In this document: positions 1 through 64,000 of the stretch, piece by piece
How positions within the stretch are numbered: position 1 is the stretch's first letter
Layout of the letters: every line of letters starts with the position of its first letter
NCBI RefSeq assembly: GCF_900156675.1
Contig: NZ_FTOH01000006.1
Coordinates: forward strand, 124,001-188,000
DNA: 64,000 bases
Origin: Thalassolituus maritimus
GTDB lineage: Bacteria > Pseudomonadota > Gammaproteobacteria > Pseudomonadales > Oceanobacteraceae
Direction of reading: 5' to 3'
Notes under the pieces: model-generated
What the model was told of the DNA's origin: nothing
What the model saw: the letters and a program-made list of their open reading frames with translations, nothing else
Databases searched by the model: none
Translations under genes and position numbers: made by a program

Positions 1-564
<564 letters not shown>

Positions 565-633
565 GCTTTTTCTGAATTCCGGTAGACAGTCATTTGGTCG
601 CCATTGTAACAAGGATACCCGTTAAGGATACCT

Positions 634-1839
634 ATGAAGCCGAGTTTTATCCCTGAACCAGCCCATGTCGGACGCGTTTTATGGCAGACACTCAAACGTT
701 TCGAAAGCATGGAGCGTCGCAAAGAAGCTGCTGCTCTGACCTACACCACGCTGTTCGCCCTGGTGCCTGTGATCACCGTCAGCTATTCGATACTCAGTGC
801 TATCCCGACGCTGCAGGAGTGGGGGCAGGATGCGAACCAGCAACTGCTTAGCTATGTTTTGCCGCAGGGCAGTGAAGTGATAACGGATTACCTGCGCCAG
901 TTCAGTGAGCAGGCACGACAGCTGACCTGGATAGGTATCGCCGCCTTATTTGTGACTTGTATTTTCCTGCTGCAAACCATTGAAGGACAGTTCAACCGAA
1001 TCTGGAACGTTGAAAGTTCGCGTTCGAAAATTCAGACATTTTTCCGCTATTGGGCTGTATTGAGCCTCGGTCCGCTGCTGTTTGGTGCCGGCGTGGCCAC
1101 ATCTTCTGTTCTGGCGTCGATGCCGCTTTGGGAGAGCTCTCCCGGTGGACCTCTGACAATACTAGCGCGGCTTATCCCGTGGATACTGACCATCGGCGCA
1201 GTGACTGTGGTTTATCTGATGGTGCCTAACTGCAAAGTACCCGTGCCTCATGCATTGATAGCCGCCGTTATCGTTGCCTCGGCTTTTGAATTGGGCAAGT
1301 TTCTGTTCAGTGGCGCTCTGGGGCTTTTTCCATCATATAAGCTGATTTATGGCGCGTTTGCTGCCGTTCCGCTGTTTCTGTTGTGGATCTATGTATCCTG
1401 GATGCTTCTGCTACTGGGGGCTGAGCTGAGCTATGGCCTGAGCCATTATCGTCGGCCTGGTGCAGGGCGTCATCCGGTGAATGAGCGATTGCGACTGGCA
1501 GAAATTCTGATCAAAGCCCGGAGTGGTGAACCTCTAAATCGCGAGCTGGATATCCGGCGCCAATTGGGTGACGTCGATGCAGGGCGAGTTACCAATATGC
1601 TTAATGAATTTCGCAAGTCGGGTTGGGTTGTATTCACGGAGGAGGGGCGCTGGGCCTGGGTTCGGGCGCCTGAGACCATTAAAACCTCTGAGTTCTTTGC
1701 CGGGCAGACATTGAAGGAGCTGTGTAAGGCCAATGCCGGAGATGCCAAAAAGCTGGTGAAATTACGCCAATGGCAAAATGACTTTAGTTCAGAGTTCGGA
1801 GAGCGCTTCGATATACCGCTCAGTGAATTACTTGACTGA
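634..1839 (+). CDS. yihY: YihY/BrkB family inner-membrane protein
   Basis: A 401-aa protein. Residues 1 to about 280 match the YihY/BrkB family: an amphipathic start, then the signature ERRKEAAALTYTTLFALVPV and about six hydrophobic segments (for example residues 33-55, 95-115, 140-160, 180-200, 245-270). The last ~130 residues are soluble and resemble the winged-helix-like tail seen in longer family members. The family was once called ribonuclease BN, but that activity belongs to another protein; the true function is unsettled (envelope or transport roles suggested). The start has an AAGGA 5 bases upstream, within a repeated AAGGATACC (611-619 and 624-632). It is divergent from arsC. Confidence 0.85.
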   Translation: MKPSFIPEPAHVGRVLWQTLKRFESMERRKEAAALTYTTLFALVPVITVSYSILSAIPTLQEWGQDANQQLLSYVLPQGSEVITDYLRQFSEQARQLTWIGIAALFVTCIFLLQTIEGQFNRIWNVESSRSKIQTFFRYWAVLSLGPLLFGAGVATSSVLASMPLWESSPGGPLTILARLIPWILTIGAVTVVYLMVPNCKVPVPHALIAAVIVASAFELGKFLFSGALGLFPSYKLIYGAFAAVPLFLLWIYVSWMLLLLGAELSYGLSHYRRPGAGRHPVNERLRLAEILIKARSGEPLNRELDIRRQLGDVDAGRVTNMLNEFRKSGWVVFTEEGRWAWVRAPETIKTSEFFAGQTLKELCKANAGDAKKLVKLRQWQNDFSSEFGERFDIPLSELLD

Positions 1840-1887
1840 GAGCGCGTGTCAGCCCCGAGTGATGAGCAGATACATCAGGAGAACCCA

Positions 1888-3252
1888 ATGAAACATGCGA
1901 TACAGGAAGTAGCGAGTGAGGCGGGCACGCCCGAGATCAGCGCTCCGGCGGTCTCGCTGCGCGTACACCCGCAAAGGTCATCGCTCTACGAAGAATTGCA
2001 CAACCGTCCATCGCCAATCATTGAGGGCGGTTGTCAGGTCACTCACTTTACAGTGATGCTCGATAACAATCGTGAAGAAATTCTCGAGCACGTAAATGAC
2101 CTATGTCGTCGTTATAGTGTGCCGGCTCCGGGTAACGACTCCAGTTGCTTGTATCAGGATTTTGGTGGGTTTGAGCTGCGCTGGGAACGCCATCTGGAAT
2201 TTGCGAACTTCACCTTTATCAGCAAAGACGCAGCCCCGTTTTCTGACGATGCTCTGGCGTTTATTCCTAAAGACTGGCTAGCCAGCATGCCCGGAGAATT
2301 AGTCGTAGCCGTTAATCTGGTGATGGTTGAATCCGAACCCAGTGACGTTGACCTGAAGCGCTGGTTCGAAGGTCAGCGTGTGTCTGGTTCAGAAGTCGCT
2401 GAGAATAAAGCCCAGGTCTGGACCGCGTTTAAGCTTCATAGCGACGGATTTGGGCGTATCGTCGCCTGGAACCGGGATCTCAATGCTTATCAGGCCGGTC
2501 GCATGGTACAGCGGTTGTGTGAGCTGGAAACTTACCGCCTGATGTCATTGCTGGCTCTGCCTGTAGCCCGGGAAATGGGCGCAGAATTGTCACGTATCGA
2601 GGACAATCTGGCGACTCTGAATTTGAGTATCTCAGAAATCGACAAAGACAAAGATGAGCGCGAGCTGCTGCAGGAACTGTCGCATCTGGCGGCAGAAGTC
2701 GAGCGCCATCGCTCTGACACAAACTTCCGATTCTCAGCTTCAGTGGCCTACCACGATCTGGTCAGAGACAGGATCAAACAGCTGCAGGAAGTCCCAATGG
2801 ATGGTGTTCAGAGCCTGCAGGAGTTCCTTGAGCGTCGACTGACGCCAGGCATCAAAACCTGTAACTCGGTCAGGGATCGTCTTGAGGATTTGTCGCGTCG
2901 TATTCACCGGACCACAAGTCTGCTGAGAACACGAGTCGACTTGTCGATTCAGGAGCAGAATCAGCACCTGTTATCCTCCATGAACCGTCGCAGTCAGTTG
3001 CAACTGAGATTGCAGCAGACGGTGGAAGGGCTCTCGGTGGTTGCTATCGGCTACTATCTGTTGTCGTTGCTGGAAATAGCATTTAATGGCCTGAAAGCGG
3101 TAGGGGTACCTATCGATGTCAGTCTGGCGAAGGGCGTAGCGATGCCTGTGGTGCTGTTATTGGTGCTGCTCGGTGTTCGCAGCGTCCGAACGCATATCAC
3201 ACGACGGAACCGGGCTGCTGACGGAAACAGCGGAAAATCAGAGCGGCAGTAA
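1888..3252 (+). CDS. DUF3422 family membrane protein
   Basis: A 454-aa protein with the DUF3422 hallmark near the N-terminus, HPQRSSLYEELHNRPSP. A mostly helical middle (about residues 230-390) looks coiled-coil, and two C-terminal hydrophobic segments (about 395-415 and 420-445) precede a basic tail. This architecture suggests an inner-membrane protein anchored at its C-terminus. No biochemical function is established for the family. The frame extends upstream to a GTG at 1846, but the ATG at 1888 has AGGAGA five bases before it and is preferred. It follows yihY by about 50 bases and is probably co-transcribed with it. Confidence 0.82.
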   Translation: MKHAIQEVASEAGTPEISAPAVSLRVHPQRSSLYEELHNRPSPIIEGGCQVTHFTVMLDNNREEILEHVNDLCRRYSVPAPGNDSSCLYQDFGGFELRWERHLEFANFTFISKDAAPFSDDALAFIPKDWLASMPGELVVAVNLVMVESEPSDVDLKRWFEGQRVSGSEVAENKAQVWTAFKLHSDGFGRIVAWNRDLNAYQAGRMVQRLCELETYRLMSLLALPVAREMGAELSRIEDNLATLNLSISEIDKDKDERELLQELSHLAAEVERHRSDTNFRFSASVAYHDLVRDRIKQLQEVPMDGVQSLQEFLERRLTPGIKTCNSVRDRLEDLSRRIHRTTSLLRTRVDLSIQEQNQHLLSSMNRRSQLQLRLQQTVEGLSVVAIGYYLLSLLEIAFNGLKAVGVPIDVSLAKGVAMPVVLLLVLLGVRSVRTHITRRNRAADGNSGKSERQ

Positions 3253-3262
3253 ACTGACACTG

Positions 3263-3294
3263 TGCGGTAAGAAACGACCGCATATCTTTTTATC
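3263..3294 (+). terminator. Weak hairpin after the DUF3422 gene, possible terminator
   Basis: TGCGGT (3263-3268) can pair with ACCGCA (3277-3282) across an 8-base loop. It is followed a few bases later by CTTTTTATC. The stem is short and the T-run is not immediate, so termination would be partial at best. It lies 11 bases after the stop codon. Confidence 0.35.
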
Positions 3295-3340
3295 TATCTG
3301 ATTTTTAAAGGATTTGTTATTTTGGCTTGCTAATTGCTGA

Positions 3341-3365
3341 ATCCTCCTCATCTTCAGTGGAGGAT
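3341..3365 (+). promoter_or_regulatory. Hairpin that can sequester the ribosome-binding site of the 143-aa gene
   Basis: ATCCTCC (3341-3347) is perfectly complementary to GGAGGAT (3359-3365), with an 11-base loop. The right arm contains the strong Shine-Dalgarno GGAGGA that lies six bases before the ATG at 3371. The stem would hide the RBS, so translation could depend on opening the hairpin. The pairing is seen directly; a regulatory role is inference. Confidence 0.5.
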
Positions 3366-3370
3366 GCAGT

Positions 3371-3802
3371 ATGCTGAATTGGTTGCCTGAACATATACAG
3401 AAGCCGGTGGCGTCGATACCAACCACCGGCACTCCTCATTCTCTCGTCCGTCGTTCAGCGGATGTATTGGCTCTTCTTATTCGCGATGCGCTGCTGGCGG
3501 GCGATCATGAGAGCGCATTCGCACTTGCCGGAGTACGTGATGTACTCAATGGTCTGAGTAAACCGACAGATCCTCTTCGTCGACGTGCCGAATCTGACGC
3601 ATATGACTTTATTGCCGACTACACTGAAAGTCAGGCAGAGGTTGGAGTGCGCGGGCAGGCTCTTGCAGATCTGAAACTCGTTGCTGATGTTCTTGCAGCA
3701 ACCGATATCGCCCGTAAACAGGAAGCAGCCTCTGGGCAACTCTGCAGTTTTGCCCGTGTTGAAGAGATTATCGGAAATTTGTATGCGAAAAGTAACGACT
3801 AG
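3371..3802 (+). CDS. Unrecognised 143-aa protein upstream of a putative outer-membrane barrel
   Basis: I do not recognise a family. The protein has no signal peptide or membrane segment. It is predicted to be largely helical, with alanine- and leucine-rich stretches (residues 28-60 and 70-125). An excellent GGAGGA lies 6 bases before the ATG, inside a hairpin (3341-3365). Its last 20 bases overlap the start of the next gene in another frame, so the two are probably translationally coupled. Codon use looks like that of the neighbours, and an overlapping downstream gene with a signal peptide supports it being real. A cytoplasmic partner or regulator of the downstream envelope protein is possible but not shown. 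Confidence 0.7.
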   Translation: MLNWLPEHIQKPVASIPTTGTPHSLVRRSADVLALLIRDALLAGDHESAFALAGVRDVLNGLSKPTDPLRRRAESDAYDFIADYTESQAEVGVRGQALADLKLVADVLAATDIARKQEAASGQLCSFARVEEIIGNLYAKSND

Positions 3803-4619
3803 CCTGCTGCTGTCATTGGCAGCACTTCAGGCAAATGCGTCCACCTTTCAATGGGGGCAGGAAATTTCAGGGGCGCCCGACAGCGGCGTAGGTACACGAT
3901 TTGCGACCAGCACCGTTGCGATTTCATTGCCGCTTGAGCGGGCTGACCGTGGCACAGAATCTCTGACTTCTGATGTGTCTCTGGAGTTAACTGAATTCCG
4001 TTGGGAAGGCGCGAATGCCGCCGAAGGTGAATACATCTGGTTATCTGTACCAATTAAATACCGACAGAAACGCACTGGCAGCACTGAGTTTCATCTGATG
4101 GCTGAGCCCGGCGTCATGACGGACCTCGATGCTGTTGGTACTGAGAATCTCAATCTGAACGTTGAGGTCAGTGGCCGGACTTACACGGGCCGCACGACCT
4201 TCTGGCAATACGGTATTGTGGTTGACCGTAAATTTGGCGACCGCAAACCCCGGCCGCTTCTGGCGCTGGCCACCAAGCTGACCTCCGATACTGAAATGTG
4301 GTTGGGTTTTCCCAAGTCGAATATTCAGACCCGATGGAGTCAGGAGTTCTCAACCTATGCCCGCTTCTATCCTGACGGTGGTTACTGGAAAGAAGAAGTC
4401 GATGATCTGACCCCAGCAAAGGTAACGACCGTCTCTTATACGAACTGGAGAATGGGGGTTGGTGCAGAGTTTCGCTGGCGCAATGGCGTGTGGCTGAATG
4501 CCGAGATTGGTCAGCTAAGAAATCGTACGATCAGAGCGACCGACAGTACCGGAGTTGAAGTCAGTGCAGACCCGGCTGAAAACGGTTACTGGCAGCTGGG
4601 TGCCAGCCTGAGATTCTGA
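3783..4619 (+). CDS. Putative outer-membrane beta-barrel protein with signal peptide
   Basis: A 278-aa product. It starts with MRKVTTSLLLSLAALQANAS, a typical Sec signal peptide with cleavage likely after the ANA at about residue 18. The mature part alternates polar and hydrophobic residues, is rich in aromatic and glycine residues, and ends in ...GYWQLGASLRF. A C-terminal phenylalanine after alternating residues is the usual sorting signal for BAM-inserted barrels. The frame is open upstream to 3681, but only the ATG at 3783 gives a signal peptide. It overlaps the preceding gene by 20 bases, and the DUF4892 gene follows closely. It resembles uncharacterised barrel families of the DUF6268 kind; function and substrate are unknown. 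Confidence 0.65.
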   Translation: MRKVTTSLLLSLAALQANASTFQWGQEISGAPDSGVGTRFATSTVAISLPLERADRGTESLTSDVSLELTEFRWEGANAAEGEYIWLSVPIKYRQKRTGSTEFHLMAEPGVMTDLDAVGTENLNLNVEVSGRTYTGRTTFWQYGIVVDRKFGDRKPRPLLALATKLTSDTEMWLGFPKSNIQTRWSQEFSTYARFYPDGGYWKEEVDDLTPAKVTTVSYTNWRMGVGAEFRWRNGVWLNAEIGQLRNRTIRATDSTGVEVSADPAENGYWQLGASLRF

Positions 4620-4653
4620 TACATTGGGCAGAGTGTCACATAACAGGTTGCTT

Positions 4654-5535
4654 ATGCTTCTCTTTGCCCGCTACATCCGGTTTTACCCTCTACTTCTGGC
4701 GGTAGTTTTCGCTTCTATGATGCCCTCTGGTGCATCTGCAGCACCGCCACCATTCCCCGACAGTGAATTAATCGAACGTTCTGAAGAGAGTGTTTCGCGT
4801 TACAGGCTTGTACTTTCTGAACTGAAGCACCAGCGTGCGGATACATTTGGAGAGCGTGAGTTGCGTGTCTCCGGAGAACGTGAGCGTACCGTGTATAATT
4901 TGCCGGACGGCGTAAGTCTCGAAGAGGTGAGAGTGTACTTCCGGCGTCAGACCGATGGCCAGAGAACGCTCTATGAGTGTATTGGTATCGATTGCGGAAG
5001 CAGTAACTTCTGGGCAAACGACGTGTTTGATCTGTCCAGCCTGGTCAGCCGCGACAAAGATCAGGCGTATTTCGTAACCATTGAGCCATACGCTGATACC
5101 CAGAAACTGACCATGGTGTATATCTCCATGCGTGGCGGGCGTCAGCCGAAAGTTCTGATTGATCAGCTAGTCACACGGGCACCCCTGAAAATCGGTCAGG
5201 TCACCCAGGACGAAGTACTTGCATCATTGTCCGTGACGTCGGGCTGGCTTCCGGGCTTTGTAGCAGACAGTCGTGGCGTGAACGTTACCGAAAGCCAGAT
5301 TCTGTTTGATGCTATTCAGGGCCTCTCTGTTGGTCTGAAGACACGCTTACACTTGATGGTGCATTGTTATGATGGTGCACATATCAAGGACACATTAGAA
5401 TGCTCCGAACGTTTGGCCGAGCAGGTACGCAAAGCGTTACCGGGCATTGATGTCAGAGCGCTGGGTGCATTAACTCCAGCCCCTGCGGCGGACCGCCGAC
5501 CGGCTGTTCGCTTTACGTTCTGGCCGGGCCGTTAA
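4654..5535 (+). CDS. DUF4892 family exported protein
   Basis: A 293-aa protein. The N-terminus is basic then hydrophobic (residues 1-30, ending SGASAAPPP), a signal peptide. The mature region carries the DUF4892 pattern: a Tyr-rich start, an ERELRVSGE...YNLPDGVS segment, and the conserved YECIGIDCGSSNFWANDVF block, whose two cysteines could form a disulfide in the periplasm. The C-terminal ~100 residues resemble an OmpA-like alpha/beta domain with DAIQGLSVG and AEQVRKAL. A TTG at 4624 is also in frame, but the ATG at 4654 with AGG upstream leaves a better signal sequence. It is probably in one operon with the barrel gene. Function unknown; location inferred periplasmic. Confidence 0.78.
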   Translation: MLLFARYIRFYPLLLAVVFASMMPSGASAAPPPFPDSELIERSEESVSRYRLVLSELKHQRADTFGERELRVSGERERTVYNLPDGVSLEEVRVYFRRQTDGQRTLYECIGIDCGSSNFWANDVFDLSSLVSRDKDQAYFVTIEPYADTQKLTMVYISMRGGRQPKVLIDQLVTRAPLKIGQVTQDEVLASLSVTSGWLPGFVADSRGVNVTESQILFDAIQGLSVGLKTRLHLMVHCYDGAHIKDTLECSERLAEQVRKALPGIDVRALGALTPAPAADRRPAVRFTFWPGR

Positions 5536-5582
5536 AGCAGATAAATGCCAGCTCTGGCCTGGCGATAGGACTCGAAAATCCG

Positions 5583-6515
5583 ATGAAACAGTCAAAGAAA
5601 ACCGTCGCTCTCGCGCTGGGGAGCGGTGGCGCGCGCGGTTATACCCACATAGGTGTCATCCAGGCGCTCGAAGAGCGTGGCTACGATATCGTTAAAATTT
5701 CCGGTTGCTCAATGGGTGCCATTGTTGGTGGCTTTTATGCGGCAGGAAAACTTCCGCAGTATCGTGACTGGGTCACCAGTCTCGGTTATATCGACGTTCT
5801 TAAACTTGTGGATTTCAGCTTGTTATCCGGTGGTGCTATCAAGCTTGAGAAAGTCTATGGTGTTATCAGTGAGCTGCTGGGTGAGATCAATATTGAAGAC
5901 CTGAATATTCCTTACACCTCGGTGGCTACCGACCTGAAGCATGAAAAAGAAATCTGGTTCCAGCGGGGTTCACTGGTCGAAGCAATGCGTGCTTCTGCTG
6001 CAATTCCAACCATTCTTGAGCCCGTCATCACTGACACAATGATGCTGGTGGACGGCGCGGTATTGAACCCCTTACCTATTACCCCGTGCGTATCAGCTCA
6101 TGCTGACCTGATTATTGCCGTTGATATCAATTCGGATGTGCCGACACCACAGAACCTCGTAAGAGATGTTGCGGAATCTGAAAGCGAAAAGAAAGCCTGG
6201 CTCAATACCGTTATGGATCGTGCTTCTGAGTGGCTTGGTAAGCGCACGAATGAAGCCCGTAAAGAAGCGAATGAGAATCTGGGAAAACTGGAGACCCTGA
6301 CCCGTATGTTTGAGGTCATGCAGTCTTCTCTGAGTCGCTTTAAGACGGCAGGGTATCCGCCTGATCTGCTGATCCGTATTCCGACTGAAAGCTGTGAAAT
6401 GTACGAATTTTATCGTGCACAGGAGATGGTTGATCTGGGCTATCAGATTGCTAACGACGCGCTTGATGCGTTCGAGCACGGCCACAGTAGTCTCTATGGT
6501 GAGCGCCGCTGCTGA
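5583..6515 (+). CDS. Patatin-like phospholipase (RssA type)
   Basis: A 310-aa protein with all hallmarks of the bacterial patatin fold. The oxyanion hole glycine loop LGSGGARG is at residues 12-19. The nucleophile motif GCSMG places Ser at residue 43, and the catalytic Asp is in VDGAVLNP at about 157, giving a Ser-Asp dyad. No signal peptide, so cytosolic or membrane-associated. The family hydrolyses acyl ester bonds of phospholipids or other lipids; the physiological substrate is unknown. The C-terminal third (about 200-300) is helical and charged, as in RssA relatives. It sits just upstream of prmB. Confidence 0.85.
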   Translation: MKQSKKTVALALGSGGARGYTHIGVIQALEERGYDIVKISGCSMGAIVGGFYAAGKLPQYRDWVTSLGYIDVLKLVDFSLLSGGAIKLEKVYGVISELLGEINIEDLNIPYTSVATDLKHEKEIWFQRGSLVEAMRASAAIPTILEPVITDTMMLVDGAVLNPLPITPCVSAHADLIIAVDINSDVPTPQNLVRDVAESESEKKAWLNTVMDRASEWLGKRTNEARKEANENLGKLETLTRMFEVMQSSLSRFKTAGYPPDLLIRIPTESCEMYEFYRAQEMVDLGYQIANDALDAFEHGHSSLYGERRC

Positions 6516-6554
6516 TCCTGATACAATAGCGCCTTTTTTGGACGGCCAGACCTG

Positions 6555-7490
6555 ATGAAATTCGACCAACTTGCTCAGGAAGCTATCAATGAACTGTCTA
6601 CGTTGCAGGATTTTGTGCGCTGGGCTGTGAGTCGGATGGCGGAACATGAGGTTTATCATGGGCATGGTACCGACAATCCGTGGGACGAAGCTCTGTATCT
6701 GGTTGCACACGCATTGAATCTGCCATGGCAGTTAGCAGATAACTGGCGTTCGTCGAAACTGACTCGCTCAGAGCGTGAACGCGTTGTTGACCTGCTGAGC
6801 CAGCGGATACACGAAAAAGTACCGACACCGTATCTCACGGGGGAAGCCTGGTTTTGCGGTAAACCCTATCTGGTCGATGAGCGGGTTCTGGTGCCACGGT
6901 CGCCGATTGGTGAGCTTATTCAGGCACGTTTTTCGCCCTGGCTTCCTGGCAGTGCAGAGCCGGCGCGTATTCTGGATCTTTGCACAGGCTCTGGCTGCAT
7001 CGGCATTGCCTGCGCTCATGAGTTCGGGAACGCTCAGGTGGAACTGCTCGATATTTCGTTTGAGTCCTTAGAAGTGGCTGAAGCCAATATTGGTATGCAT
7101 GGCCTTGATGATCGCGTTTTTGCATTACAGTCGGACCTGTTTTCCGCGGCTTCCGGACGTTACGACATCATTGTGTCGAATCCTCCGTACGTCGATGCCG
7201 ATGATATGGCGGAGTTGCCGAAGGAGTACCGCCACGAGCCTGAGCTTGCACTGGCGGCCGGGGATGATGGTCTGGATCTGGTCAGAATTATGCTGGCAGA
7301 GGTCCGGGAGTATCTGACGGACGACGGTATCTTCATTCTGGAGGTCGGTAACAGCTTCCCGGCCTTACAGGCGGCATACCCTCAGCTGGCGTTTGAGTGG
7401 CCCGAGTTTGAACACGGTGGGCACGGTGTCTGTGTTCTGAGAGCCTCAGACCTTGATGTATTAACTGAAGAATTAACAACAGGCGCGTGA
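6555..7490 (+). CDS. prmB: Ribosomal protein L3 (Gln) N5-methyltransferase
   Basis: A 311-aa class I methyltransferase of the HemK/PrmC group. The SAM-binding motif I is [13 protein letters not shown] (about residues 140-152). The substrate-glutamine motif NPPY is at about 211-214, as in all enzymes methylating the side-chain amide of glutamine. The N-terminal helical domain (1-80) and the [13 protein letters not shown] segment are specific to PrmB rather than PrmC, which has RPETE-like residues there. Known function: methylation of a Gln in ribosomal protein L3, aiding 50S assembly. It lies directly before aroC (19 bases), the common arrangement in gammaproteobacteria. Confidence 0.92.
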
Positions 7491-7509
7491 GCGCTGCGAC
7501 GGAAATCTT

Positions 7510-8610
7510 ATGTCTGGTAACAGTTTCGGAAAATTATTCACAGTCACCTCGTTCGGTGAAAGTCACGGACTTGCCCTCGGGGCGATTGTTGATGGTTGCC
7601 CACCGGGTATTCCACTGACTGAAGAAGATCTTCAGGCTGACCTGGATCGTCGTAAGCCGGGAACCTCGCGTCACACGACTCAGCGTCGCGAGCCTGATCA
7701 GGTAAAGATTCTTTCTGGTGTTTTCGAAGGCAAGACCACAGGCACGCCGATTGGCCTGATTATTGAAAATACCGATCAGCGCTCTAAAGACTATTCAAAC
7801 ATTGCCAAAACCTTCCGTCCTGCACATGCTGACTACGCTTATACGCAGAAGTATGGTTTCCGCGACTATCGTGGTGGTGGTCGTTCATCAGCACGCGAAA
7901 CCGCGATGCGTGTTGCTGCCGGTGCGATTGCAAAGAAAGTGCTGGCCGGAAAGGGCATTGAAGTCCGTGGTTACCTTTCTCAGCTTGGTCCAATTAAGGC
8001 TGAGGCCTTCGACTGGAACGAGGTTCACAATAATCCTTTCTTCTGTCCTGACGCGAGTAAAGTGCCAGAAATGGAAGAGTACATGGATAAGCTACGCAAA
8101 GAGTGTAACTCTATTGGTGCCCGAATCAGCGTCGTGGCGACAGGTGTAAAGCCGGGTCTGGGTGAGCCGATCTTTGACCGACTTGATGCAGATCTCGCTC
8201 ATGCACTCATGAGTATCAATGCAGTGAAGGGTGTAGAAATTGGTGACGGTTTTGATGTTGTTGAGCAGAAAGGCACTGAGCACAGAGACGAAATGTCGCC
8301 AGAAGGCTTCCTGAGCAATCATGCGGGGGGCGTACTCGGTGGAATTTCTACGGGACAGGACATCATTGCGCATATTGCGCTTAAGCCAACCTCGAGCATG
8401 GCTCTGCCGGGGCGCTCTGTAGATACTGACGGTAATCCGATTGAAGTCATCACGAAAGGGCGTCATGACCCGTGTGTTGGCATTCGTGCGACACCGATTG
8501 CCGAAGCCATGATGGCCATCGTGCTGCTTGACCACCTGATGCGTGACCGTGGCCAGAATGCCGATGTTGTATGTACTACGCCAGTGATTCCAGGCCAGGC
8601 GCCGGAATAA
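7510..8610 (+). CDS. aroC: Chorismate synthase
   Basis: A 366-aa enzyme with the three family signatures: [19 protein letters not shown] near residue 17, the [18 protein letters not shown] block at about 124-141, and a late [17 protein letters not shown] motif at about 319-335. It converts 5-enolpyruvylshikimate-3-phosphate to chorismate with reduced FMN, the last step of the shikimate pathway. The window also encodes the preceding step (AroA) and the chorismate-consuming branch enzymes (PheA, TyrA), although these lie about 27 kb away. Probably expressed with prmB. A 9-bp inverted repeat follows the stop codon. Confidence 0.97.
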
Positions 8611-8632
8611 ACATCAAGATAAGCACTTCGAC

Positions 8633-8660
8633 TACCAGCGGGCGCTTATGACCGCTGGTA
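8633..8660 (+). repeat. 9-bp inverted repeat after aroC
   Basis: TACCAGCGG (8633-8641) is exactly complementary to CCGCTGGTA (8652-8660), with a 10-base loop. No T-run follows, so it is not a classical intrinsic terminator. It sits between aroC and the transporter start and might act as an mRNA 3' stabiliser or a regulatory stem. Confidence 0.4.
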
Positions 8661-8694
8661 CCTTCACCTCATACGTTTGTCTGGTCGTCCGCTG

Positions 8695-9858
8695 ATGCCA
8701 GTTTCACCATCGCGCTTCGCCTTATTTTACGCCCTGTACTTCGCACTCCTGGGGTGTATTGCTCCCTTCTGGGGCCTGTATCTGAAACACCTCTCGTTCA
8801 CTGCGGTCGAAATTGGCAGCCTCATGGCCTTGTTTGGCGTTGTCAGAATTCTTGCACCCAATATGTGGGCCGCTCAGAGCCGACGATTCCGTGGCCCGGT
8901 TCAGATGGTGCGAATGGCTGGTCTTCTTACTCTGGTTTGCTTTTCTCTGATCTACGCAACACAAAGCTTCTACGGCGTGGCTGCAGTTATGATCGCGTAT
9001 GGCTTTTTCTGGGCAGCCATGCTGCCGCAGTACGAAGTACTCTGCATGCAGTCGCTGTCGAATCAGGTCGATCGCTACAGTCGCGTTCGCATGTGGGGTT
9101 CCGTTGGTTTTATTGTCAGTGTGGTGTTGCTTGGTGCAGTACTTCAGGCGTTAAGTATATCAGTGTTGCCTGCTGTGATGTGGGCGCTCATGTTCTGCAT
9201 CGTAGCTAACGCCTGGCTGATGCCACATGTTAATCACCCTGTCAGACCTGAAAATCAGACAGACCAGCAGTTCTGGCGGCGCTTACTTAAGGGGCCGGTT
9301 GCAGGTTTTATTCTTCTTAATATTCTTCTGCAGTTGTCTTTTGGACCTTATTACACCTTCTTTAGTATTTACCTCGATGAAGCTGGTTACAGCGCCAGTC
9401 TGACCGGGGTTATCTGGTGTGTGGGGGTGATCGCCGAAGTTGTGCTGTTCTGGCAATTCGGACGCATTATGCATCTGCTTAGCTGGAGAGGCTGGGTCGT
9501 TCTGAGTCTTGTTCTTACAGCCGTTAGATGGATGTTGACCGGATACCTTATCGGGTCTCTCTGGGTGCTTATGCTGTTGCAAATCTTACACGCGTTCAGT
9601 TTTGGCGTGATGCACGCAGTATCAATGCGTTATGTTCAGACACTTTTTCCGGATCATCTTCAGGGGCGTGCCCAGGCTTTATACAGCAGTGTCAGTTTTG
9701 GCTTAGGAGGTGCGGTGGGGGCCTGGGTCAGTGGCTTGCTCTGGGAGCCTCTGGGTGGCACGCTGGTGTTTGTGCTTGCAGGGGCAGCCTCCTTGGCCGG
9801 TGCGGTCATAGCCTGGCTTAGTTTGTCCCCAGATGAGCAGCGACAGAGCCGCCAATAA
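8695..9858 (+). CDS. MFS transporter (HcaT/PP-type, MFS_1-like)
   Basis: A protein of about 387 aa with twelve predicted membrane helices and a short N-terminus leading straight into FALFYALYFALLGCIAPFWGLYL. The cytoplasmic loop 2-3 motif is present in diverged form (AAQSRRFRGPV), and the Trp- and Gly-rich later helices match the HcaT/LacY-like subgroup. Substrate unknown; HcaT itself is annotated for 3-phenylpropionate, but many relatives are orphans. The frame also allows a TTG at 8677, and neither start has a strong RBS. It ends 19 bases before the DUF6489 gene, so it may be transcribed into the PHA module. Confidence 0.8.
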   Translation: MPVSPSRFALFYALYFALLGCIAPFWGLYLKHLSFTAVEIGSLMALFGVVRILAPNMWAAQSRRFRGPVQMVRMAGLLTLVCFSLIYATQSFYGVAAVMIAYGFFWAAMLPQYEVLCMQSLSNQVDRYSRVRMWGSVGFIVSVVLLGAVLQALSISVLPAVMWALMFCIVANAWLMPHVNHPVRPENQTDQQFWRRLLKGPVAGFILLNILLQLSFGPYYTFFSIYLDEAGYSASLTGVIWCVGVIAEVVLFWQFGRIMHLLSWRGWVVLSLVLTAVRWMLTGYLIGSLWVLMLLQILHAFSFGVMHAVSMRYVQTLFPDHLQGRAQALYSSVSFGLGGAVGAWVSGLLWEPLGGTLVFVLAGAASLAGAVIAWLSLSPDEQRQSRQ

Positions 9859-9877
9859 CCAAATAAAGGAACACGAA

Positions 9878-10120
9878 ATGAAAGTGAATGTCACATTCGA
9901 TATGACGCCAGAAGAATTCCGTCGTCTGCTTGGTTTACCCGACGTTCAGCAATTTCAGGCAGATGTGTTTGAACAAATGATGGAAAAAATGAAGGCGGGA
10001 GAAGATGGATACGATCCAATGAGTATCTATCAGCCAATGATGGAAAAAGGCATGAGCGCAATGACCAATTTTCAGCAGAATCTGATGTCTATGATGATGG
10101 CGGGACAGTCCAAAGACTGA
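9878..10120 (+). CDS. DUF6489 family small protein of the PHA neighbourhood
   Basis: An 80-aa protein starting MKVNVTFDMTPEEFRRLLGL, with an AAAGGA SD upstream of the ATG at 9878. The N-terminal 25 residues match the DUF6489 pattern (beta strand, TPEE, helix, LGLPDV). The rest is amphipathic and very methionine-rich (MMEKMKAGEDGYDPM, MSMMMAG). Such proteins are often encoded beside phasins and PHA synthases, which fits here: the phasin gene lies 186 bases downstream. A PHA-granule-associated role is inferred from context only. Confidence 0.78.
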   Translation: MKVNVTFDMTPEEFRRLLGLPDVQQFQADVFEQMMEKMKAGEDGYDPMSIYQPMMEKGMSAMTNFQQNLMSMMMAGQSKD

Positions 10121-10306
10121 CGGAATTGGATAAATCCGGACACAGTGGCGGGCAATGTAAGCTTTGCTCATTGCGGTGCGGTTAAAGAGGTGCAATCACC
10201 GCTGTGACTGCTACTTTAATCGTACGGCTGTCACCCAAGTGTAATGATACTTCTGCAGCATGTGGAAGTGAAAGTTGTTCTTACCAACCATTGAAGGAGC
10301 AAGACC

Positions 10307-10699
10307 ATGCAAGAGAATATTCTTAATGCATTCGCTGAACAGGCAAAAACGATGTACGCGCCTATGTCGAAGTTCAACAGTCTGTTCGTTGAAAACATGG
10401 AGAAGCTGACTGAGTATCAGATCAACGCGGTTAAGAGCTACGCTGAAATGGGACTGAGCCAGATGAAATCCGCGGCTGATGTACAGGACCTGGAATCAAT
10501 GCGCACGTTCGCATCTTCTCAGGCTGAAGTTGCATCTGGCATGAACAAGAAAATCATGGAAGACGTTAAAACACTGTCTGACATGACTATGGAGTTCAAA
10601 ACCCAGATGGAAGGCATCATGGAAGAGATGCGCAACACTGCGGCTGAAACTGCCAAGACAACTGCTAAAACTGCGGCGTCAAAAGCTAAAGCGGCTTAA
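10307..10699 (+). CDS. phaP: Phasin (PHA granule-associated protein)
   Basis: A 130-aa, almost entirely alpha-helical protein of the Phasin_2 type. It has the FNSLFVENMEKLTEYQINAV segment at about residues 25-44, a following amphipathic helix, and an Ala/Lys/Thr-rich tail (AAETAKTTAKTAASKAKAA) reminiscent of DNA-binding phasin tails. Phasins coat polyhydroxyalkanoate granules, controlling their size and number. A perfect GAAGGAG SD precedes the ATG. A strong intrinsic terminator follows it and separates it from phaC, so phasin can be made in larger amounts than the synthase. Confidence 0.9.
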   Translation: MQENILNAFAEQAKTMYAPMSKFNSLFVENMEKLTEYQINAVKSYAEMGLSQMKSAADVQDLESMRTFASSQAEVASGMNKKIMEDVKTLSDMTMEFKTQMEGIMEEMRNTAAETAKTTAKTAASKAKAA

Positions 10700-10718
10700 T
10701 CTGACGGGTGCAGTGAAT

Positions 10719-10746
10719 AAGGCCACCCTTGCGGTGGCCTTTTTTG
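10719..10746 (+). terminator. Intrinsic terminator after the phasin gene
   Basis: GGCCACC (10721-10727) pairs with GGTGGCC (10733-10739) around a 5-base loop. It is extended by an AA/TT pair and followed by six or more T. It would end or attenuate phasin transcription before phaC. Confidence 0.88.
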
Positions 10747-10800
10747 ATTGGACGTCTTACCAACTGGGTTGTTTATTAATTACATGGAGATTGAACGTCG

Positions 10801-12612
10801 ATGAGTGATGTGTCTGAGCAGCTGACGGCTGCAGTTAGCGATTATTTTGATATGGCTATACAGGCGGCGGAGCATACCGGCAAAGTTTGGGAAAAATTCA
10901 TACAGCAGCCAACCTCGGCAGAAGACCCGGCAGCCTGTGTATTGAACGATTTCTCAGAAGCCCTTAAAGAACTGGGCGAAGCCATGATGGAGCACCCGGA
11001 TAAACTTATCGATGACCAGATGGATCTGCTCAAAAAACAACAGGCGTTATTTCAGAACACCGTACTTCGTCTGATGGGTAAAGAGGTAGAGCCAATTGTC
11101 GAGCCCGAAAAAGGCGATAAACGATTCAGGAATGCCGAATGGGAAGCGAACCCTTTCTTTGATTATCTGAAGCAGCTTTACCTTATTCAAGGAAATACCC
11201 TGAAAAAGATGATCGATGACACAGACGGCCTTAGCGATAACGCACGACGTAAAGTTGAATACCTGATCCGTCAGTATACAAATGCGATGGCACCCTCCAA
11301 TTTTGCCGGCCTGAATCCTGATGTGATCAATAAAACGCTCGAAACCGGAGGGGCGAACCTCGCTCACGGTATCGAGCAACTAACTGAAGATCTGGAGGCC
11401 AGTGCGAATGGCGCACTAAATGTTGCTATGACGGATACGTCGGCCTTTCAGGTCGGTGTGAACGTAGCAACGACGCCGGGTAAGGTGGTGTATCAGAATG
11501 AACTGATGCAGCTGATTCAATATTCGCCAACAACGGAAGAGGTTTTCAAGCGCCCACTTCTGGTCATTCCGCCTTTTATCAACAAGTACTACATCATGGA
11601 CCTGCGTGAGAATAACTCGCTGCTTCGCTGGCTGGTAGGTCAGGGGCATACGGTGTTTGTTATCTCGTGGGTTAACCCCGGTCCGTCATTACGTGATAAA
11701 GGTTTTGATAACTATCTGCTGGAAGGCCCGGTTGAAGCGCTGAATGTGATTGAGCAGATTACCGGTGAAAAAGATGTTAACGCGATCGGTTATTGCCTAG
11801 GCGGCACTCTGTTATCGGCGACTCTGTCTTACCTGAAGAAAAAGCGCAAAGAGCGTATTAAGTCGGCCACCTTTCTTGCGACACTGATCGACTTTTCGAT
11901 GCCGGGAGAAATTGGCGTATTCATTAACGAAACGACCATCGCTGGGCTGGAAAAACAAATGGATATGCTCGGTTATTATGATGGCCGTCAGATGTCGTTC
12001 AGCTTTAACACCTTACGCGAGAATGATCTTTTCTGGTCTTTCTTTGTGAATAATTATCTGAAGGGCGAGCGTCCGGCTGCATTTGATTTACTGTACTGGA
12101 ATACGGACAGTACGAACCTTCCGGCGCGCATGCATTCTTACTATCTGCGCAACATGTATCTGAACAATCTTCTACGCGAGAAGAATGCACTGGAAATCGA
12201 TGGCGTAAAAATCGATCTTTCTGCAGTTAAAGTTCCGACCTATTTCCTGTCGACGTCTCAGGACCATATTGCTCTGTGGAAAGCCTCTTACGAAGGAGCC
12301 AAAGTGCTTGGTGGAAAGCCACGCTTTGTCCTGGGCGGCTCAGGTCATATTGCAGGTGTTATTAATCCTCCAGCCGCCAACAAATACAACTACTGGACCA
12401 ACGACTGCTTGCCTGAAGACAGTGATGAATGGTTCCAGGGCGCCGAAAGCCATCGTGGCTCATGGTGGCCGGACTGGGAGGCCTGGATTCAGGAGCAGGG
12501 TAGTGCGGAGCGTGTGCCGGCTCGTGAGCCCGGGGACGGTCCACTTGCAGCGATCGAAGATGCGCCCGGAAGCTATGTGCGTATGCGAATTCAGGACGTG
12601 GTCGGCCGTTGA
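10801..12612 (+). CDS. phaC: Class I poly(3-hydroxyalkanoate) synthase
   Basis: A 603-aa synthase. The lipase-like box is GYCLGG with the catalytic Cys at residue 332; Asp488 (in SQDHIALW) and His516 (in GSGHIAGVINPP) complete the triad. The N-terminal ~200 residues are the helical dimerisation/granule-targeting part, and the alpha/beta-hydrolase core follows. The length and single-subunit architecture fit class I enzymes, which polymerise short-chain 3-hydroxyacyl-CoA such as 3-hydroxybutyryl-CoA. The phaA/phaB precursor genes are not in this window, so precursor supply must come from elsewhere. It lies about 100 bases downstream of the phasin gene, beyond a terminator. Confidence 0.96.
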   Translation: MSDVSEQLTAAVSDYFDMAIQAAEHTGKVWEKFIQQPTSAEDPAACVLNDFSEALKELGEAMMEHPDKLIDDQMDLLKKQQALFQNTVLRLMGKEVEPIVEPEKGDKRFRNAEWEANPFFDYLKQLYLIQGNTLKKMIDDTDGLSDNARRKVEYLIRQYTNAMAPSNFAGLNPDVINKTLETGGANLAHGIEQLTEDLEASANGALNVAMTDTSAFQVGVNVATTPGKVVYQNELMQLIQYSPTTEEVFKRPLLVIPPFINKYYIMDLRENNSLLRWLVGQGHTVFVISWVNPGPSLRDKGFDNYLLEGPVEALNVIEQITGEKDVNAIGYCLGGTLLSATLSYLKKKRKERIKSATFLATLIDFSMPGEIGVFINETTIAGLEKQMDMLGYYDGRQMSFSFNTLRENDLFWSFFVNNYLKGERPAAFDLLYWNTDSTNLPARMHSYYLRNMYLNNLLREKNALEIDGVKIDLSAVKVPTYFLSTSQDHIALWKASYEGAKVLGGKPRFVLGGSGHIAGVINPPAANKYNYWTNDCLPEDSDEWFQGAESHRGSWWPDWEAWIQEQGSAERVPAREPGDGPLAAIEDAPGSYVRMRIQDVVGR

Positions 12613-12711
12613 GTGGTCTTTATAATGTTTCCATTCAGGGTGGCTCCGGCAGTTTCTGTTGGAGCAACTTTTGGGTATGATCAAAGCCTTAGTCAGCATT
12701 GAGAGAAGCTC

Positions 12712-13155
12712 GTGTCTCAGTTTGATCAGGAATCGATCGTTTACGGCGTGATACGCCACATTCCTTCCACAGAAGACCTCGCAGCCCGCCGCGAGCGCCG
12801 CACCAACTGGAGTGCGATACAGTCCTTGCCTGTTGGTCTGGATGATGACTTCTCCCTGCTTAAGCGTGAGATGTTCTCAATCTCTGGAGATGACATTTTC
12901 AGTGGGGCCTATCAGACGCAGATCATTCACTTCGCTGCCTCTTACCGTGCTGTAGAGTATGAGTGGGAAAGCTGGTTGCGCCAGTTCGAAAGTCTGCTGA
13001 AAGCGATGCACTGGGTTTCCGCCACGGTCCACCTGGAAACCGAACTCTCTGGTAAGCACACCTTTAACTGGCAGGCCGAGCACGGTCACACACCGTCAGA
13101 TGCTGAATTGCGTATGAGTTGTGAGTGGGAGCGGGAGGGTGCTTTTGCAATCTGA
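12712..13155 (+). CDS. Hypothetical 147-aa protein
   Basis: I do not recognise a family. It is a soluble, acidic protein with many aromatic residues (YEWESWLRQFE, NWQAEHGH) and no signal peptide or membrane span. Translation starts at GTG 12712. A TATAAT hexamer at 12621-12626 could serve as a -10 element, but no good -35 was found. It overlaps the chosen start of the YheU gene by 11 bases, suggesting coupled translation. Codon use resembles the neighbours. Confidence 0.6.
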   Translation: MSQFDQESIVYGVIRHIPSTEDLAARRERRTNWSAIQSLPVGLDDDFSLLKREMFSISGDDIFSGAYQTQIIHFAASYRAVEYEWESWLRQFESLLKAMHWVSATVHLETELSGKHTFNWQAEHGHTPSDAELRMSCEWEREGAFAI

Positions 13156-13420
13156 CTTTCACTCTGGCGATGGACAGGCGCCAGAAGAGGGTGTCATCCG
13201 CGTTCCCTACGACCGTCTTTCGGCCGACGCCCTGGACGGTATTATCGAAGAGTTTGTCAGCCGTGAAGGCACCGATTACGGCGACTATAACTACTCTTTT
13301 GACGACAAAAAAGAACAGGTTCGTGAGCAGATACGCCGCGGGCAGGTTGTCATCCTGTTTGACCCGGTTGGGGAAACCTGCCAACTGGCGCTTCTCGATC
13401 AGTTACCCCCGGGGCTTTGA
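13145..13420 (+). CDS. YheU/UPF0270 family protein
   Basis: The C-terminal ~70 residues match UPF0270: IRVPYDRLSADALDGIIEEF, then the invariant REGTDYG, a DKKEQVREQIRRGQVVILFD helix-strand, and a short tail. The frame is open from a GTG at 13121, but the TTG at 13145 has GGGAGG six bases upstream and gives 91 aa, still slightly longer than the ~70-80 aa of the family. It overlaps the preceding hypothetical gene. Function unknown. It converges on mnmC, with only 10 bases between the two stop codons. Confidence 0.75.
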   Translation: MQSDFHSGDGQAPEEGVIRVPYDRLSADALDGIIEEFVSREGTDYGDYNYSFDDKKEQVREQIRRGQVVILFDPVGETCQLALLDQLPPGL

Positions 13421-13430
13421 CCATCGGCTT

Positions 13431-15422
13431 TTATAATTTATTGCGGATTAAATCCCGCAATAAAAACCGGTTTGGCGCCAAAGCATCGACCACGGTTTGA
13501 CTGGTACTGACGGCATCACCAGCCATCTGTTCGGCGATCAGTTCTGCGCATAAAGAAGAGGACGCCAGTCCTCGCGAGCCGTGGCCAATATTCAACCAGA
13601 CTCCGCTCATCCAGGGCATAGGCTCACGAGGGATGCGCTTCGCGTTTTTGGTCATCGGGCGAAAGCGCTTTACGAATTCATCTTTAACAACCAGTGGCCC
13701 CGCCATCGGCAGGTAGTCCGGTGTTGTACAGCGAAAGCCCACACGGCCACCAATAATTTCAGCGGAGTTCGCAGCAGTTTCCCATTCAGCACCAAAATCA
13801 CAGAGATGGCTCAGGTTGGTTTGATGATCCGAGTCCCGAAGCTCTGCTTCTTCATCTTTTAAGTTATAGGTAGCACCGAGTACGAGGCGCCCGTTGAGTG
13901 GCGGTGCCATGTAGCTGCGCGCGCAGAGTACGGTATCTGCCGTTGGTAATGCATCAGCATTAAGATAAGTAAGCTGCCCACGAATTTTTTTGGTTGGCAG
14001 GTAGCTATGCTCACCAGCAAGTTCATTCGCTTGGTGGGCTGTTGCTATTACGATCGCAGAGGCATCAAGGTCACCAGAGTCTGTAGTAATGGCCAGTGCA
14101 TTCTGTTCGCCGGTTATCCTTGTTACTGCGGCGGTAATAAACTGAATATTCGGGTGGTTGACGAGAGCTTTGCAGAAATCAGCCGGAGATACCCATCCGG
14201 CCGCTGGGAAGATCAGCCCTTTCTTTTCGCTATCAGACGCTACGAATTCAGCGGGTGGTTGATGCCGCTCTACAAAGCGTTGCTGACGCACTTCTTCTTT
14301 AGCGCTGTAGGCGAGCTGTAGTACGCCACAGGCATCCCAGGTTTTATTATTCTCTACTGGAGCTTCCAGCATACGCTCGACTTCTTTCAGAGCGAGCAGA
14401 TAGGCCTGACGATAAAAATCAGAATGGGTTGCCTGGTTGTCTGCGGCCAGCTTTATGTAAAGTCCGCCTTGTGGATTCCCTGAGGCCCCATTGGCGATAC
14501 CTTCAGGGTCGCACAGCGTGACCCGGAAACCACGCTCTGCCAGCGCTCGCGCTGTGGTGCAGCCAGAGAGACCAGCACCTGCAACGACGACTTTGCTGGC
14601 GTCTTTAAGTGGTGCAGGAAACAGTTGCCATGGTAGATGGTTATGCAACCGACCTTGCTCTGGGCCGGTGGTTGCCGCATACCTGCCTGCGAGCATTTCT
14701 CTTTTGCGGCCGAAGCCTGGTACTTTTGCGATGTTAAAACCGGCGCCTTTTAACCCTCGCCTGACCACGCCTGCTGCGGTAAAGGTCGCCACCGTCGGTA
14801 TTCGATTTGAGCGAGGGTTTCTGCTAATGCGTCGAATCTCAGAAAACAGCGCGTCAGACCACATCGCAGGGTTTTTCGCTGGGGCAAAACCATCAAGAAA
14901 CCAGGCGTCAACCGGGCCATTCAGTTGGGGGAGAGCAGAATGAACATCATCAAAAATCAGCGTCAAAGAGACCCGCTCATCCGGCCATTTGAGAGTATGG
15001 AATCCTCTTAATGCCGGAGGGTAAGCTTCAATAAGCCTGTCTGATAATTCCCTAAGCTCCGGCCACAGGGCCAGTGCTTTTTGCAGTTGTTCACGGCTTA
15101 ACGGGAATTTTTCGATGCTGGTAAAGTGCAGCCAGTTATTCTCGCCACGAGTGGATTGGAAAGCCTGCCAGGTAGCAAGAAAATTGAGCCCGGTGCCAAA
15201 GCCGGTCTCAATAATGCGGAAGGGCGCCTGGTGAGACTGCCAGCGCTGCGGAAGGCCATTCTGTTTCAGAAAAACGTAGCGGGTTTCCTCTAAGCCGTTC
15301 TCAACTGAAAAGTATGGGTCGTCGAAGTCATCAGCCACCGGGAGCCCATGCTCGTTCCAGGTGAGGTCTGGATGCCTCAGAACCGTATCGGTATCACCCG
15401 TGGTTGTTTCTTTGATGCTCAA
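13431..15422 (-). CDS. mnmC: Bifunctional tRNA mnm5(s2)U34 biosynthesis enzyme MnmC
   Basis: About 663 aa from the TTG at 15422. The N-terminal ~240 residues are the SAM methyltransferase half (LTWNEHGLPVADDFDDPYFS start, FRIIETGFGTGLNFL SAM motif, WFLDGFAPAKNPAMW). The C-terminal half is an FAD-dependent oxidoreductase with a Rossmann start VVVAGAGLSGCTTARALAERG. The enzyme removes the carboxymethyl group from cmnm5U34 and then methylates the resulting nm5U in tRNA wobble positions. The longer open frame would run into the divergent AEC gene; the TTG, preceded by GGGTGAG, gives the family's usual length, though a GTG at 15431 is also possible. Confidence 0.93.
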   Translation of the reverse strand: MSIKETTTGDTDTVLRHPDLTWNEHGLPVADDFDDPYFSVENGLEETRYVFLKQNGLPQRWQSHQAPFRIIETGFGTGLNFLATWQAFQSTRGENNWLHFTSIEKFPLSREQLQKALALWPELRELSDRLIEAYPPALRGFHTLKWPDERVSLTLIFDDVHSALPQLNGPVDAWFLDGFAPAKNPAMWSDALFSEIRRISRNPRSNRIPTVATFTAAGVVRRGLKGAGFNIAKVPGFGRKREMLAGRYAATTGPEQGRLHNHLPWQLFPAPLKDASKVVVAGAGLSGCTTARALAERGFRVTLCDPEGIANGASGNPQGGLYIKLAADNQATHSDFYRQAYLLALKEVERMLEAPVENNKTWDACGVLQLAYSAKEEVRQQRFVERHQPPAEFVASDSEKKGLIFPAAGWVSPADFCKALVNHPNIQFITAAVTRITGEQNALAITTDSGDLDASAIVIATAHQANELAGEHSYLPTKKIRGQLTYLNADALPTADTVLCARSYMAPPLNGRLVLGATYNLKDEEAELRDSDHQTNLSHLCDFGAEWETAANSAEIIGGRVGFRCTTPDYLPMAGPLVVKDEFVKRFRPMTKNAKRIPREPMPWMSGVWLNIGHGSRGLASSSLCAELIAEQMAGDAVSTSQTVVDALAPNRFLLRDLIRNKL

Positions 15423-15492
15423 ATTTCTCACCCGTCCGGTTTCTCGGTGCGTATTGTAATAAAGCTGACGAAGGAGCGGTATACTCCCGGCT

Positions 15493-16374
15493 ATGATGAT
15501 TGAAATAGCAACCGTACTCTTTCCTGTCGTGCTCTGTGCTTTGCTGGGCGCAATATGGGCACATACCCGCACTGGCTACGACAGTGATTTTGTGTCCCGT
15601 CTGGTGCTGAATATAGGCGCGCCTTGCCTGATGTTATCGGTATTAGGGCAGGTCGATATTGATCCTCAGGTCTTCGGTCAGACAGCTCTGGCATGCGTGC
15701 TGGTAACGGTCTTGATGACACTTCCGGGCATCATAGTGCCGCGTATGCTGGGGGACAGTGTCCGCACGTATTTACCCTCATTTCTTTTTCCTAACGTTGG
15801 AAACATGGGGCTTCCTGTTTGTATGCTGGCATTTGGCGAGCAGGGGCTGGCTCTGGCACTGGCGTTTTTTATGATGTTGTCTGTCGCGCATTTCCCAGTA
15901 GGTATTCTGCTTGCAGGAGGAAAAGACGCCGGAGGACTAAGTGGTGTTGCGCGTATGCCTATTATGTACGCAATTCTGCTTTCCGTCATTCTCGTTATCA
16001 GCGGCGCGCGTTTGCCTGAATTTCTGAATAACGCGGTGGCCTTGATCGGTGGTATGACCATTCCCCTTATGTTGATTACTCTTGGTGTATCGCTCTATGG
16101 CCTGCAGGTGAGCGGGTGGGGGAAGGCATTTTTATACAGCCTGATCCGGATACTCGGCGGTCTCGCAGCCGGGTTGCTTGTGTGCTGGTTTATGGAACTC
16201 GAGGGTGTCGCTCGCGGTGTGGTGCTCATCCAGAGTTCGATGCCTGTGGCGGTATTCAATTACCTTTTTGCCGTCCGTTATAACAAAGAACCCGGCGCAG
16301 TGGCCGGGTTAGTGGTCGTGTCGACCTTTCTGTCGTTCGCATTCCTGCCGGTTCTTCTGGCAGTGTTACTTTGA
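15493..16374 (+). CDS. AEC (auxin efflux carrier) family transporter
   Basis: A 293-aa membrane protein with about ten hydrophobic segments arranged as two similar halves. It has the typical SRLVLNIGAPCLMLSVLGQV first-half and LFPNVGNMGLPVCMLAFGEQ signatures, the latter containing the conserved N-x-G-x-x-G-x-P bend of the transport core. Family members export or exchange organic anions such as malate; this one's substrate is unknown. It starts at ATG 15493 or 15496 and is divergent from mnmC with about 70 bases between them. Confidence 0.85.
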   Translation: MMIEIATVLFPVVLCALLGAIWAHTRTGYDSDFVSRLVLNIGAPCLMLSVLGQVDIDPQVFGQTALACVLVTVLMTLPGIIVPRMLGDSVRTYLPSFLFPNVGNMGLPVCMLAFGEQGLALALAFFMMLSVAHFPVGILLAGGKDAGGLSGVARMPIMYAILLSVILVISGARLPEFLNNAVALIGGMTIPLMLITLGVSLYGLQVSGWGKAFLYSLIRILGGLAAGLLVCWFMELEGVARGVVLIQSSMPVAVFNYLFAVRYNKEPGAVAGLVVVSTFLSFAFLPVLLAVLL

Positions 16375-16419
16375 CAGACACGTGGCTGACGACTGTGTGT
16401 CGATCATCCGCTTAGGGCT

Positions 16420-17001
16420 TCAGTTTTCAATCAGAGGGGCGGGTGCTTCTTCGCTGTCTTTTTCAACGACGACAGCGCTGTTGATAATAATATCTTCCGC
16501 CGGCTGATCGCGGCGGCCGACGCGTGTTTCCGCAATCTTATCGACCACATCCATACCTTTAACAACTTCGCCGAATACTGCATAGCCGTAATCACGTACG
16601 CCATGGTCCAGGAAGGTATTGTCTTTTACGTTAATGAAAAACTGGCTGGTGGCACTGTCTACGCTTGCAGTACGAGCCATTGCAACCGAACCGCGCTTAT
16701 TTTTAAGACCATTTTTAGCTTCGTTTTTTATCGCCGCACGGGTTGGTTTGCGGTTCATTGAGGCATCGAAACCACCACCCTGGATCATGAAATTCTTAAT
16801 TACGCGATGGAAGATGGTGCCATCGTAATGACCTTCCTCAACATAGGTAACGAAGTTTTCAACAGAAATTGGTGCTTTCTCTTTATCGAGTGCCAGCTCA
16901 ATGTAACCTTCGCTGGTATTCAGACCGACGTGGACGGTCTCCTCGGCATTCGCGCTGAATAAAGGAAGTGCCAGGAGTGCCAGCATTAAAAACTTACGCA
17001 T
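16420..17001 (-). CDS. ppiA: Periplasmic cyclophilin-type peptidyl-prolyl isomerase
   Basis: A 193-aa protein with a clear Sec signal peptide ([19 protein letters not shown], cut before EE). The mature part is a compact cyclophilin: the catalytic arginine lies in [13 protein letters not shown], followed by [13 protein letters not shown] and a late [18 protein letters not shown]. It would accelerate cis-trans prolyl isomerisation during periplasmic folding. The frame extends upstream of the signal peptide, but ATG 17001 with AAGGAAA before it is chosen. The SH3 gene stops 31 bases upstream on the same strand, so they may be co-transcribed. The ppiA symbol rests on the signal peptide; the cytosolic paralogue ppiB is the alternative name for related enzymes. 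Confidence 0.88.
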
Positions 17002-17032
17002 GAAATTTTCCTTATTTATTAATGTATCTGCT

Positions 17033-17695
17033 TTATGCCCAGCCGCTGTTACTACGACGACCGCGGAGACCCGGTAGAATAAGGCCACCGATAATACCTA
17101 CGACAACCAGGCCGCCGCCGTAGATCAGATAAGAGAGACTTCTGTCGCCACGAAGTTCCTGATTTTCCGCTGACAGTGTACTTACCTGAAGTTCCAGTTC
17201 CTGTGTTTTTCGGGTCAGCTTTCGTGCTTTTTCGTCAAGCGCGACGGCATTCTCTGAAATAGTACGGATACGTTCGAGTTCGCGCTCTAACTCTGTGCTG
17301 GAGCGACTGGCATCGGCGCGTTCAGACTTGGCCGTTTCGAGTTCTTGCGTCAGTTCTTCTACCTGGTTCCGGGCGGTTGTGAGTTCAGCTTTGATATTAT
17401 CGAGTTCACGATTTGCCAGAATCAGATTTTCTTTGGCCACGGGTTCGTTAACCAGGTATTGAGTACGTACGTAACCTTCCACGCCTTTCGTTGTTTTCAC
17501 GTGCGTGAAGTCACCTTCTTCGCCAAGGTAGATAAGGTGCTCGCCACTCTGAACGACTTTCAGAATCCGATACTCATTAGATGGGCCAGAGCGTAGCTGG
17601 ATATACAGTTTGTCGGTTACATAACGCTTTTCGACAGCTTGTGCTGCCTGGCTGGCAAGCATGAGTCCGAGTAGCAGGCTGATCATGTACTTCAT
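17033..17695 (-). CDS. TIGR04211-type SH3 domain, coiled-coil, membrane-anchored protein (YgiM-like)
   Basis: A 220-aa protein in four parts: a signal peptide ([20 protein letters not shown]); a bacterial SH3 domain (residues ~22-85, with [19 protein letters not shown] and [11 protein letters not shown]); a long coiled coil (~90-185); and a C-terminal transmembrane helix ([21 protein letters not shown]) with a basic tail. This is the architecture of the TIGR04211/YgiM family, thought to be an inner-membrane-anchored periplasmic protein; its role is unclear. The open frame extends well upstream of ATG 17695 but without any matching sequence. It lies between YciI and the cyclophilin, all on the minus strand. 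Confidence 0.85.
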
Positions 17696-17747
17696 TGAGT
17701 CCTCCGTCACTGATCTTGTTGGTCTTCTTGGCTTCAGTGGGTACTGT

Positions 17748-18047
17748 TTAAGGTAATACTTTTTTGAACGGTTTGACGACGACGTGTGCGTACACGCCCG
17801 CTGCAACGTATGGGTCGGCATCTGCCCATGCCTGTGCTGCATCAAGTGATTCAAACTCAGCGACGACGAGGCTGCCGGTGAAGCCTGCTTCACCCGGGTC
17901 TTCACTATCAATGGCAGGGTGTGGGCCTGCGATCAGGAGTCGACCTTCGTTTTTCAACGCTTCAAGTCGTTCAAGGTGGGCGGGGCGGGCTTCTTTCCGC
18001 AGTGGCAAGCTGTTTTCTATGTCCCGACTGATAATGGCGTACCACAT
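17748..18047 (-). CDS. YciI family protein
   Basis: A 99-aa ferredoxin-like-fold protein. It starts [20 protein letters not shown] and holds the family's conserved [38 protein letters not shown] and [17 protein letters not shown] blocks, with the His/Asp residues thought to form the active site. Activity is unproven for most of the family. The start at 18047 is set by the family N-terminus, since the frame runs 8 codons further. It is divergent from the PHP gene, with about 165 bases between the chosen starts. Confidence 0.88.
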
Positions 18048-18211
18048 GTTACGGTTTCCTCGTTGTATCACTTATTCTGTTGTTCGGAAGGTTTGGACAG
18101 GTTTTCTCGCTCACAAGAGAAAATATGGCTCAAAATCGCTTATTCGCTATGTGGCGGCTGTGCATTTACAATGGTCTGCATTATGTCGTAAGCCACCCAG
18201 AGCGTCCAATC

Positions 18212-19048
18212 GTGAACTCCGTGATAGACCTTCACTGCCATACTACTGCTTCCGATGGCAGCCTGAGCCCAGCCGAGCTGGTGGAGCGGGCGTCAGAACG
18301 TGGCATTAAAACGTTGGCCATCACAGACCATGACACCCTCGAAGGGTTCCGTCAGGGACGTGATATGGCCGAAAAAAAGAATCTGCGTCTGATACCGGGG
18401 ATCGAGCTATCCTGCGTGTGGGGCGGTGCGACGATACATATCGTGGGCCTGAACATGGACGTAGATTCTGCAGCAATGAAGGAAGCCGAGGCGTTTCAGT
18501 TGAAGGCGCGCAATGAGCGCTGTGAGTTAATTGCTCAGCGAGTCGGCAAAAAACTGAAGCAGGATATCTGTATGGACTCAGTGCGGGAGTATGCGGGCAG
18601 TGATATTGTGGGACGTCCGCATTTTGCCCGCTACCTGGTCGATCAGGGTTGGGTGCCTTCGATGCAGGCCGCTTTCACGAAATATCTGGGCTCGGGAAAA
18701 GTCGGTGACGTGAAAACCAGCTGGCCTGAACTTGAGCAGGTGGTGCGATGGATCGTTGATGCTGGCGGTGTGGCTGTTATGGCGCACGCGCATCTGTATA
18801 AAATGACGCGAACCAAGCTTCGTGCCTGCATGTCTGACTTCATTGAGGCAGGGGGCTCCGCCGTTGAAGTCGCTTACGGGCAGATGGACAACAATCAACG
18901 CGGTCAGATGACGACCCTGGCAAAAGATATGGGTCTGATGGGCTCATGTGGTAGTGATTTCCATGGGCCGAACCGTTTTGGGCTTGATCTGGGCGTTATG
19001 CCAGCGTTCCCTAAAGATGTCACGCCAGTATGGTCTTTGTGGCAATAA
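18212..19048 (+). CDS. PHP-domain phosphatase (YciV/RNase AM type)
   Basis: About 278 aa from GTG 18212 (a GTG at 18221 is equally possible). The PHP metal-binding signature DLHCHTTASDGSLSPAELV opens the protein, followed by AITDHDTLEGF, IPGIELSCVW, a GRPHFARYLV segment and a late GSDFHGPN metal motif. These coordinate a trinuclear metal site. E. coli relatives hydrolyse 3',5'-nucleoside bisphosphates and trim 5' ends of RNA. The frame is open back to 18080, but that region shows no homology, so a short form is chosen. It heads the run yciO-trpS-trpS2-scpAB-rluB. Confidence 0.85.
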   Translation: MNSVIDLHCHTTASDGSLSPAELVERASERGIKTLAITDHDTLEGFRQGRDMAEKKNLRLIPGIELSCVWGGATIHIVGLNMDVDSAAMKEAEAFQLKARNERCELIAQRVGKKLKQDICMDSVREYAGSDIVGRPHFARYLVDQGWVPSMQAAFTKYLGSGKVGDVKTSWPELEQVVRWIVDAGGVAVMAHAHLYKMTRTKLRACMSDFIEAGGSAVEVAYGQMDNNQRGQMTTLAKDMGLMGSCGSDFHGPNRFGLDLGVMPAFPKDVTPVWSLWQ

Positions 19049-19086
19049 GCAAAGAGCCATCTAATTGAACTATTGAAGGATTTATT

Positions 19087-19710
19087 TTGAGCCAGTTTTT
19101 TCAGATCCACCCAGAAAATCCTCAGGCACGTCTTGTTAAGCAGGCGGCGGACATAATCCGTGAGGGCGGGCTGGCAGTTATTCCGACAGACTGCGCCTAT
19201 GCGCTGGCCTGTCGCCTGGGCGATAAAGCCGCGACTGAGCGTGTTACAAGGCTGCGCCAGTTAGGATCTAAGCATAACTTCACTCTGTTGTGTCGTGATC
19301 TCTCTGAGTTGTCGACTTTTGCAAAGGTTGATAATACCGAATACCGGTTGCTCAAATCGCATACGCCAGGGGCATTTACCTTTATCCTCCCGGCAACCCG
19401 TGATGTACCTCGCCTGTTGATGCATCCTAAAAAGCGGACGATAGGTATCCGTGTTCCGGATAACGCGATTGCGATGGCGCTGCTTGAAGAAATCGGCGAA
19501 CCTCTGATGACGAGTTCGCTGATCATGCCCGGAGATGAGCTACCTCTTTCTGACCCGTATGACATCCGCGCCACGCTGGAGCATCAGCTGGATGTGGTCA
19601 TTGATGGTGGTTTCTGCGGTTTTGAAGCGACGACCGTCGTCGATATGACCGGAGACGTTCCTGAGATCGCACGTCAGGGCGTGGGCGATGCCAGCGCCTT
19701 TGCCGAGTAA
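19087..19710 (+). CDS. Sua5/YciO/YrdC family protein (YciO-like)
   Basis: A 207-aa protein with the family nucleotide-binding pattern: GGLAVIPTDCAYALAC at about residue 28, a KHNFTLLCRDLSEL segment, and PGAFTFILPATRDVP. The family includes the threonylcarbamoyl-AMP synthase (TsaC/YrdC), which makes the t6A precursor. The tail after the core and the variant N-terminus match YciO, whose in vivo role in t6A synthesis is uncertain. The start is TTG 19087, supported by GAAGGA six bases upstream. It follows the PHP gene by 38 bases. Confidence 0.83.
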   Translation: MSQFFQIHPENPQARLVKQAADIIREGGLAVIPTDCAYALACRLGDKAATERVTRLRQLGSKHNFTLLCRDLSELSTFAKVDNTEYRLLKSHTPGAFTFILPATRDVPRLLMHPKKRTIGIRVPDNAIAMALLEEIGEPLMTSSLIMPGDELPLSDPYDIRATLEHQLDVVIDGGFCGFEATTVVDMTGDVPEIARQGVGDASAFAE

Positions 19711-19751
19711 ATTAAGTAAGTAATCCGCAGGTTACCGGCCCTGTGACTCAC

Positions 19752-19770
19752 CGGTTAAAACCGCTATCAT
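19752..19770 (+). promoter_or_regulatory. Candidate -10 element and small palindrome upstream of trpS
   Basis: CGGTTAAAACCG (19752-19763) is an inverted repeat with a two-base centre. It abuts TATCAT (19765-19770), a plausible -10 hexamer about 40 bases before trpS. No good -35 was found, so this is a weak call. Confidence 0.3.
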
Positions 19771-19810
19771 TGCGCCCTTTACGATTGAACGGATGTAACG
19801 GGTTCTTCCA

Positions 19811-20827
19811 ATGAGCAAACAGCGTGTTTTAACCGGTATCACGACCACCGGGACTCCCCACCTGGGTAATTATGTCGGTGCTATTCGTCCGGCGATTGAA
19901 GCCAGCCGCGATACCAATAACGAGTCCTTCTACTTCCTTGCTGACTTCCATGCGCTGATCAAGTGCCAGGACCCTGCAGCTGTCCATCAGTCGACTAAAG
20001 AAATTGCCGCCACCTGGCTGGCTCTCGGACTGGACACAGATAACGCCGTATTCTATCGCCAGTCTGACATCCCTGAGATTCCGGAACTGACCTGGGTGCT
20101 TAACTGCGTGTGCGCGAAAGGGCTTATGAACCGTGCTCACGCTTATAAAGCTGCTGTTGATGCCAATGTTGAAGAAGGTGAGGACGCGGATAAAGCCATT
20201 ACCATGGGGCTGTTCAGTTACCCTGTTCTGATGGCGGCGGACATCCTGATGTTCGGTTCAAACAAGGTACCTGTCGGTAAGGATCAGATTCAGCACGTTG
20301 AAATGGCCCGTGATATGGCGCAGCGCTTCAACCATATCTACTGCAAGAAAGAGCCATTGCTCACTTTGCCGGATTATCAGGTGGACGAAGACAGTGCCAT
20401 TCTGCAGGGGTTGGATGGTCGTAAAATGAGTAAAAGTTACGGCAATACCATTCCTCTGTTTTTGCCAGAAAAGAAGCTGCAGAAGCATATCAATAAGATT
20501 AAAACCAACCTGCTTGAGCCGGGTGAGCCAAAAGATCCGGATACATCAGCCGTGTTCCAGATCTGGAAAGCGTTTGCGACTCAGGAGCAGACCGCTGAAA
20601 TGCGTCGTGCTTTCGAGGAAGGTATTGGTTGGGGCGATGCCAAGAAGAAACTCTTTGCACTGATCAATGAAGAAATCGCCGAGGCCCGCGAGCGCTATGA
20701 AGACCTTCTTGCGCGTCCAGCCGACATTGAGGCTGAGCTTCAAAAGGGAGCTGAGAAAGCGCGTGCCGTCAGCAAGCCTATGCTGGCGCAGGTACGTGAA
20801 GCCATCGGTATTTCCGGTCTCAAGTAA
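19811..20827 (+). CDS. trpS: Tryptophanyl-tRNA synthetase, standard form
   Basis: A 338-aa class Ic synthetase of normal length. The HIGH-like motif is PHLGNY (residues 16-21), the KMSKS loop is intact at 205-209, and the tryptophan pocket segment [13 protein letters not shown] is present. It activates tryptophan and charges tRNA-Trp in the cytosol. There are no cysteines in the C-terminal anticodon-binding region, in contrast to the second TrpRS gene 90 bases downstream. This intact enzyme alone should meet the cell's need for Trp-tRNA. Confidence 0.95.
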
Positions 20828-20918
20828 TTTTGAGCGGTAGCGGTGGTTACCAGAGCGTGACATCGCTGCCGAGTCAGCGTAAAAACGAATACATAAGAAG
20901 CAAAGAGAGGAAGCAGGC

Positions 20919-22136
20919 TTGAGTACAGTGGATCCGCAGAGGCGGGTGGTTTCCGGAATGCGCCCGACTGGCCCGGTACATCTGGGGCACTATCATGGTG
21001 TTCTGAAAAACTGGGTTAAGTTGCAACACGAGTACGATTGCTTTTTCTTTGTTGCCGACTGGCACGCCCTGACGACCGGTTACGCCTCCCCGGAAGACAT
21101 CGCTTCAAGCACCTGGGAAATGGTGGTTGATTGGTTAGCCGCCGGCGTGAATCCTGGTGCCAGCCATATGTTTATTCAGAGTCGTGTGCCGGAGCAGGCG
21201 GAGTTGCACCTTCTTCTGTCTATGATCACGCCTCTCGCCTGGTTAGAAAGGGCGCCAGCCTATAAAGAGTTCATTGAATCTAACCGGGAGCAGGATAAGG
21301 CCAGTTACGGCGTTCTGGGTTATCCATTACTGCAAAGTGCAGATGTGCTTGCGTACCGGGCTGGTCTGGTGCCGGTGGGGGCGGATCAGACGCCACATGT
21401 CGAACTGGCCCGCGAAATCGCCCGTCGGTTTAATCATCTGTACGGTTCAGAAGAAGATTTTGCTGCCAATGCAGAAGCGGCAATCAGGAAGCTGGGCAAG
21501 AAGACCGGAAAGCTTTATACCGAGCTGCGTCTTGCACACACACGTCACGGCGATACAGAAGCTTTGGCAACGGCTCAGGCGCTGATTCGCGAGCAGAATA
21601 AGCTGACGCTGTCAGATAAAGAGCGACTGCTCGGGTATCTTGAAGGGGACAGTGTAGCCATCCTTCCGGAACCTCAGCATGTGCTGGCAGAGCAGGCGGC
21701 GAAAATGCCGGGGCTAGACGGACGTAAGATGTCCAACACCCACGATAATATTATTCCGCTGAGAGCGGAGCCGGAAACGGTTGAGAAGGCACTCCGTAAT
21801 ATGCCGACAGACCCCAACCGGGTGCGGCTTGCGGACCCTGGTACGCCAGAGGCCTGTGCTGTATGGCAGTTCCATCAGGTTTACACCGAAGGGGCTGAAC
21901 TCATCGAAGTGCACGATAAGTGCAGCAGTGCTGGCTGGGGTTGTATTGAATGTAAACAATGCGTTGCTGACAAGATCATTGCTCAGCAAGCACCGATCAG
22001 ACAACGGGGCCGGGACTTCGAAGAGAACATTGACCTGGTGCACAGCATCATCGCTGAAGGTACAGAGCGTGCTCGGGATGCTGCCCGGGCAACGTTAGAA
22101 GAAGTACGTGATGCGATGGGCTTAGCCTATCGCTGA
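20919..22136 (+). CDS. Second, divergent tryptophanyl-tRNA synthetase with a [4Fe-4S]-type cysteine motif
   Basis: A 405-aa TrpRS paralogue. The HIGH-like motif is VHLGHYHG (HLGH at 21-24). The second signature is KMSNT (270-274) instead of KMSKS. An insertion of about 60 residues (~180-262) separates the two halves of the catalytic domain. The C-terminal region has Cys313, Cys335, Cys342, Cys345 and Cys348, i.e. C-x21-C-x6-C-x2-C. I recall C-x22-C-x6-C-x2-C for the Thermotoga maritima TrpRS [4Fe-4S] cluster that contacts the anticodon. The start is TTG 20919 with AGAGGA upstream; a GTG at 20928 is possible. It stops 7 bases before scpA. Likely active, but a specialised or regulatory role alongside trpS is possible. 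Confidence 0.9.
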   Translation: MSTVDPQRRVVSGMRPTGPVHLGHYHGVLKNWVKLQHEYDCFFFVADWHALTTGYASPEDIASSTWEMVVDWLAAGVNPGASHMFIQSRVPEQAELHLLLSMITPLAWLERAPAYKEFIESNREQDKASYGVLGYPLLQSADVLAYRAGLVPVGADQTPHVELAREIARRFNHLYGSEEDFAANAEAAIRKLGKKTGKLYTELRLAHTRHGDTEALATAQALIREQNKLTLSDKERLLGYLEGDSVAILPEPQHVLAEQAAKMPGLDGRKMSNTHDNIIPLRAEPETVEKALRNMPTDPNRVRLADPGTPEACAVWQFHQVYTEGAELIEVHDKCSSAGWGCIECKQCVADKIIAQQAPIRQRGRDFEENIDLVHSIIAEGTERARDAARATLEEVRDAMGLAYR

Positions 22137-22143
22137 GATCACT

Positions 22144-22986
22144 ATGGAAGAAAACGGATCAGAGAAAACCAGTAAAGCCCGTCAGAGCGAAATGCCGTTT
22201 GCACTCGTGCAGGGGCAGCCAATGACGCAACTGCCACTCGATCTGTATATTCCGCCAGACGCTCTGGAAATTATCCTTGAACAGTTTGAAGGGCCGCTGG
22301 ATCTGCTGCTCTATCTGATCCGTAAACAGAATCTCGATATCCTTGAAGTGCATGTCGCGGATATTGTTGAGCAGTACATGCAATACATCAGTATGATGCA
22401 GGCCCTGCAGCTCGAACTTGCCGCCGAATACATGGTAATGGCGGCCATGCTGGCCGAAATTAAGAGCCGGATGTTACTGCCGAGGCAAAAAGCCGAGGGA
22501 GAGGATGGCGAAGAAGAAGACCCGAGAGCTGAACTGATTCGCCGCCTGCAGGAGTATGAGCGTTTCCGTACTGCAGCGGAGCAGATTGATGAGCTTCCCC
22601 GGCTTGAGCGAGATATCTTTGTCGCTGATGTTGATGCTCCGGACAGAATTCAGGAGCGTATTCACCCTGAGGTCGATATGCGCGAAATCATGCTCGCTAT
22701 GGCAGCGGTTATGCGTCGGGCAGAGCGCTTTGAACATCATGAGATTGAGCGCGAGCAGCTCTCAACCCGTGAGCGAATGGCTGATATTCTCGAAAAACTG
22801 AAAGGCGGGCATTTTGTTCCTTTCAGTCAGCTGTTTGCGCCGGAGGAGGGTAAGCTGGGCGTTGTGGTCAGTTTTTTGGCAATACTAGAGCTGATCAAAG
22901 AGCGCTTACTCGACCTTGTTCAGCATGAGGTGCTCGGCGTGATACATGTGAAATTGAGGGGTACGGATGAGCACGCCACCGCTTAA
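22144..22986 (+). CDS. scpA: Segregation and condensation protein A
   Basis: A 280-aa kleisin. After a ~35-residue variable N-terminus comes the family hallmark EQFEGPLDLLLYLIRKQNLDI, then an ADIVEQYMQYI helix, EYMVMAAMLAEIKSRMLLP, and a C-terminal winged-helix region (FSQLFAPEEGKLGVVVSFLAILEL). ScpA bridges the SMC heads together with ScpB in the condensin-like SMC-ScpAB complex that organises the chromosome. No smc gene is in the window. The 20-base overlap with scpB is typical of coupled translation. Confidence 0.95.
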   Translation: MEENGSEKTSKARQSEMPFALVQGQPMTQLPLDLYIPPDALEIILEQFEGPLDLLLYLIRKQNLDILEVHVADIVEQYMQYISMMQALQLELAAEYMVMAAMLAEIKSRMLLPRQKAEGEDGEEEDPRAELIRRLQEYERFRTAAEQIDELPRLERDIFVADVDAPDRIQERIHPEVDMREIMLAMAAVMRRAERFEHHEIEREQLSTRERMADILEKLKGGHFVPFSQLFAPEEGKLGVVVSFLAILELIKERLLDLVQHEVLGVIHVKLRGTDEHATA

Positions 22987-23860
22987 GAATATACTGGAAG
23001 CAGCCATGATGGCCGCAGGCGCGCCATTGTCTGTTGAGCGGATGAAAACCCTGTTTGCGGAAGGTATGGAGCCGACATCCTCTGAGCTTCTTGATGCGAT
23101 AGTTGAACTGCGCAAAGACCTTCTCGGACGTGGAATAGAGGTGTCAGAGGTCGCTTCTGGCTTCCGTTTGCAGGTCCGTACAGAGACAGCACCGTTTGTT
23201 GCCCGTCTCTGGGAAGAGAAACCGCAGCGTTATTCACGGGCTTTGCTTGAGACACTGGCCCTGATCGCGTACCGTCAGCCGGTTACTCGTGGGGACATTG
23301 AAGATGTCCGTGGTGTCGTGGTCAGCAGTTCTACGATCCGCACACTGCTGGAGCGGGACTGGGTTCGTGTTGTCGGGCATCGTGATGTGCCTGGTCGCCC
23401 GGCCATGTATGCCACTACGAAAGAGTTTTTAGACTATTTTGGCCTTCAGTCGCTGGAGGATCTGCCATCTTTAATGGAGATTCGCGAACTGGAAGACACC
23501 AGTCGTCGGCTTGAGCTGGGCGATGATGCCGAAGCACGCCGGCCAACGCCTGACCGGTATGACTTTACCAGTGATGAAGAACGAGAAGAACGCGGCGCCG
23601 AAGTACTCAGTCAGACTGAGGATGACCTGGCGGCGGCCTCGGCACTGGTTGATAAAGTAGAAGATAACGTATTCGAACCGGTAGAAGGCAAACCCGGTAA
23701 AGGAGAGCCGCGCAAGGTCCGCGATCTTGGGCAGATCTTGCAGCGACTCGAAGAACAGCATTCTTCCGCGGAGGAGACCACGGAAGAGAATGACGAAACA
23801 CAACGCAGTGACGAACATGATGATGTCACTGCTCAGGAAAAAGAATCTGACAATGAATGA
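22967..23860 (+). CDS. scpB: Segregation and condensation protein B
   Basis: A 297-aa protein. The first ~190 residues are the two winged-helix domains of ScpB ([48 protein letters not shown], and the [23 protein letters not shown] block). The remaining ~100 residues are an acidic, low-complexity tail rich in Glu, Asp and Ser, longer than in Gram-positive ScpB. ScpB dimers bind ScpA in the SMC complex. It overlaps scpA by 20 bases and rluB by 8 bases, so the three are one translationally coupled unit. Confidence 0.94.
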
Positions 23861-24686
23861 GCGTATTCAGAAATTACTGTCGCTGACAGGTGTCGCCTCC
23901 CGTCGTGAAGCTGAACGCTGGATAGCAGACGGTCGTGTAACGGTGAATGGTGAGCGGGCTAAGCTCGGAGACCGAGCGGGGCGCAACGATGATATCCGCG
24001 TTGATGGCCGTGCGGTATCTGTTGAAGAAGCAGGGGTTAATACCCGTGTGATCGCCTACAACAAACCCGTTGGTGAAGTCTGTACCCGTGATGACCCTGA
24101 AGGTCGACCGACCGTTTTTGATCATCTGCCGAAAACAAAGAATGAGCGCTGGATCAATGTCGGCCGCCTGGACATCAATACCAGCGGTCTGTTGCTTTTT
24201 ACTACCGACGGAGAGCTTGCGAATAAGCTGATGCACCCTTCGAGTGGTGTCGACCGCGAATACGCCGTACGAGTACGTGGTGACGTTGATCAGGATATGA
24301 TCAATCGCCTGAAAGAGGGCGTGTTGCTCGAAGACGGCATGGCCAGCTTTACCGACGTTCGTTATTTTGATGGCGAAGGTCAGAATAAGTGGTATCACGT
24401 TGTTCTTATGGAAGGCCGTAACCGGGAAGTGCGTCGACTCTGGGAAAGCCAGGAAATTACGGTCAGCCGCCTGAAGCGTGTTCGTTATGGTTGTATCTTT
24501 ATGCCAGCGAATGTCCCGGTCGGTACCTGGGTCGAGCTTGGGCAAAAAGAAGTGAACGATCTGTATGATCTGGTGGATCTGCGTCGTCGTACAGTGAAGA
24601 AGTTTGTTGGCAAAGAAAAAGAGCAGTATCTACGCCAGATGCGTCGCCAGAAAGTTCGCCAGACTGCGAGTCGCAGAAAGCGCTAA
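23853..24686 (+). CDS. rluB: 23S rRNA pseudouridine(2605) synthase
   Basis: About 277 aa from ATG 23853 (the open frame starts at 23727 inside scpB). It has an N-terminal S4 RNA-binding domain ([21 protein letters not shown]) and the RsuA-family catalytic domain with the active Asp in [18 protein letters not shown]. An [12 protein letters not shown] motif and a basic C-terminal tail ([20 protein letters not shown]) follow. It isomerises U2605 of 23S rRNA. It is the last gene of the PHP-to-rluB run and is followed by a bidirectional terminator. Confidence 0.94.
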
Positions 24687-24712
24687 TCGAGCCTCAGGTT
24701 CGCGCCAACCAG

Positions 24713-24741
24713 AAAAAAGCCGTGCAATGCACGGCTTTTTT
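24713..24741. terminator. Bidirectional intrinsic terminator between rluB and the diguanylate cyclase gene
   Basis: GCCGTGC (24719-24725) and GCACGGC (24729-24735) form a 7-bp stem with a 3-base loop, flanked by AAAAAA on the left and TTTTTT on the right. It can terminate both convergent transcripts. Confidence 0.9.
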
Positions 24742-24752
24742 AATCGGCTTAT

Positions 24753-25739
24753 TCAGTGCCCATTAGCCTCCTGGTTTGGCTCTGGGCTAGGCTCCTCACT
24801 GACATCGCCCTGTCGGGTGTACTCGATATCAAGATCACTGATAACCCGGTTGCGACCGCTGTCCTTGGCAACATACAGCGCTGTATCGGCCCGAGATACG
24901 AGCTCTTCGGTATCATCGCTTGGCTGCAGTGTTGCACAACCAATACTGGCGGTGACCTGCAACTTGTCTTTTTTACCTGCAAAGGACAGCTGGCCAATGC
25001 CCATGCGAACGCGTTCGGCAATGCGTAAAGCGCCCGACTGATCTGCATTGCTGAGCATGATCAGAAACTCTTCACCGCCGTAGCGAAAACACATGTCGGT
25101 CTGGCGAATGCAGCCGGTCATGGCTTTAACGGCTTCTTTCAGTACTTTATCACCCATGCTGTGGCCAAACTCGTCGTTCACTTGCTTGAAGTGATCAAGG
25201 TCGAGCATCAGCACCGAGAGAGGTTGGTCGTGACGTTTGGAGAGTTCGACTTCGCGACTCAATGTTTTATCGAGCGCTACCCGGTTGCCGGCACCAGTGA
25301 GAGGGTCGCGGAAGGCAGCAGCTAATGCTTCATGGTATCGAAGCGCATTGCGCAACGGATAGACCAGTGTCGTCATTAAGCCTTCTATATTAGCGAGTTC
25401 ATGTTCGCGGAAGCGAGTAGAGCGATGGAACGTCATATCACCCATGTAATCCTGTTGTGTCTGAAGTCGGTAGTTCGCGGTGTGCAGGCTGTTGCGCCCA
25501 ACCGCTATTGTCGTATTGGTGGGCTCATGATGAAACGTCAGGCCGTCGACCAGAACCGCTTGCTGAATTTCTTCGAGAAAGATCTCGAGTAACTGACCTA
25601 ATTCGAGCGTGGTCTGCAACTTGCCAGACAGGCGTAACAGCACCTCAGGGCGGATATCCGGTCGGGGTGCCAGATCCCCGAAAGGTGTAATGACCTTGTC
25701 GTCTCGCAGTTCCGCTCTGCCATTCATTGGGCTGACCAT
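24753..25739 (-). CDS. Diguanylate cyclase (GGDEF domain)
   Basis: A 328-aa protein. The C-terminal half is a GGDEF domain: DPLTGAGNR, LDLDHFKQVNDEFGHSMGD, and the active motif GGEEF at residues 221-225. RQTD precedes GGEEF by five residues, matching the product-inhibition I-site RxxD. It should make cyclic di-GMP and be feedback-controlled. The N-terminal ~135 residues are a soluble GAF-like sensor without recognised ligand residues. There is no membrane segment, so it is cytosolic. It converges on rluB; a 14-bp palindrome lies about 80 bases upstream of its start. Confidence 0.92.
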   Translation of the reverse strand: MVSPMNGRAELRDDKVITPFGDLAPRPDIRPEVLLRLSGKLQTTLELGQLLEIFLEEIQQAVLVDGLTFHHEPTNTTIAVGRNSLHTANYRLQTQQDYMGDMTFHRSTRFREHELANIEGLMTTLVYPLRNALRYHEALAAAFRDPLTGAGNRVALDKTLSREVELSKRHDQPLSVLMLDLDHFKQVNDEFGHSMGDKVLKEAVKAMTGCIRQTDMCFRYGGEEFLIMLSNADQSGALRIAERVRMGIGQLSFAGKKDKLQVTASIGCATLQPSDDTEELVSRADTALYVAKDSGRNRVISDLDIEYTRQGDVSEEPSPEPNQEANGH

Positions 25740-25797
25740 GAGCTACCTCATACATTGGTGATATCAATGTGAGGGAATAAGCGATTTCTGTGCCATA

Positions 25798-25829
25798 GTT
25801 TTAAAATCTTAAAAGTTGTTTTAAAACAA
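25798..25829 (-). promoter_or_regulatory. AT-rich palindromic repeat upstream of the diguanylate cyclase gene, possible operator
   Basis: TTGTTTTAAAACAA (25816-25829) is a perfect 14-bp palindrome. GTTTTAAAA also occurs at 25798-25806, 20 bases away, as a direct repeat of its core. The site lies 60-90 bases upstream of the start codon at 25739, within a 203-base gap to yciK. Repeated symmetric sites suggest binding of a dimeric regulator; its identity is unknown. Confidence 0.35.
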
Positions 25830-25942
25830 TAGGTTATAAGATTTTTGGAAGTGGAGTGAAATTTAACGCCAGTTCATTGACGAAAAAAGCGGCAAAACTG
25901 AGCCAAATTGATGACTAAGTATGCCGCCCGGAAGGATGTCGT

Positions 25943-26686
25943 TTATTTTTGCTGAGCATCCAGGCTCTGCCCGTGCGTTCCTATTGAGGCTGGGCTCATC
26001 AGATGCAGGTAGAGATCCATGATTTCTGAGGCTGGTTTGACCGTCGCAGGGTTCTCTGCAGGATACGCTGCCGCCCGCATGCCGGTGCGTGTGGCGCCCG
26101 GGTTGATGCAGTTGACGCGAATATCACTGGTATTCTCAAGTTCTTGTGCAGCGACCTGCATCAGGCCTTCTGTTGCAAACTTGGAGACAGAATACGCACC
26201 CCAATAGGCTCTGCCTTCACGCCCTACGCTGCTGGTGGTGTAGATCAGCGATGCGTCTGCGGGGGCTTCGCGGAGAAGAGGAATCAGGTGCTTAGTCAGT
26301 AGGAACTGGCCGTTGACGTTGATTTTCATTACTTTCTGCCAGGTGTCCCAATGATAATTGTCGAGCATGGTGCGTTGCCCGAGAACCGATGCATTGAGTA
26401 ACGCGCCGTCGAGATGCCCGAAGTGCGAGCCGATAAGCTGAGCCAGCTCGACAAAGAGGCTTTCGTCCTCTGATGCAAGGTCAAAAGGCAGTACGGCAGC
26501 CTGAGGCAGGCCTTCGGCTTCTATCAGGTCGTAGGTGTCATTCAGAGCCTCTTCCGTACGACCGAGCAGCAGAACCGTCGCGCCAGCTCTGGCGTATGTC
26601 AGGGCGGCTTCGCGGCCGATACCGTAACCACCGCCTGTCACTAATATGACGCGATTCTTTAATGTTTGCTCTTTATCTGCGGTCAT
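25943..26686 (-). CDS. yciK: YciK-type short-chain dehydrogenase/reductase
   Basis: A 247-aa SDR. The NAD(P)-binding motif TGGGYGIGREAALTYARAG is at about 16-34. The catalytic residues are Ser in TTSSVGREGR and Tyr/Lys in YSVSKFA, and NASV replaces the usual NNAG. The pattern matches YciK, an oxidoreductase with no firmly known substrate. It ends the ubiG-mupP-yciK series on the minus strand, a neighbourhood shared with Pseudomonas. Confidence 0.88.
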   Translation of the reverse strand: MTADKEQTLKNRVILVTGGGYGIGREAALTYARAGATVLLLGRTEEALNDTYDLIEAEGLPQAAVLPFDLASEDESLFVELAQLIGSHFGHLDGALLNASVLGQRTMLDNYHWDTWQKVMKINVNGQFLLTKHLIPLLREAPADASLIYTTSSVGREGRAYWGAYSVSKFATEGLMQVAAQELENTSDIRVNCINPGATRTGMRAAAYPAENPATVKPASEIMDLYLHLMSPASIGTHGQSLDAQQK

Positions 26687-26754
26687 TTTCTGATTTCCGT
26701 TTGATTCTTTGATAACTCGTAAGGGTTCTGGGCGGCAAGAGTGGCAACTGCCGG

Positions 26755-27411
26755 TCAGGCTTTGCCGCTCAGAAGGGCCGTAATTTCATATGGATCGTTG
26801 ACGTAATGGTCGGCTTGCCATGCTTGAGGATCTTCTGATTCTTCTATATAGCCAAATAGAGCGGCGATGCTTGTCATGCCCGCTGCTCTGGCGGCTTCGA
26901 TATCGCGGATATGATCGCCAACATACCAGCAGGAAGATGGCTGAACCTCCATCATAGATGCACACAGCAACAAGCTGTCCGGGGCTGGCTTGGTTCTTTG
27001 AACATCTTCAGGGCACACGACGAACTTACACGCCAGTGGCATCCTCTCCAGAAGCAGGTCGGTGTAGAGCCGTGGTTTATTCGTGACGATACCCCAAGGA
27101 ACAGAACCTTGTTCCAGTTTATTGAGTAGCTCAGAGAACCCTTTAAACAGCTGAGCTTTGTCGCCTACGGTGTTCTCGTAGCGATCCAGCAAGCGTTGAC
27201 GGTAGTCCTGAATATCCGGGTGGCTCCGGTCTATCTCCCAGGTAAGGCAGGCCAGTGCAACTCCACCGTTGCTTACCTGCTCGCGGATCGTGGAATCAGC
27301 GAGCGCGGGCAGGCTTTCTTCCTCACGTAGAGAGTTCACGACATTGAAGAAATCTAAGGCCGTATCGACCAGGGTGCCGTCAAGATCAAACAGAACAGCT
27401 TCGGGTGTCAT
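26755..27411 (-). CDS. mupP: HAD phosphatase, probably N-acetylmuramic acid 6-phosphate phosphatase
   Basis: A 218-aa HAD hydrolase of the phosphoglycolate-phosphatase type. Motif I is [10 protein letters not shown] (nucleophile Asp9, acid/base Asp11), motif II is in GIVTNKP, motif III Lys in [10 protein letters not shown], and motif IV in [16 protein letters not shown]. By sequence alone Gph cannot be excluded. The position directly after ubiG (4-base overlap) and before yciK is the place of Pseudomonas MupP, which dephosphorylates MurNAc-6-P in cell-wall recycling. The mupP call therefore rests on context. Confidence 0.8.
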
Positions 27412-28127
27412 GCGTCTTCCCGGCGGGTCGCAACGAGATAGTTCACGTCCACGTCCTGATCCTTGAGGCTGTATTCCTGCGTCAGCGGGTTATAGATCAT
27501 GCCTGTCATATCAAGCACCGAGAGATCTGCCGCACGGCACCAACGCGTCAGTTCGCTGGGTTTGATGAATTTATCGTAATCGTGCGTTCCTGCAGGAAGC
27601 ATGCGCATGATGTACTCAGCGCCAATAATGGCCATTGCGTAGGCTTTCGGATTTCGATTAATAGTCGAGAAAAATACCATGCCTCCTGGTTTTACCAGTT
27701 TGTAGCAGGCCTGAATAATCGATGCTGGATCTGGCACGTGCTCAAGCATTTCAAGGCAGGTGACTATGTCGAACGAGGCAGGCATTTCTTCGGCGAGTTG
27801 CTCAACCGGTATTTGTTGATACTTCACACTGACGCCGCTTTCAAGTGCATGCAGCTTAGCGATATTCAGAGGCGCTTCCCCCATATCAATACCGGTTACA
27901 TCTGCGCCGCGTTGCGCCATGGCTTCACTGAGGATGCCGCCGCCACAGCCGACATCCAGTACCTTTTTACCCGCGAGAGAGGCGTGACGGTCAATGTAAT
28001 TGGTACGCAGCGGGTTGATGTCGTGCAGTGGTTTGAATTCACTCTCACGATCCCACCAACGGGAGGCGAGGGCCTCAAACTTAGCAACTTCTGCACGATC
28101 TACATTCAGTTTTTTTAGTTCAGTCAT
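27408..28127 (-). CDS. ubiG: Ubiquinone biosynthesis O-methyltransferase
   Basis: A 239-aa class I methyltransferase. The early [25 protein letters not shown] segment is diagnostic of UbiG. The SAM motif is [25 protein letters not shown], followed by [12 protein letters not shown] and [13 protein letters not shown]. It carries out both O-methylations of the ubiquinone ring. It overlaps mupP by 4 bases (ATGA) and follows the MTA/SAH deaminase gene on the same strand. Confidence 0.96.
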
Positions 28128-28190
28128 AATATGTCCGCTGTTCTGTTACGCGTTAAGACCCGGCTCTGATATGCCCTTTGGTGGCATGTC

Positions 28191-29495
28191 TCAGGGTTGA
28201 ATCTTGCTTTGCCATTGGCGTGTTTTTTCGAGAATCTGACTGGCGTCGATGGATGTCAGTTCACCCCGGCTCAATAGTGCTTTGCCGGCTACCCAGACGT
28301 ATTCGGTGTAGCGGCTGCTGTCTGTGTATACAAGCTGTGACGCCGGATCGTAGAGCGGGCTCTGGGTCAGTTCGCTCATGCGCACTGCCTGCAGGTCTGC
28401 GTACTTTCCAGCTTCTATTGAACCTGTCAGTTCATCAATACCCAGCGCTTTGGCGCTGCCAGAGGTTGCCATTCTCAGCGCGGCCATAGCCGGGACGGCG
28501 GCGGCATCGTTAGCAACGGCTTTAGCGAGCATGGCGGCCGACTTCATTTCCCCCTGAATGTTCAGGTCGTTGTTGCTGGCCGCGCCGTCTGTGCCTAAGC
28601 CCAAATTAACGCCTTCGCTCAGGAGTGAGGCTACCGGACAAAAACCGCTGGCTAGTTTTAAGTTGGATTCCGGGCAGTGGACAACATTAGCGCCGGTCTG
28701 TTTGAGAATATCGATATCGATGTCGTTTATCTGAGTCATGTGAACACAGCTGACACTTTCGTTGAGAAAACCCAGTTCTGCCAGTCTCTGGGTAGGGCGC
28801 ATTCCGCGTTCTTCAAGACTTTGGCTCACTTCAAATGCGGTTTCGTGAAGGTGAATCTGCACAGGCATCTGAAGCTGGCTGGCGGTGGTTGTTATCTCTT
28901 TCAGTGGTTCGTCTGACACCGTGTAGGGAGCGTGTGGACCAATGCCTACATGAGCTAAAGGCTGGTGGCGGTATTTGCTGTGAACGTCCAGAGTTTTGCG
29001 AATGTACTCGTCTGCGTTCTGAGCAAAGTTCGTCGGGAAGTCCAGCACAGGCGTATAGCTGACAGTCCTCATGCCCGCATCAATCGCTGCCTCGATGCTG
29101 TCGCCTGAATAGAAATACATATCGGCAAAGGTCGTGGTGCCGCAACGCAGCATCTCCGCGATGGCAAGCTGAGTGCCCTGATAAACAAAGTCACCACTGA
29201 CCCACTGCGCCTCTGCAGGCCAGATATGATCCTGTAGCCAGGTCATCAGGGGCAGATCGTCGGCCACGCCGCGGAAAAGAGACATGGCAGCATGTCCGTG
29301 CGCGTTGATATAGCCGGGCAGGAGAACATGGTCTTCCAGATTTATATGCTCTTTTGCTTCGGGGCCTTGCTCAGTTTGGGGCTTCAGTCCGACAATCCGG
29401 CCGTTGGTCACGTATACCGAGTGGTTTTCCAATACTTCGCTGCTCTCGCCAAGGGGCAGTACCCAGCGAGCATCAATGCGCAGATCAGCCTGCAT
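28191..29495 (-). CDS. mtaD: TRZ/ATZ family amidohydrolase, 5'-methylthioadenosine/S-adenosylhomocysteine deaminase
   Basis: A 434-aa amidohydrolase. The metal site motif is NAHGHAAMSLFRG, a variant of HxH at about residues 65-67. A VGIGPHAPYTVSDE block, QIHLHETAFEV and GLGTDGAASNNDLNIQGEM supply the remaining His/Asp ligands and substrate residues. The family deaminates methylthioadenosine or SAH (the P. aeruginosa homologue acts on MTA), feeding methionine salvage. It lies next to ubiG, a methylation enzyme that produces SAH, which fits. It is divergent from gyrA. Confidence 0.88.
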   Translation of the reverse strand: MQADLRIDARWVLPLGESSEVLENHSVYVTNGRIVGLKPQTEQGPEAKEHINLEDHVLLPGYINAHGHAAMSLFRGVADDLPLMTWLQDHIWPAEAQWVSGDFVYQGTQLAIAEMLRCGTTTFADMYFYSGDSIEAAIDAGMRTVSYTPVLDFPTNFAQNADEYIRKTLDVHSKYRHQPLAHVGIGPHAPYTVSDEPLKEITTTASQLQMPVQIHLHETAFEVSQSLEERGMRPTQRLAELGFLNESVSCVHMTQINDIDIDILKQTGANVVHCPESNLKLASGFCPVASLLSEGVNLGLGTDGAASNNDLNIQGEMKSAAMLAKAVANDAAAVPAMAALRMATSGSAKALGIDELTGSIEAGKYADLQAVRMSELTQSPLYDPASQLVYTDSSRYTEYVWVAGKALLSRGELTSIDASQILEKTRQWQSKIQP

Positions 29496-29641
29496 GGTGC
29501 TTCCTCATTCGCTTTGCTCGCGATTATAGCGAATGCAGAGGGCAGGGTGCGAACTGTTCCGCAAGGCTGACTGTTAATTGAACAGTAGGGAACGTCCGTT
29601 CAGAGACGAAAACGCCTCAGAGAGCCATTCAGGAGCTCTCA

Positions 29642-29670
29642 TTAGGTATCAGCACGATTTGTGGTATGAT
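29642..29670 (+). promoter_or_regulatory. Candidate sigma-70 promoter of gyrA
   Basis: TATGAT (29665-29670) has a TG two to three bases upstream (TGGTATGAT), making an extended -10. TTAGGT (29642-29647) is 17 bases upstream as a weak -35. The start codon lies about 90 bases downstream. The whole 262-base gap between the deaminase gene and gyrA holds no other gene that I can support. Confidence 0.5.
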
Positions 29671-29757
29671 CGCAGCCCTTGTTTGTCGCTCTGTGAGCGG
29701 CAACTCCATTCAAAGGAAATCCGCCGCCGGCGGGAGAGAGTACAGGCCCGAGTTTAT

Positions 29758-32364
29758 ATGAGTGACTTAGCCAAAGAAGTTCTGCCAATTAATATTGAAG
29801 ACGAGCTGCAGCAGTCGTACCTTGATTATGCGATGAGCGTAATTGTAGGGCGGGCTCTGCCTGATGTCAGGGATGGCCTTAAGCCTGTACACCGCCGCGT
29901 GTTGCACGCTATGAACATTCTCGGCAATGACTGGAATAAGCCTTACAAAAAGTCTGCGCGTGTTGTTGGTGATGTGATCGGTAAATACCACCCGCACGGT
30001 GACTCTGCGGTGTATGACACCATTGTTCGGATGGCTCAGGACTTCTCTATGCGCTACACCCTGGTCGATGGTCAGGGTAACTTCGGTTCGGTGGATGGCG
30101 ACTCTGCTGCGGCGATGCGTTACACGGAAATCCGGATGGAGAAGATCAGCCATGAAATGTTGGCTGATATCGATAAAGAGACCGTTGACTGGGTACCCAA
30201 CTACGACGGTACTGAGCAGATCCCAGAAGTGCTTCCTACCCGCATCCCTAACCTGCTGGTGAATGGCTCGTCTGGTATCGCTGTTGGTATGGCGACGAAT
30301 ATCCCGCCTCATAACCTGACAGAAGTTCTGAATGGCTGTCTGGCCTTGATCGATGACCCGAATCTGACCGTCGATGATCTGATGGAATATATTCCAGGCC
30401 CGGATTTTCCAACAGCCGCATTTATTAACGGTCGCGATGGTATTGTTGAAGCGTACCGCACTGGCCGTGGACGCATTTATCTGCGTGCTCGTCATCAGTT
30501 CGAAGAGGACGAGAAAAACGGCAAAGTATCCATCGTCTTCACCGAAATCCCATACATGGTCAACAAAGCTCGCCTGATCGAGAAGATCGCCGAGCTGGTT
30601 AAAGACAAGAAAATCGAAGGCATTACCGAACTGCGCGACGAGTCGGATAAAGACGGTATGCGTATCGTCGTTGAACTGCGTCGCGGTGAAATGCCAGAAG
30701 TCGTATTGAATAACCTGTTCGCTCAGACTCAGTTGCAGGGTGTATTCGGTATTAACACCGTCGCCCTCGTCGATGGGCAGCCTAAGACTCTGAACCTTAA
30801 GCAGTTGCTTGATGCGTTTGTTAAGCACCGTCGTGAAGTTGTTACAAGACGCACAATTTATGATCTGCGCAAGGCGCGTGAACGTGGTCATATTCTCGAA
30901 GGTCTTGCTCTGGCGCTGGCGAATATTGATCCAGTGATTGAGCTGATTAAAAAGTCGCCTACCGCGGCGGAAGCGAAAGAGAGCCTGATTGCGGCGGCTT
31001 GGGCGCCAGGTGATGTGCTGGATATGCTGGAACGAGCAGGCGAAGATGCCTGTCGTCCGGATGACTTGCCAGAAGAGTACGGTTTCCGTGATGGTAAATA
31101 TCACCTTTCACCGGTTCAGGCTCAGGCAATTCTTGATCTGCGCCTGCAGAAGCTGACTGGCCTCGAGCATGAAAAACTGATTGCTGAGTATCAGCAGAAG
31201 CTTGAAGAAATTGCAGAATACCTCGAAATCCTTGGCAGTGCTGAGCGCCTGATGGAAGTGATTCGCGAAGAACTTGAGTTGATTCGTGAAGAGTATGGCG
31301 ATGAACGTCGTACTGAGATCATTGCGCAGAAACGCGATCTCACTATGGCCGACCTGATTCCGGAAGAAACTCTGGTTCTGACTTTATCCCACACCGGCTA
31401 CGCCAAGACTCAGCCAATGGATGCTTATCAGGCACAGAAGCGCGGTGGTAAAGGTAAGTCGGCGACGTCGATGAAAGACGAAGACTTCATTGAGCACCTT
31501 TTGGTTGTTAACAGTCATGATACCGTTCTCTGCTTTACCGATGCCGGTAAAGTGTATTGGTTGACGGTTTATGATATCCCTCAGGCCAGCCGCAACTCTC
31601 GCGGTCGCCCTATTGTGAATGTGCTCAATCTGTCTTCTGAAGGCGAGCGTATTACTGCAATTCTGCCGGTGGAAGAATACCGTGATGACCTGTACGTCTT
31701 TATGGCAACGGCCCGCGGTACGGTTAAGAAAACCACGCTGGATCAATTCAGTCGACCACGCTCATCAGGCCTGATTGCCTGTGAGCTGGACGAAAACGAC
31801 TGGCTGGTCGGTGTGGCTATTACTGACGGCCAGCAGGACATCCTGATGTTGAGCGATGCGGGTAAAGCAGTCCGCTTTAAAGAGTCGGATGTTCGTGCCA
31901 TGGGCCGGACCGCTCGCGGTGTGCGCGGTATCAAACTGGCGGAAGACCAGCGTGTTATCTCACTGATCGTCCCTGAGGAAAACGGTACGATTCTGACGGC
32001 ATCGCAGCGCGGCTTTGGTAAACGCACAAACGTAGAAGAGTTTCCAACGAAAGGGCGTGGTACGCAGGGCGTTATCGCTATGGTGACCAGCGAACGCAAT
32101 GGCGCTCTCGTGGGAGCGGTTCAGGTCTTCAATGGTGATGAGGTCATGCTTGTCAGTGATCGCGGCACGCTAGTGAGAACGCGTGTCGACGAAGTGTCAG
32201 TTCTGGGTCGGAATACGCAGGGTGTCACGCTCATTAAAGTCTCTGAGAAGGAGAAGCTTGTTGGTGTTGAGCGCATCTGTGATGAAGACGAAGCTGACCT
32301 TCTTGACGGAGAGCAAGTGGACTCTGCGAACGACGTTGATTCTGATGGAGAAACAGCTGAATGA
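29758..32364 (+). CDS. gyrA: DNA gyrase subunit A
   Basis: 868 aa from ATG 29758; the frame is open to 29578 but the extra 60 codons are not gyrase. The start [20 protein letters not shown] is canonical. The catalytic tyrosine is Tyr122 in AAMRYTEIR, with the same numbering as E. coli. The quinolone-determining region reads [10 protein letters not shown] with Ser83 and Asp87, the susceptible type. The C-terminal DNA-wrapping domain starts with the GyrA box [10 protein letters not shown] and has repeated beta-pinwheel blades, then an acidic tail. It overlaps wzz by four bases (ATGA) and heads a long plus-strand run. Confidence 0.98.
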
Positions 32365-33521
32365 CTGAAAATATGAGTCAGCAGTCGCATGATGACGAGA
32401 TCGACCTGTTTGATCTTATCGACGATGTTCGTGATAAATGGTACTGGCTGGTGGGTAGTCTGCTGGCTGGTATTGCACTTGCAATAGCTTATGTGATGAC
32501 GGCGACGCCCGAATACCAGACCGAGGCGACCATTACTGAAGCAGCTCCTTCGGAGTTGCTGCCTTTTAGTCAGGCAGCACTGCGAAATAGACTTACCCTT
32601 AGTGCGTCGGTTAAAGACGTGCAAAATAATGGTGTCGAAGATGAGCCTGTTAGTTTGACGGATGAGGCTGTTTTTGAATTGGATGCTGAGGCTGCTTTTT
32701 CCAGTGCGCGTTCTGTACTTCGTTCTGCGTCAACTCGTAAGGCTTTCTATAATTTTTTGCTGAGTCAGCCTGATGAAGAGTTATTGCCACTGATTTCCTC
32801 GCAAGCGCTGACGGAAGAACAGAATCTCGCTAATTTTCTTACGCGGTTCTCATTCAGCGATCCGGGGAAGGGCGATACAGACACCTACCTGACTGTAAAG
32901 TTTAAGTTGGGCAGTAATGCCGAGCTAGCGCGAGATGTTCTGAATGACTACATCGCTTACGGGCTCATTTTGCATGAGAAGCGCGTCAAAAATGAGTTCG
33001 AGCGTAAGGTTCATGCTGAACTTGAGCTATACCAGACCTGGGTTGATAACTTCCGTAGGGTCTACGAATCAGAGAAAGCGCGCCAGATAGCCCGATTGGA
33101 AGAAGCTGCTCAGATTGCTGCGAGCATCGGCCAGAAAAAACCGTTTTATAATACAAACGATGTGGTTGTCAGTAGCGAACCCCCGCTTTACATGATGGGA
33201 GAGCAAGCGCTTCGTCAGGAAGCTGAATTACTGCGCAAACGTTCAGACTCTCCATCTGAAGATATTTTTGTATCCGGCCTTTCTGTTGTTAAGAATTCGA
33301 TAGCAACTCTTGAGGGTATCGTCGTTGATTGGAACGAAGTCGAGTTGGTCGATGTGGATCAGCCTGCACTCTTGCCTTTGAAGCCAGCTAAGCCCAAAAA
33401 ACTTCTTGTCGTGGCATTGGGCGCCGTGGGTGGCGCAATGTTCGGTTTGCTGGCCGCTTTGATTGCTGCGGCCTCAGCTCGCCATTTGAGACGTAATGAA
33501 CGTAACCCTTTGCATTTTTAA
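32361..33521 (+). CDS. wzz: Wzz/chain-length determinant protein
   Basis: A 386-aa polysaccharide co-polymerase. It has a short acidic cytoplasmic N-terminus with [17 protein letters not shown] helix 1 (about 27-47), a large helical periplasmic region with coiled coil, a proline-rich [11 protein letters not shown] and TM helix 2 (about 348-370). This is the Wzz pattern. It sets the modal length of O-antigen made by Wzy; both the wzx/wzy locus and lapB lie downstream in this window. The ATG overlaps the gyrA stop, so translation is coupled; an internal ATG at 32373 is an alternative start. Finding it between gyrA and serC is unusual. Confidence 0.88.
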
Positions 33522-33536
33522 GCGTGTGGAAAAATT

Positions 33537-34619
33537 ATGAATCGTATTTTTAATTTCTGTGCAGGACCGGCTGCGCTGCCTACAGCAGTGCTGGAGCGTG
33601 CTGGTGCTGAGCTGGCGGACTGGCACGGCAAAGGCATGTCTATCATGGAAATGAGCCACCGCAGCAAGGAGTTTGTTGGTGTGGCCGAGAAAGCTGAGCA
33701 GGATCTCCGGGATTTAATGCTTATTCCGGACAACTACAAAGTTCTTTTTATGCAGGGTGGCGCCAGCAGTCAGTTCGCTATGGTGCCCATGAATCTGTTG
33801 CGCGGTAAAAGCACCGCTGACTACATTAATACCGGGCAGTGGTCGTCTAAGGCGATCAAGGAAGCGAAAAGCTTCTGTACGGTGAATGTTGTGGCCTCGA
33901 CGGAAGGTAATAATTTCACATCTGCGCCCTCTCAGGCGGAGCTGAAACTGAATCCTGATGCGGCTTATGTTCATTACACTCCGAACGAAACCATTGGTGG
34001 CGTCGAGTTTGACTACATTCCTGACACTGGCGATGTGCCTTTGGTGGCCGATTATTCCTCGTCCATTCTTTCTGAAAAAATCGACGTGTCGAAATTCGGA
34101 TTAATCTATGCCGGTGCTCAGAAAAATATTGGCCCTGCTGGTTTATGTGTCGTTATCGTTCGTGAAGATTTGTTGGGTGATGTTGTTGCCGGTACTCCGA
34201 CGATGTTCGACTACAAAGTGGCTGCTGATAACGCATCTATGTATAACACGCCACCCACCTACAGCTGGTACCTTGCCGGTCTTGTATTCGCCTGGCTCAA
34301 GGAGCAGGGTGGCGTTGAAGGAATGGCCGAGATAAACAAGCGTAAAGCGGATCGGCTGTACAGCTTTATTGACGCGAATGATTTTTATGCGAACCCGGTT
34401 GCGAAGAACAATCGCTCCCGTATGAACGTTCCATTTACCCTTGCTGATGATGCGTTAGATACGGTGTTTCTTGAAGAGAGCGAACAGGCAGGTCTTATGA
34501 ATCTGGCTGGATATCGCAGTGTTGGTGGAATGCGTGCCAGCATTTATAACGCAGTGCCAGAAGAAGGCGTAGATGCATTGATAGCGTTTATGGCTGACTT
34601 CGCTAAACGTCACGGGTAA
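33537..34619 (+). CDS. serC: Phosphoserine aminotransferase
   Basis: A 360-aa class V aminotransferase of the typical length. It has the opening [21 protein letters not shown], the QGGASSQF phosphate-binding segment, and the PLP lysine in [12 protein letters not shown]. It transaminates 3-phosphohydroxypyruvate to phosphoserine in serine synthesis and also serves the pyridoxine pathway. It lies between wzz and pheA, with 10-15 bases to each, and is presumably in one transcript. Confidence 0.97.
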
Positions 34620-34630
34620 CAGGTTGAATC

Positions 34631-35725
34631 ATGAGTGAAGCACAGGAACTGGATAAGCTGCGTCAGCAGATAGATTCGCTGGATAAGCAGATTCAGGAAC
34701 TGATTAATCAGCGCGCGCAATGTGCCCAGGATGTCGCTGAAGTTAAGCAAAAGTACGCTTCTCCGGGGGAGAAGGTTGTATTTTACCGCCCAGAGCGAGA
34801 AGCCCAGGTTCTGCGAAAAGTTATGGAGCGCAACCGAGGTCCTCTCGGCGATGAGTCAATGGCCCGGCTCTTCCGTGAGATCATGTCTCAGTGTCTGGCC
34901 TTGGAAGAGCCACTGCAGGTAGCCTACCTTGGCCCTGAAGGAACCTTCACTCAACAGGCGGCAGTGAAACACTTTGGTCATGCAGTGAACTGTGAAGGGC
35001 AAGTGTCTATTGCAGATGTCTTTCGTGAAGTGGCCAGTGGCGCCGCGAATTATGGTGTCGTTCCAGTAGAGAATTCTACTGAAGGTGTCGTCACCCACAC
35101 GCTCGACAGCTTCTACGATTCCAATCTCCATATTTGCGGAGAAGTTACTTTACGTATTCATCACCATTTATTGGTGAAGAGCGAGGATCAGCAGATCACA
35201 CGCGTATACTCTCATGCTCAGTCTCTGGGGCAGTGTCGGCGTTGGCTTGATCAGAATTTTCCTGCAAGCGTAGAGCGCATCGCGGTGAACTCGAACGCTG
35301 AAGCAGCGAGACGTGCGGCTGCAGAAGAAGGCGCAGCAGCGATTGCAGGGGAAGCGGCGGCGGAGTTATATGAGCTCGTGACGCTCCATGCGAATATCGA
35401 AGACCGTCCGGATAATACGACCCGTTTTCTTATTATCGGTCGACAGGAAACCGGAGCAAGTGGAGCAGATAAGACGTCTATCATGGTATCGAATCGCAAC
35501 AAGCCCGGGTCCTTATATCAAGTGTTGGCACCTTTCCATGAGGCTGGCGTTAACTTGACGCGGATCGAAACGCGCCCGGACCCTTCCGGTACCTGGAATT
35601 ATATTTTCTTTATTGATTTTGAAGGACACTGCGAAGACGATGCAGTGGCGGCTATTCTGAAAAAGTTGCGTGAAATTGCGGTCGATTACAAACTGTTGGG
35701 TTCTTACCCGCGCGCCGTGCTCTGA
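34631..35725 (+). CDS. pheA: Bifunctional chorismate mutase/prephenate dehydratase (P-protein)
   Basis: 364 aa. The AroQ-type chorismate mutase is at 1-90 (LDKLRQQIDSLDKQIQELIN, RPEREAQVL). The prephenate dehydratase domain is at ~95-275, with YLGPEGTFTQQAAVKHFG, VPVENSTEGVV and the catalytic DNTTRFLII. The C-terminal ACT domain (NKPGSLYQVLAPFHEAGVNLTRIETRP) gives feedback inhibition by phenylalanine. It makes phenylpyruvate from chorismate. AroC and AroA, which produce chorismate, are also in the window. Confidence 0.97.
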   Translation: MSEAQELDKLRQQIDSLDKQIQELINQRAQCAQDVAEVKQKYASPGEKVVFYRPEREAQVLRKVMERNRGPLGDESMARLFREIMSQCLALEEPLQVAYLGPEGTFTQQAAVKHFGHAVNCEGQVSIADVFREVASGAANYGVVPVENSTEGVVTHTLDSFYDSNLHICGEVTLRIHHHLLVKSEDQQITRVYSHAQSLGQCRRWLDQNFPASVERIAVNSNAEAARRAAAEEGAAAIAGEAAAELYELVTLHANIEDRPDNTTRFLIIGRQETGASGADKTSIMVSNRNKPGSLYQVLAPFHEAGVNLTRIETRPDPSGTWNYIFFIDFEGHCEDDAVAAILKKLREIAVDYKLLGSYPRAVL

Positions 35726-35740
35726 CAGAGGTTATAAATA

Positions 35741-36853
35741 GTGGCTGTAGATTTTTCTGAATTGGCAGTAGAAGGTGTTCGTTCACTGCGCCCTTACCAG
35801 CCAGGTAAGCCTATTGATGAGCTTGCCCGGGAACTTGGTCTGAACGAGTCAGATATTGTGAAGCTGGCGAGTAATGAAAATCCGATGGGTCCGAGTCCTG
35901 CGGCTCTGGAAGCAATTCGTCGCGAAACAGCTGAATTGCATCGTTACCCTGATGGTGCAGGTTTTGTCCTGAAGAAAACCCTGAGCGATAAACTGAATGT
36001 TCGCTCCGAGCAGATTACTCTGGGCAACGGCTCAAGTGATATTCTCGATTTTATTGTCCGCGTGTTTGTGAACGACGGTGACAACGTTGTCGTGTCTCAG
36101 CATGCGTTTGCTATATATGGTTTGGTCGCACGGACGGTAGGTGCCGATTGTATCGCCGTACCTGCGAAAGACTTTGGCCATGACCTTGAAGCAATGCTGG
36201 GTGCAATTAATGAACGCACCCGTATTGTGTTTGTGACGAACCCTAATAATCCGACAGGCACCTGGAATCATCGCGACGAGCTGATTGCGTTCCTGAATAA
36301 GGTGCCAGAGAACGTTATCGTTTTGCTGGACGAGGCGTATTTTGAGTACGTCCATGAAGCCGATTACCCAAATGGTATTGAGCTTCTGGATCAGTATCCG
36401 AATCTGGTGGTAACCCGCACTTTCTCAAAAGCATACGGTCTGGCCTCTCTTCGAGTAGGTTATGGGGTTTCCAGTCCTGAACTGGCAGACCTAATGAATA
36501 GGGTGCGCCCTCCGTTCAACGTTGATTCTTTTGCTCTCGCTGCAGCCAACGCGGCGATGCTGGATGAGGAATACGTGCGGGAAAGCATTGCGCTTAACGA
36601 TCGTGGCATGAATTATCTGACATCCGCTTTCGATAACCTCGGTCTCTCTTATATTCCATCTGTCGGTAACTTTATTAGTTTCCGCGTGCCGGATGGTGTA
36701 GATGCGATGGAAGTATACTCCGGCTTACTTAAGCAGGGCGTTATCGTTCGCCCTGTTGCGAACTACGAGATGCCAGAGTACCTCCGGGTATCAATCGGTA
36801 CTGAGTCGGAAAATGAGATATTCATACGTGCGTTACAGAAGGTGCTGGCTTGA
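35741..36853 (+). CDS. hisC: Histidinol-phosphate/aromatic aminotransferase
   Basis: A 370-aa class I/II aminotransferase with a GTG start. It has the opening VRSLRPYQPGKPIDELARELG, the PLP-lysine motif TRTFSKAYGLASLRVGYG, and NPNNPTGTW. HisC enzymes act on histidinol phosphate. The copy embedded between pheA and tyrA in pseudomonads (often hisC2) is believed to transaminate phenylpyruvate and hydroxyphenylpyruvate, or arogenate precursors, as well. Its position here, with a TTGA overlap to the tyrA-aroA fusion, supports the broad-specificity role. Confidence 0.92.
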   Translation: MAVDFSELAVEGVRSLRPYQPGKPIDELARELGLNESDIVKLASNENPMGPSPAALEAIRRETAELHRYPDGAGFVLKKTLSDKLNVRSEQITLGNGSSDILDFIVRVFVNDGDNVVVSQHAFAIYGLVARTVGADCIAVPAKDFGHDLEAMLGAINERTRIVFVTNPNNPTGTWNHRDELIAFLNKVPENVIVLLDEAYFEYVHEADYPNGIELLDQYPNLVVTRTFSKAYGLASLRVGYGVSSPELADLMNRVRPPFNVDSFALAAANAAMLDEEYVRESIALNDRGMNYLTSAFDNLGLSYIPSVGNFISFRVPDGVDAMEVYSGLLKQGVIVRPVANYEMPEYLRVSIGTESENEIFIRALQKVLA

Positions 36854-39090
36854 GCGGCAAACTTCTGATTCCTCGTGTTGCCGTCATTGGATTAGGGCTG
36901 ATTGGCTGTTCCTGGATTAAGGGGCTCAGGGTTCGTGGTTGCCTGGAAGAGGTTCGTGGGTATGACCGCAACCTCGACTCCATGCAGCTGGCATTATCGG
37001 AGGGCCTGATTGACGCTTACAGTGAAAATATCGCTGATGTTGTCAGGGATGCTGACCTTATCATCATCTCTGTGCCTATCATGGCAGTTAAGAGTGTGCT
37101 TGAAGCGGTGCGGGATCACATTTCCGAGACTGCAGTATTAACGGACGTCGGCTCTGTAAAGGGGGCCGTTGCTTCAGATGTTGCAGCGATACTTGGCGCG
37201 AATTTCTCCCGCTTTGTATTGGGACATCCGATCGCAGGCTCAGAGAAGAGCGGTGTGATGGCTGCAAACGAACATCTTTATGTTCATCATAAGGTCATTA
37301 TTACCCCGCAGGATCATACAGATAAAAACGCACTGGCATTGGTGCGCAGCGCCTGGCAGGCTGTCGGTGCCGACCTTGAGCATATGTCGGTAGATCATCA
37401 CGATGAAGTACTGGCTGCGACCAGTCACCTGCCGCATCTTCTGGCCTATTCGCTGGTTGATACTCTGGCGAACAGTCACGAGAACAAAGAGATTTTTAAT
37501 TACGCTGCGGGCGGCTTTCGTGATTTTACCCGAATTGCTGCCAGTAGCCCGGTCATGTGGCGCGATATTTTTGCTGCCAACAAAGACCACTTGCTGAAGA
37601 CGCTGGACCTCTTCAGTCACGACCTGTCTTCTTTACGAGCTGCGGTTGAACAGGGCGATGCCACCACTTTGATGGGGGTGCTGACCCGTGCGAAAGCAGC
37701 TCGAGACCATTTTTCTAAAATACTTGCCCGCCGGGCCTATGTTGAACCTATGAAAACAGCTTCTATTTCTTACATCGCTAATCCAGGCAAAGCTCTGTCG
37801 GGTAGCTTCCGGGTGCCGGGAGACAAGTCCATTTCACACCGTTCAATCATGCTGGGTTCACTGGCGAATGGTACGACTGAAGTGACGGGCTTCCTTGAAG
37901 GTGAAGATAGCCTGGCAACGCTGCAGGCGTTCCGCGATATGGGCGTAGTGATCGAAGGCCCACATCGCGGTCGAGTGACGATTCACGGTGTCGGGCTACA
38001 CGGTCTCCAATCTCCGCCTAACGCGCTCTATCTTGGCAACTCAGGGACGTCAATGCGCCTGCTCGCAGGTCTGATGGCCGGGCAATCTTTCGATGTTGAG
38101 ATGAGTGGTGATGAGTCTCTCTCTAAACGCCCTATGGGGCGCGTTGCTGATCCTCTAGCTCTGATGGGGGCTATTGTTGATACTGCTGAAGGCGGTCGAC
38201 CACCTTTGAAAGTTAAAGGCGGTAGTGACCTGAAAGGCATTCACTATGATTTGCCAATGGCCAGTGCTCAGGTCAAAAGTTGTGTATTGCTGGCGGGACT
38301 GTATGCCGAGGGTGAAACCTCCGTTACTGAGCCTGCACCGACTCGCGACCATACCGAGCGTATGTTGCGTGGCTTTGGTTATGACGTTATCACTGAAGGC
38401 AACAAAGTGACGCTGCGCTCTGGTGGCGAACTCACGGCAACTGAAATTGACGTGCCTTCTGATATCTCTTCGGCGGCCTTTTTTATGGTGGGCGCGAGTA
38501 TCATGCCGGGTTCTGATATTACGCTGGAGCACGTGGGTATTAATCCAACGCGTGTAGGAGTGATTAATATTCTGCGAGCTATGGGCGGTAATATCGATGT
38601 TCTGAATGAACGTGAAGTCGGCGGCGAGCCCGTTGCTGATATCCGCATCCGTTCAGCTCAACTGAAAGGCATTCATATCCCTGAAGATCAGGTGCCTTTG
38701 GCGATTGATGAATTCCCAGCGATCTTTATTGCTGCTGCCTGTGCCGACGGCGAAACCGTACTGACCGGTGCAGAAGAGCTGCGCGTAAAAGAGAGCGATC
38801 GTATCCAGGCGATGGTTGATGGTCTGGTAACACTGGGCGTAAATGCAGTCGGCACAGAAGATGGGGCTGTTATTCAGGGCTTTGGCTCTGAAGGTAGTTT
38901 CGGCGGCGGCGAGATTGATAGTCAGCATGACCATCGAATTGCTATGAGTTTCGCCATGGCGTCGCTGCGTGGTTCCGCGCCGATTGTGGTGCGTGACTGT
39001 GCCAATGTGGCGACGTCTTTCCCGAGCTTTGTTGAACTGTCGACGACGGCCGGCCTGGAGTTGGTGGTTGAAGGTGGTGATTGTGAGTAA
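36850..39090 (+). CDS. tyrA-aroA: Fused prephenate dehydrogenase / EPSP synthase
   Basis: A 746-aa fusion. Residues 1 to about 295 form the TyrA dehydrogenase (NAD motif [16 protein letters not shown], then [24 protein letters not shown]). From Met301 onward the protein is a complete Aro[37 protein letters not shown], and [15 protein letters not shown]. It links the tyrosine branch with 5-enolpyruvylshikimate-3-phosphate synthesis. Such fusions are known in several pseudomonad-like genera. The TTG start overlaps the hisC stop (TTGA). AroA matches the glyphosate-sensitive class I signature. Confidence 0.96.
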
Positions 39091-39772
39091 TCCACAGGCG
39101 TTACCGGTGGTGATCACGGTTGATGGTCCATCTGGAGCGGGCAAAGGCACTGTCTGTGCGATTCTTGCCGAAGCTTTGGGTTGGCACCTCCTCGATAGTG
39201 GTGCTCTGTACCGAATTACCGGACTGGCTTCAGATCGCAGAGGCATCGCTCTGGATAGCGAAGAGCTGGTTGCTGACGTGGCGGCCAACCTTGATGTGCG
39301 ATTCATCCCAACTGGGTCCGGTGTGCAGGTTATTCTCGAAGGGGATGATGTCACCACGACGATCCGGACTGAGGAGGTGGGTAGTCTTGCTTCGCAAGTT
39401 GCTGCGTTGCCAAAAGTCCGTGAAGCACTCCTGCAGCGTCAGCGTGACTTTCGTCAGGCACCGGGGCTGATCGCGGACGGTCGGGACATGGGTACTGTCG
39501 TATTCGCTGATGCCCAGATCAAAGTCTTCCTCACAGCCTCCGCCGAAGAGCGCGGTCAACGTCGCTATAAACAGTTGACTGAGAAGGGCATTGATGCTAG
39601 TTTGCCCGCCCTTATCGAAGACATCCGGGTTCGTGATGAGCGTGATAGCAACAGAGCTGTCGCTCCGTTGCGCCCAGCGAGTGACGCGACAGTGATCGAC
39701 AGTACCTCTCTTTCTATCGAAGAAGTGCGTGAAGAGATCCTTTCGCTGGTCCGCCAAGCAGGACTGATCTGA
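39083..39772 (+). CDS. cmk: Cytidylate kinase
   Basis: 229 aa from GTG 39083, which overlaps the aroA stop by 8 bases and has AAGGTGG upstream. The P-loop is [13 protein letters not shown], followed by [34 protein letters not shown] and [19 protein letters not shown], the family signatures. It phosphorylates CMP and dCMP. The cmk-rpsA order is conserved in gammaproteobacteria. The open frame runs upstream inside aroA, but without kinase sequence. Confidence 0.96.
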
Positions 39773-39789
39773 GATTAAAACCTCTGTAT

Positions 39790-39855
39790 CTGCCAGCTTC
39801 CCGAAGGAAGTCGGTACGGAGAGTTTTATTATTAACTAACCCCAGATGCTGGCAG
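39790..39855 (+). promoter_or_regulatory. Inverted repeat in the rpsA leader
   Basis: CTGCCAGC (39790-39797) and GCTGGCAG (39848-39855) can pair over a 50-base interval in the leader between cmk and rpsA. The rpsA start (39923) has only a weak SD (ACAGG about 10 bases upstream). In E. coli a structured leader with a poor SD lets S1 repress its own translation. A similar role here is inference. Confidence 0.35.
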
Positions 39856-39922
39856 TCTGGTCAGCGCTTACTGTTTATCCGATGGCGGATAGCAGCGCGT
39901 TTTATGAGACAGGTGTATATAC

Positions 39923-41605
39923 ATGAGCGAAAGCTTTGCTGATCTATTTGAAGAATCCCTTAAAGAACTGGACATGCAGCCAGGTTCAATCGTTGCTGGT
40001 ACCGTTGTTGATATCGACAGCGATTGGGTGACGGTTAACTCAGGCCTGAAGTCGGAAGCTGTTATTCCGCGCAGCCAGTTCCTGAACGAAAAAGGCGAAC
40101 TGGAAGTTGCTGTTGGCGACGAAACCTTCGTCTCACTGGAAGCTGTAGAAGATGGCTTCGGTGAAACTAAACTGTCTCGTGAAAAAGCTAAGCGCGCTGA
40201 GAGCTGGAAAGAGCTGGAAAAAGCCTTCGAAGCTGATGAAATGGTTACTGGTGTTATCAACGGTAAGGTCAAAGGTGGCTTCACTGTTGAACTGAAGAAC
40301 ATCCGTGCGTTCCTGCCAGGTTCTCTGGTTGACGTTCGTCCAGTACGCGATACCGCGCACCTGGAAGGCAAGGAACTCGAATTCAAAGTGATCAAGCTCG
40401 ACGCTAAGCGTAACAACGTTGTTGTTTCACGTCGTGCCGTTCTGGAAGCTGCTAACAGCCAGGAACGTGAAGAGCTGCTGGCTAACCTGCAGGAAGGTCA
40501 GTCTGTTAAAGGTATCGTTAAGAATCTGACCGACTACGGCGCGTTCGTAGATCTGGGCGGTGTTGACGGTCTGCTGCATATCACTGACATGGCGTGGAAG
40601 CGCATCAAGCACCCAAGCGAAATCGTTGCTGTTGGTGACGAGATCGACGTTAAAGTACTGAAGTTCGACCGTGAGCGTAACCGAGTATCTCTGGGTCTGA
40701 AGCAGCTGGGTGATGATCCATGGGTTAACATCAACGACCGTTACCCAGAAAACGCCCGTGTTAAAGCACGCGTTACTAACCTGACTGACTACGGCTGCTT
40801 CGCTGAGCTGGAAGAAGGTGTTGAAGGTCTGGTTCACGTTTCTGAAATGGATTGGACTAACAAGAACATTCACCCAAGCAAAGTCGTTCAGGTTGGCGAC
40901 GAAGTTGAAGTGATGATTCTGGACATCGACGAAGAGCGTCGTCGTATTTCTCTGGGTATCAAGCAGTGCACCATGAACCCATGGGAAGAGTTTGGTACTA
41001 AGTTCAACAAAGGCGATAAGATTTCTGGCAAGATCAAGTCAATCACTGACTTCGGTATCTTCATCGGTCTGGACGGTGGTATTGACGGTCTGGTTCACCT
41101 GTCTGATATCTCTTGGAACGACACTGGCGAAGACGCAGTTCGCAACTACAAGAAAGGCGATGAGCTGGAAACCGTTATCCTGTCTATCGATCCAGAGCGT
41201 GAGCGTATCTCTCTGGGTGTGAAACAGCTTGAAAGCGATCCATTCTCTGAGTTTGTAGCTGAAAACGACAAGGGCACTATCGTTACTGGTAAAGTGATTG
41301 CAGTTGACGCTAAAGCAGCAACTGTTGAAATTGCTGAAGGTGTTGAAGCAACTCTGCGTGCTTCAGAAATCAGCCAGGACAAAGTTGAAGACGCGCGTAA
41401 TGCTCTGAACGAAGGCGACAGCGTTGAAGCTGCAATCACCTCTGTTGATCGCAAGAACCGCACTATCAGCCTGTCTGTTAAGGCAAAAGATTCAGTAGCT
41501 GATAAAGAGGCTCTGAAAGAGCAGCGTGCTAAAGCAGAAGCTGAAATGACTGGTCCTACCACTATTGGTGACTTGCTGAAAGAGCAGCTTCGCGGTAAGG
41601 AGTAA
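39923..41605 (+). CDS. rpsA: 30S ribosomal protein S1
   Basis: 560 aa, the usual gammaproteobacterial length, with six S1 (OB-fold) repeats. Clear examples are [53 protein letters not shown] and [27 protein letters not shown], each followed by the V/I-x-VLDxDxER-RISLG tail. The first two repeats bind the ribosome and the last four bind mRNA. Codon use is strongly biased to preferred codons, as expected of a highly expressed gene. It is followed by a strong terminator and then ihfB. Confidence 0.98.
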
Positions 41606-41625
41606 TCCTTCACCCCGTGCTAAAG

Positions 41626-41650
41626 AAACCCGCTCCGGCGGGTTTTTTTG
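41626..41650 (+). terminator. Intrinsic terminator after rpsA
   Basis: AACCCGC (41627-41633) and GCGGGTT (41638-41644) form a 7-bp stem with a TCCG loop and a run of seven T. Located 20 bases after the rpsA stop, it separates rpsA from ihfB. Confidence 0.92.
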
Positions 41651-41775
41651 TGCCTGAATACCTTGGATTGCTCACAATTGACTGTTTCTTGAGCTTGCGA
41701 CTTGCAAATTCCATAAGCTAACTGCATGATTTAACTGGAATTATCTAAAAGCTTCGTTCTCAAGGAGGGAATGCA

Positions 41776-42066
41776 GTGACGAAATCCGAGTTAATAGAGA
41801 GAATCGTCAGTCGTCAACCGCAGTTGTCGGCGAAAGATGTTGAACTGGCGGTCAAGACGTTGTTGGATCATATGTCCCAGACATTGTCTTCTGGAGACCG
41901 TATTGAAATACGGGGCTTTGGCAGTTTCTCGCTTCACTATCGAGCGCCGCGGGTTGGTCGCAATCCTAAGACTGGTGAGACTGTCGAGCTGCAAGGGAAG
42001 TTTGTACCGCATTTCAAACCCGGAAAGGAGCTCAGGGATCAGGTGAATGATAGTATGGCGGTGTGA
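41776..42066 (+). CDS. ihfB: Integration host factor subunit beta
   Basis: A 96-aa member of the HU/IHF family. It starts at GTG 41776 with AAGGAGGG six bases upstream. It shows [35 protein letters not shown] and the DNA-bending arm [30 protein letters not shown] with the intercalating proline. The protein pairs with IhfA to bend DNA by about 160 degrees. The rpsA-ihfB-lapB order marks the left flank of the O-antigen locus. Confidence 0.96.
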
Positions 42067-42138
42067 CTTCTACGCCTGCTGTACTTAACCAGCTATTGCT
42101 GGCCCAAACTCTGAATCTATACGAAGTACACACCAATC

Positions 42139-43332
42139 ATGCTGTCTGCTGAACTGTTCGACACGGCACTCCTTTATATCCTTCTACTCGCAGCAGTGGC
42201 GCTGGGTTGGACGCTTGGTTATCGCTATGCGCAACAAGGTAAGAAAGTAAATTACCCGGACTGGATTCCCTCCGTTGATTACTTGCTTGCCGAGAGCAAC
42301 GATGCCGCTCTCGAAAAGCTTATAAAAATAGACCAGATGGACGATGAGTCTATCGACTTGCTTCTGAAGCTTGGTAAGAGCCTTCGTGATAAAGGCGAAC
42401 TCGACCGGGCCATGCACCTTCATCAGAAACTTTTTGCCCGTGCGGATCTGGAGCGTAGTGCCCTCTACGCGATTCAGTTTGAATTGGCCTGTGATTATTC
42501 AGCCGCTGGGTTGCTTGATCGAGCGGAGCGCATATTGCGTGAGCTACTCGCTGCAAAAGGGCGCAATTCAGATCGGGCGGCGACTCTTTTGATCGAACTC
42601 CTTGAAGAGGAAGGAGAGTGGAGCAATATCCTTGAGCTTTATAAGGATAAAAAGTTGCCCACGACTGCCCGTCTCAGTCGCCGAGTGTCCCACGCTGTTT
42701 GTGAACTGGCGGAGAGAGCACTCAAAAAGTCCGATTTCCTTGAGGTTCAGCAGCTCTGTAAGCAAGCACTTAAAATAGACTCGGCCTGTGCTCGTGCTTA
42801 CGTCGTTCAGGGAGATCTTGCGTTTGGCCAGAACGAGTATCGGGAAGCTGTGCGCTGCTATCTGAAGGCGGCAGAAATCGACGAGAGCAGCGTTGTCAGT
42901 GTTGTTGAGCGAATGACAGAAGCTTTCAGTATCAGTGGTGATAAAGAAGGTCTGAAAACGCATCTTCATGACCAGTGGGCCAGGACCGGGTACGTGCCCG
43001 CCCTCATGGCGTCCATGGGGGTTGTTGTTACACAGGGGGCCCCCGAAGAGGCAGTAAGCAGGATTCTTGATGAACTCAGGCTGCGTCCCTCGAATCAAGG
43101 GTTCCTGGCACTTGCTGAGCTCGTTGTTACGCAGCGTCAGCAGCTCGACAAGTCGCAGTTGTTACAGCTCTATGATATTCTCCGCGGCATCGTTGCAGTC
43201 GAACCAAAATTCGTCTGTTCTAATTGCGGATTTAAGGCGAAGGAGCCACATTGGCGCTGCCCAAGTTGTAAGGACTGGGCAAGCATTAGGCCATTCGTAC
43301 CGTCGCCTGTTCAGAAAAAGCCAGATATATGA
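42139..43332 (+). CDS. lapB: Lipopolysaccharide assembly protein LapB
   Basis: 397 aa. An N-terminal transmembrane helix (about 6-25) is followed by tandem TPR helices (about 65-340). A C-terminal rubredoxin-like metal site has Cys360, Cys363, Cys374 and Cys377 (CSNC...CPSC). LapB adapts the protease FtsH to LpxC and so limits lipid A synthesis. The partner gene lapA, normally just before it, is absent; only 72 bases separate it from ihfB. It overlaps pyrF by 4 bases. Confidence 0.95.
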
Positions 43333-44024
43333 CCACAACCTCACCTATTGTTGTCGCGCTCGACTTCCCCGATATGAAACAGGCATTGTCGATGGCAGAT
43401 CAGCTCGATCCATCTTTGTGCCGCGTCAAAGTAGGTAAGGAGCTCTATACCGCAACCGGTCCTGCCATCCTGGAAGAGCTTCATAAGCGAAATTACGAAG
43501 TATTTCTCGACCTTAAGTTTCACGACATCCCGAATACCTGCGCCAAAGCCGTTGGGGTTGCTGCCGACCTAGGGGTCTGGATGGTCAATGTTCATGCCTC
43601 TGGTGGCCAACGGATGATGGAAGCCGCCCGCAACGAACTTGAAAAGAAATCGCACAAGCCACTACTGATAGGTGTGACCGTCCTTACCTCAATGGAGCAA
43701 AGTGATCTTGCAGGAGTAGGCTTGGATGTCGAGCCGATGAAGCAAGTTGAGCGATTAGCGAAGCTTACTCAATTATCTGGGCTGGATGGTGTGGTCTGTT
43801 CGGCTCGTGAGGTTGCTCTAATCCGGGATGTGTGCGGTCCAGAATTTCTCACTGTCACGCCAGGGATAAGACCGGATGGTTCTGATGTGGGCGACCAGAA
43901 ACGCGTTATGACGCCGAAGCAGGCGGTTGACGCTGGCGTGGATTATATGGTGATTGGCAGGCCCATTACTGAAGCTGCACATAGTGGGTGTGCACTTGAA
44001 ACGATAGCAGGCGAAGTGGCCTAA
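43329..44024 (+). CDS. pyrF: Orotidine 5'-phosphate decarboxylase
   Basis: A 231-aa TIM-barrel enzyme. It has the opening [33 protein letters not shown] and the active-site cluster [10 protein letters not shown] that carries the Asp-Lys-Asp-type catalytic set, then [21 protein letters not shown]. It makes UMP from OMP. It overlaps lapB (ATGA) and lies 25 bases before gmd. Confidence 0.97.
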
Positions 44025-44048
44025 AAGAATTTAGTTGTGGAAAGAAAA

Positions 44049-45176
44049 ATGACGGATAAAAAAGTTGCACTCATCACCGGCGTTACCGGCCAAGACGGCT
44101 CTTACTTAGCAGAATTTCTTCTGGAAAAGGGATATGAGGTCCACGGTATCAAACGTCGTGCCTCACTGTTTAACACAGAGCGTGTTGATCACATCTATCA
44201 GGACCCGCACGAAGAAAACGTTAACTTTCACCTGCACTATGGTGACCTGACGGATACGTCTAACTTAACTCGTATTCTTCGTGAAGTTCAGCCAGATGAA
44301 GTATACAACCTGGGCGCACAGTCCCACGTTGCTGTTTCCTTTGAGTCGCCGGAATACACGGCTGACGTCGATGCTATGGGGACGCTGCGTCTGCTTGAAG
44401 CGATTCGTTTCTTAGGGCTTGAGAAGAAAACACGCTTCTATCAGGCATCCACTTCTGAGCTGTATGGTCTGGTGCAGGAAATCCCTCAGAAAGAGACCAC
44501 GCCTTTTTACCCGCGTTCTCCATACGCCGTTGCAAAAATGTACGCGTACTGGATTACCGTAAACTACCGCGAGTCATACGGTATGTACGCCTGTAACGGT
44601 ATTCTGTTTAACCACGAATCTCCACGTCGTGGCGAAACCTTCGTTACCCGTAAGATTACCCGCGCGCTGGCTAACATCTCTCAAGGTCTCGAGAAGTGTC
44701 TGTATCTTGGCAACATGGATGCGCTCCGTGACTGGGGCCATGCTAAAGACTACGTACGTATGCAATGGATGATGCTGCAGCAGGACACCGCAGAGGATTT
44801 TGTAATCGCTACGGGTAAGCAGATTTCTGTTCGTGAATTTGTTCGCCTGTCCGCTAAAGAGCTGGGTATTACACTGCGCTTCGAAGGCGAAGGTGTTGAA
44901 GAAATTGCCATTGTTGAAGCGATTGAAGGCGACAATGCTAAAGCTCTGAACGTCGGTGACACCATCGTTCGCGTTGACCCTAAATACTTCCGCCCAGCAG
45001 AAGTAGAAACCCTGCTTGGTGATCCTACCAATGCTAAGAACAAGTTGGGGTGGACGCCAGAAATCACCGTTGAAGAAATGTGCGCTGAGATGGTTCAGTC
45101 GGACCTGCAGAAAGCAAAGCAGCATGCACTCCTGAAAGAGCATGGTTTTGATGTCGCTGTTGCGATTGAAAGCTAA
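44049..45176 (+). CDS. gmd: GDP-mannose 4,6-dehydratase
   Basis: About 375 aa from ATG 44049 with GGAAAGA upstream (a GTG at 44037 is in frame). It is an extended SDR with [22 protein letters not shown], the YxxxK pair in [20 protein letters not shown], and an active-site Thr/Glu in [16 protein letters not shown]. It converts GDP-D-mannose to GDP-4-keto-6-deoxymannose, the first step to GDP-L-fucose or GDP-rhamnose. fcl follows immediately, so fucose is the product. GC-content and codon use are still like the core genome here. GDP-mannose must be made by genes outside the window. Confidence 0.97.
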
Positions 45177-45203
45177 GCCTCAGGCAAGGAGATAGATAGA
45201 GCT

Positions 45204-46163
45204 ATGAAGCGCATATTCGTTGCTGGCCACAAGGGAATGGTGGGATCAGCCATCGTTCGTCAGTTGTCAGAGCAAACAGACGTTGAGCTGATTGTGCGAG
45301 ACCGCATTCAGCTCAATCTTCTGAATCAGGCAGAGGTCCAGGCATTCTTTGAAAAAGAGAATATTGACCAAGTATATTTGGCTGCGGCTAAGGTAGGGGG
45401 CATTATTGCCAATAATACCTATCCAGCGGAGTTCATATACGAAAACCTCATGATCGAATGCAATATCATTCAATCAGCGCACCTGGCGGGAGTGAATGAT
45501 CTGTTGTTCCTGGGGTCATCCTGTATCTATCCTAAGTTGGCCGAGCAGCCAATGTCCGAGAGCGCGTTGCTTACTGGCACTCTGGAGCCGACCAACGAAC
45601 CGTACGCAATCGCCAAGATTGCTGGTATTAAACTCTGCGAAAGCTACAACCGTCAGTATGGTCGTAACTACCGTAGCGTGATGCCAACGAACCTGTACGG
45701 TGAAAACGATAACTTCCACCCGGATAACTCCCACGTTATTCCTGCGTTAATGCGTCGCTTTCATGAAGCCAAGCTCAATGATGTGCCCGAAGTCGTGGTG
45801 TGGGGCACTGGCAAACCAATGCGAGAGTTTTTGCACGTGGACGATATGGCTGCGGCCAGTATCTTTGTGGCGAACGTGAGTGATGAAATCTATCAGTCAT
45901 GCACTGAGCCTATGCTGTCGCATATTAATGTGGGTACGGGTGTGGACTGCACTATCTCTGAGATGGCACACACCATGGCCGAGGTGGTTGGGTATAAAGG
46001 TAAAATTACCTTTGATACGACCAAGCCCGATGGTGCACCGCGCAAACTGATGAATGTGGATACGCTTAAGAAACTGGGTTGGACGTACAATATCGAGCTG
46101 AAAGAAGGTTTAGCCAGTACGTATGAGTGGTTTTTAGAGCATCAGGATGATTTTCGCGAATAG
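45204..46163 (+). CDS. fcl: GDP-L-fucose synthase
   Basis: A 319-aa SDR. It has the GxxGxxG motif [39 protein letters not shown], and [19 protein letters not shown]. The catalytic Tyr and Lys are in [15 protein letters not shown], followed by [20 protein letters not shown]. It epimerises and reduces GDP-4-keto-6-deoxymannose to GDP-L-fucose with NADPH. It follows gmd by 27 bases. The 200-base gap after it marks the start of the AT-rich block. Confidence 0.97.
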
Positions 46164-46363
46164 TTCAACGCAAGCCCTGTCATGTTTTTGAATATTCTAT
46201 TTTGAACAATTTTTGTAGGGTTGCGGGCATCGGAGCAGCTTGGAAATCTTCGGTGTATTGCGTGGCTTTAACCAAACGCTAGTTTCGAATACTAAAGCCT
46301 GATAAAGGGTGGCATAACCAAAGCTCAGCGTACCTTTTATCAATGATTGCACAAGGCTAAGAT
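46164..46363. other. 200-base non-coding gap at the entry of the AT-rich O-antigen block
   Basis: No supported gene. GGCTTTA (46264-46270) and TAAAGCC (46293-46299) form an inverted repeat enclosing a smaller AAAC/GTTT one. No convincing promoter was found. Base composition drops from here on. Confidence 0.5.
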
Positions 46364-46981
46364 ATGGATACTGTAGACAGGATATTTTTAGGCTTACGAA
46401 AGATAGTTGCGAATACTGTGAACAGTGTTGTAAATATATTTCGTAAGGACGTGCTAGTAGAATCCTCTGCAGTACATCGTAGCGTTGTTATTGGTACGGG
46501 ATCACAAGTTAAGGTTGGTACCGCAATTGACCCGGCGAGTACTATAGGTTCATACGTATACATCGGGAAATATTGTAACGTGACCAGAGCTAACATCGGT
46601 TCCTATGTCTCAATTGCTAATGGTGTATCAATTGGTCAGGGTGAGCATGATATTACAAGAATAAGCACAAATTCGTTATTCTATGAGAGTGCTTATGATG
46701 AGCTGACAAAGGAAGACCTCATCATCGAGGAGGATGTATGGATTGGGGCTGATTCTATTGTATTGAGAGGTGTTGTTATTGGGCGAGGAGCTGTAATCGG
46801 TGCTAATAGTGTTGTTACTAAAAGTGTTCCTCGTTATGCCGTCGTTGTAGGGGCTCCTGCTAGGGTAATTAAATACCGGTTCTCAAATGATCGTATCGCT
46901 AGTATTGAAAAATCTGAATGGTGGACCTATAGCCCAACGGACGCTAGATTAATATTTAAAAGAATTACTGAAAATGTATAA
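46364..46981 (+). CDS. Hexapeptide-repeat (left-handed beta-helix) acetyltransferase, probable O-antigen O-acetyltransferase
   Basis: A 205-aa protein. After a variable N-terminus, the middle carries hexapeptide repeats of the [LIV]-G-x4 type (IGSYVYIGKYCNVTRANIGSYVSIANGVSIG). A typical CatB/xenobiotic acyltransferase end follows: EEDVWIGADSIVLRGVVIGRGAVIGANSVVTKSVPRYAVVVGAPARVIKYRF. Such enzymes use acetyl-CoA to acetylate sugars. Its position, overlapping the GT10 gene by 8 bases, suggests it decorates an O-unit sugar, perhaps fucose. Codon use is AT-rich. Confidence 0.82.
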   Translation: MDTVDRIFLGLRKIVANTVNSVVNIFRKDVLVESSAVHRSVVIGTGSQVKVGTAIDPASTIGSYVYIGKYCNVTRANIGSYVSIANGVSIGQGEHDITRISTNSLFYESAYDELTKEDLIIEEDVWIGADSIVLRGVVIGRGAVIGANSVVTKSVPRYAVVVGAPARVIKYRFSNDRIASIEKSEWWTYSPTDARLIFKRITENV

Positions 46982-47987
46982 AAAGGCTAGTTTGGTAGTT
47001 GATTACCATCTGAATAATAAAATATTTGACATTAATGACTGTGCGGTCAATAGGGATGACTATGGCTATTCCATATGGCTCTTAAAAGAGAGATTAAAAG
47101 CGAAAGGATATGAGCTTTCAACTTGTGATATTAATCGGCCTTCAGATTCTGAACTGGTAATATACTTTGACTACCCGGCAACGGGAATTGAAAATCCTTC
47201 AGCTATAAACATATTATGTCTTTTTGAAAATGAAATAATAAAACCAGAAAATACGCCGTCACCCGTTTTTGATCAGTTTGATTATGTGTTTTCTTGGAAC
47301 GACGACTATCTAGAGAAGCGTAATTTCAGGAAGTTTAATTATACTCACAAACTGAATCGCCCATACAACTTCAGAAATTACCCCGGCTTCACTGATAGAA
47401 AGCTATGTACTTTGATTTCAGCAAATAAGATGACTGAACATCCTCGGGAACTTTATTCTGAGAGACTGAAGGCTATAGCTTGGTTTGAGAACAATGCAGC
47501 GGAAGATTTCGATTTGTATGGAGTTGGTTGGGATCAATTTCCTAACGACGGTAGATTGAGAAGTAGAGTATTGAATAAACTAGCTCCATTTACTAATTTT
47601 ATGAAGAAGTCATATCCCTCTTATAAGGGTATGGTTGAATCAAAAAATCAAACTTTAAGAAATTATCGGTACAGTATTTGTTTCGAGAATGCCTCGGGAT
47701 ATCCGGGTTATATATCAGAGAAGTTATTTGATTCTCTAATGGCTGGTTGTGTTCCCATTTATTATGGTGCGCCGAATGTGGCTGATTACATTCCGGAGGG
47801 TTGTTACATAGATTTTAGAGATTTCACTTCATATCATGATTTATATGATTATCTTATCGTGGCTTCATCAGATGAATTCTACAGTCGTCAGCGTGAAATC
47901 GAGAGCTTCTTGAATTCGGAAAGGTCTAGTCCGTTTGAGGCTCAGCGGCTACCTGAGCTGATACTCAAATGCTTGGAGGAGCACTAG
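46974..47987 (+). CDS. Glycosyltransferase family 10 (alpha-1,3/1,4-fucosyltransferase)
   Basis: 337 aa. The C-terminal half has the GT10 signature: YRYSICFENASGYPGYISEKLFDSLMAGCVPIYYGAPNV at about 231-269, ending YIPEGCYIDFRDF. This matches the GDP-fucose-binding motif of bacterial and animal alpha-1,3/4-fucosyltransferases such as Helicobacter FutA. It transfers L-fucose from GDP-Fuc, which gmd and fcl in this locus can supply, to a GlcNAc or similar residue of the O-unit. No membrane segment, hence cytosolic or peripheral. It overlaps the acetyltransferase by 8 bases and abuts the GT11 gene (TAGTG). Confidence 0.88.
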   Translation: MYKKASLVVDYHLNNKIFDINDCAVNRDDYGYSIWLLKERLKAKGYELSTCDINRPSDSELVIYFDYPATGIENPSAINILCLFENEIIKPENTPSPVFDQFDYVFSWNDDYLEKRNFRKFNYTHKLNRPYNFRNYPGFTDRKLCTLISANKMTEHPRELYSERLKAIAWFENNAAEDFDLYGVGWDQFPNDGRLRSRVLNKLAPFTNFMKKSYPSYKGMVESKNQTLRNYRYSICFENASGYPGYISEKLFDSLMAGCVPIYYGAPNVADYIPEGCYIDFRDFTSYHDLYDYLIVASSDEFYSRQREIESFLNSERSSPFEAQRLPELILKCLEEH

Positions 47988-48844
47988 TGATTACTATTAA
48001 ACTCAATGGAGGGTTGGGAAATCAACTATTTCAGTATTCAGTAGGAAGAGCTCTTTCCCTTAAATACGACGTTCCATTAAGAATTGACGCTTCATTGTAC
48101 CAATTCTATGACGTTCATCCTTTTAGACTTAGTAGTTATTCAATTGGTGGCAGCTTATATAGTAGACCAGGAAAACTATATAAGATTATTAATAGTATTA
48201 AGGTACAATCTAATCTTAAGAAACTTAACCTGAGGAAGAATGTTTATATTGAAGAATCAATTGAATATGACCCTGGTGTTATATCAATGGGCGCGGATGC
48301 GGTTCTGTATGGGTACTTTCAATCAGAGAAATACTTCTCATCAATAAGGGATGTTTTACTCAAAGACCTTCAGATCGGTCAGCTTCAGAAAGAATGTTGT
48401 GGGCATATTGTTAACGAAATAGTTGGTCAGGAATCTGCATCATTGCATGTTCGCAGAGGTGACTATGTTACAAATGGTGAAGCTAATAAGGTACATGGCC
48501 TATGTGGTTTGAATTATATATATGAATCAGTATCTATAATTCGAAATCGAGTTGGTAACTCCCATTTAAGAATATTTGTTTTTTCTGATGATATTGAATG
48601 GTGTCGGAATAATATTGAATTGGATAATGTATTTTTTGTGGAGGGGAATGATACATCACCTGAAGTAGACCTGTACCTAATGAGCCTTTGTAGTCACAAT
48701 ATAATCGCAAATAGTACGTTCAGTTGGTGGGGGGCATGGTTAAATCAGAACTCCAAAAAAATAGTCATATGCCCAAGGCAATGGTTCAGAAGTAACTCCC
48801 TTAGTGATAGAGATATAGTTCCCGACAGCTGGCTTAGGTTATGA
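47987..48844 (+). CDS. Glycosyltransferase family 11 (alpha-1,2-fucosyltransferase)
   Basis: 285 aa from GTG 47987, whose G is the last base of the GT10 stop; GGAGGA lies six bases before. It has the GT11 opening KLNGGLGNQLFQYSVGRAL and the GDP-fucose motif HVRRGDY (residues 154-160). SFSSDD-like FVFSDDIEWC and NSTFSWWGAWLN follow. Enzymes such as E. coli WbsJ and Helicobacter FutC form Fuc-alpha-1,2-Gal linkages. It overlaps the wzx start (ATGA). The gene is strongly AT-rich. Confidence 0.92.
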   Translation: MITIKLNGGLGNQLFQYSVGRALSLKYDVPLRIDASLYQFYDVHPFRLSSYSIGGSLYSRPGKLYKIINSIKVQSNLKKLNLRKNVYIEESIEYDPGVISMGADAVLYGYFQSEKYFSSIRDVLLKDLQIGQLQKECCGHIVNEIVGQESASLHVRRGDYVTNGEANKVHGLCGLNYIYESVSIIRNRVGNSHLRIFVFSDDIEWCRNNIELDNVFFVEGNDTSPEVDLYLMSLCSHNIIANSTFSWWGAWLNQNSKKIVICPRQWFRSNSLSDRDIVPDSWLRL

Positions 48845-50274
48845 GCTTAAATTTTAATAGAATAGATCGTGACCTGCTAATAGTTGCAACAGGAAAAATA
48901 ATACAGATAATGGTCGCGTTTGTCGCTCTCAGGCTTCTGACGTATCAGTTGGATGTTTCAGAAGTAGGGCGGTATTACATACTACTATCGCTGCTCACAT
49001 TCGTTAATTTTCTATTTTTAAATGGGGTAGGTCAGTACTATAATCGTTTCTTATATAATTACAAAGATGCTGGTAGTTTGGCCTCTGCCACAAAAGCACT
49101 TTTCTTAGCTCGCACTATCTTGATTTTAGTTGCGACGACTGTCATGCTTCCGTTTTTCTTTCTTTCAGAAATATCCAAGAATTTTAGTTTTTATTACTTT
49201 TTTCCTGTTATCTTACTTTCACTTTTTGCGGGCACTGCATTAGCTTTTATCAATGCGGTGAATATATTGAAGTTTCGGGTTGCTTTTGTTGGTTACACTG
49301 TTGTTTATTCTGTTGCTGGCGTAGCGCTGGCTTTTACTTTTACAGAAGCTACTGAGCTTGGTGCTATAGGTTGGTTAATTGGAATATCTATTGGCCAGCT
49401 GTCTGTCCTGTATTTTTCTTATAATAAGTTAATTATAATGACGGAATCAGGTGTTAGTCTCAAAGGTTTCTTGATGGGCGTAGACTTTAAAGGTCTTATT
49501 GCCTTTGTTATTCCTATATCTCTGGTTCTGCTACTTCAATGGGTGAATAATAGCTCTTTTCGGTTGCTTATTGCGGAGTCATATAGTCTTGAAGTTGTTG
49601 CTGGTGTGTCTGTCGCCTTCGCTGTCTCTGCTTCCATTTTTAATGCCTTCGAAGGTTTTCTCACTCAGTACTATTTACCTGGTTACTATAGTAGTATTTC
49701 AGCAGCGGATCGTGAAGTGCGTTTACTGCATACGAATTCTATAATTTCAAAACTTTTAGGATACTACTTTTTATTATTTGGCTTTATAGTGTTTTTTAGC
49801 GACTACATACTTATATTGCTAGTAGACAGTAAATTCCATCATCTTGGCTTATATCTAAAGATTGCTGCCGGGTTTGAATTATTTAGGGCCTCGTCGAATG
49901 TCATTTATTTAGTATCGCAATCCGAGGTTAATACAAAGGGTGCAATATTTCCTTATGCTGCCGGTGCTGCTGCTTTAGTTTTCTCACTAAGTATCTTTAA
50001 TTTTCAATCAGAAATGTTTTTTGTTCCGCTAATAGTGTTCTTATCATCATTGTTGGTTTTTATATTGTTATTTTTAAGTATGAGAAAGTTGCTACCGATA
50101 GTGTTTCCTTGGAAATCGTTGATGCGATCGCTAATATTGGTGATGCCACTGAGTGTTACGCTCTTACTGGAAATTCGCTATGAGTTGTTATGGGTGATAT
50201 TTCTTTCTTTAGCTGGTTCGGTTTATTTTCTGTTTTCTCTTTTAATATTATATCGAGAGGATTCTAGCGGATGA
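48841..50274 (+). CDS. wzx: O-antigen flippase (Wzx-type)
   Basis: A 477-aa polytopic protein with about 12 predicted helices. It begins LNFNRIDRDLLIVATGKIIQIMVAFVALRLL, typical of the polysaccharide-export branch of the MATE/MOP superfamily. It is weakly conserved, as Wzx proteins are. It would flip undecaprenyl-linked O-units to the periplasm. It overlaps the GT11 gene (ATGA) and lies 26 bases before the wzy candidate. The order and topology make the assignment good, although no motif is decisive. Confidence 0.82.
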   Translation: MSLNFNRIDRDLLIVATGKIIQIMVAFVALRLLTYQLDVSEVGRYYILLSLLTFVNFLFLNGVGQYYNRFLYNYKDAGSLASATKALFLARTILILVATTVMLPFFFLSEISKNFSFYYFFPVILLSLFAGTALAFINAVNILKFRVAFVGYTVVYSVAGVALAFTFTEATELGAIGWLIGISIGQLSVLYFSYNKLIIMTESGVSLKGFLMGVDFKGLIAFVIPISLVLLLQWVNNSSFRLLIAESYSLEVVAGVSVAFAVSASIFNAFEGFLTQYYLPGYYSSISAADREVRLLHTNSIISKLLGYYFLLFGFIVFFSDYILILLVDSKFHHLGLYLKIAAGFELFRASSNVIYLVSQSEVNTKGAIFPYAAGAAALVFSLSIFNFQSEMFFVPLIVFLSSLLVFILLFLSMRKLLPIVFPWKSLMRSLILVMPLSVTLLLEIRYELLWVIFLSLAGSVYFLFSLLILYREDSSG

Positions 50275-50300
50275 TCAGACGATTTTTACTGGATTAGTAC

Positions 50301-51386
50301 ATGGAATATTTTTCGATTCTTTTCTTTGTCATATTATTTTCAGTACTCTCGATATTCAAGAGACGTAATGCAATCTATTTTTTTCCTATTGTTTTATGCT
50401 TGGTTGTTTTTTCTGGTACTAGGTACCAGACAGGTAATGACTGGATGGGCTATCAGCAGGTTTTTGATGCGCAAATATCGTCTAGAGCGGGCATATTTGA
50501 TACGTCTGGGCGAATGGAAATAGGGTATTTAGTAGTAAACAATATAGTTGTTTCTGTTGGAGGAGAATTGTGGTGGATATTTTTTATATTCGCTTTAATG
50601 AATGTGTTTCTTTTCTATAAAGGATTTTTGATTTATACGCCGTTTGTATCAGTTGCTTTGCTATTGTACTTGAGATTTAGTTACTTACAGCTTGATTTTA
50701 TGTTCCTACGGCAGGGATTAGCGATAGCGATATTCTTCTATGCGTTAAAGTATATAGTGGAGAAGAGAGCGAAACTTTACTTTATATTGATATTATTAGC
50801 TTGTTTTTTTCATATCAGTGCAGTCGTTCTTTTTCCTTTGTATTTTCTTCTTAATCGTCATTTTAGTTTGAAGTTTTTGTGGACTTTGGCTTTGACTTCG
50901 TTGATTCTAGGAATGTCTCCATGGATGGAGTATCTATTCTCTATTATTGAGGCACCGCTTAAGGTAATAGGTTTGGCCTCCCCAATCAAATCTTATCTAT
51001 TTGGAGATACCTGGGCTGACCAGGGCCGTGGGTTTAGTATATCTATTGTTGAAAAGGTTTTTGTACTTGTATTTTTCTCTTGTTATATAAATTACTTCAA
51101 TAGAAGATTTAATTACTTTTCAATATTCTTCAATCTAGGGTTTCTTGCCCTGCTTACTAGTTTGATTTTTATGAACTATTATGTTTTCTCTGAACGTCTT
51201 GTTATTATTTTTAATGTGGCATATATCATTTTGATATCCTACACTATGTCAATACTTTCACCTTATACTAGGGTTTTCGCACTGATGGCGATCGCATCTT
51301 ATGTGTCCTTCTGGTGGATTAGATACATCTTAACAAGTGATGTTTACTTACCCTATAATAGTATTATTTATACCGGTGGTTTATGA
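50301..51386 (+). CDS. wzy: O-antigen polymerase (Wzy, EpsG-type)
   Basis: A 361-aa membrane protein with about 10-11 helices. An early loop carries FSGTRYQTGNDWMGYQQVF, the EpsG-family motif (GTR...GxDW-xxY), and a YLQLDFMFLRQGLAIAIFF helix follows. EpsG/Wzy proteins polymerise O-units on undecaprenyl diphosphate in the periplasm. It is the only polymerase candidate in the locus, placed between wzx and the GT2 genes. Wzz, encoded after gyrA, would set its chain length. Confidence 0.82.
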   Translation: MEYFSILFFVILFSVLSIFKRRNAIYFFPIVLCLVVFSGTRYQTGNDWMGYQQVFDAQISSRAGIFDTSGRMEIGYLVVNNIVVSVGGELWWIFFIFALMNVFLFYKGFLIYTPFVSVALLLYLRFSYLQLDFMFLRQGLAIAIFFYALKYIVEKRAKLYFILILLACFFHISAVVLFPLYFLLNRHFSLKFLWTLALTSLILGMSPWMEYLFSIIEAPLKVIGLASPIKSYLFGDTWADQGRGFSISIVEKVFVLVFFSCYINYFNRRFNYFSIFFNLGFLALLTSLIFMNYYVFSERLVIIFNVAYIILISYTMSILSPYTRVFALMAIASYVSFWWIRYILTSDVYLPYNSIIYTGGL

Positions 51387-52222
51387 GTGTGTCTGTTATA
51401 CTCCCTGTCTATAATGGTGGGAAGTATCTATGTCAAGCCGTTGAAAGTATATTAAGTCAAACTTACAGAGATATTGAATTAATCTGTATAGATGATGGTT
51501 CTACTGACGGCTCTCTTGCCGTTCTCGAGTCATTTAATGATATACGTATGAAGGTTATATCTAGGGAAAATAGAGGTTTGATCGCTACATTGAACGAAGG
51601 AATACAGCTTGCCAAATATCGGTATATCGCGAGAATGGATGCTGATGATGTATCACTGCCAGATCGACTGGAGAAGCAAATTAAGCATATGAAGCGTCGC
51701 AGGCTTGCTGTTGTTGGAAGTAGCTATGAGTATATAGACTCAGATAGTGTAGTCTTGGGACGTAGAGTTGTACCTGGGAGCAGAGTGTTCACGAAGTACC
51801 TCTTAGATTTCGGTGCGTCCCTTTGTCACCCGTCTGTAGTTTTTGATCGAGAACTGCTCGGTGAAGATCTGTATTATTCTAAGGACGCTATCGCCTGTGA
51901 GGATTATGAGCTTTGGCTCAGGCTATCTAATTTAGGGAAGCCTATGGGTAACGTTAAAGAGGTTTTACTAAGGTATCGTGTATTAGATAGTAGTATCTCA
52001 AGAATGTTGTCCGAAAAGCAAAAGAATGGGAAGGTAACTTTATTGTTAGGTGAGTCGTCATATATAAAAAGCTTTTCTGACGCCGAGTATATGCTTGGAG
52101 AAAGTGGCTCGGGTGCTAGTATCGGTTTGCTTAGAAAATTATCATTGTCCATATCTGCATTCCGATGTCACGGGCCACTCAGAGCTTTATTTGTATTGAC
52201 GTATCTAGTAATTCGGAGGTAA
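51383..52222 (+). CDS. GT2 family glycosyltransferase
   Basis: A 279-aa GT-A enzyme. It opens SVILPVYNGGKYLCQAVESILSQTY, with the nucleotide site IDDGSTDGS and the DxD-type metal motif RMDADDVSLPDRL. These are classical inverting GT2 features. The sugar donor is unknown. It overlaps wzy (ATGA). A C-terminal region around residue 265 is hydrophobic and may attach it to the membrane. Confidence 0.86.
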   Translation: MSVSVILPVYNGGKYLCQAVESILSQTYRDIELICIDDGSTDGSLAVLESFNDIRMKVISRENRGLIATLNEGIQLAKYRYIARMDADDVSLPDRLEKQIKHMKRRRLAVVGSSYEYIDSDSVVLGRRVVPGSRVFTKYLLDFGASLCHPSVVFDRELLGEDLYYSKDAIACEDYELWLRLSNLGKPMGNVKEVLLRYRVLDSSISRMLSEKQKNGKVTLLLGESSYIKSFSDAEYMLGESGSGASIGLLRKLSLSISAFRCHGPLRALFVLTYLVIRR

Positions 52223-52229
52223 ACATTCT

Positions 52230-53015
52230 TTGGCTTCTATAGACTTTTTATTTTCTACTTTTGAAGAGAGAATTGATGGATTATTGAAGAACCTTCCGGG
52301 ATTCTGTTCAAATCGAAATATTATAATCGTCCATCAAACTCAGGATCCCAATAGTTTTCGGTACGTTAAAGAATATTTGTCTGATAGAGATGATGTTCAA
52401 TATATTCAACAGAATGAATATGGAGTTACAAAAAGTAGAAATCTAGCAATTAAATATTCATCTTCGGACTATGTTTTATTTTGTGACGATGACGTCGTAT
52501 ACGAAGATAATGTCACTAGTATTCTTCTTCGCAGTATGGTCGGGTGTGACGCCTGTACTTTCAGAATATCGTCAACCGCTGAGGGCTATACTAAAGACTT
52601 TAAAAATTATGAATTTACTCATAGTAGGTTTTCTATTTTATCGGTTGGTACTATTGAAATTGCATGTGATAGAGCATTCTTGATTAAATATGAAATTTTG
52701 TTTCCAGAGGAGTTGGGAGCAGGAGCTAAGTACCCAAGTTGTGATGAACCTGTTTTCCTTTCTAAAATTCTCGCTAATGGAGGAGTCTTAAAATACAAAC
52801 CTGTGACAATATGTTCGCATCCTCCCATTAGCAGCGGGATCAAGATTGACACATTTGAATCATTGTTATCCAGAGCTATTGCTTTTAAATATATTTTTGG
52901 TAGCAGAGTTTATATTGCGGTATTTGTTTTATTCTGGATTAAAAATATTCGACGCATAGACGCGAAATTGGCATTATATGTCCTTCTAAAAATTTTTAGA
53001 GGTAAACTACTTTAA
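52230..53015 (+). CDS. Atypical GT2-like glycosyltransferase
   Basis: 261 aa from TTG 52230, with GGAGGT nine bases upstream. The GT-A core is recognisable: YGVTKSRNLAIKYSSSDYVLFCDDDVVYE supplies the donor-binding helix and a DDD metal motif. The N-terminus lacks the usual PxYN start of GT2. A late ELGAGAKYPSCDEPVFLSKIL segment matches the [ED]xxED-like acceptor region. It is probably a rhamnosyl- or other sugar transferase, unassigned. It is the last plus-strand gene of the block; its end overlaps the convergent GT2 gene by 9 bases. Confidence 0.7.
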   Translation: MASIDFLFSTFEERIDGLLKNLPGFCSNRNIIIVHQTQDPNSFRYVKEYLSDRDDVQYIQQNEYGVTKSRNLAIKYSSSDYVLFCDDDVVYEDNVTSILLRSMVGCDACTFRISSTAEGYTKDFKNYEFTHSRFSILSVGTIEIACDRAFLIKYEILFPEELGAGAKYPSCDEPVFLSKILANGGVLKYKPVTICSHPPISSGIKIDTFESLLSRAIAFKYIFGSRVYIAVFVLFWIKNIRRIDAKLALYVLLKIFRGKLL

Positions 53016-53765
53016 TTTTTTTATTAATCCATGAACAGAATACTTTAACATTCGGCTTAAACTTTGTTTTTTCGAAAGGCCTACGGTTTTTGTATATAAG
53101 TCCCACTGTGCTCTCGCTGCTGAAAGCTTGTTTTTTGTCATCCCTGTATCTGTTCGGTAGTAGGCTAGGCTTTCAGTGATGCAGTACGCACGATCTATGT
53201 GTGTCAGTAGAGTTAACCACAATGCCATATCTTGACGCATCCTAATCGTCGGCATGTAATGTTTGCCAAGTATATATTGGTCATATACCGCCGTGAGGCA
53301 CCCTATGCAGTTTGAGTCCAATAATTTGTCATAAGTAACGATAGGAGGAGCTTTTACTACTGAACCGTATTTCTCTGATGTAAACTTTTGGTAGTAAGTA
53401 TATGTAAAGGCGTAGTTGTACTGCTGCATAATACTTATTTGTTTTGATAGCTTTTCCTTCCCCCAAAGATCATCCGAGTCAAGAAATGCTATATAGCGCC
53501 CGGTGGCACGAGCAATGCTGTTGTTTCTTGATACCCCTGCTCCGTAATTTTTTTTCGATACGGCAAGTTTAATTCGCGGATCTTCGAAGTTGGCTATTAG
53601 CTGCGTGGTATTATCGCTGGAAGCATCGTCGGTAATTAACAGTTCCCAGTTTTGATAAGTTTGGTTGATTACGGATCTTACAGATTCTTCAATTGTGCTG
53701 GATGCGTTGTAGGTTGGCATTATGATAGATACAAGCTCTTCACCCTTTGTTACCGTGAGGCTCAT
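53007..53765 (-). CDS. GT2 family glycosyltransferase (minus-strand O-antigen unit)
   Basis: 252 aa from ATG 53765, which overlaps the stop of the upstream transferase gene (ATGA). It has a standard GT2 core: VSIIMPTYNASSTIEESVRSVINQTY, ITDDASSDNTTQLI, YGAGVSRNNSIARATGRYIAFLDSDDLW, and a late RQDMALWLTLL. It most likely adds the second sugar of the O-unit to the product of the neighbouring initiating transferase. The frame extends upstream, but without GT sequence. It converges on the plus-strand block with a 9-base overlap of the coding ends. Confidence 0.87.
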   Translation of the reverse strand: MSLTVTKGEELVSIIMPTYNASSTIEESVRSVINQTYQNWELLITDDASSDNTTQLIANFEDPRIKLAVSKKNYGAGVSRNNSIARATGRYIAFLDSDDLWGKEKLSKQISIMQQYNYAFTYTYYQKFTSEKYGSVVKAPPIVTYDKLLDSNCIGCLTAVYDQYILGKHYMPTIRMRQDMALWLTLLTHIDRAYCITESLAYYRTDTGMTKNKLSAARAQWDLYTKTVGLSKKQSLSRMLKYSVHGLIKKLK

Positions 53766-55048
53766 CTGGCACCAAACCCGGTCAACATCGTCTTTATCGT
53801 CTTGAAGACGATGTCTAGGTCCAGCCAAATGCTTAGGTTTTTTACATAGTAAAAATCGTGAGCAAGTTTTTCCCGTGTCTCGTCTTCATCGGCAGCGTAG
53901 CCATGTGTGACTTGTGCCCATCCTGTGATCCCGGGGCGGACGATGTGTCGGAAGCTGTAGAGTGGAATAACTTTTTCAAATTCCTTAACGAAAGCAGCCT
54001 GCTCCGGGCGCGGGCCAATCAGGGCCATATCGCCTTTGAGAATATTCAGGAACTGCGGCAGCTCATCAATCCGCATTTTTCGTATAAATTTACCTATACG
54101 TGTAATTCGTGGGTCATCCTCGCCCGCGAACTGAGCACCGTTCGCTTCAGAATCAGTACGCATACTACGGATTTTATACATGCTGAACTCACGACCACCT
54201 TTGCCTACTCTACGCTGTACAAAGAAGGCTGGCCCCTTTGATTCTAACTTTACCGCTATGGCTACTATGATGATGAAAGGCACGGTAACAGGTGAAGTGG
54301 CTAGTATGAGAGACGACTCAAGCAAACGCTTCGCAGTCAGGTAAGCTTGCGAGGGCAGGAGCTCATGTCCTGCAAGCTCGCCGTAGTGGTCGAGAGGGCT
54401 TTTTCCTGAAATTGATTCGTAGGCAGCTACTGAATCCATTACGGGAGTGTCTTTTGAGAGCTCTTCTGCAATGAATTGCTGCCATTCTGCAGGCAGCTGC
54501 TCATTGCTATCCACAATGATGCCGATCGTGTCAGGGGCGGTAAACGATGGCTTTTCAAGTGCATAGAACTTGGATGGATTCAGCCTGATTAATTCCTGGT
54601 AGAACCCAAATGGAATAACTGCATAGCGTCCAGTTTGCAAGTGCTGTCTGAGCTTGAATTCGGAATATGTAACGATTGGAACTACACACAAGGACAGAAG
54701 TAAAACTGAGCGTGAATAATCGATGCGCGTGAATATGATAACTGCAGTAATAGATAGCAGAGAAACCGTAAGCACCGGGATCATATAAGACAGCGGTCTA
54801 TTCCCGGGGAATCTGCCCAGGTTATGGAGAGTAACGCTCGAAATAAGATAGCCTATCAGTGATCCAAACAGCACGTTCAGAAACTGAGGTGCTTTTAGAT
54901 TTAATCCGGTAAAGAGGGCTGAACCCGATGTGATAAGCGAAGCACAAATAAATAGCCCGAGAAGGACGGTAGTGCTGTGTATCAGGAAAGATTTTCGAGA
55001 GAGTGACGCTGGCTGCAGGGAGCTGTCAATCGCGTGTCCTTGTACCAT
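53762..55048 (-). CDS. Initiating sugar-phosphate transferase (polyprenyl glycosylphosphotransferase, WcaJ/WbaP type)
   Basis: 428 aa from ATG 55048. There are four to five hydrophobic helices in the N-terminal half, a soluble middle with a Rossmann-like part, and a further helix at about 255-275. The conserved bacterial sugar transferase domain follows: VQRRVGKGGREFSMYKIRSMR, RITRIGKFIRKMRIDELPQ, NILKGDMALIGPRPEQ, RPGITGWAQV. It transfers a hexose-1-phosphate to undecaprenyl phosphate, starting the O-unit; the exact sugar cannot be told. The frame reads back into the tRNA, but the matching start is only 24 bases beyond the tRNA 3' end. Confidence 0.9.
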   Translation of the reverse strand: MVQGHAIDSSLQPASLSRKSFLIHSTTVLLGLFICASLITSGSALFTGLNLKAPQFLNVLFGSLIGYLISSVTLHNLGRFPGNRPLSYMIPVLTVSLLSITAVIIFTRIDYSRSVLLLSLCVVPIVTYSEFKLRQHLQTGRYAVIPFGFYQELIRLNPSKFYALEKPSFTAPDTIGIIVDSNEQLPAEWQQFIAEELSKDTPVMDSVAAYESISGKSPLDHYGELAGHELLPSQAYLTAKRLLESSLILATSPVTVPFIIIVAIAVKLESKGPAFFVQRRVGKGGREFSMYKIRSMRTDSEANGAQFAGEDDPRITRIGKFIRKMRIDELPQFLNILKGDMALIGPRPEQAAFVKEFEKVIPLYSFRHIVRPGITGWAQVTHGYAADEDETREKLAHDFYYVKNLSIWLDLDIVFKTIKTMLTGFGAR

Positions 55049-55071
55049 GCCGCCGACCTTGGAAAAAGAAG

Positions 55072-55147
55072 TGGCTCCCCGAGCTGGACTTGAACCAGCG
55101 ACCAATAGATTAACAGTCTACTGCTCTACCGACTGAGCTATCGGGGA
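55072..55147 (-). tRNA. tRNA-Asn (GTT)
   Basis: A 76-base cloverleaf on the minus strand, with the CCA encoded (55072-55074). The acceptor stem is TCCCCGA/TCGGGGA, the D arm GCTCAGTCGGTAGAGC, the anticodon loop CTGTTAA (anticodon GTT, positions within ACTGTTAATCT), and the T arm GCTGGTTCAAGTCCAGC. It lies just upstream of the initiating transferase gene. I recall a tRNA-Asn at the same border of the Pseudomonas aeruginosa O-antigen locus. Confidence 0.97.
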
Positions 55148-55167
55148 ACATCAAGCAAGTGGTGCGC

Positions 55168-55195
55168 ATTATGTCAGGATCTTTTTTTCTGTCAA
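55168..55195 (-). promoter_or_regulatory. Strong sigma-70 promoter of tRNA-Asn
   Basis: On the minus strand TTGACA (55190-55195, perfect -35) is followed by a 16-base spacer and CATAAT (55168-55173, -10). A GC-rich discriminator (GCGCACC) precedes the tRNA, as in stringently controlled stable-RNA promoters. Without a terminator after the tRNA it may also drive the glycosylphosphotransferase gene. Confidence 0.82.
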
Positions 55196-55232
55196 TACAA
55201 TAATGCGCAAAATTATGATTTTTATAGAGTTT

Positions 55233-56282
55233 TTACGACTCAGAGTATCCGTTAGGGTTGGAGCTCTGCCAGTGCCAGGTGTCTTTTACCATTGCGGCGA
55301 TGTCGAGCTCAGTTTCCCATTGAAGTATCTGCTTCGCCTTGGTCGCGTTTGCATAGCATGCTGCGACGTCTCCTGGGCGACGTGGGGCTATTTCGTACGG
55401 TACGGGCGTGTCGTTGACTTCAGAGAATGTGTTCACAAGTTGCAGCACGCTGGTGCCATTGCCTGTGCCCAGATTAATCGCTTCTACGCCAGTTACAGCT
55501 TTACTACTGAGTAAGTTGTCAACGGCTTTCAAGTGACCCTTTGCAAGATCCACGACGTGAATGTAATCACGTACTCCTGTGCCGTCTATGGTGTCGTAGT
55601 CGTCGCCAAACACCGAGAGCTTTTCTCTTCTGCCGACCGCGACCTGCGAAATGTAAGGCATCAGATTGTTGGGAATGTCTTTCGGGTCTTCGCCAATTAA
55701 CCCCGATTTATGTGCTCCGACAGGGTTGAAGTACCTGAGCAGAATAACGGCCCATGGTTGTTCAGTTTCTGTGAGGCGGTCGGCTTCAGGCAGATCGCGG
55801 AGCATCTCTTCAATAATGAGCTTAGAGCGTCCATAAGGGTTGGTCGCCGACAAGGGCATGTCTTCCGTTAATGGAAGCTTTTCTGGATCGCCATACACGG
55901 TTGCAGAGGAGCTGAAGACCAGGTTTTTTACACCGGCTTTCTCCATTTCCTGGCATAGAGTGATAGTGCTACCGAGGTTGTTGTCATAGTATGCCAATGG
56001 CATCTGGCAGCTTTCCCCAACGGCCTTCAGGCCAGCGAAGTGAATGACTGCCGCAATGCTGTGTTGGCTGAAGATACTTGCTAACAACGCTGGATCACGG
56101 ACATCACCTTCAATGAAAACAGGCGCTGTTCCGGTGATTTTTTCTACACGATTGAGGGCTTCAGGTGAACTATTACTCAGGTTGTCGATCACGACCACAT
56201 TGTAGCCGGCTTCGATCAGTTCAACGCAGGTGTGGCTTCCAATATAGCCAGCGCCACCGGTGACCAGAATTGTTTTACTCAT
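55233..56282 (-). CDS. galE: UDP-glucose 4-epimerase
   Basis: A 349-aa extended SDR. It has the NAD motif VTGGAGYIGSHTCVELIEAG, FAGLKAVGES, the Ser in FSSSATVYG, and catalytic Tyr/Lys in NPYGRSKLIIEEML, then PVGAHKSGLIGEDP. It interconverts UDP-glucose and UDP-galactose. Beside the O-antigen locus, it could supply UDP-Gal or UDP-GalNAc as the acceptor-sugar donor for the fucosyltransferases. It lies upstream of the tRNA-Asn promoter on the same strand and 1 base from dcd. Confidence 0.95.
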   Translation of the reverse strand: MSKTILVTGGAGYIGSHTCVELIEAGYNVVVIDNLSNSSPEALNRVEKITGTAPVFIEGDVRDPALLASIFSQHSIAAVIHFAGLKAVGESCQMPLAYYDNNLGSTITLCQEMEKAGVKNLVFSSSATVYGDPEKLPLTEDMPLSATNPYGRSKLIIEEMLRDLPEADRLTETEQPWAVILLRYFNPVGAHKSGLIGEDPKDIPNNLMPYISQVAVGRREKLSVFGDDYDTIDGTGVRDYIHVVDLAKGHLKAVDNLLSSKAVTGVEAINLGTGNGTSVLQLVNTFSEVNDTPVPYEIAPRRPGDVAACYANATKAKQILQWETELDIAAMVKDTWHWQSSNPNGYSES

Positions 56283-56283
56283 A

Positions 56284-56865
56284 TCAATCCTTCGCTATTC
56301 GTGAAAATACCGCACCTTTCTGGCCGCGATATTTTGCATTCTCTCGTTTGTTATAAGGACGCTCAGCCGGGCTGCTCAAGGTCTCGAATGACATAGCACA
56401 GATAACCATTTCGGGCCTGAGCGCGAGTGGAAGCTTGCCATTGTTATAAAATTCGAGAACGATCTGTCCCTCCCAGCCTGGATCAATCCGGCCAGCGGTT
56501 ACGTGGACCATCAGGCCGAGGCGTGCGAGTGAAGAGCGGCCATCGAGCCAGCCAACGAGGTTGTCCGGAATACTGACAGACTCCATAGTGGCGCCCAGAA
56601 TCAGCTCGCCGGGGTGGATATAGAGGGCTTCATCCTTCGGGATCTCGATCTCTTTGCTCATGATACGATCTATATCGCGGTTGAGCTGATCGCGGTCTCC
56701 CGACAGGTCCAGGTGGGTGACCGAGTTGTTATTAAACACTCGAAAACGGTGATCCAGGCGCAGGTCGACACTGATTCCAGCAATTGCATCATGCCCGGGT
56801 GGTGGGTCGATGATGATATCGCCAGAGGCAATTTTCTGTTCGATGTCTACATCGCTGAGTCTCAT
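56284..56865 (-). CDS. dcd: dCTP deaminase
   Basis: A 193-aa protein of the dUTPase-like fold. It has the family start [69 protein letters not shown] and [14 protein letters not shown] with the catalytic Glu. It makes dUTP from dCTP. Next to galE and a DUF3108 gene, all on the minus strand. Confidence 0.95.
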
Positions 56866-56877
56866 TGTTTGGCCTCG

Positions 56878-57657
56878 TTATTGCGCACTGTTGTCTGAAA
56901 GTTCAGCCTTGTGCTGCGGGTAATGTACTTTAGTCGCTTGAATCTGGTAGCGGAGCTTACCGTCTTTTTTATCACGCAAGCGGATCAGTGGGTAGCCAGG
57001 GGCATCGGCTAGCCAGGCATACACTTCTCGCTTCTTGCTGTCGCGTACCTGCTCGATCTTAATCGCGTCGAATGTTCCCGCTTTGATTCTAATTTCTTCT
57101 TTTCCAACTACGCGGAAGCGGAAGGGTTTCGTTTTTGATTTTTCAAAAACGGGTAAGGTGAACTCTGTATTACCTTTCGCTACCTCTATGCTAGCTTGCA
57201 GCATGTAAGTCAGGTTGTCCTGAATACCTTCCTGCCAGTGATCATCACGCTTCCGGTCTTTCTCGAGGTCTTCAATGCTTTCGGCATCTGCAACAAAGTG
57301 CAGGGTGCGGTCGGGTTCGTCGATCATCCCCGAGGCACGATAGCTGTAGTTGACCGGTACAATCTGATTGTCTTTATAGATGAAATCACTGGTCTCCCGC
57401 AGTGATGCAATGCTTGCCTCTGCATCAAAGTCTACCCGCCAAAGGTTCTCTGAGCGTTGTTCCAGTGTACGTGTTGCGTCGATATCGAAGCTGAACCACC
57501 CAATACGGTACTCACTTGTGTACTCAACAGAATAAGGCGTTAGTGTTTGGGGAGTCTGAGCTTTAGATTCATCTGATATTGCAGAATTAGGTGTGATGGT
57601 GGCACATACGGCGACCAGTACGCTGGTCAGCTGCTTGCGGAGTAGGCCTTGAATCAT
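56878..57657 (-). CDS. DUF3108 family exported protein
   Basis: 259 aa. It has a signal-peptide-like start (MIQGLLRKQLTSVLVAVCATITPNSA). The DUF3108 core follows: YSVEYTSEYRIGWFSFDIDATRTL, DFIYKDNQIVPVNYSYR, and a KPFRFRVVGKEEIRIKAGTFDAIKIE segment, with a beta-rich pattern. Probably periplasmic or outer-membrane-facing; function unknown. In Pseudomonas a DUF3108 gene also lies next to purN, as I recall. Confidence 0.85.
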   Translation of the reverse strand: MIQGLLRKQLTSVLVAVCATITPNSAISDESKAQTPQTLTPYSVEYTSEYRIGWFSFDIDATRTLEQRSENLWRVDFDAEASIASLRETSDFIYKDNQIVPVNYSYRASGMIDEPDRTLHFVADAESIEDLEKDRKRDDHWQEGIQDNLTYMLQASIEVAKGNTEFTLPVFEKSKTKPFRFRVVGKEEIRIKAGTFDAIKIEQVRDSKKREVYAWLADAPGYPLIRLRDKKDGKLRYQIQATKVHYPQHKAELSDNSAQ

Positions 57658-57699
57658 GGTGCCGTCCTGTCGTTGAAAGGTCTCTTATGAGACCTCGGA

Positions 57700-58383
57700 T
57701 TATCCTTCCAGTTTCACACCTGTGTCTGGCATTGGTTTGCCATCGAAGGTGGCGAGGCCTGACACCATCTCCAGTCGGCCTTCGACGAACCATTTTACAG
57801 CGATGGGATAAATAATATGCTCTTGAAGCTGGACGCGTTTCCGCAGAGTTTCTTCGGTATCGCCGTCCATTACCGGTACGACCGCCTGAATAACGTTGGG
57901 GCCGTCATCCAGTACTTCAGTCACAAAGTGCACCGTGACGCCATGCAGGTCATCGCCAGCTTCGAGTGCCCGGCGGTGGGTGTGCAATCCCTGATATTTA
58001 GGCAGCAGAGAAGGGTGAATATTGAGCATTCGGCCTTCATAGCGGCGCACAAGATCGGGAGTGAGGATTCTCATAAAGCCCGCGAGAACGACCAGGTCAG
58101 GTTGGTAGTCGTCGATGGTGCGCATCAGAGCGACGTCAAACTCTTCTCTGGAAGTGAAGCCACGGTGATCGATGACACTCACATCCAGGTCGCGGTCGCG
58201 GGCTTTCTGCACACCCGCGGCCTCAGGTTCGTTACAAATCACGCCAGCGATTTCTGCATCGATTGCGCCACTCAACACCTGATCGGCAATGGTCAGCATA
58301 TTGCTGCCACTGCCTGAAATCAGAATAACGATGCGTGGCTTTTCTACATCTCCAGTAGGATAGCGTGACGTTACGTCGTTCAT
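57700..58383 (-). CDS. purN: Phosphoribosylglycinamide formyltransferase
   Basis: 227 aa. The GART signatures are [18 protein letters not shown], the catalytic Asn-His pair in [18 protein letters not shown], and Asp in [18 protein letters not shown]. It adds the formyl group from 10-formyl-THF to GAR, purine step 3. It is coupled to purM by an ATGA overlap. Confidence 0.96.
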
Positions 58384-59429
58384 GCACGGTTTCCTGTGAA
58401 CTGAACAGCGTCTTCATCGCCATTGAGTTCCTGGATTTCACCGATGATCCACGACTGTTCACCTTCGGCGTTGAGAAGAGCGATGGCTGCGTCTGCTTTC
58501 TCTTCTGGTAGCGCGATGATCATGCCGACACCACAGTTGAAGGTTCGGAACATCTCGCGGGTTTCCACGTTGCCGTTACTCTGCAACCAGGTGAAAACTT
58601 CAGGCCATTGCCAGCTATTGGTATCAATGACAGCCTTGGTGCCTTCTGGCAGGACGCGCGGAATGTTTTCCTGGAAACCACCGCCGGTGATATGAGACAG
58701 AGCGTGGACGTCTGAAGCATTGATCAACTTGAGAAGAGATTTAACGTAAATCTTTGTTGGCGCCATCAGAGCATCAGCAACAGGCTGGCCGTCGAGGTCA
58801 GCTGCCAGATCGGCATCGGATACTTCAATGATCTTACGGATCAGAGAATAACCGTTTGAGTGAGGGCCGCTGGATGCAAGGGCGATCAGCTTATCGCCTG
58901 CCTGCACCTTGGTACCGTCAATCAGATCGTCTTTTTCGGCGATACCGACGCAGAAGCCAGCAAGATCGTAGTCTTCGCCTTCATACATGCCTGGCATCTC
59001 AGCGGTCTCACCGCCTACCAGAGACGCTCCAGCCTGGGCGCAGCCCTCACCAATGCCTTCGACCACAGCAGCGGCCACGTCGACGTTCAGTTTGCCGGTT
59101 GCATAGTAGTCGAGGAAGAACAGAGGCTCCGCACCTGCGACAACGAGGTCGTTCACACACATGGCAACCAGATCGATACCGATGGTGTCATGCTTGTTAA
59201 GATCCATGGCAAGGCGCAGTTTCGTGCCCACGCCATCGGTTCCGGAGACCAGCACAGGCTGACGATAGCCCTGTGGTAGCTCGAAGAGGGCACCGAAGCC
59301 GCCAAGGCCAGCCATGACCTCCGGTCTGCGAGTGCGTTTGGCGACGCCTTTGATGCGGTCAACCAGTGCGTTACCAGCGTCGATATCGACGCCTGCGTCT
59401 TTGTAGCTCAGGGATTTTTGATCACTCAT
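58380..59429 (-). CDS. purM: Phosphoribosylaminoimidazole synthetase
   Basis: 349 aa from ATG 59429; upstream open frame is not PurM-like and would run into the divergent promoter region. It has [72 protein letters not shown] and [14 protein letters not shown], all family hallmarks. It makes AIR from FGAM (purine step 5). It is divergent from the DUF2066 gene. Confidence 0.97.
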
Positions 59430-59580
59430 GCCGTCTGTCACAGGTAGTGGCTTATGAAAGGCGCGTATTCTAACGATTTGTCCGCCATCCTGCATCCCGC
59501 AAATAAAAACAAACTGCAGACTGTTTATCGGCGGGCTTCGTGGCACAATAGCCGCGGACACGAAAGACTGAGGAATAGTA

Positions 59581-60588
59581 GTGCGTCTTCTGACATTCCT
59601 AACAATATTTTGCATAAGCGTTTCAGCTTCCGCCGCGACAGTTAATAACCTCTATGATGTTGCGGTTCCTGTTGCAGATCAGACAGAAGAAAGCCGCAGT
59701 GATGCGATCGGCGGTGCTTTTCAGCGCATGTTAGTGCGCCTTTCGGGGACTGAGCAGGTGCTCGAGAACCCGGTTTTAATGGGCGAACAAGGCAATGCAC
59801 AGAGTTATATGAGCAGCCTGCGTTATGAGCGCGGCAGTGAAGAGCAGCTGTTGCTCAGCGTCACATTCATGGCCGGGCCGATGCAGAAGTTACTTGAGCG
59901 GGCCGCAGCGCCTGTCTGGGGTAGCTCACGCCCACGCACCCAGATATGGCTGGCGGTGAACTCAGATGATGGGCGTACCGTCGTTGGGCCAGAAGAAAGT
60001 CAGTGGAAGTCAGCATTTGATGATGCCATGCGTAGCCGCGGCTTGCCCTGGATGTTCCCAGCCTGGGATCTCGAAGATCAGATGGCTCTGCCTGTTGCCA
60101 GTCTCTGGGGACTTTTTGAAGAAGACATCAATTCCGCAGCCGCGCGTTATTCCAGTGATGGCTATGTAGCAGGGCGTATCATGGCCCTTGGTAGTTCGTT
60201 CAGTTTCACTGGCTATATCAATCACGCAGATATTCATCATTCCCTGTCAGTACAGGCCGACACTCCTGAATTGCTGGCATCAGGCGTCGCAGGTGAGATT
60301 GCTGAAAAGCTGTCAGAGCGCTACGCGGTCATTCCTCTCACGGGAATAGATAACAGTGAATTGATTCGCGTCACTGGTGTGACGACCTTTGCTGATTACC
60401 GCGCGTTGCTCGAGTACCTGAGCGCGAATGTCGCCGTCAGGGATGTTGTAGTCGTGGCGTCTGACCGGGATGAGGTCACTCTTGCGCTTGATTTGACCTC
60501 TAGCTGGTCGCAGGTGCTTGATAGTATGGCACTCGATAAGAAGATTACGGCAAACGAGGAGGGCGTCGCCTATGTCTGGCAGCGCTGA
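59581..60588 (+). CDS. DUF2066 family exported protein
   Basis: 335 aa from GTG 59581 with AGGAA five bases upstream. It has a signal peptide ([19 protein letters not shown]), then the DUF2066 pattern [34 protein letters not shown], and [17 protein letters not shown]. Presumably periplasmic, of unknown function. It lies directly upstream of hda, with a 17-base overlap, in the purN-purM-DUF2066-hda arrangement known from Pseudomonas. Confidence 0.87.
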
Positions 60589-61294
60589 AGTCCGTAACAA
60601 CGAGCCATCTCAGCTGACCCTACAGGTCGCACTCAGAGATGACGCCCGGTTCGCGAATTTTTACCCCGGAGTGAACCAGCAGGTCCGGGATGCTCTGCAA
60701 GGGCAGTGGACGACCGCCGGTGAGCCGTTTATTTATCTGTGGGGCGCTACTGGCTCTGGAGTCAGTCACCTTCTACAGGCAGCGTGCCATTACGCAGAAG
60801 GGATCGGACATCAAAGCATGTACCTTCCTCTTACAGAGCTTAAAGACATAGGTCCGGGAATGCTCGAAGGCGTCGATCAGCTGCCTCTGGTCGCCATTGA
60901 CGACCTGCAGGAAGTCATGGGGGATGCGGAGTGGGAAGAAGCGCTTTTTCACCTCTACAACCGCATACGCGACCGCCAGAGCCACTTGCTGATTGGCGCG
61001 AGTGCTCCACCGTCGCAAGCAGGCGGTAAACTACCGGATCTCGTATCCCGACTTAGCTGGGGGATCACCTACCAGGTTGAGACGCTATCGGACGAAGAGA
61101 AGGTACAGGCTCTGATTCTACGGGCTCGTCAGCGTGGTTTTGATCTTCTTGATGATGTTGCAGTGTTTATTATGAACCGCGGTCCGCGGGATATGGCAGG
61201 GCTGTGTCAGATACTTGATCAACTGGATCAGGCATCGTTGAAAGAGAAGCGAAAACTGACGATTCCTTTTGTGAAGTCTGAGCTCGGCTGGTAG
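60572..61294 (+). CDS. hda: DnaA regulatory inactivator Hda
   Basis: 240 aa from ATG 60572, with GAGGAGGG upstream. An AAA+ core resembles DnaA domain III: an N-terminal clamp-binding LTLQVALRDDARFANFYPG, a diverged P-loop WGATGSGVSHLLQAAC, a Walker-B-like LVAIDDLQEVMG, and a sensor-2 area RGPRDMAGLCQILDQLD. Hda with the beta clamp stimulates ATP hydrolysis by DnaA, preventing re-initiation. The P-loop lysine is missing, as also in E. coli Hda. Confidence 0.92.
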   Translation: MSGSAEVRNNEPSQLTLQVALRDDARFANFYPGVNQQVRDALQGQWTTAGEPFIYLWGATGSGVSHLLQAACHYAEGIGHQSMYLPLTELKDIGPGMLEGVDQLPLVAIDDLQEVMGDAEWEEALFHLYNRIRDRQSHLLIGASAPPSQAGGKLPDLVSRLSWGITYQVETLSDEEKVQALILRARQRGFDLLDDVAVFIMNRGPRDMAGLCQILDQLDQASLKEKRKLTIPFVKSELGW

Positions 61295-61330
61295 CTGCTG
61301 GTAGCGGGCTGATGCTATTACCACAGATAC

Positions 61331-61360
61331 AAAAACGGCGACCTTAGGTCGCCGTTTTTA
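61331..61360. terminator. Bidirectional terminator between hda and prc
   Basis: AAAAACGGCGAC (61331-61342) is complementary to GTCGCCGTTTTT (61348-61359), with a 5-base loop. It is flanked by A and T runs suited to both convergent genes. Confidence 0.93.
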
Positions 61361-61377
61361 TTGGTTGCCTGAGTGAC

Positions 61378-63498
61378 TTAACGCAGAGCAGTCATCCCAG
61401 GGGATGACATGCGCATGTAATCGAGCAGGATATTGCCAGTCTCAATCAGCATAGCGTCAGGCTCTTCGTCGTCCTTGTCGTCCGACTTAGCTTTTTCTTC
61501 ACCTTCTTCAGACTTTTCGTCTTCTTCTGGATCATCGAGTGAAGCCAGCTCGGGCATGCCCTTCGCTTTGCGGCGCTTGTTCTCAAGTGCCAGGCGTCGG
61601 CGGTCGTTCTCTTCCCGTTCTGCTTTGCGCTCTTCTTCGTTAAGAGAAACCTGGGTTTTATCCCGCATTTCAGAGACTAAGGCTTTTTGCTCTCGGATGA
61701 AGATGAAGTCCGGGTTGTCGCTGATACGTTCCTCATGCAGTTCTTTTAGACGTGAGAGTTTGCTGCGCACTGGGTTGCTCTTGGTCTCGCGTGCGGGCTT
61801 GATGGTATCCCACGGTAGTGCCTTCTCAAGCGCACTCTCACCGATTTTGTCTTTATCAAAGAGCGAAGGGAACATAATGTCCGGTATCACGCCCTGGTTC
61901 TGGGTGCTGTCACCTGACACACGGTAAAATTTCGCCTGGGTGATCTTCAGCTGGCCCTCGGTCAGCGGTCGCAGTGATTGAACCGTCCCCTTACCAAAGG
62001 TCTGTCCACCGATGACCAGACCTCTGCCGTAATCCTGAATGGCGCCGGCAAAAATCTCAGAGGCGGATGCGCTTAAACGATTGACCAGTACCGTCATTGG
62101 GCCGGCATACAGAACTTCGGGGTCGCGGTCGCGCAGAACATCGACATCGCCGCGTGCCCCACGTACCTGAACCACTGGGCCAGTCGGAATAAACAGACCT
62201 GTCAGGTTAATTGCTTCTTCCAGTGAACCGCCACCATTACTGCGAAGGTCGATGATCAGACCATCGATTTTTTCGTCCAGAAGCTCATTGACCAGGCGGC
62301 GTACATCGCGGGTCGTGCTGCGGTAATCTGGCAGGTTATTCATCCGGCCTTCGAAGTCGATGTAAAAGGTCGGAATATCGATAACACCGATGCGGCGGGT
62401 TTCTTTTCCGTCCTGGATCTCGATCACTTCTTTCTGCGCAGACTGTTCTTCCAGTTTTACCTCGTCACGGACGATAGAAATCGTTTTCGGCTCTGCTGTG
62501 GCGACGGCACCGCTGAGGATCTCAAGGCGGACTGTCGAGCTTTTTGGCCCGCGGATCAGGTCCACAACTTCATCAAGGCGCCAGCCGATCACATCGACCA
62601 TGTCCTCATCGCCCTGAGCAACGCCGATGATCTTGTCTTCCGGTTCAAGGTTGCCTGCTTTGGAGGCTGGGCCACCCGGTACCAGGCGAACCACTTTGGT
62701 GTGTTCGTCTTCTGTCTGCAGAACTGCGCCTATGCCTTGCAGCGACAGACTCATATTGATGTTGAAGTTCTCAGAGTTACGCGGCGAGAAATACTGAGTG
62801 TGTGGATCAAAGGTGCGGGTAACCGCGTTCATAAAGGTCTGGTACGCGTCAACCGGTCTGCTCTGATGCACTCGGTTGAGCTGATTCTGATAGCGCTTGG
62901 TGAGCAGCTCGAGGATGTCTTCATCCTCTTTGCCTGCCAGGCGCAGGTTCAGCATTGAGTTCTTCAGGCGCTTACGCCAGAGCTGGTTGAGTTCTGCCTT
63001 GGTAGATGCCCATGGAGTCTCTTCGCGATCCAGCTCCAGAACTTCTTTGCTTTTGAAGTCGTAACCTTTCGCTTTGCTCTCAAGCTCAGTCAGCATAAAA
63101 GACAAGCGTTCACTGACACGCTGTTGAAAACGATTGTAGATATAGAACGCAGGCTTCATATCACCGCGGCTGAGGGCTTCGTCGAGGTGATTACGGAATT
63201 GCTCAAACTCTTCGATATCAGACGCCAGGAAATAGCTGTGGGTGCCATCGAGGTCATCCAGCAAGGTATTCAGGACTTCCGACGAAAGATCGTTATTCAG
63301 GCGCTTACGCTCGTAATGCCCTCGCAGCAGGTTGCTCATGATCTGCTGCGTTGTGATCGCTTCTTCCCGCGTTGGCTCCAGTGGAGTAAACGGGGTGCCG
63401 GGTTTTATCTCAGGAATCGTCGCATTCGCACTGATTCCCGAGAGGGTGAGTACGACAGCGATGGCTGAGAGAAGAAGGCGTTTGCCGGTATGCATCAT
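61378..63498 (-). CDS. prc: Tail-specific (carboxy-terminal processing) protease Prc
   Basis: 706 aa. It has a signal peptide (to about ANA at 26), an N-terminal helical domain, a PDZ domain at about 250-340 (SLQGIGAVL, LVPGGPASKAGNLEPEDKIIGV), and the S41 catalytic domain. The Ser-Lys dyad is placed at Ser478 in NRLSASASEIF and Lys503 in TFGKGTVQS, 25 apart as in E. coli Prc. A charged C-terminal extension follows. It degrades periplasmic proteins with nonpolar C-termini and trims lipoprotein-linked cell-wall enzymes. The start may be ATG 63498 or 63495. Confidence 0.96.
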   Translation of the reverse strand: MMHTGKRLLLSAIAVVLTLSGISANATIPEIKPGTPFTPLEPTREEAITTQQIMSNLLRGHYERKRLNNDLSSEVLNTLLDDLDGTHSYFLASDIEEFEQFRNHLDEALSRGDMKPAFYIYNRFQQRVSERLSFMLTELESKAKGYDFKSKEVLELDREETPWASTKAELNQLWRKRLKNSMLNLRLAGKEDEDILELLTKRYQNQLNRVHQSRPVDAYQTFMNAVTRTFDPHTQYFSPRNSENFNINMSLSLQGIGAVLQTEDEHTKVVRLVPGGPASKAGNLEPEDKIIGVAQGDEDMVDVIGWRLDEVVDLIRGPKSSTVRLEILSGAVATAEPKTISIVRDEVKLEEQSAQKEVIEIQDGKETRRIGVIDIPTFYIDFEGRMNNLPDYRSTTRDVRRLVNELLDEKIDGLIIDLRSNGGGSLEEAINLTGLFIPTGPVVQVRGARGDVDVLRDRDPEVLYAGPMTVLVNRLSASASEIFAGAIQDYGRGLVIGGQTFGKGTVQSLRPLTEGQLKITQAKFYRVSGDSTQNQGVIPDIMFPSLFDKDKIGESALEKALPWDTIKPARETKSNPVRSKLSRLKELHEERISDNPDFIFIREQKALVSEMRDKTQVSLNEEERKAEREENDRRRLALENKRRKAKGMPELASLDDPEEDEKSEEGEEKAKSDDKDDEEPDAMLIETGNILLDYMRMSSPGMTALR

Positions 63499-63711
63499 AG
63501 CTTTACCTGATCCTTTGTTTCCTGCGATTGTCTTTATGAGTCAGCGCCGCTACCATGCGCGCCGTTCGTCCAGTCAGGCCCGGACATGCGTTAATACTTA
63601 ATAGTAGACCCTAACAGAGAGCCTGATACCAACGTAAATCCCCGTTGTTTTGTGAAGAAGCGTCGGGTTCACGCCGAATTTGTAACCCATATAAGACAAC
63701 AGGAGCCATCA

Positions 63712-64000
63712 GTGGCACGCGTTAATCTTGAATTGCCCGACGTTTTTACCTTTTCTACACACCTGACGGTTCGCGTCTCGGACATTAACTACGGTAATCA
63801 CCTTGGGAATGACCGGATGATTTCGTTACTGCACGAGGCACGTCTGCGGTATCTTCACGATCATGACTTCAGTGAGTTCAACATCGGCGGCGTTGGCCTG
63901 ATGGTGACTGACATCGTTGTAAGCTTCGTATCTGAATCATTTGTGGCAGATCGTCTGACTTTCAAGGTAGGTATCACTGATTTCAACAAATACGGCTGCG
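63712..64000 (+). CDS. Hot-dog fold acyl-CoA thioesterase (C-terminus beyond window)
   Basis: The first 96 codons are visible, starting from GTG 63712 with AGGAG six bases upstream. The protein reads MARVNLELPDVFTFSTHLTV, then VSDINYGNHLGNDRMISLLHEARLRYL, the 4HBT-type motif where Asp/Asn/His residues bind acyl-CoA, and a strand LMVTDIVVSFVSES. It is most like single-domain acyl-CoA thioesterases. The substrate cannot be said. It is divergent from prc across about 213 bases. Confidence 0.82.
   Translation, partial: MARVNLELPDVFTFSTHLTVRVSDINYGNHLGNDRMISLLHEARLRYLHDHDFSEFNIGGVGLMVTDIVVSFVSESFVADRLTFKVGITDFNKYGC

Follow-up and report, generated by a model that had tools for sequence, protein, structure and literature searches.

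Adjacent GT10 and GT11 fucosyltransferase-family genes in a probable Wzx/Wzy-type O-antigen locus of Thalassolituus maritimus

Helicobacter pylori builds Lewis x/y lipopolysaccharide (LPS) with FucT (GT10) and FutC (GT11) (excerpt of PMC4202792), and WbwK, WbiQ and WbsJ of Escherichia coli O86/O127/O128 are described as GT11 alpha-1,2-fucosyltransferases of O-antigens (excerpt of PMC4202792). Among colitose O-antigens, the O139 unit of Vibrio cholerae consists of six sugars that include Gal, GlcNAc and two colitoses (excerpt of PMC8386440), and E. coli O55 WbgN uses GDP-colitose and tolerates GDP-fucose (excerpt of PMC12723683). The window analysed here, a stretch of 64,000 nucleotides from T. 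maritimus, has both transferase families and probably the fucose donor in common with H. pylori; however, its GT10 and GT11 genes abut in a single Wzx/Wzy locus together with the donor genes. It resembles the E. coli O86/O127/O128 O-antigens in using the GT11 family. These E. coli loci presumably also contain gmd and fcl, and we know of no GT10 gene in them. What sets the window apart from the colitose O-antigens (E. coli O55 WbgN, V. cholerae O139 and A. trota) is its full-scoring Fcl together with the lack of ColD.

All genes named in the first-pass annotation were located at 44049-53015 by ORF inspection of the window. Two loci were syntenic with it, namely G003 (same genus) and G041 (taken as the Oceanospirillaceae MAG SAT97, PAJK01000003), the latter sharing family group f1 with the window genome. 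The features are as follows.

32361..33521, + strand: Wzz-like chain-length determinant, lying some 10.5 kb upstream of gmd; PF02706 39.7 bits (cut-off 25.5)
44037..45176, + strand: gmd, GDP-mannose 4,6-dehydratase; TIGR01472 equivalog 584.9 bits (cut-off 415); possible start ATG 44049
45204..46163, + strand: fcl, GDP-L-fucose synthase; NF047922 equivalog 543.6 bits (cut-off 500)
46364..46981, + strand: hexapeptide (LbH) acyltransferase, putative O-acetyltransferase; PF00132 55.9 bits (cut-off 27)
46974..47987, + strand: GT10 fucosyltransferase-family protein; PF00852 50.4 bits (cut-off 23.9)
47160..53780, no strand: exchanged antigen cassette relative to G003, from identity in 60-base steps
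47969..48844, + strand: GT11 fucosyltransferase-family protein; PF01531 129.9 bits (cut-off 23.9); start ATG 47969 or GTG 47987
48841..50274, + strand: Wzx-like flippase; 36-40% identity to the syntenic proteins of G003 and G041
50301..51386, + strand: EpsG-family Wzy-type polymerase; PF14897 156 bits
51383..52222, + strand: GT2 glycosyltransferase a; PF00535 123.1 bits
52230..53015, + strand: GT2 glycosyltransferase b; PF00535 43.9 bits
53007..53765, - strand: GT2 glycosyltransferase c; PF00535 117.5 bits for ORF 53007-53828, listed from TTG 53828; likely start ATG 53765 (checked)
53762..55105, - strand: WbaP/WcaJ-type polyprenyl-phosphate hexose-1-phosphate transferase; PF02397 219.6 bits, TIGR03025 296.7 bits (cut-off 295.55); the listed TTG falls within the tRNA and the true start lies further inside the ORF
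55072..55147, - strand: tRNA-Asn (ARAGORN), right edge of the locus
55233..56282, - strand: galE, conserved flank; TIGR01179 443.2 bits (cut-off 262.3)

The locus extends beyond 53015, with a minus-strand GT2 gene and a Bac_transf initiating transferase. Allowing up to two mismatches, a search of the entire window for an ops/JUMPStart element gave 16 matches where 13.4 were expected; the 2.6 kb before gmd had none, and this candidate was rejected.

Profile matches identified a starter transferase, glycosyltransferases, Wzy and the distant Wzz. The O-antigen-type locus of the first-pass annotation is supported, and the locus is probably of the Wzx/Wzy O-antigen type. The window Wzx-like protein had no Pfam match, nor was one found for the G041 protein, and the G003 homologue passed PF13440 narrowly (23.6 bits, cut-off 23). 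We consider it likely that this O-antigen-type (possibly capsule or exopolysaccharide) locus directs a unit with two L-fucose residues, one from GT10 and one from GT11. The WbaP/WcaJ-type enzyme would put the first hexose phosphate onto undecaprenyl phosphate, and the three GT2 enzymes would then extend the chain. GT10 and GT11 would contribute one L-fucose apiece from the GDP-L-fucose made by Gmd and Fcl, as branch or terminal residues. The possible O-acetylation suggested earlier is supported by the hexapeptide-repeat protein, which may modify the unit; none of the best 25 of 50 NCBIfam matches reached its cut-off, so none assigns it a substrate. In this predicted order, Wzx would flip the unit, the EpsG-type Wzy would polymerise it and Wzz would set the chain length, and a ligase encoded elsewhere would join the polymer to lipid A-core, attaching it to LPS. 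Two Wzy_C proteins elsewhere in the genome are candidate ligases (WaaL). Given that WaaL is a candidate only, and that the polymerase is EpsG-type and the starter EPS_sugtrans-type, the product could instead be an exopolysaccharide or capsule. We regard this as somewhat unlikely, since visual inspection of the listed ORFs around the locus revealed neither Wza nor Wzc, a Wzz-like gene is present, albeit 10.5 kb away, and an export gene of the autokinase type (eps_fam 154.3 bits, cut-off 108.05) lies in a separate cluster on contig C25.

The GDP-L-fucose route read from gmd and fcl was borne out, as both products exceeded their equivalog cut-offs (TIGR01472 and NF047922). The route to GDP-mannose is completed elsewhere in the genome by a phosphomannomutase-family gene and a bifunctional GMP/PMI gene (TIGR01479 705.5 bits, cut-off 372.95, in a profile search of the own genome), so that all genes sought for GDP-L-fucose synthesis were found. 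Of 17 Fcl-type proteins scored with NF047922, nine passed the cut-off of 500, including those of the window and its syntenic relatives; three scored about 451-475, and the remaining five, all beside a His-type ColD, scored 304-323. A score of this kind is not enough to dismiss colitose, because locus L004 combines an Fcl-like protein of 460 bits with a His-type ColD.

ColD-type PLP 3-dehydratases are marked by His in place of Lys. ColD was absent from the locus, and a His-type ColD was not found among the three matches in the own genome, of which the two full DegT proteins carry Lys. A GDP-colitose pathway was thus not recovered in the own genome. His was present in six ColD-type proteins from relatives. 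The full-scoring Fcl and the lack of ColD among the genome's matches point to GDP-L-fucose as the donor.

The GT10 assignment held, with PF00852 matching residues 221-304, a span that includes the motif placed earlier at 231-269, and covering 86 of 182 profile positions. A phmmer search against the PDB (E <= 0.1) returned five distinct sequences, all named fucosyltransferases, the best being 2nzw (E=1.1e-12, 51.2 bits), which we take to be the H. pylori enzyme. E85, E238, E249 and K250 occurred in 55/55 aligned rows and N239 in 52/55, with one gene (G689; L120 and L143) counted twice here and in the tree. In a further likeness to H. pylori, the conserved Glu and Lys (E249, K250) and N239 align with 2nzw E249, K250 and N240, as counted by hand, and E85 would be the equivalent of H. 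pylori E95 through a local E-N motif, so that all four residues would have counterparts. N240 and K250 presumably have catalytic/GDP-binding roles. Such roles are described for E95 and E249 (excerpt of PMC4202792).

The GT10 tree used 56 of 58 unique rows, after removal of a row of 777 aa and another of 35 bits; L172 (42.7 bits) was additionally dropped from the residue counts. According to context labels set by hand from locus neighbourhoods, the 15-row clade holding the window comprises five rows in colitose-type loci, four in fcl loci and six with neither nearby or an unreadable context. The labels of L136 (Fcl, despite 450.9 bits) and L004 (Col, despite its Fcl-like protein) are unsure; L134, which was labelled neither, has a His-type dehydratase at a distance of about 6 kb, and the 3.6-kb contig of L166 offers no context that could be read. 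The two nearest rows beyond the three sister loci sit in colitose-type loci, and L004, L059 and L132, which hold near relatives of the window GT10, carry GT10 and GT11 genes at most 1.5 kb apart in colitose-type loci. Neither family therefore guarantees fucose. No ancestral donor is claimed, because the donor labels showed no significant clustering on the tree, with values as low in 135 and 155 of 500 shuffles. The five colitose-type rows against four fcl rows in this clade would fit transfer of another GDP-L-deoxyhexose such as colitose by GT10 and GT11, the sugar then not being fucose. This is nevertheless very improbable, as Fcl exceeds the curated cut-off and ColD was not found in the locus or among the three matches in the own genome, with Lys rather than His in both full DegT proteins.

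The GT11 assignment was likewise upheld by the PF01531 match and by the motif HVRRGDY, which occurs together with FSDDIEW and NSTFSWWGAWL. The patterns HxRRGDY, FSDDIxW and NSTFSWWxAWL were invariant in a three-row alignment (A2), and the HxRRxD motif corresponds to H154, R156, R157 and D159, numbered from the GTG start. No PDB relative was found by sequence. The GT11 tree used 36 of 43 unique rows, the seven below 150 bits being dropped, and its bootstrap had not settled. As originally noted, two fucosyltransferase-family genes of different families lie back to back. Both are open, and they overlap or abut in one run. A second gmd/fcl pair on contig C25 adjoins another polysaccharide cluster, and GDP-fucose may therefore also, or mainly, serve another polymer. 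One transferase might accordingly be inactive in vivo or act on a core or protein glycan, leaving an O-unit with one fucose or none. We consider this quite unlikely, given that the two open genes share one run and that the pair is kept in 3/3 syntenic loci, although their GT11 proteins are just 51-53% identical.

If both transferases use fucose, their linkages are not settled by family. Both family assignments stood. Membership of GT11 is no guarantee of the alpha-1,2 linkage named in the first-pass annotation, since HhFT2 of H. hepaticus is a GT11 enzyme making an alpha-1,3 linkage (excerpt of PMC4202792). The families fix neither donor nor linkage. Lewis or H structures would require Gal-beta-1,3/4-GlcNAc acceptors, and no feature of the locus points to the identity of the acceptors. 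Among the ORFs and profile matches within the locus, no further nucleotide-sugar pathway could be recognised, which makes a backbone of common hexoses/hexosamines plausible and would accommodate Lewis- or H-type fucosylated structures; moreover, H. pylori builds Lewis b and y with GT10 and GT11 enzymes (excerpt of PMC4202792). Such structures are still unlikely in our judgement: no gene identifies a Gal-beta-GlcNAc disaccharide, and the acceptor, even the linkage, varies among GT11 enzymes (excerpt of PMC4202792). The best PDB matches of the GT2 proteins (chondroitin synthase for a and c; 'putative glycosyltransferase GalT1', 4.6e-5, for b) leave specificity unfixed and were uninformative about acceptors. 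The galE gene reported nearby is present beyond the tRNA-Asn, and its orthologues flank the locus in G003, G041, G005 and G004; it is weak evidence for Gal, because relatives whose loci differ in their interior (G005 and G004) have this flank as well.

The first-pass annotation had called such a locus unexpected in a probable free-living marine bacterium, which was overstated. GT10 occurred in 23/369 and GT11 in 18/369 genomes of the class, and both together in 11/398 genomes of the phylum against 1.4 expected, in samples that were taxonomic, not marine; marine fucosyltransferase activity was already reported in 2012 (PMC4103564). The pair is real yet recurs in other bacteria; it adds one more case to an arrangement already known and does not prove Lewis antigens of the human type. 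The genus name was absent among the matches listed in a literature search on Thalassolituus LPS and fucose. Syntenic GT10-GT11 loci were present in 3/44 genomes of the family, the only three with GT10.

The G003 and SAT97 loci share the window's order gmd-fcl-LbH-GT10-GT11-wzx-wzy-GT2-GT2-(GT2-starter). Their glycosyltransferases are 51-65% identical to those of the window, with GT10 reaching 77% to G003, whereas the window Wzy is 29% identical to both and those of G003 and G041 share 57.5%. At 47160, identity to G003 dropped from 97% to 75%, and at 53780 it climbed from 58% to 93% (60-base steps), the interior forming an exchangeable cassette with edges near these positions; further right, identity was lower again at 53900-54079 (78-85%) and at 54620-54739 (80-88%). 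As a speculative and rather doubtful proposal, GT10 and GT11 might form a repeatedly assembled module placing two L-deoxyhexoses on neighbouring O-unit sugars (Lewis b/y-like geometry), with the donor switching between colitose and fucose by ColD/ColC-Fcl exchange; in this genome the decorated unit would also have acquired a different polymerase and with it, for one and the same repeat, a new serotype. If so, Lewis-like difucosyl (and dicolitosyl) surface chemistry could arise in the absence of any vertebrate host, a reason for not taking such epitopes by default as host mimicry. With corresponding transferase sets and different Wzy, the three syntenic loci amount to natural variants on which a change of serotype driven by the polymerase could be tested cleanly, and the enzymes could serve as tools for fucosylated oligosaccharide synthesis. 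SAT97 differs from the window in having a manC-type gene (TIGR01479 688.8 bits) between fcl and LbH, an LbH gene divided between two reading frames and, from pyrF to gmd, about 2.9 kb of extra sequence.

The ORFs and profile matches bore out the genes named by the first-pass annotation: gmd, fcl, an acyltransferase, adjacent GT10 and GT11 genes, and galE nearby. galE lies past a tRNA-Asn gene, itself beyond the initiating transferase.

Gene order of the locus (window coordinates)
44037-45176, +, gmd
45204-46163, +, fcl
46364-46981, +, hexapeptide acyltransferase (LbH)
46974-47987, +, GT10 (Pfam 50.4 bits, cut-off 23.9)
47969-48844, +, GT11 (Pfam 129.9 bits, cut-off 23.9)
48841-50274, +, Wzx-like protein
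50301-51386, +, EpsG-type Wzy
51383-52222, +, GT2 (GT2a)
52230-53015, +, GT2 (GT2b)
53007-53765, opposite strand to the gmd–GT2b run, GT2 (GT2c)
53762-55105, opposite strand to the gmd–GT2b run, Bac_transf initiating transferase (starter)

The longest starter ORF opens within the tRNA-Asn gene (together they span 53762-55147); the true start is probably inside this ORF (that of a surveyed genome, G004, opens MVQGHAIDSSL).

Both fucosyltransferase family assignments held, as the two proteins exceeded the Pfam curated cut-offs; no NCBIfam model matched either at E ≤ 0.001. Among PDB sequences, all distinct matches to GT10 (5/5, E ≤ 0.1) and to its profile (5/5, E ≤ 0.001) were named fucosyltransferase. 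GT11 had no PDB match at E ≤ 1, and the sole match of a three-row GT11 profile, a ferritin (E = 0.22), was taken for chance. The GT10 alignment comprised 55 of 58 unique rows (two left out for score and one for length; one gene occurs twice), in which E85, E238, E249 and K250 were invariant (55/55) and N239 was kept in 52/55. E249, K250 and N239 aligned with E249, K250 and N240 of 2nzw, which we take to be the H. pylori GT10 enzyme. PMC4202792 describes two glutamates of that H. pylori protein, Glu95 and Glu249, as catalytic; window E85 would be the counterpart of Glu95. The GT11 protein carries the motifs HVRRGDY, FSDDIEW and NSTFSWWGAWL; PMC4202792 calls the first Arg of HxRRxD critical in WbsJ.

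Against the equivalog model for GDP-fucose synthase, whose cut-off is 500, the window Fcl scored 543.6 bits. Relatives supplied the important control: in five other GT10 loci (L059, L061, L132, L135 and L153), the Fcl homologue scored just 304–323 bits and adjoined a ColD-like protein. These ColD-like proteins and that of locus L004 all (6/6) have SHH at the position of the Lys in the PseC aminotransferase, a His replacement that we presume to mark a 3-dehydratase. The four scanned (L004, L059, L061 and L132) best matched RfbH in NCBIfam, at 266–276 bits, below the cut-off of 423. All six are apparent GDP-colitose-type loci, and in three (L059, L132 and L004) GT11 lies within 1.5 kb of GT10. 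On this reading, GT10 and GT11 alone do not imply fucose. Among 17 Fcl-type proteins scored, nine exceeded the cut-off, three (L004, L136 and L149) reached 451–475 bits and five 304–323; L004 has ColD despite its score of 460. The Wzx proteins of L061, L132 and L135 are homologous to that of the window.

A ColD query of the window's genome matched three places, and both full DegT proteins have Lys, not His; one is PseC (566.6 bits, cut-off 423.5). On contig C25 of this genome, a second gmd/fcl pair (L081:5843-8023; 93% DNA and 98.7/97.5% protein identity to the window pair) adjoins genes for a bifunctional GMP/PMI and a phosphomannomutase-family protein, and another polysaccharide cluster. GDP-L-fucose is thus the likely donor of the window locus, given the Fcl score, the Lys-type DegT proteins and the GDP-mannose-route genes on C25; it may also feed another polymer. 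Overall, the original observation was confirmed, with its interpretation only partly supported.

Published work places colitose in polysaccharides of V. cholerae O139 and A. trota (PMC3210612), with two colitoses per O139 hexasaccharide (PMC8386440). FUT2 and WbgN are each described as transferring both fucose and colitose (PMC11987014), and WbgN as tolerating GDP-fucose (PMC12723683). Of two marine isolates with reported fucosyltransferase activity (PMC4103564), one was weakly active and the second, Polaribacter-like by 16S, stained with AAL, a fucose lectin; UEA-I stained neither. The open-licence papers found on GT10/GT11 with O-antigen, and on the locus genes with Lewis, described no such locus for this family in the portions seen.

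In the family sample (44 genomes), GT10 occurred in three and GT11 in four, and the two were adjacent in 3/3 GT10-bearing genomes: the window's, a same-genus relative (G003) and G041, taken to be the Oceanospirillaceae MAG SAT97; the three loci are syntenic. Identities (%, window–G003/window–SAT97/G003–SAT97) were 77/60/59 for GT10, 53/51/51 for GT11, 55/54/54 for GT2a, 54/53/54 for GT2b, 63/61/65 for GT2c, 36/40/41 for wzx, but 29/29/57.5 for wzy. All three Wzy proteins belong to the EpsG family; by phmmer, the window Wzy matched its G003 counterpart at 34.6 bits and the one from a Cohnella locus at 28.9. A corresponding transferase set thus appears coupled to a different Wzy in the window. 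Gain of another wzy making a different linkage is known in Salmonella O:4 (PMC6712391). Outside the exchanged part, G003 is nearly identical (gmd 98.9%, starter 98.4%, LbH 99.0%); DNA identity falls at 47160, within GT10, and returns at 53780, with some dips beyond. G004 has the same starter (94%) and a different interior, as read from ORFs in a stretch that stops before the gmd/fcl positions. Genome G005 has gmd, fcl, the starter, one GT2 and a distant GT11 (30%), and lacks GT10. The starter was matched at ≥ 80% in 4/9 genus genomes, the window's own included, and GC was 0.34–0.41 for LbH to GT2c versus 0.48–0.52 for flanking genes. Judged from these comparisons, the locus is an ordinary exchangeable antigen locus. 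The SAT97 LbH gene (L003:9423-9987) is broken across two frames, by a real change or an assembly error.

The GT10–GT11 pair is uncommon, not exceptional. In the class sample (369 genomes), GT10 occurred in 23 and GT11 in 18 (17 above cut-off), with both in five versus 1.1 expected, close together in three (the window's genome, G051 and G336) and on separate contigs in two. The phylum sample (398 genomes, overlapping the class sample) had GT10 in 25 (23 above cut-off) and GT11 in 23 (21 above), with both in 11 versus 1.4 expected (hypergeometric P = 5e-9, inflated by relatedness); spacing was ≤ 3 kb in six, about 10.6 kb in one, and distant or on separate contigs in four. Two of the 11, both among the six close pairs (G689 and G759), have GT10 below the Pfam cut-off; without them, the count is nine versus 1.2 expected by the same formula. 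The window's 15-row GT10 clade has GT11 within 1.5 kb in seven rows, colitose-type loci in five and fcl loci in four. Seven changes of the pairing label are required on the GT11 tree, at least five of them forced by supported branches and losses possibly among them; the pair therefore looks to have been assembled more than once. This recurrence, the colitose control, the divergent polymerase and the recombination edges are the useful additions.

Other surface-sugar genes were observed in the window's genome. Contig C25 encodes PseB (538.6 bits) and PseC of a pseudaminic-acid-type pathway (L080:3016-5180), both above cut-offs, and their neighbours look alike by eye. On contig C8, two proteins (L065:2977-4062 and 7253-8272) match alpha-2,8-polysialyltransferase PF07388 at 47.9 and 43.1 bits (cut-off 23.3); a Wzy_C gene lies nearby, as does a small, weakly kinase-like gene.
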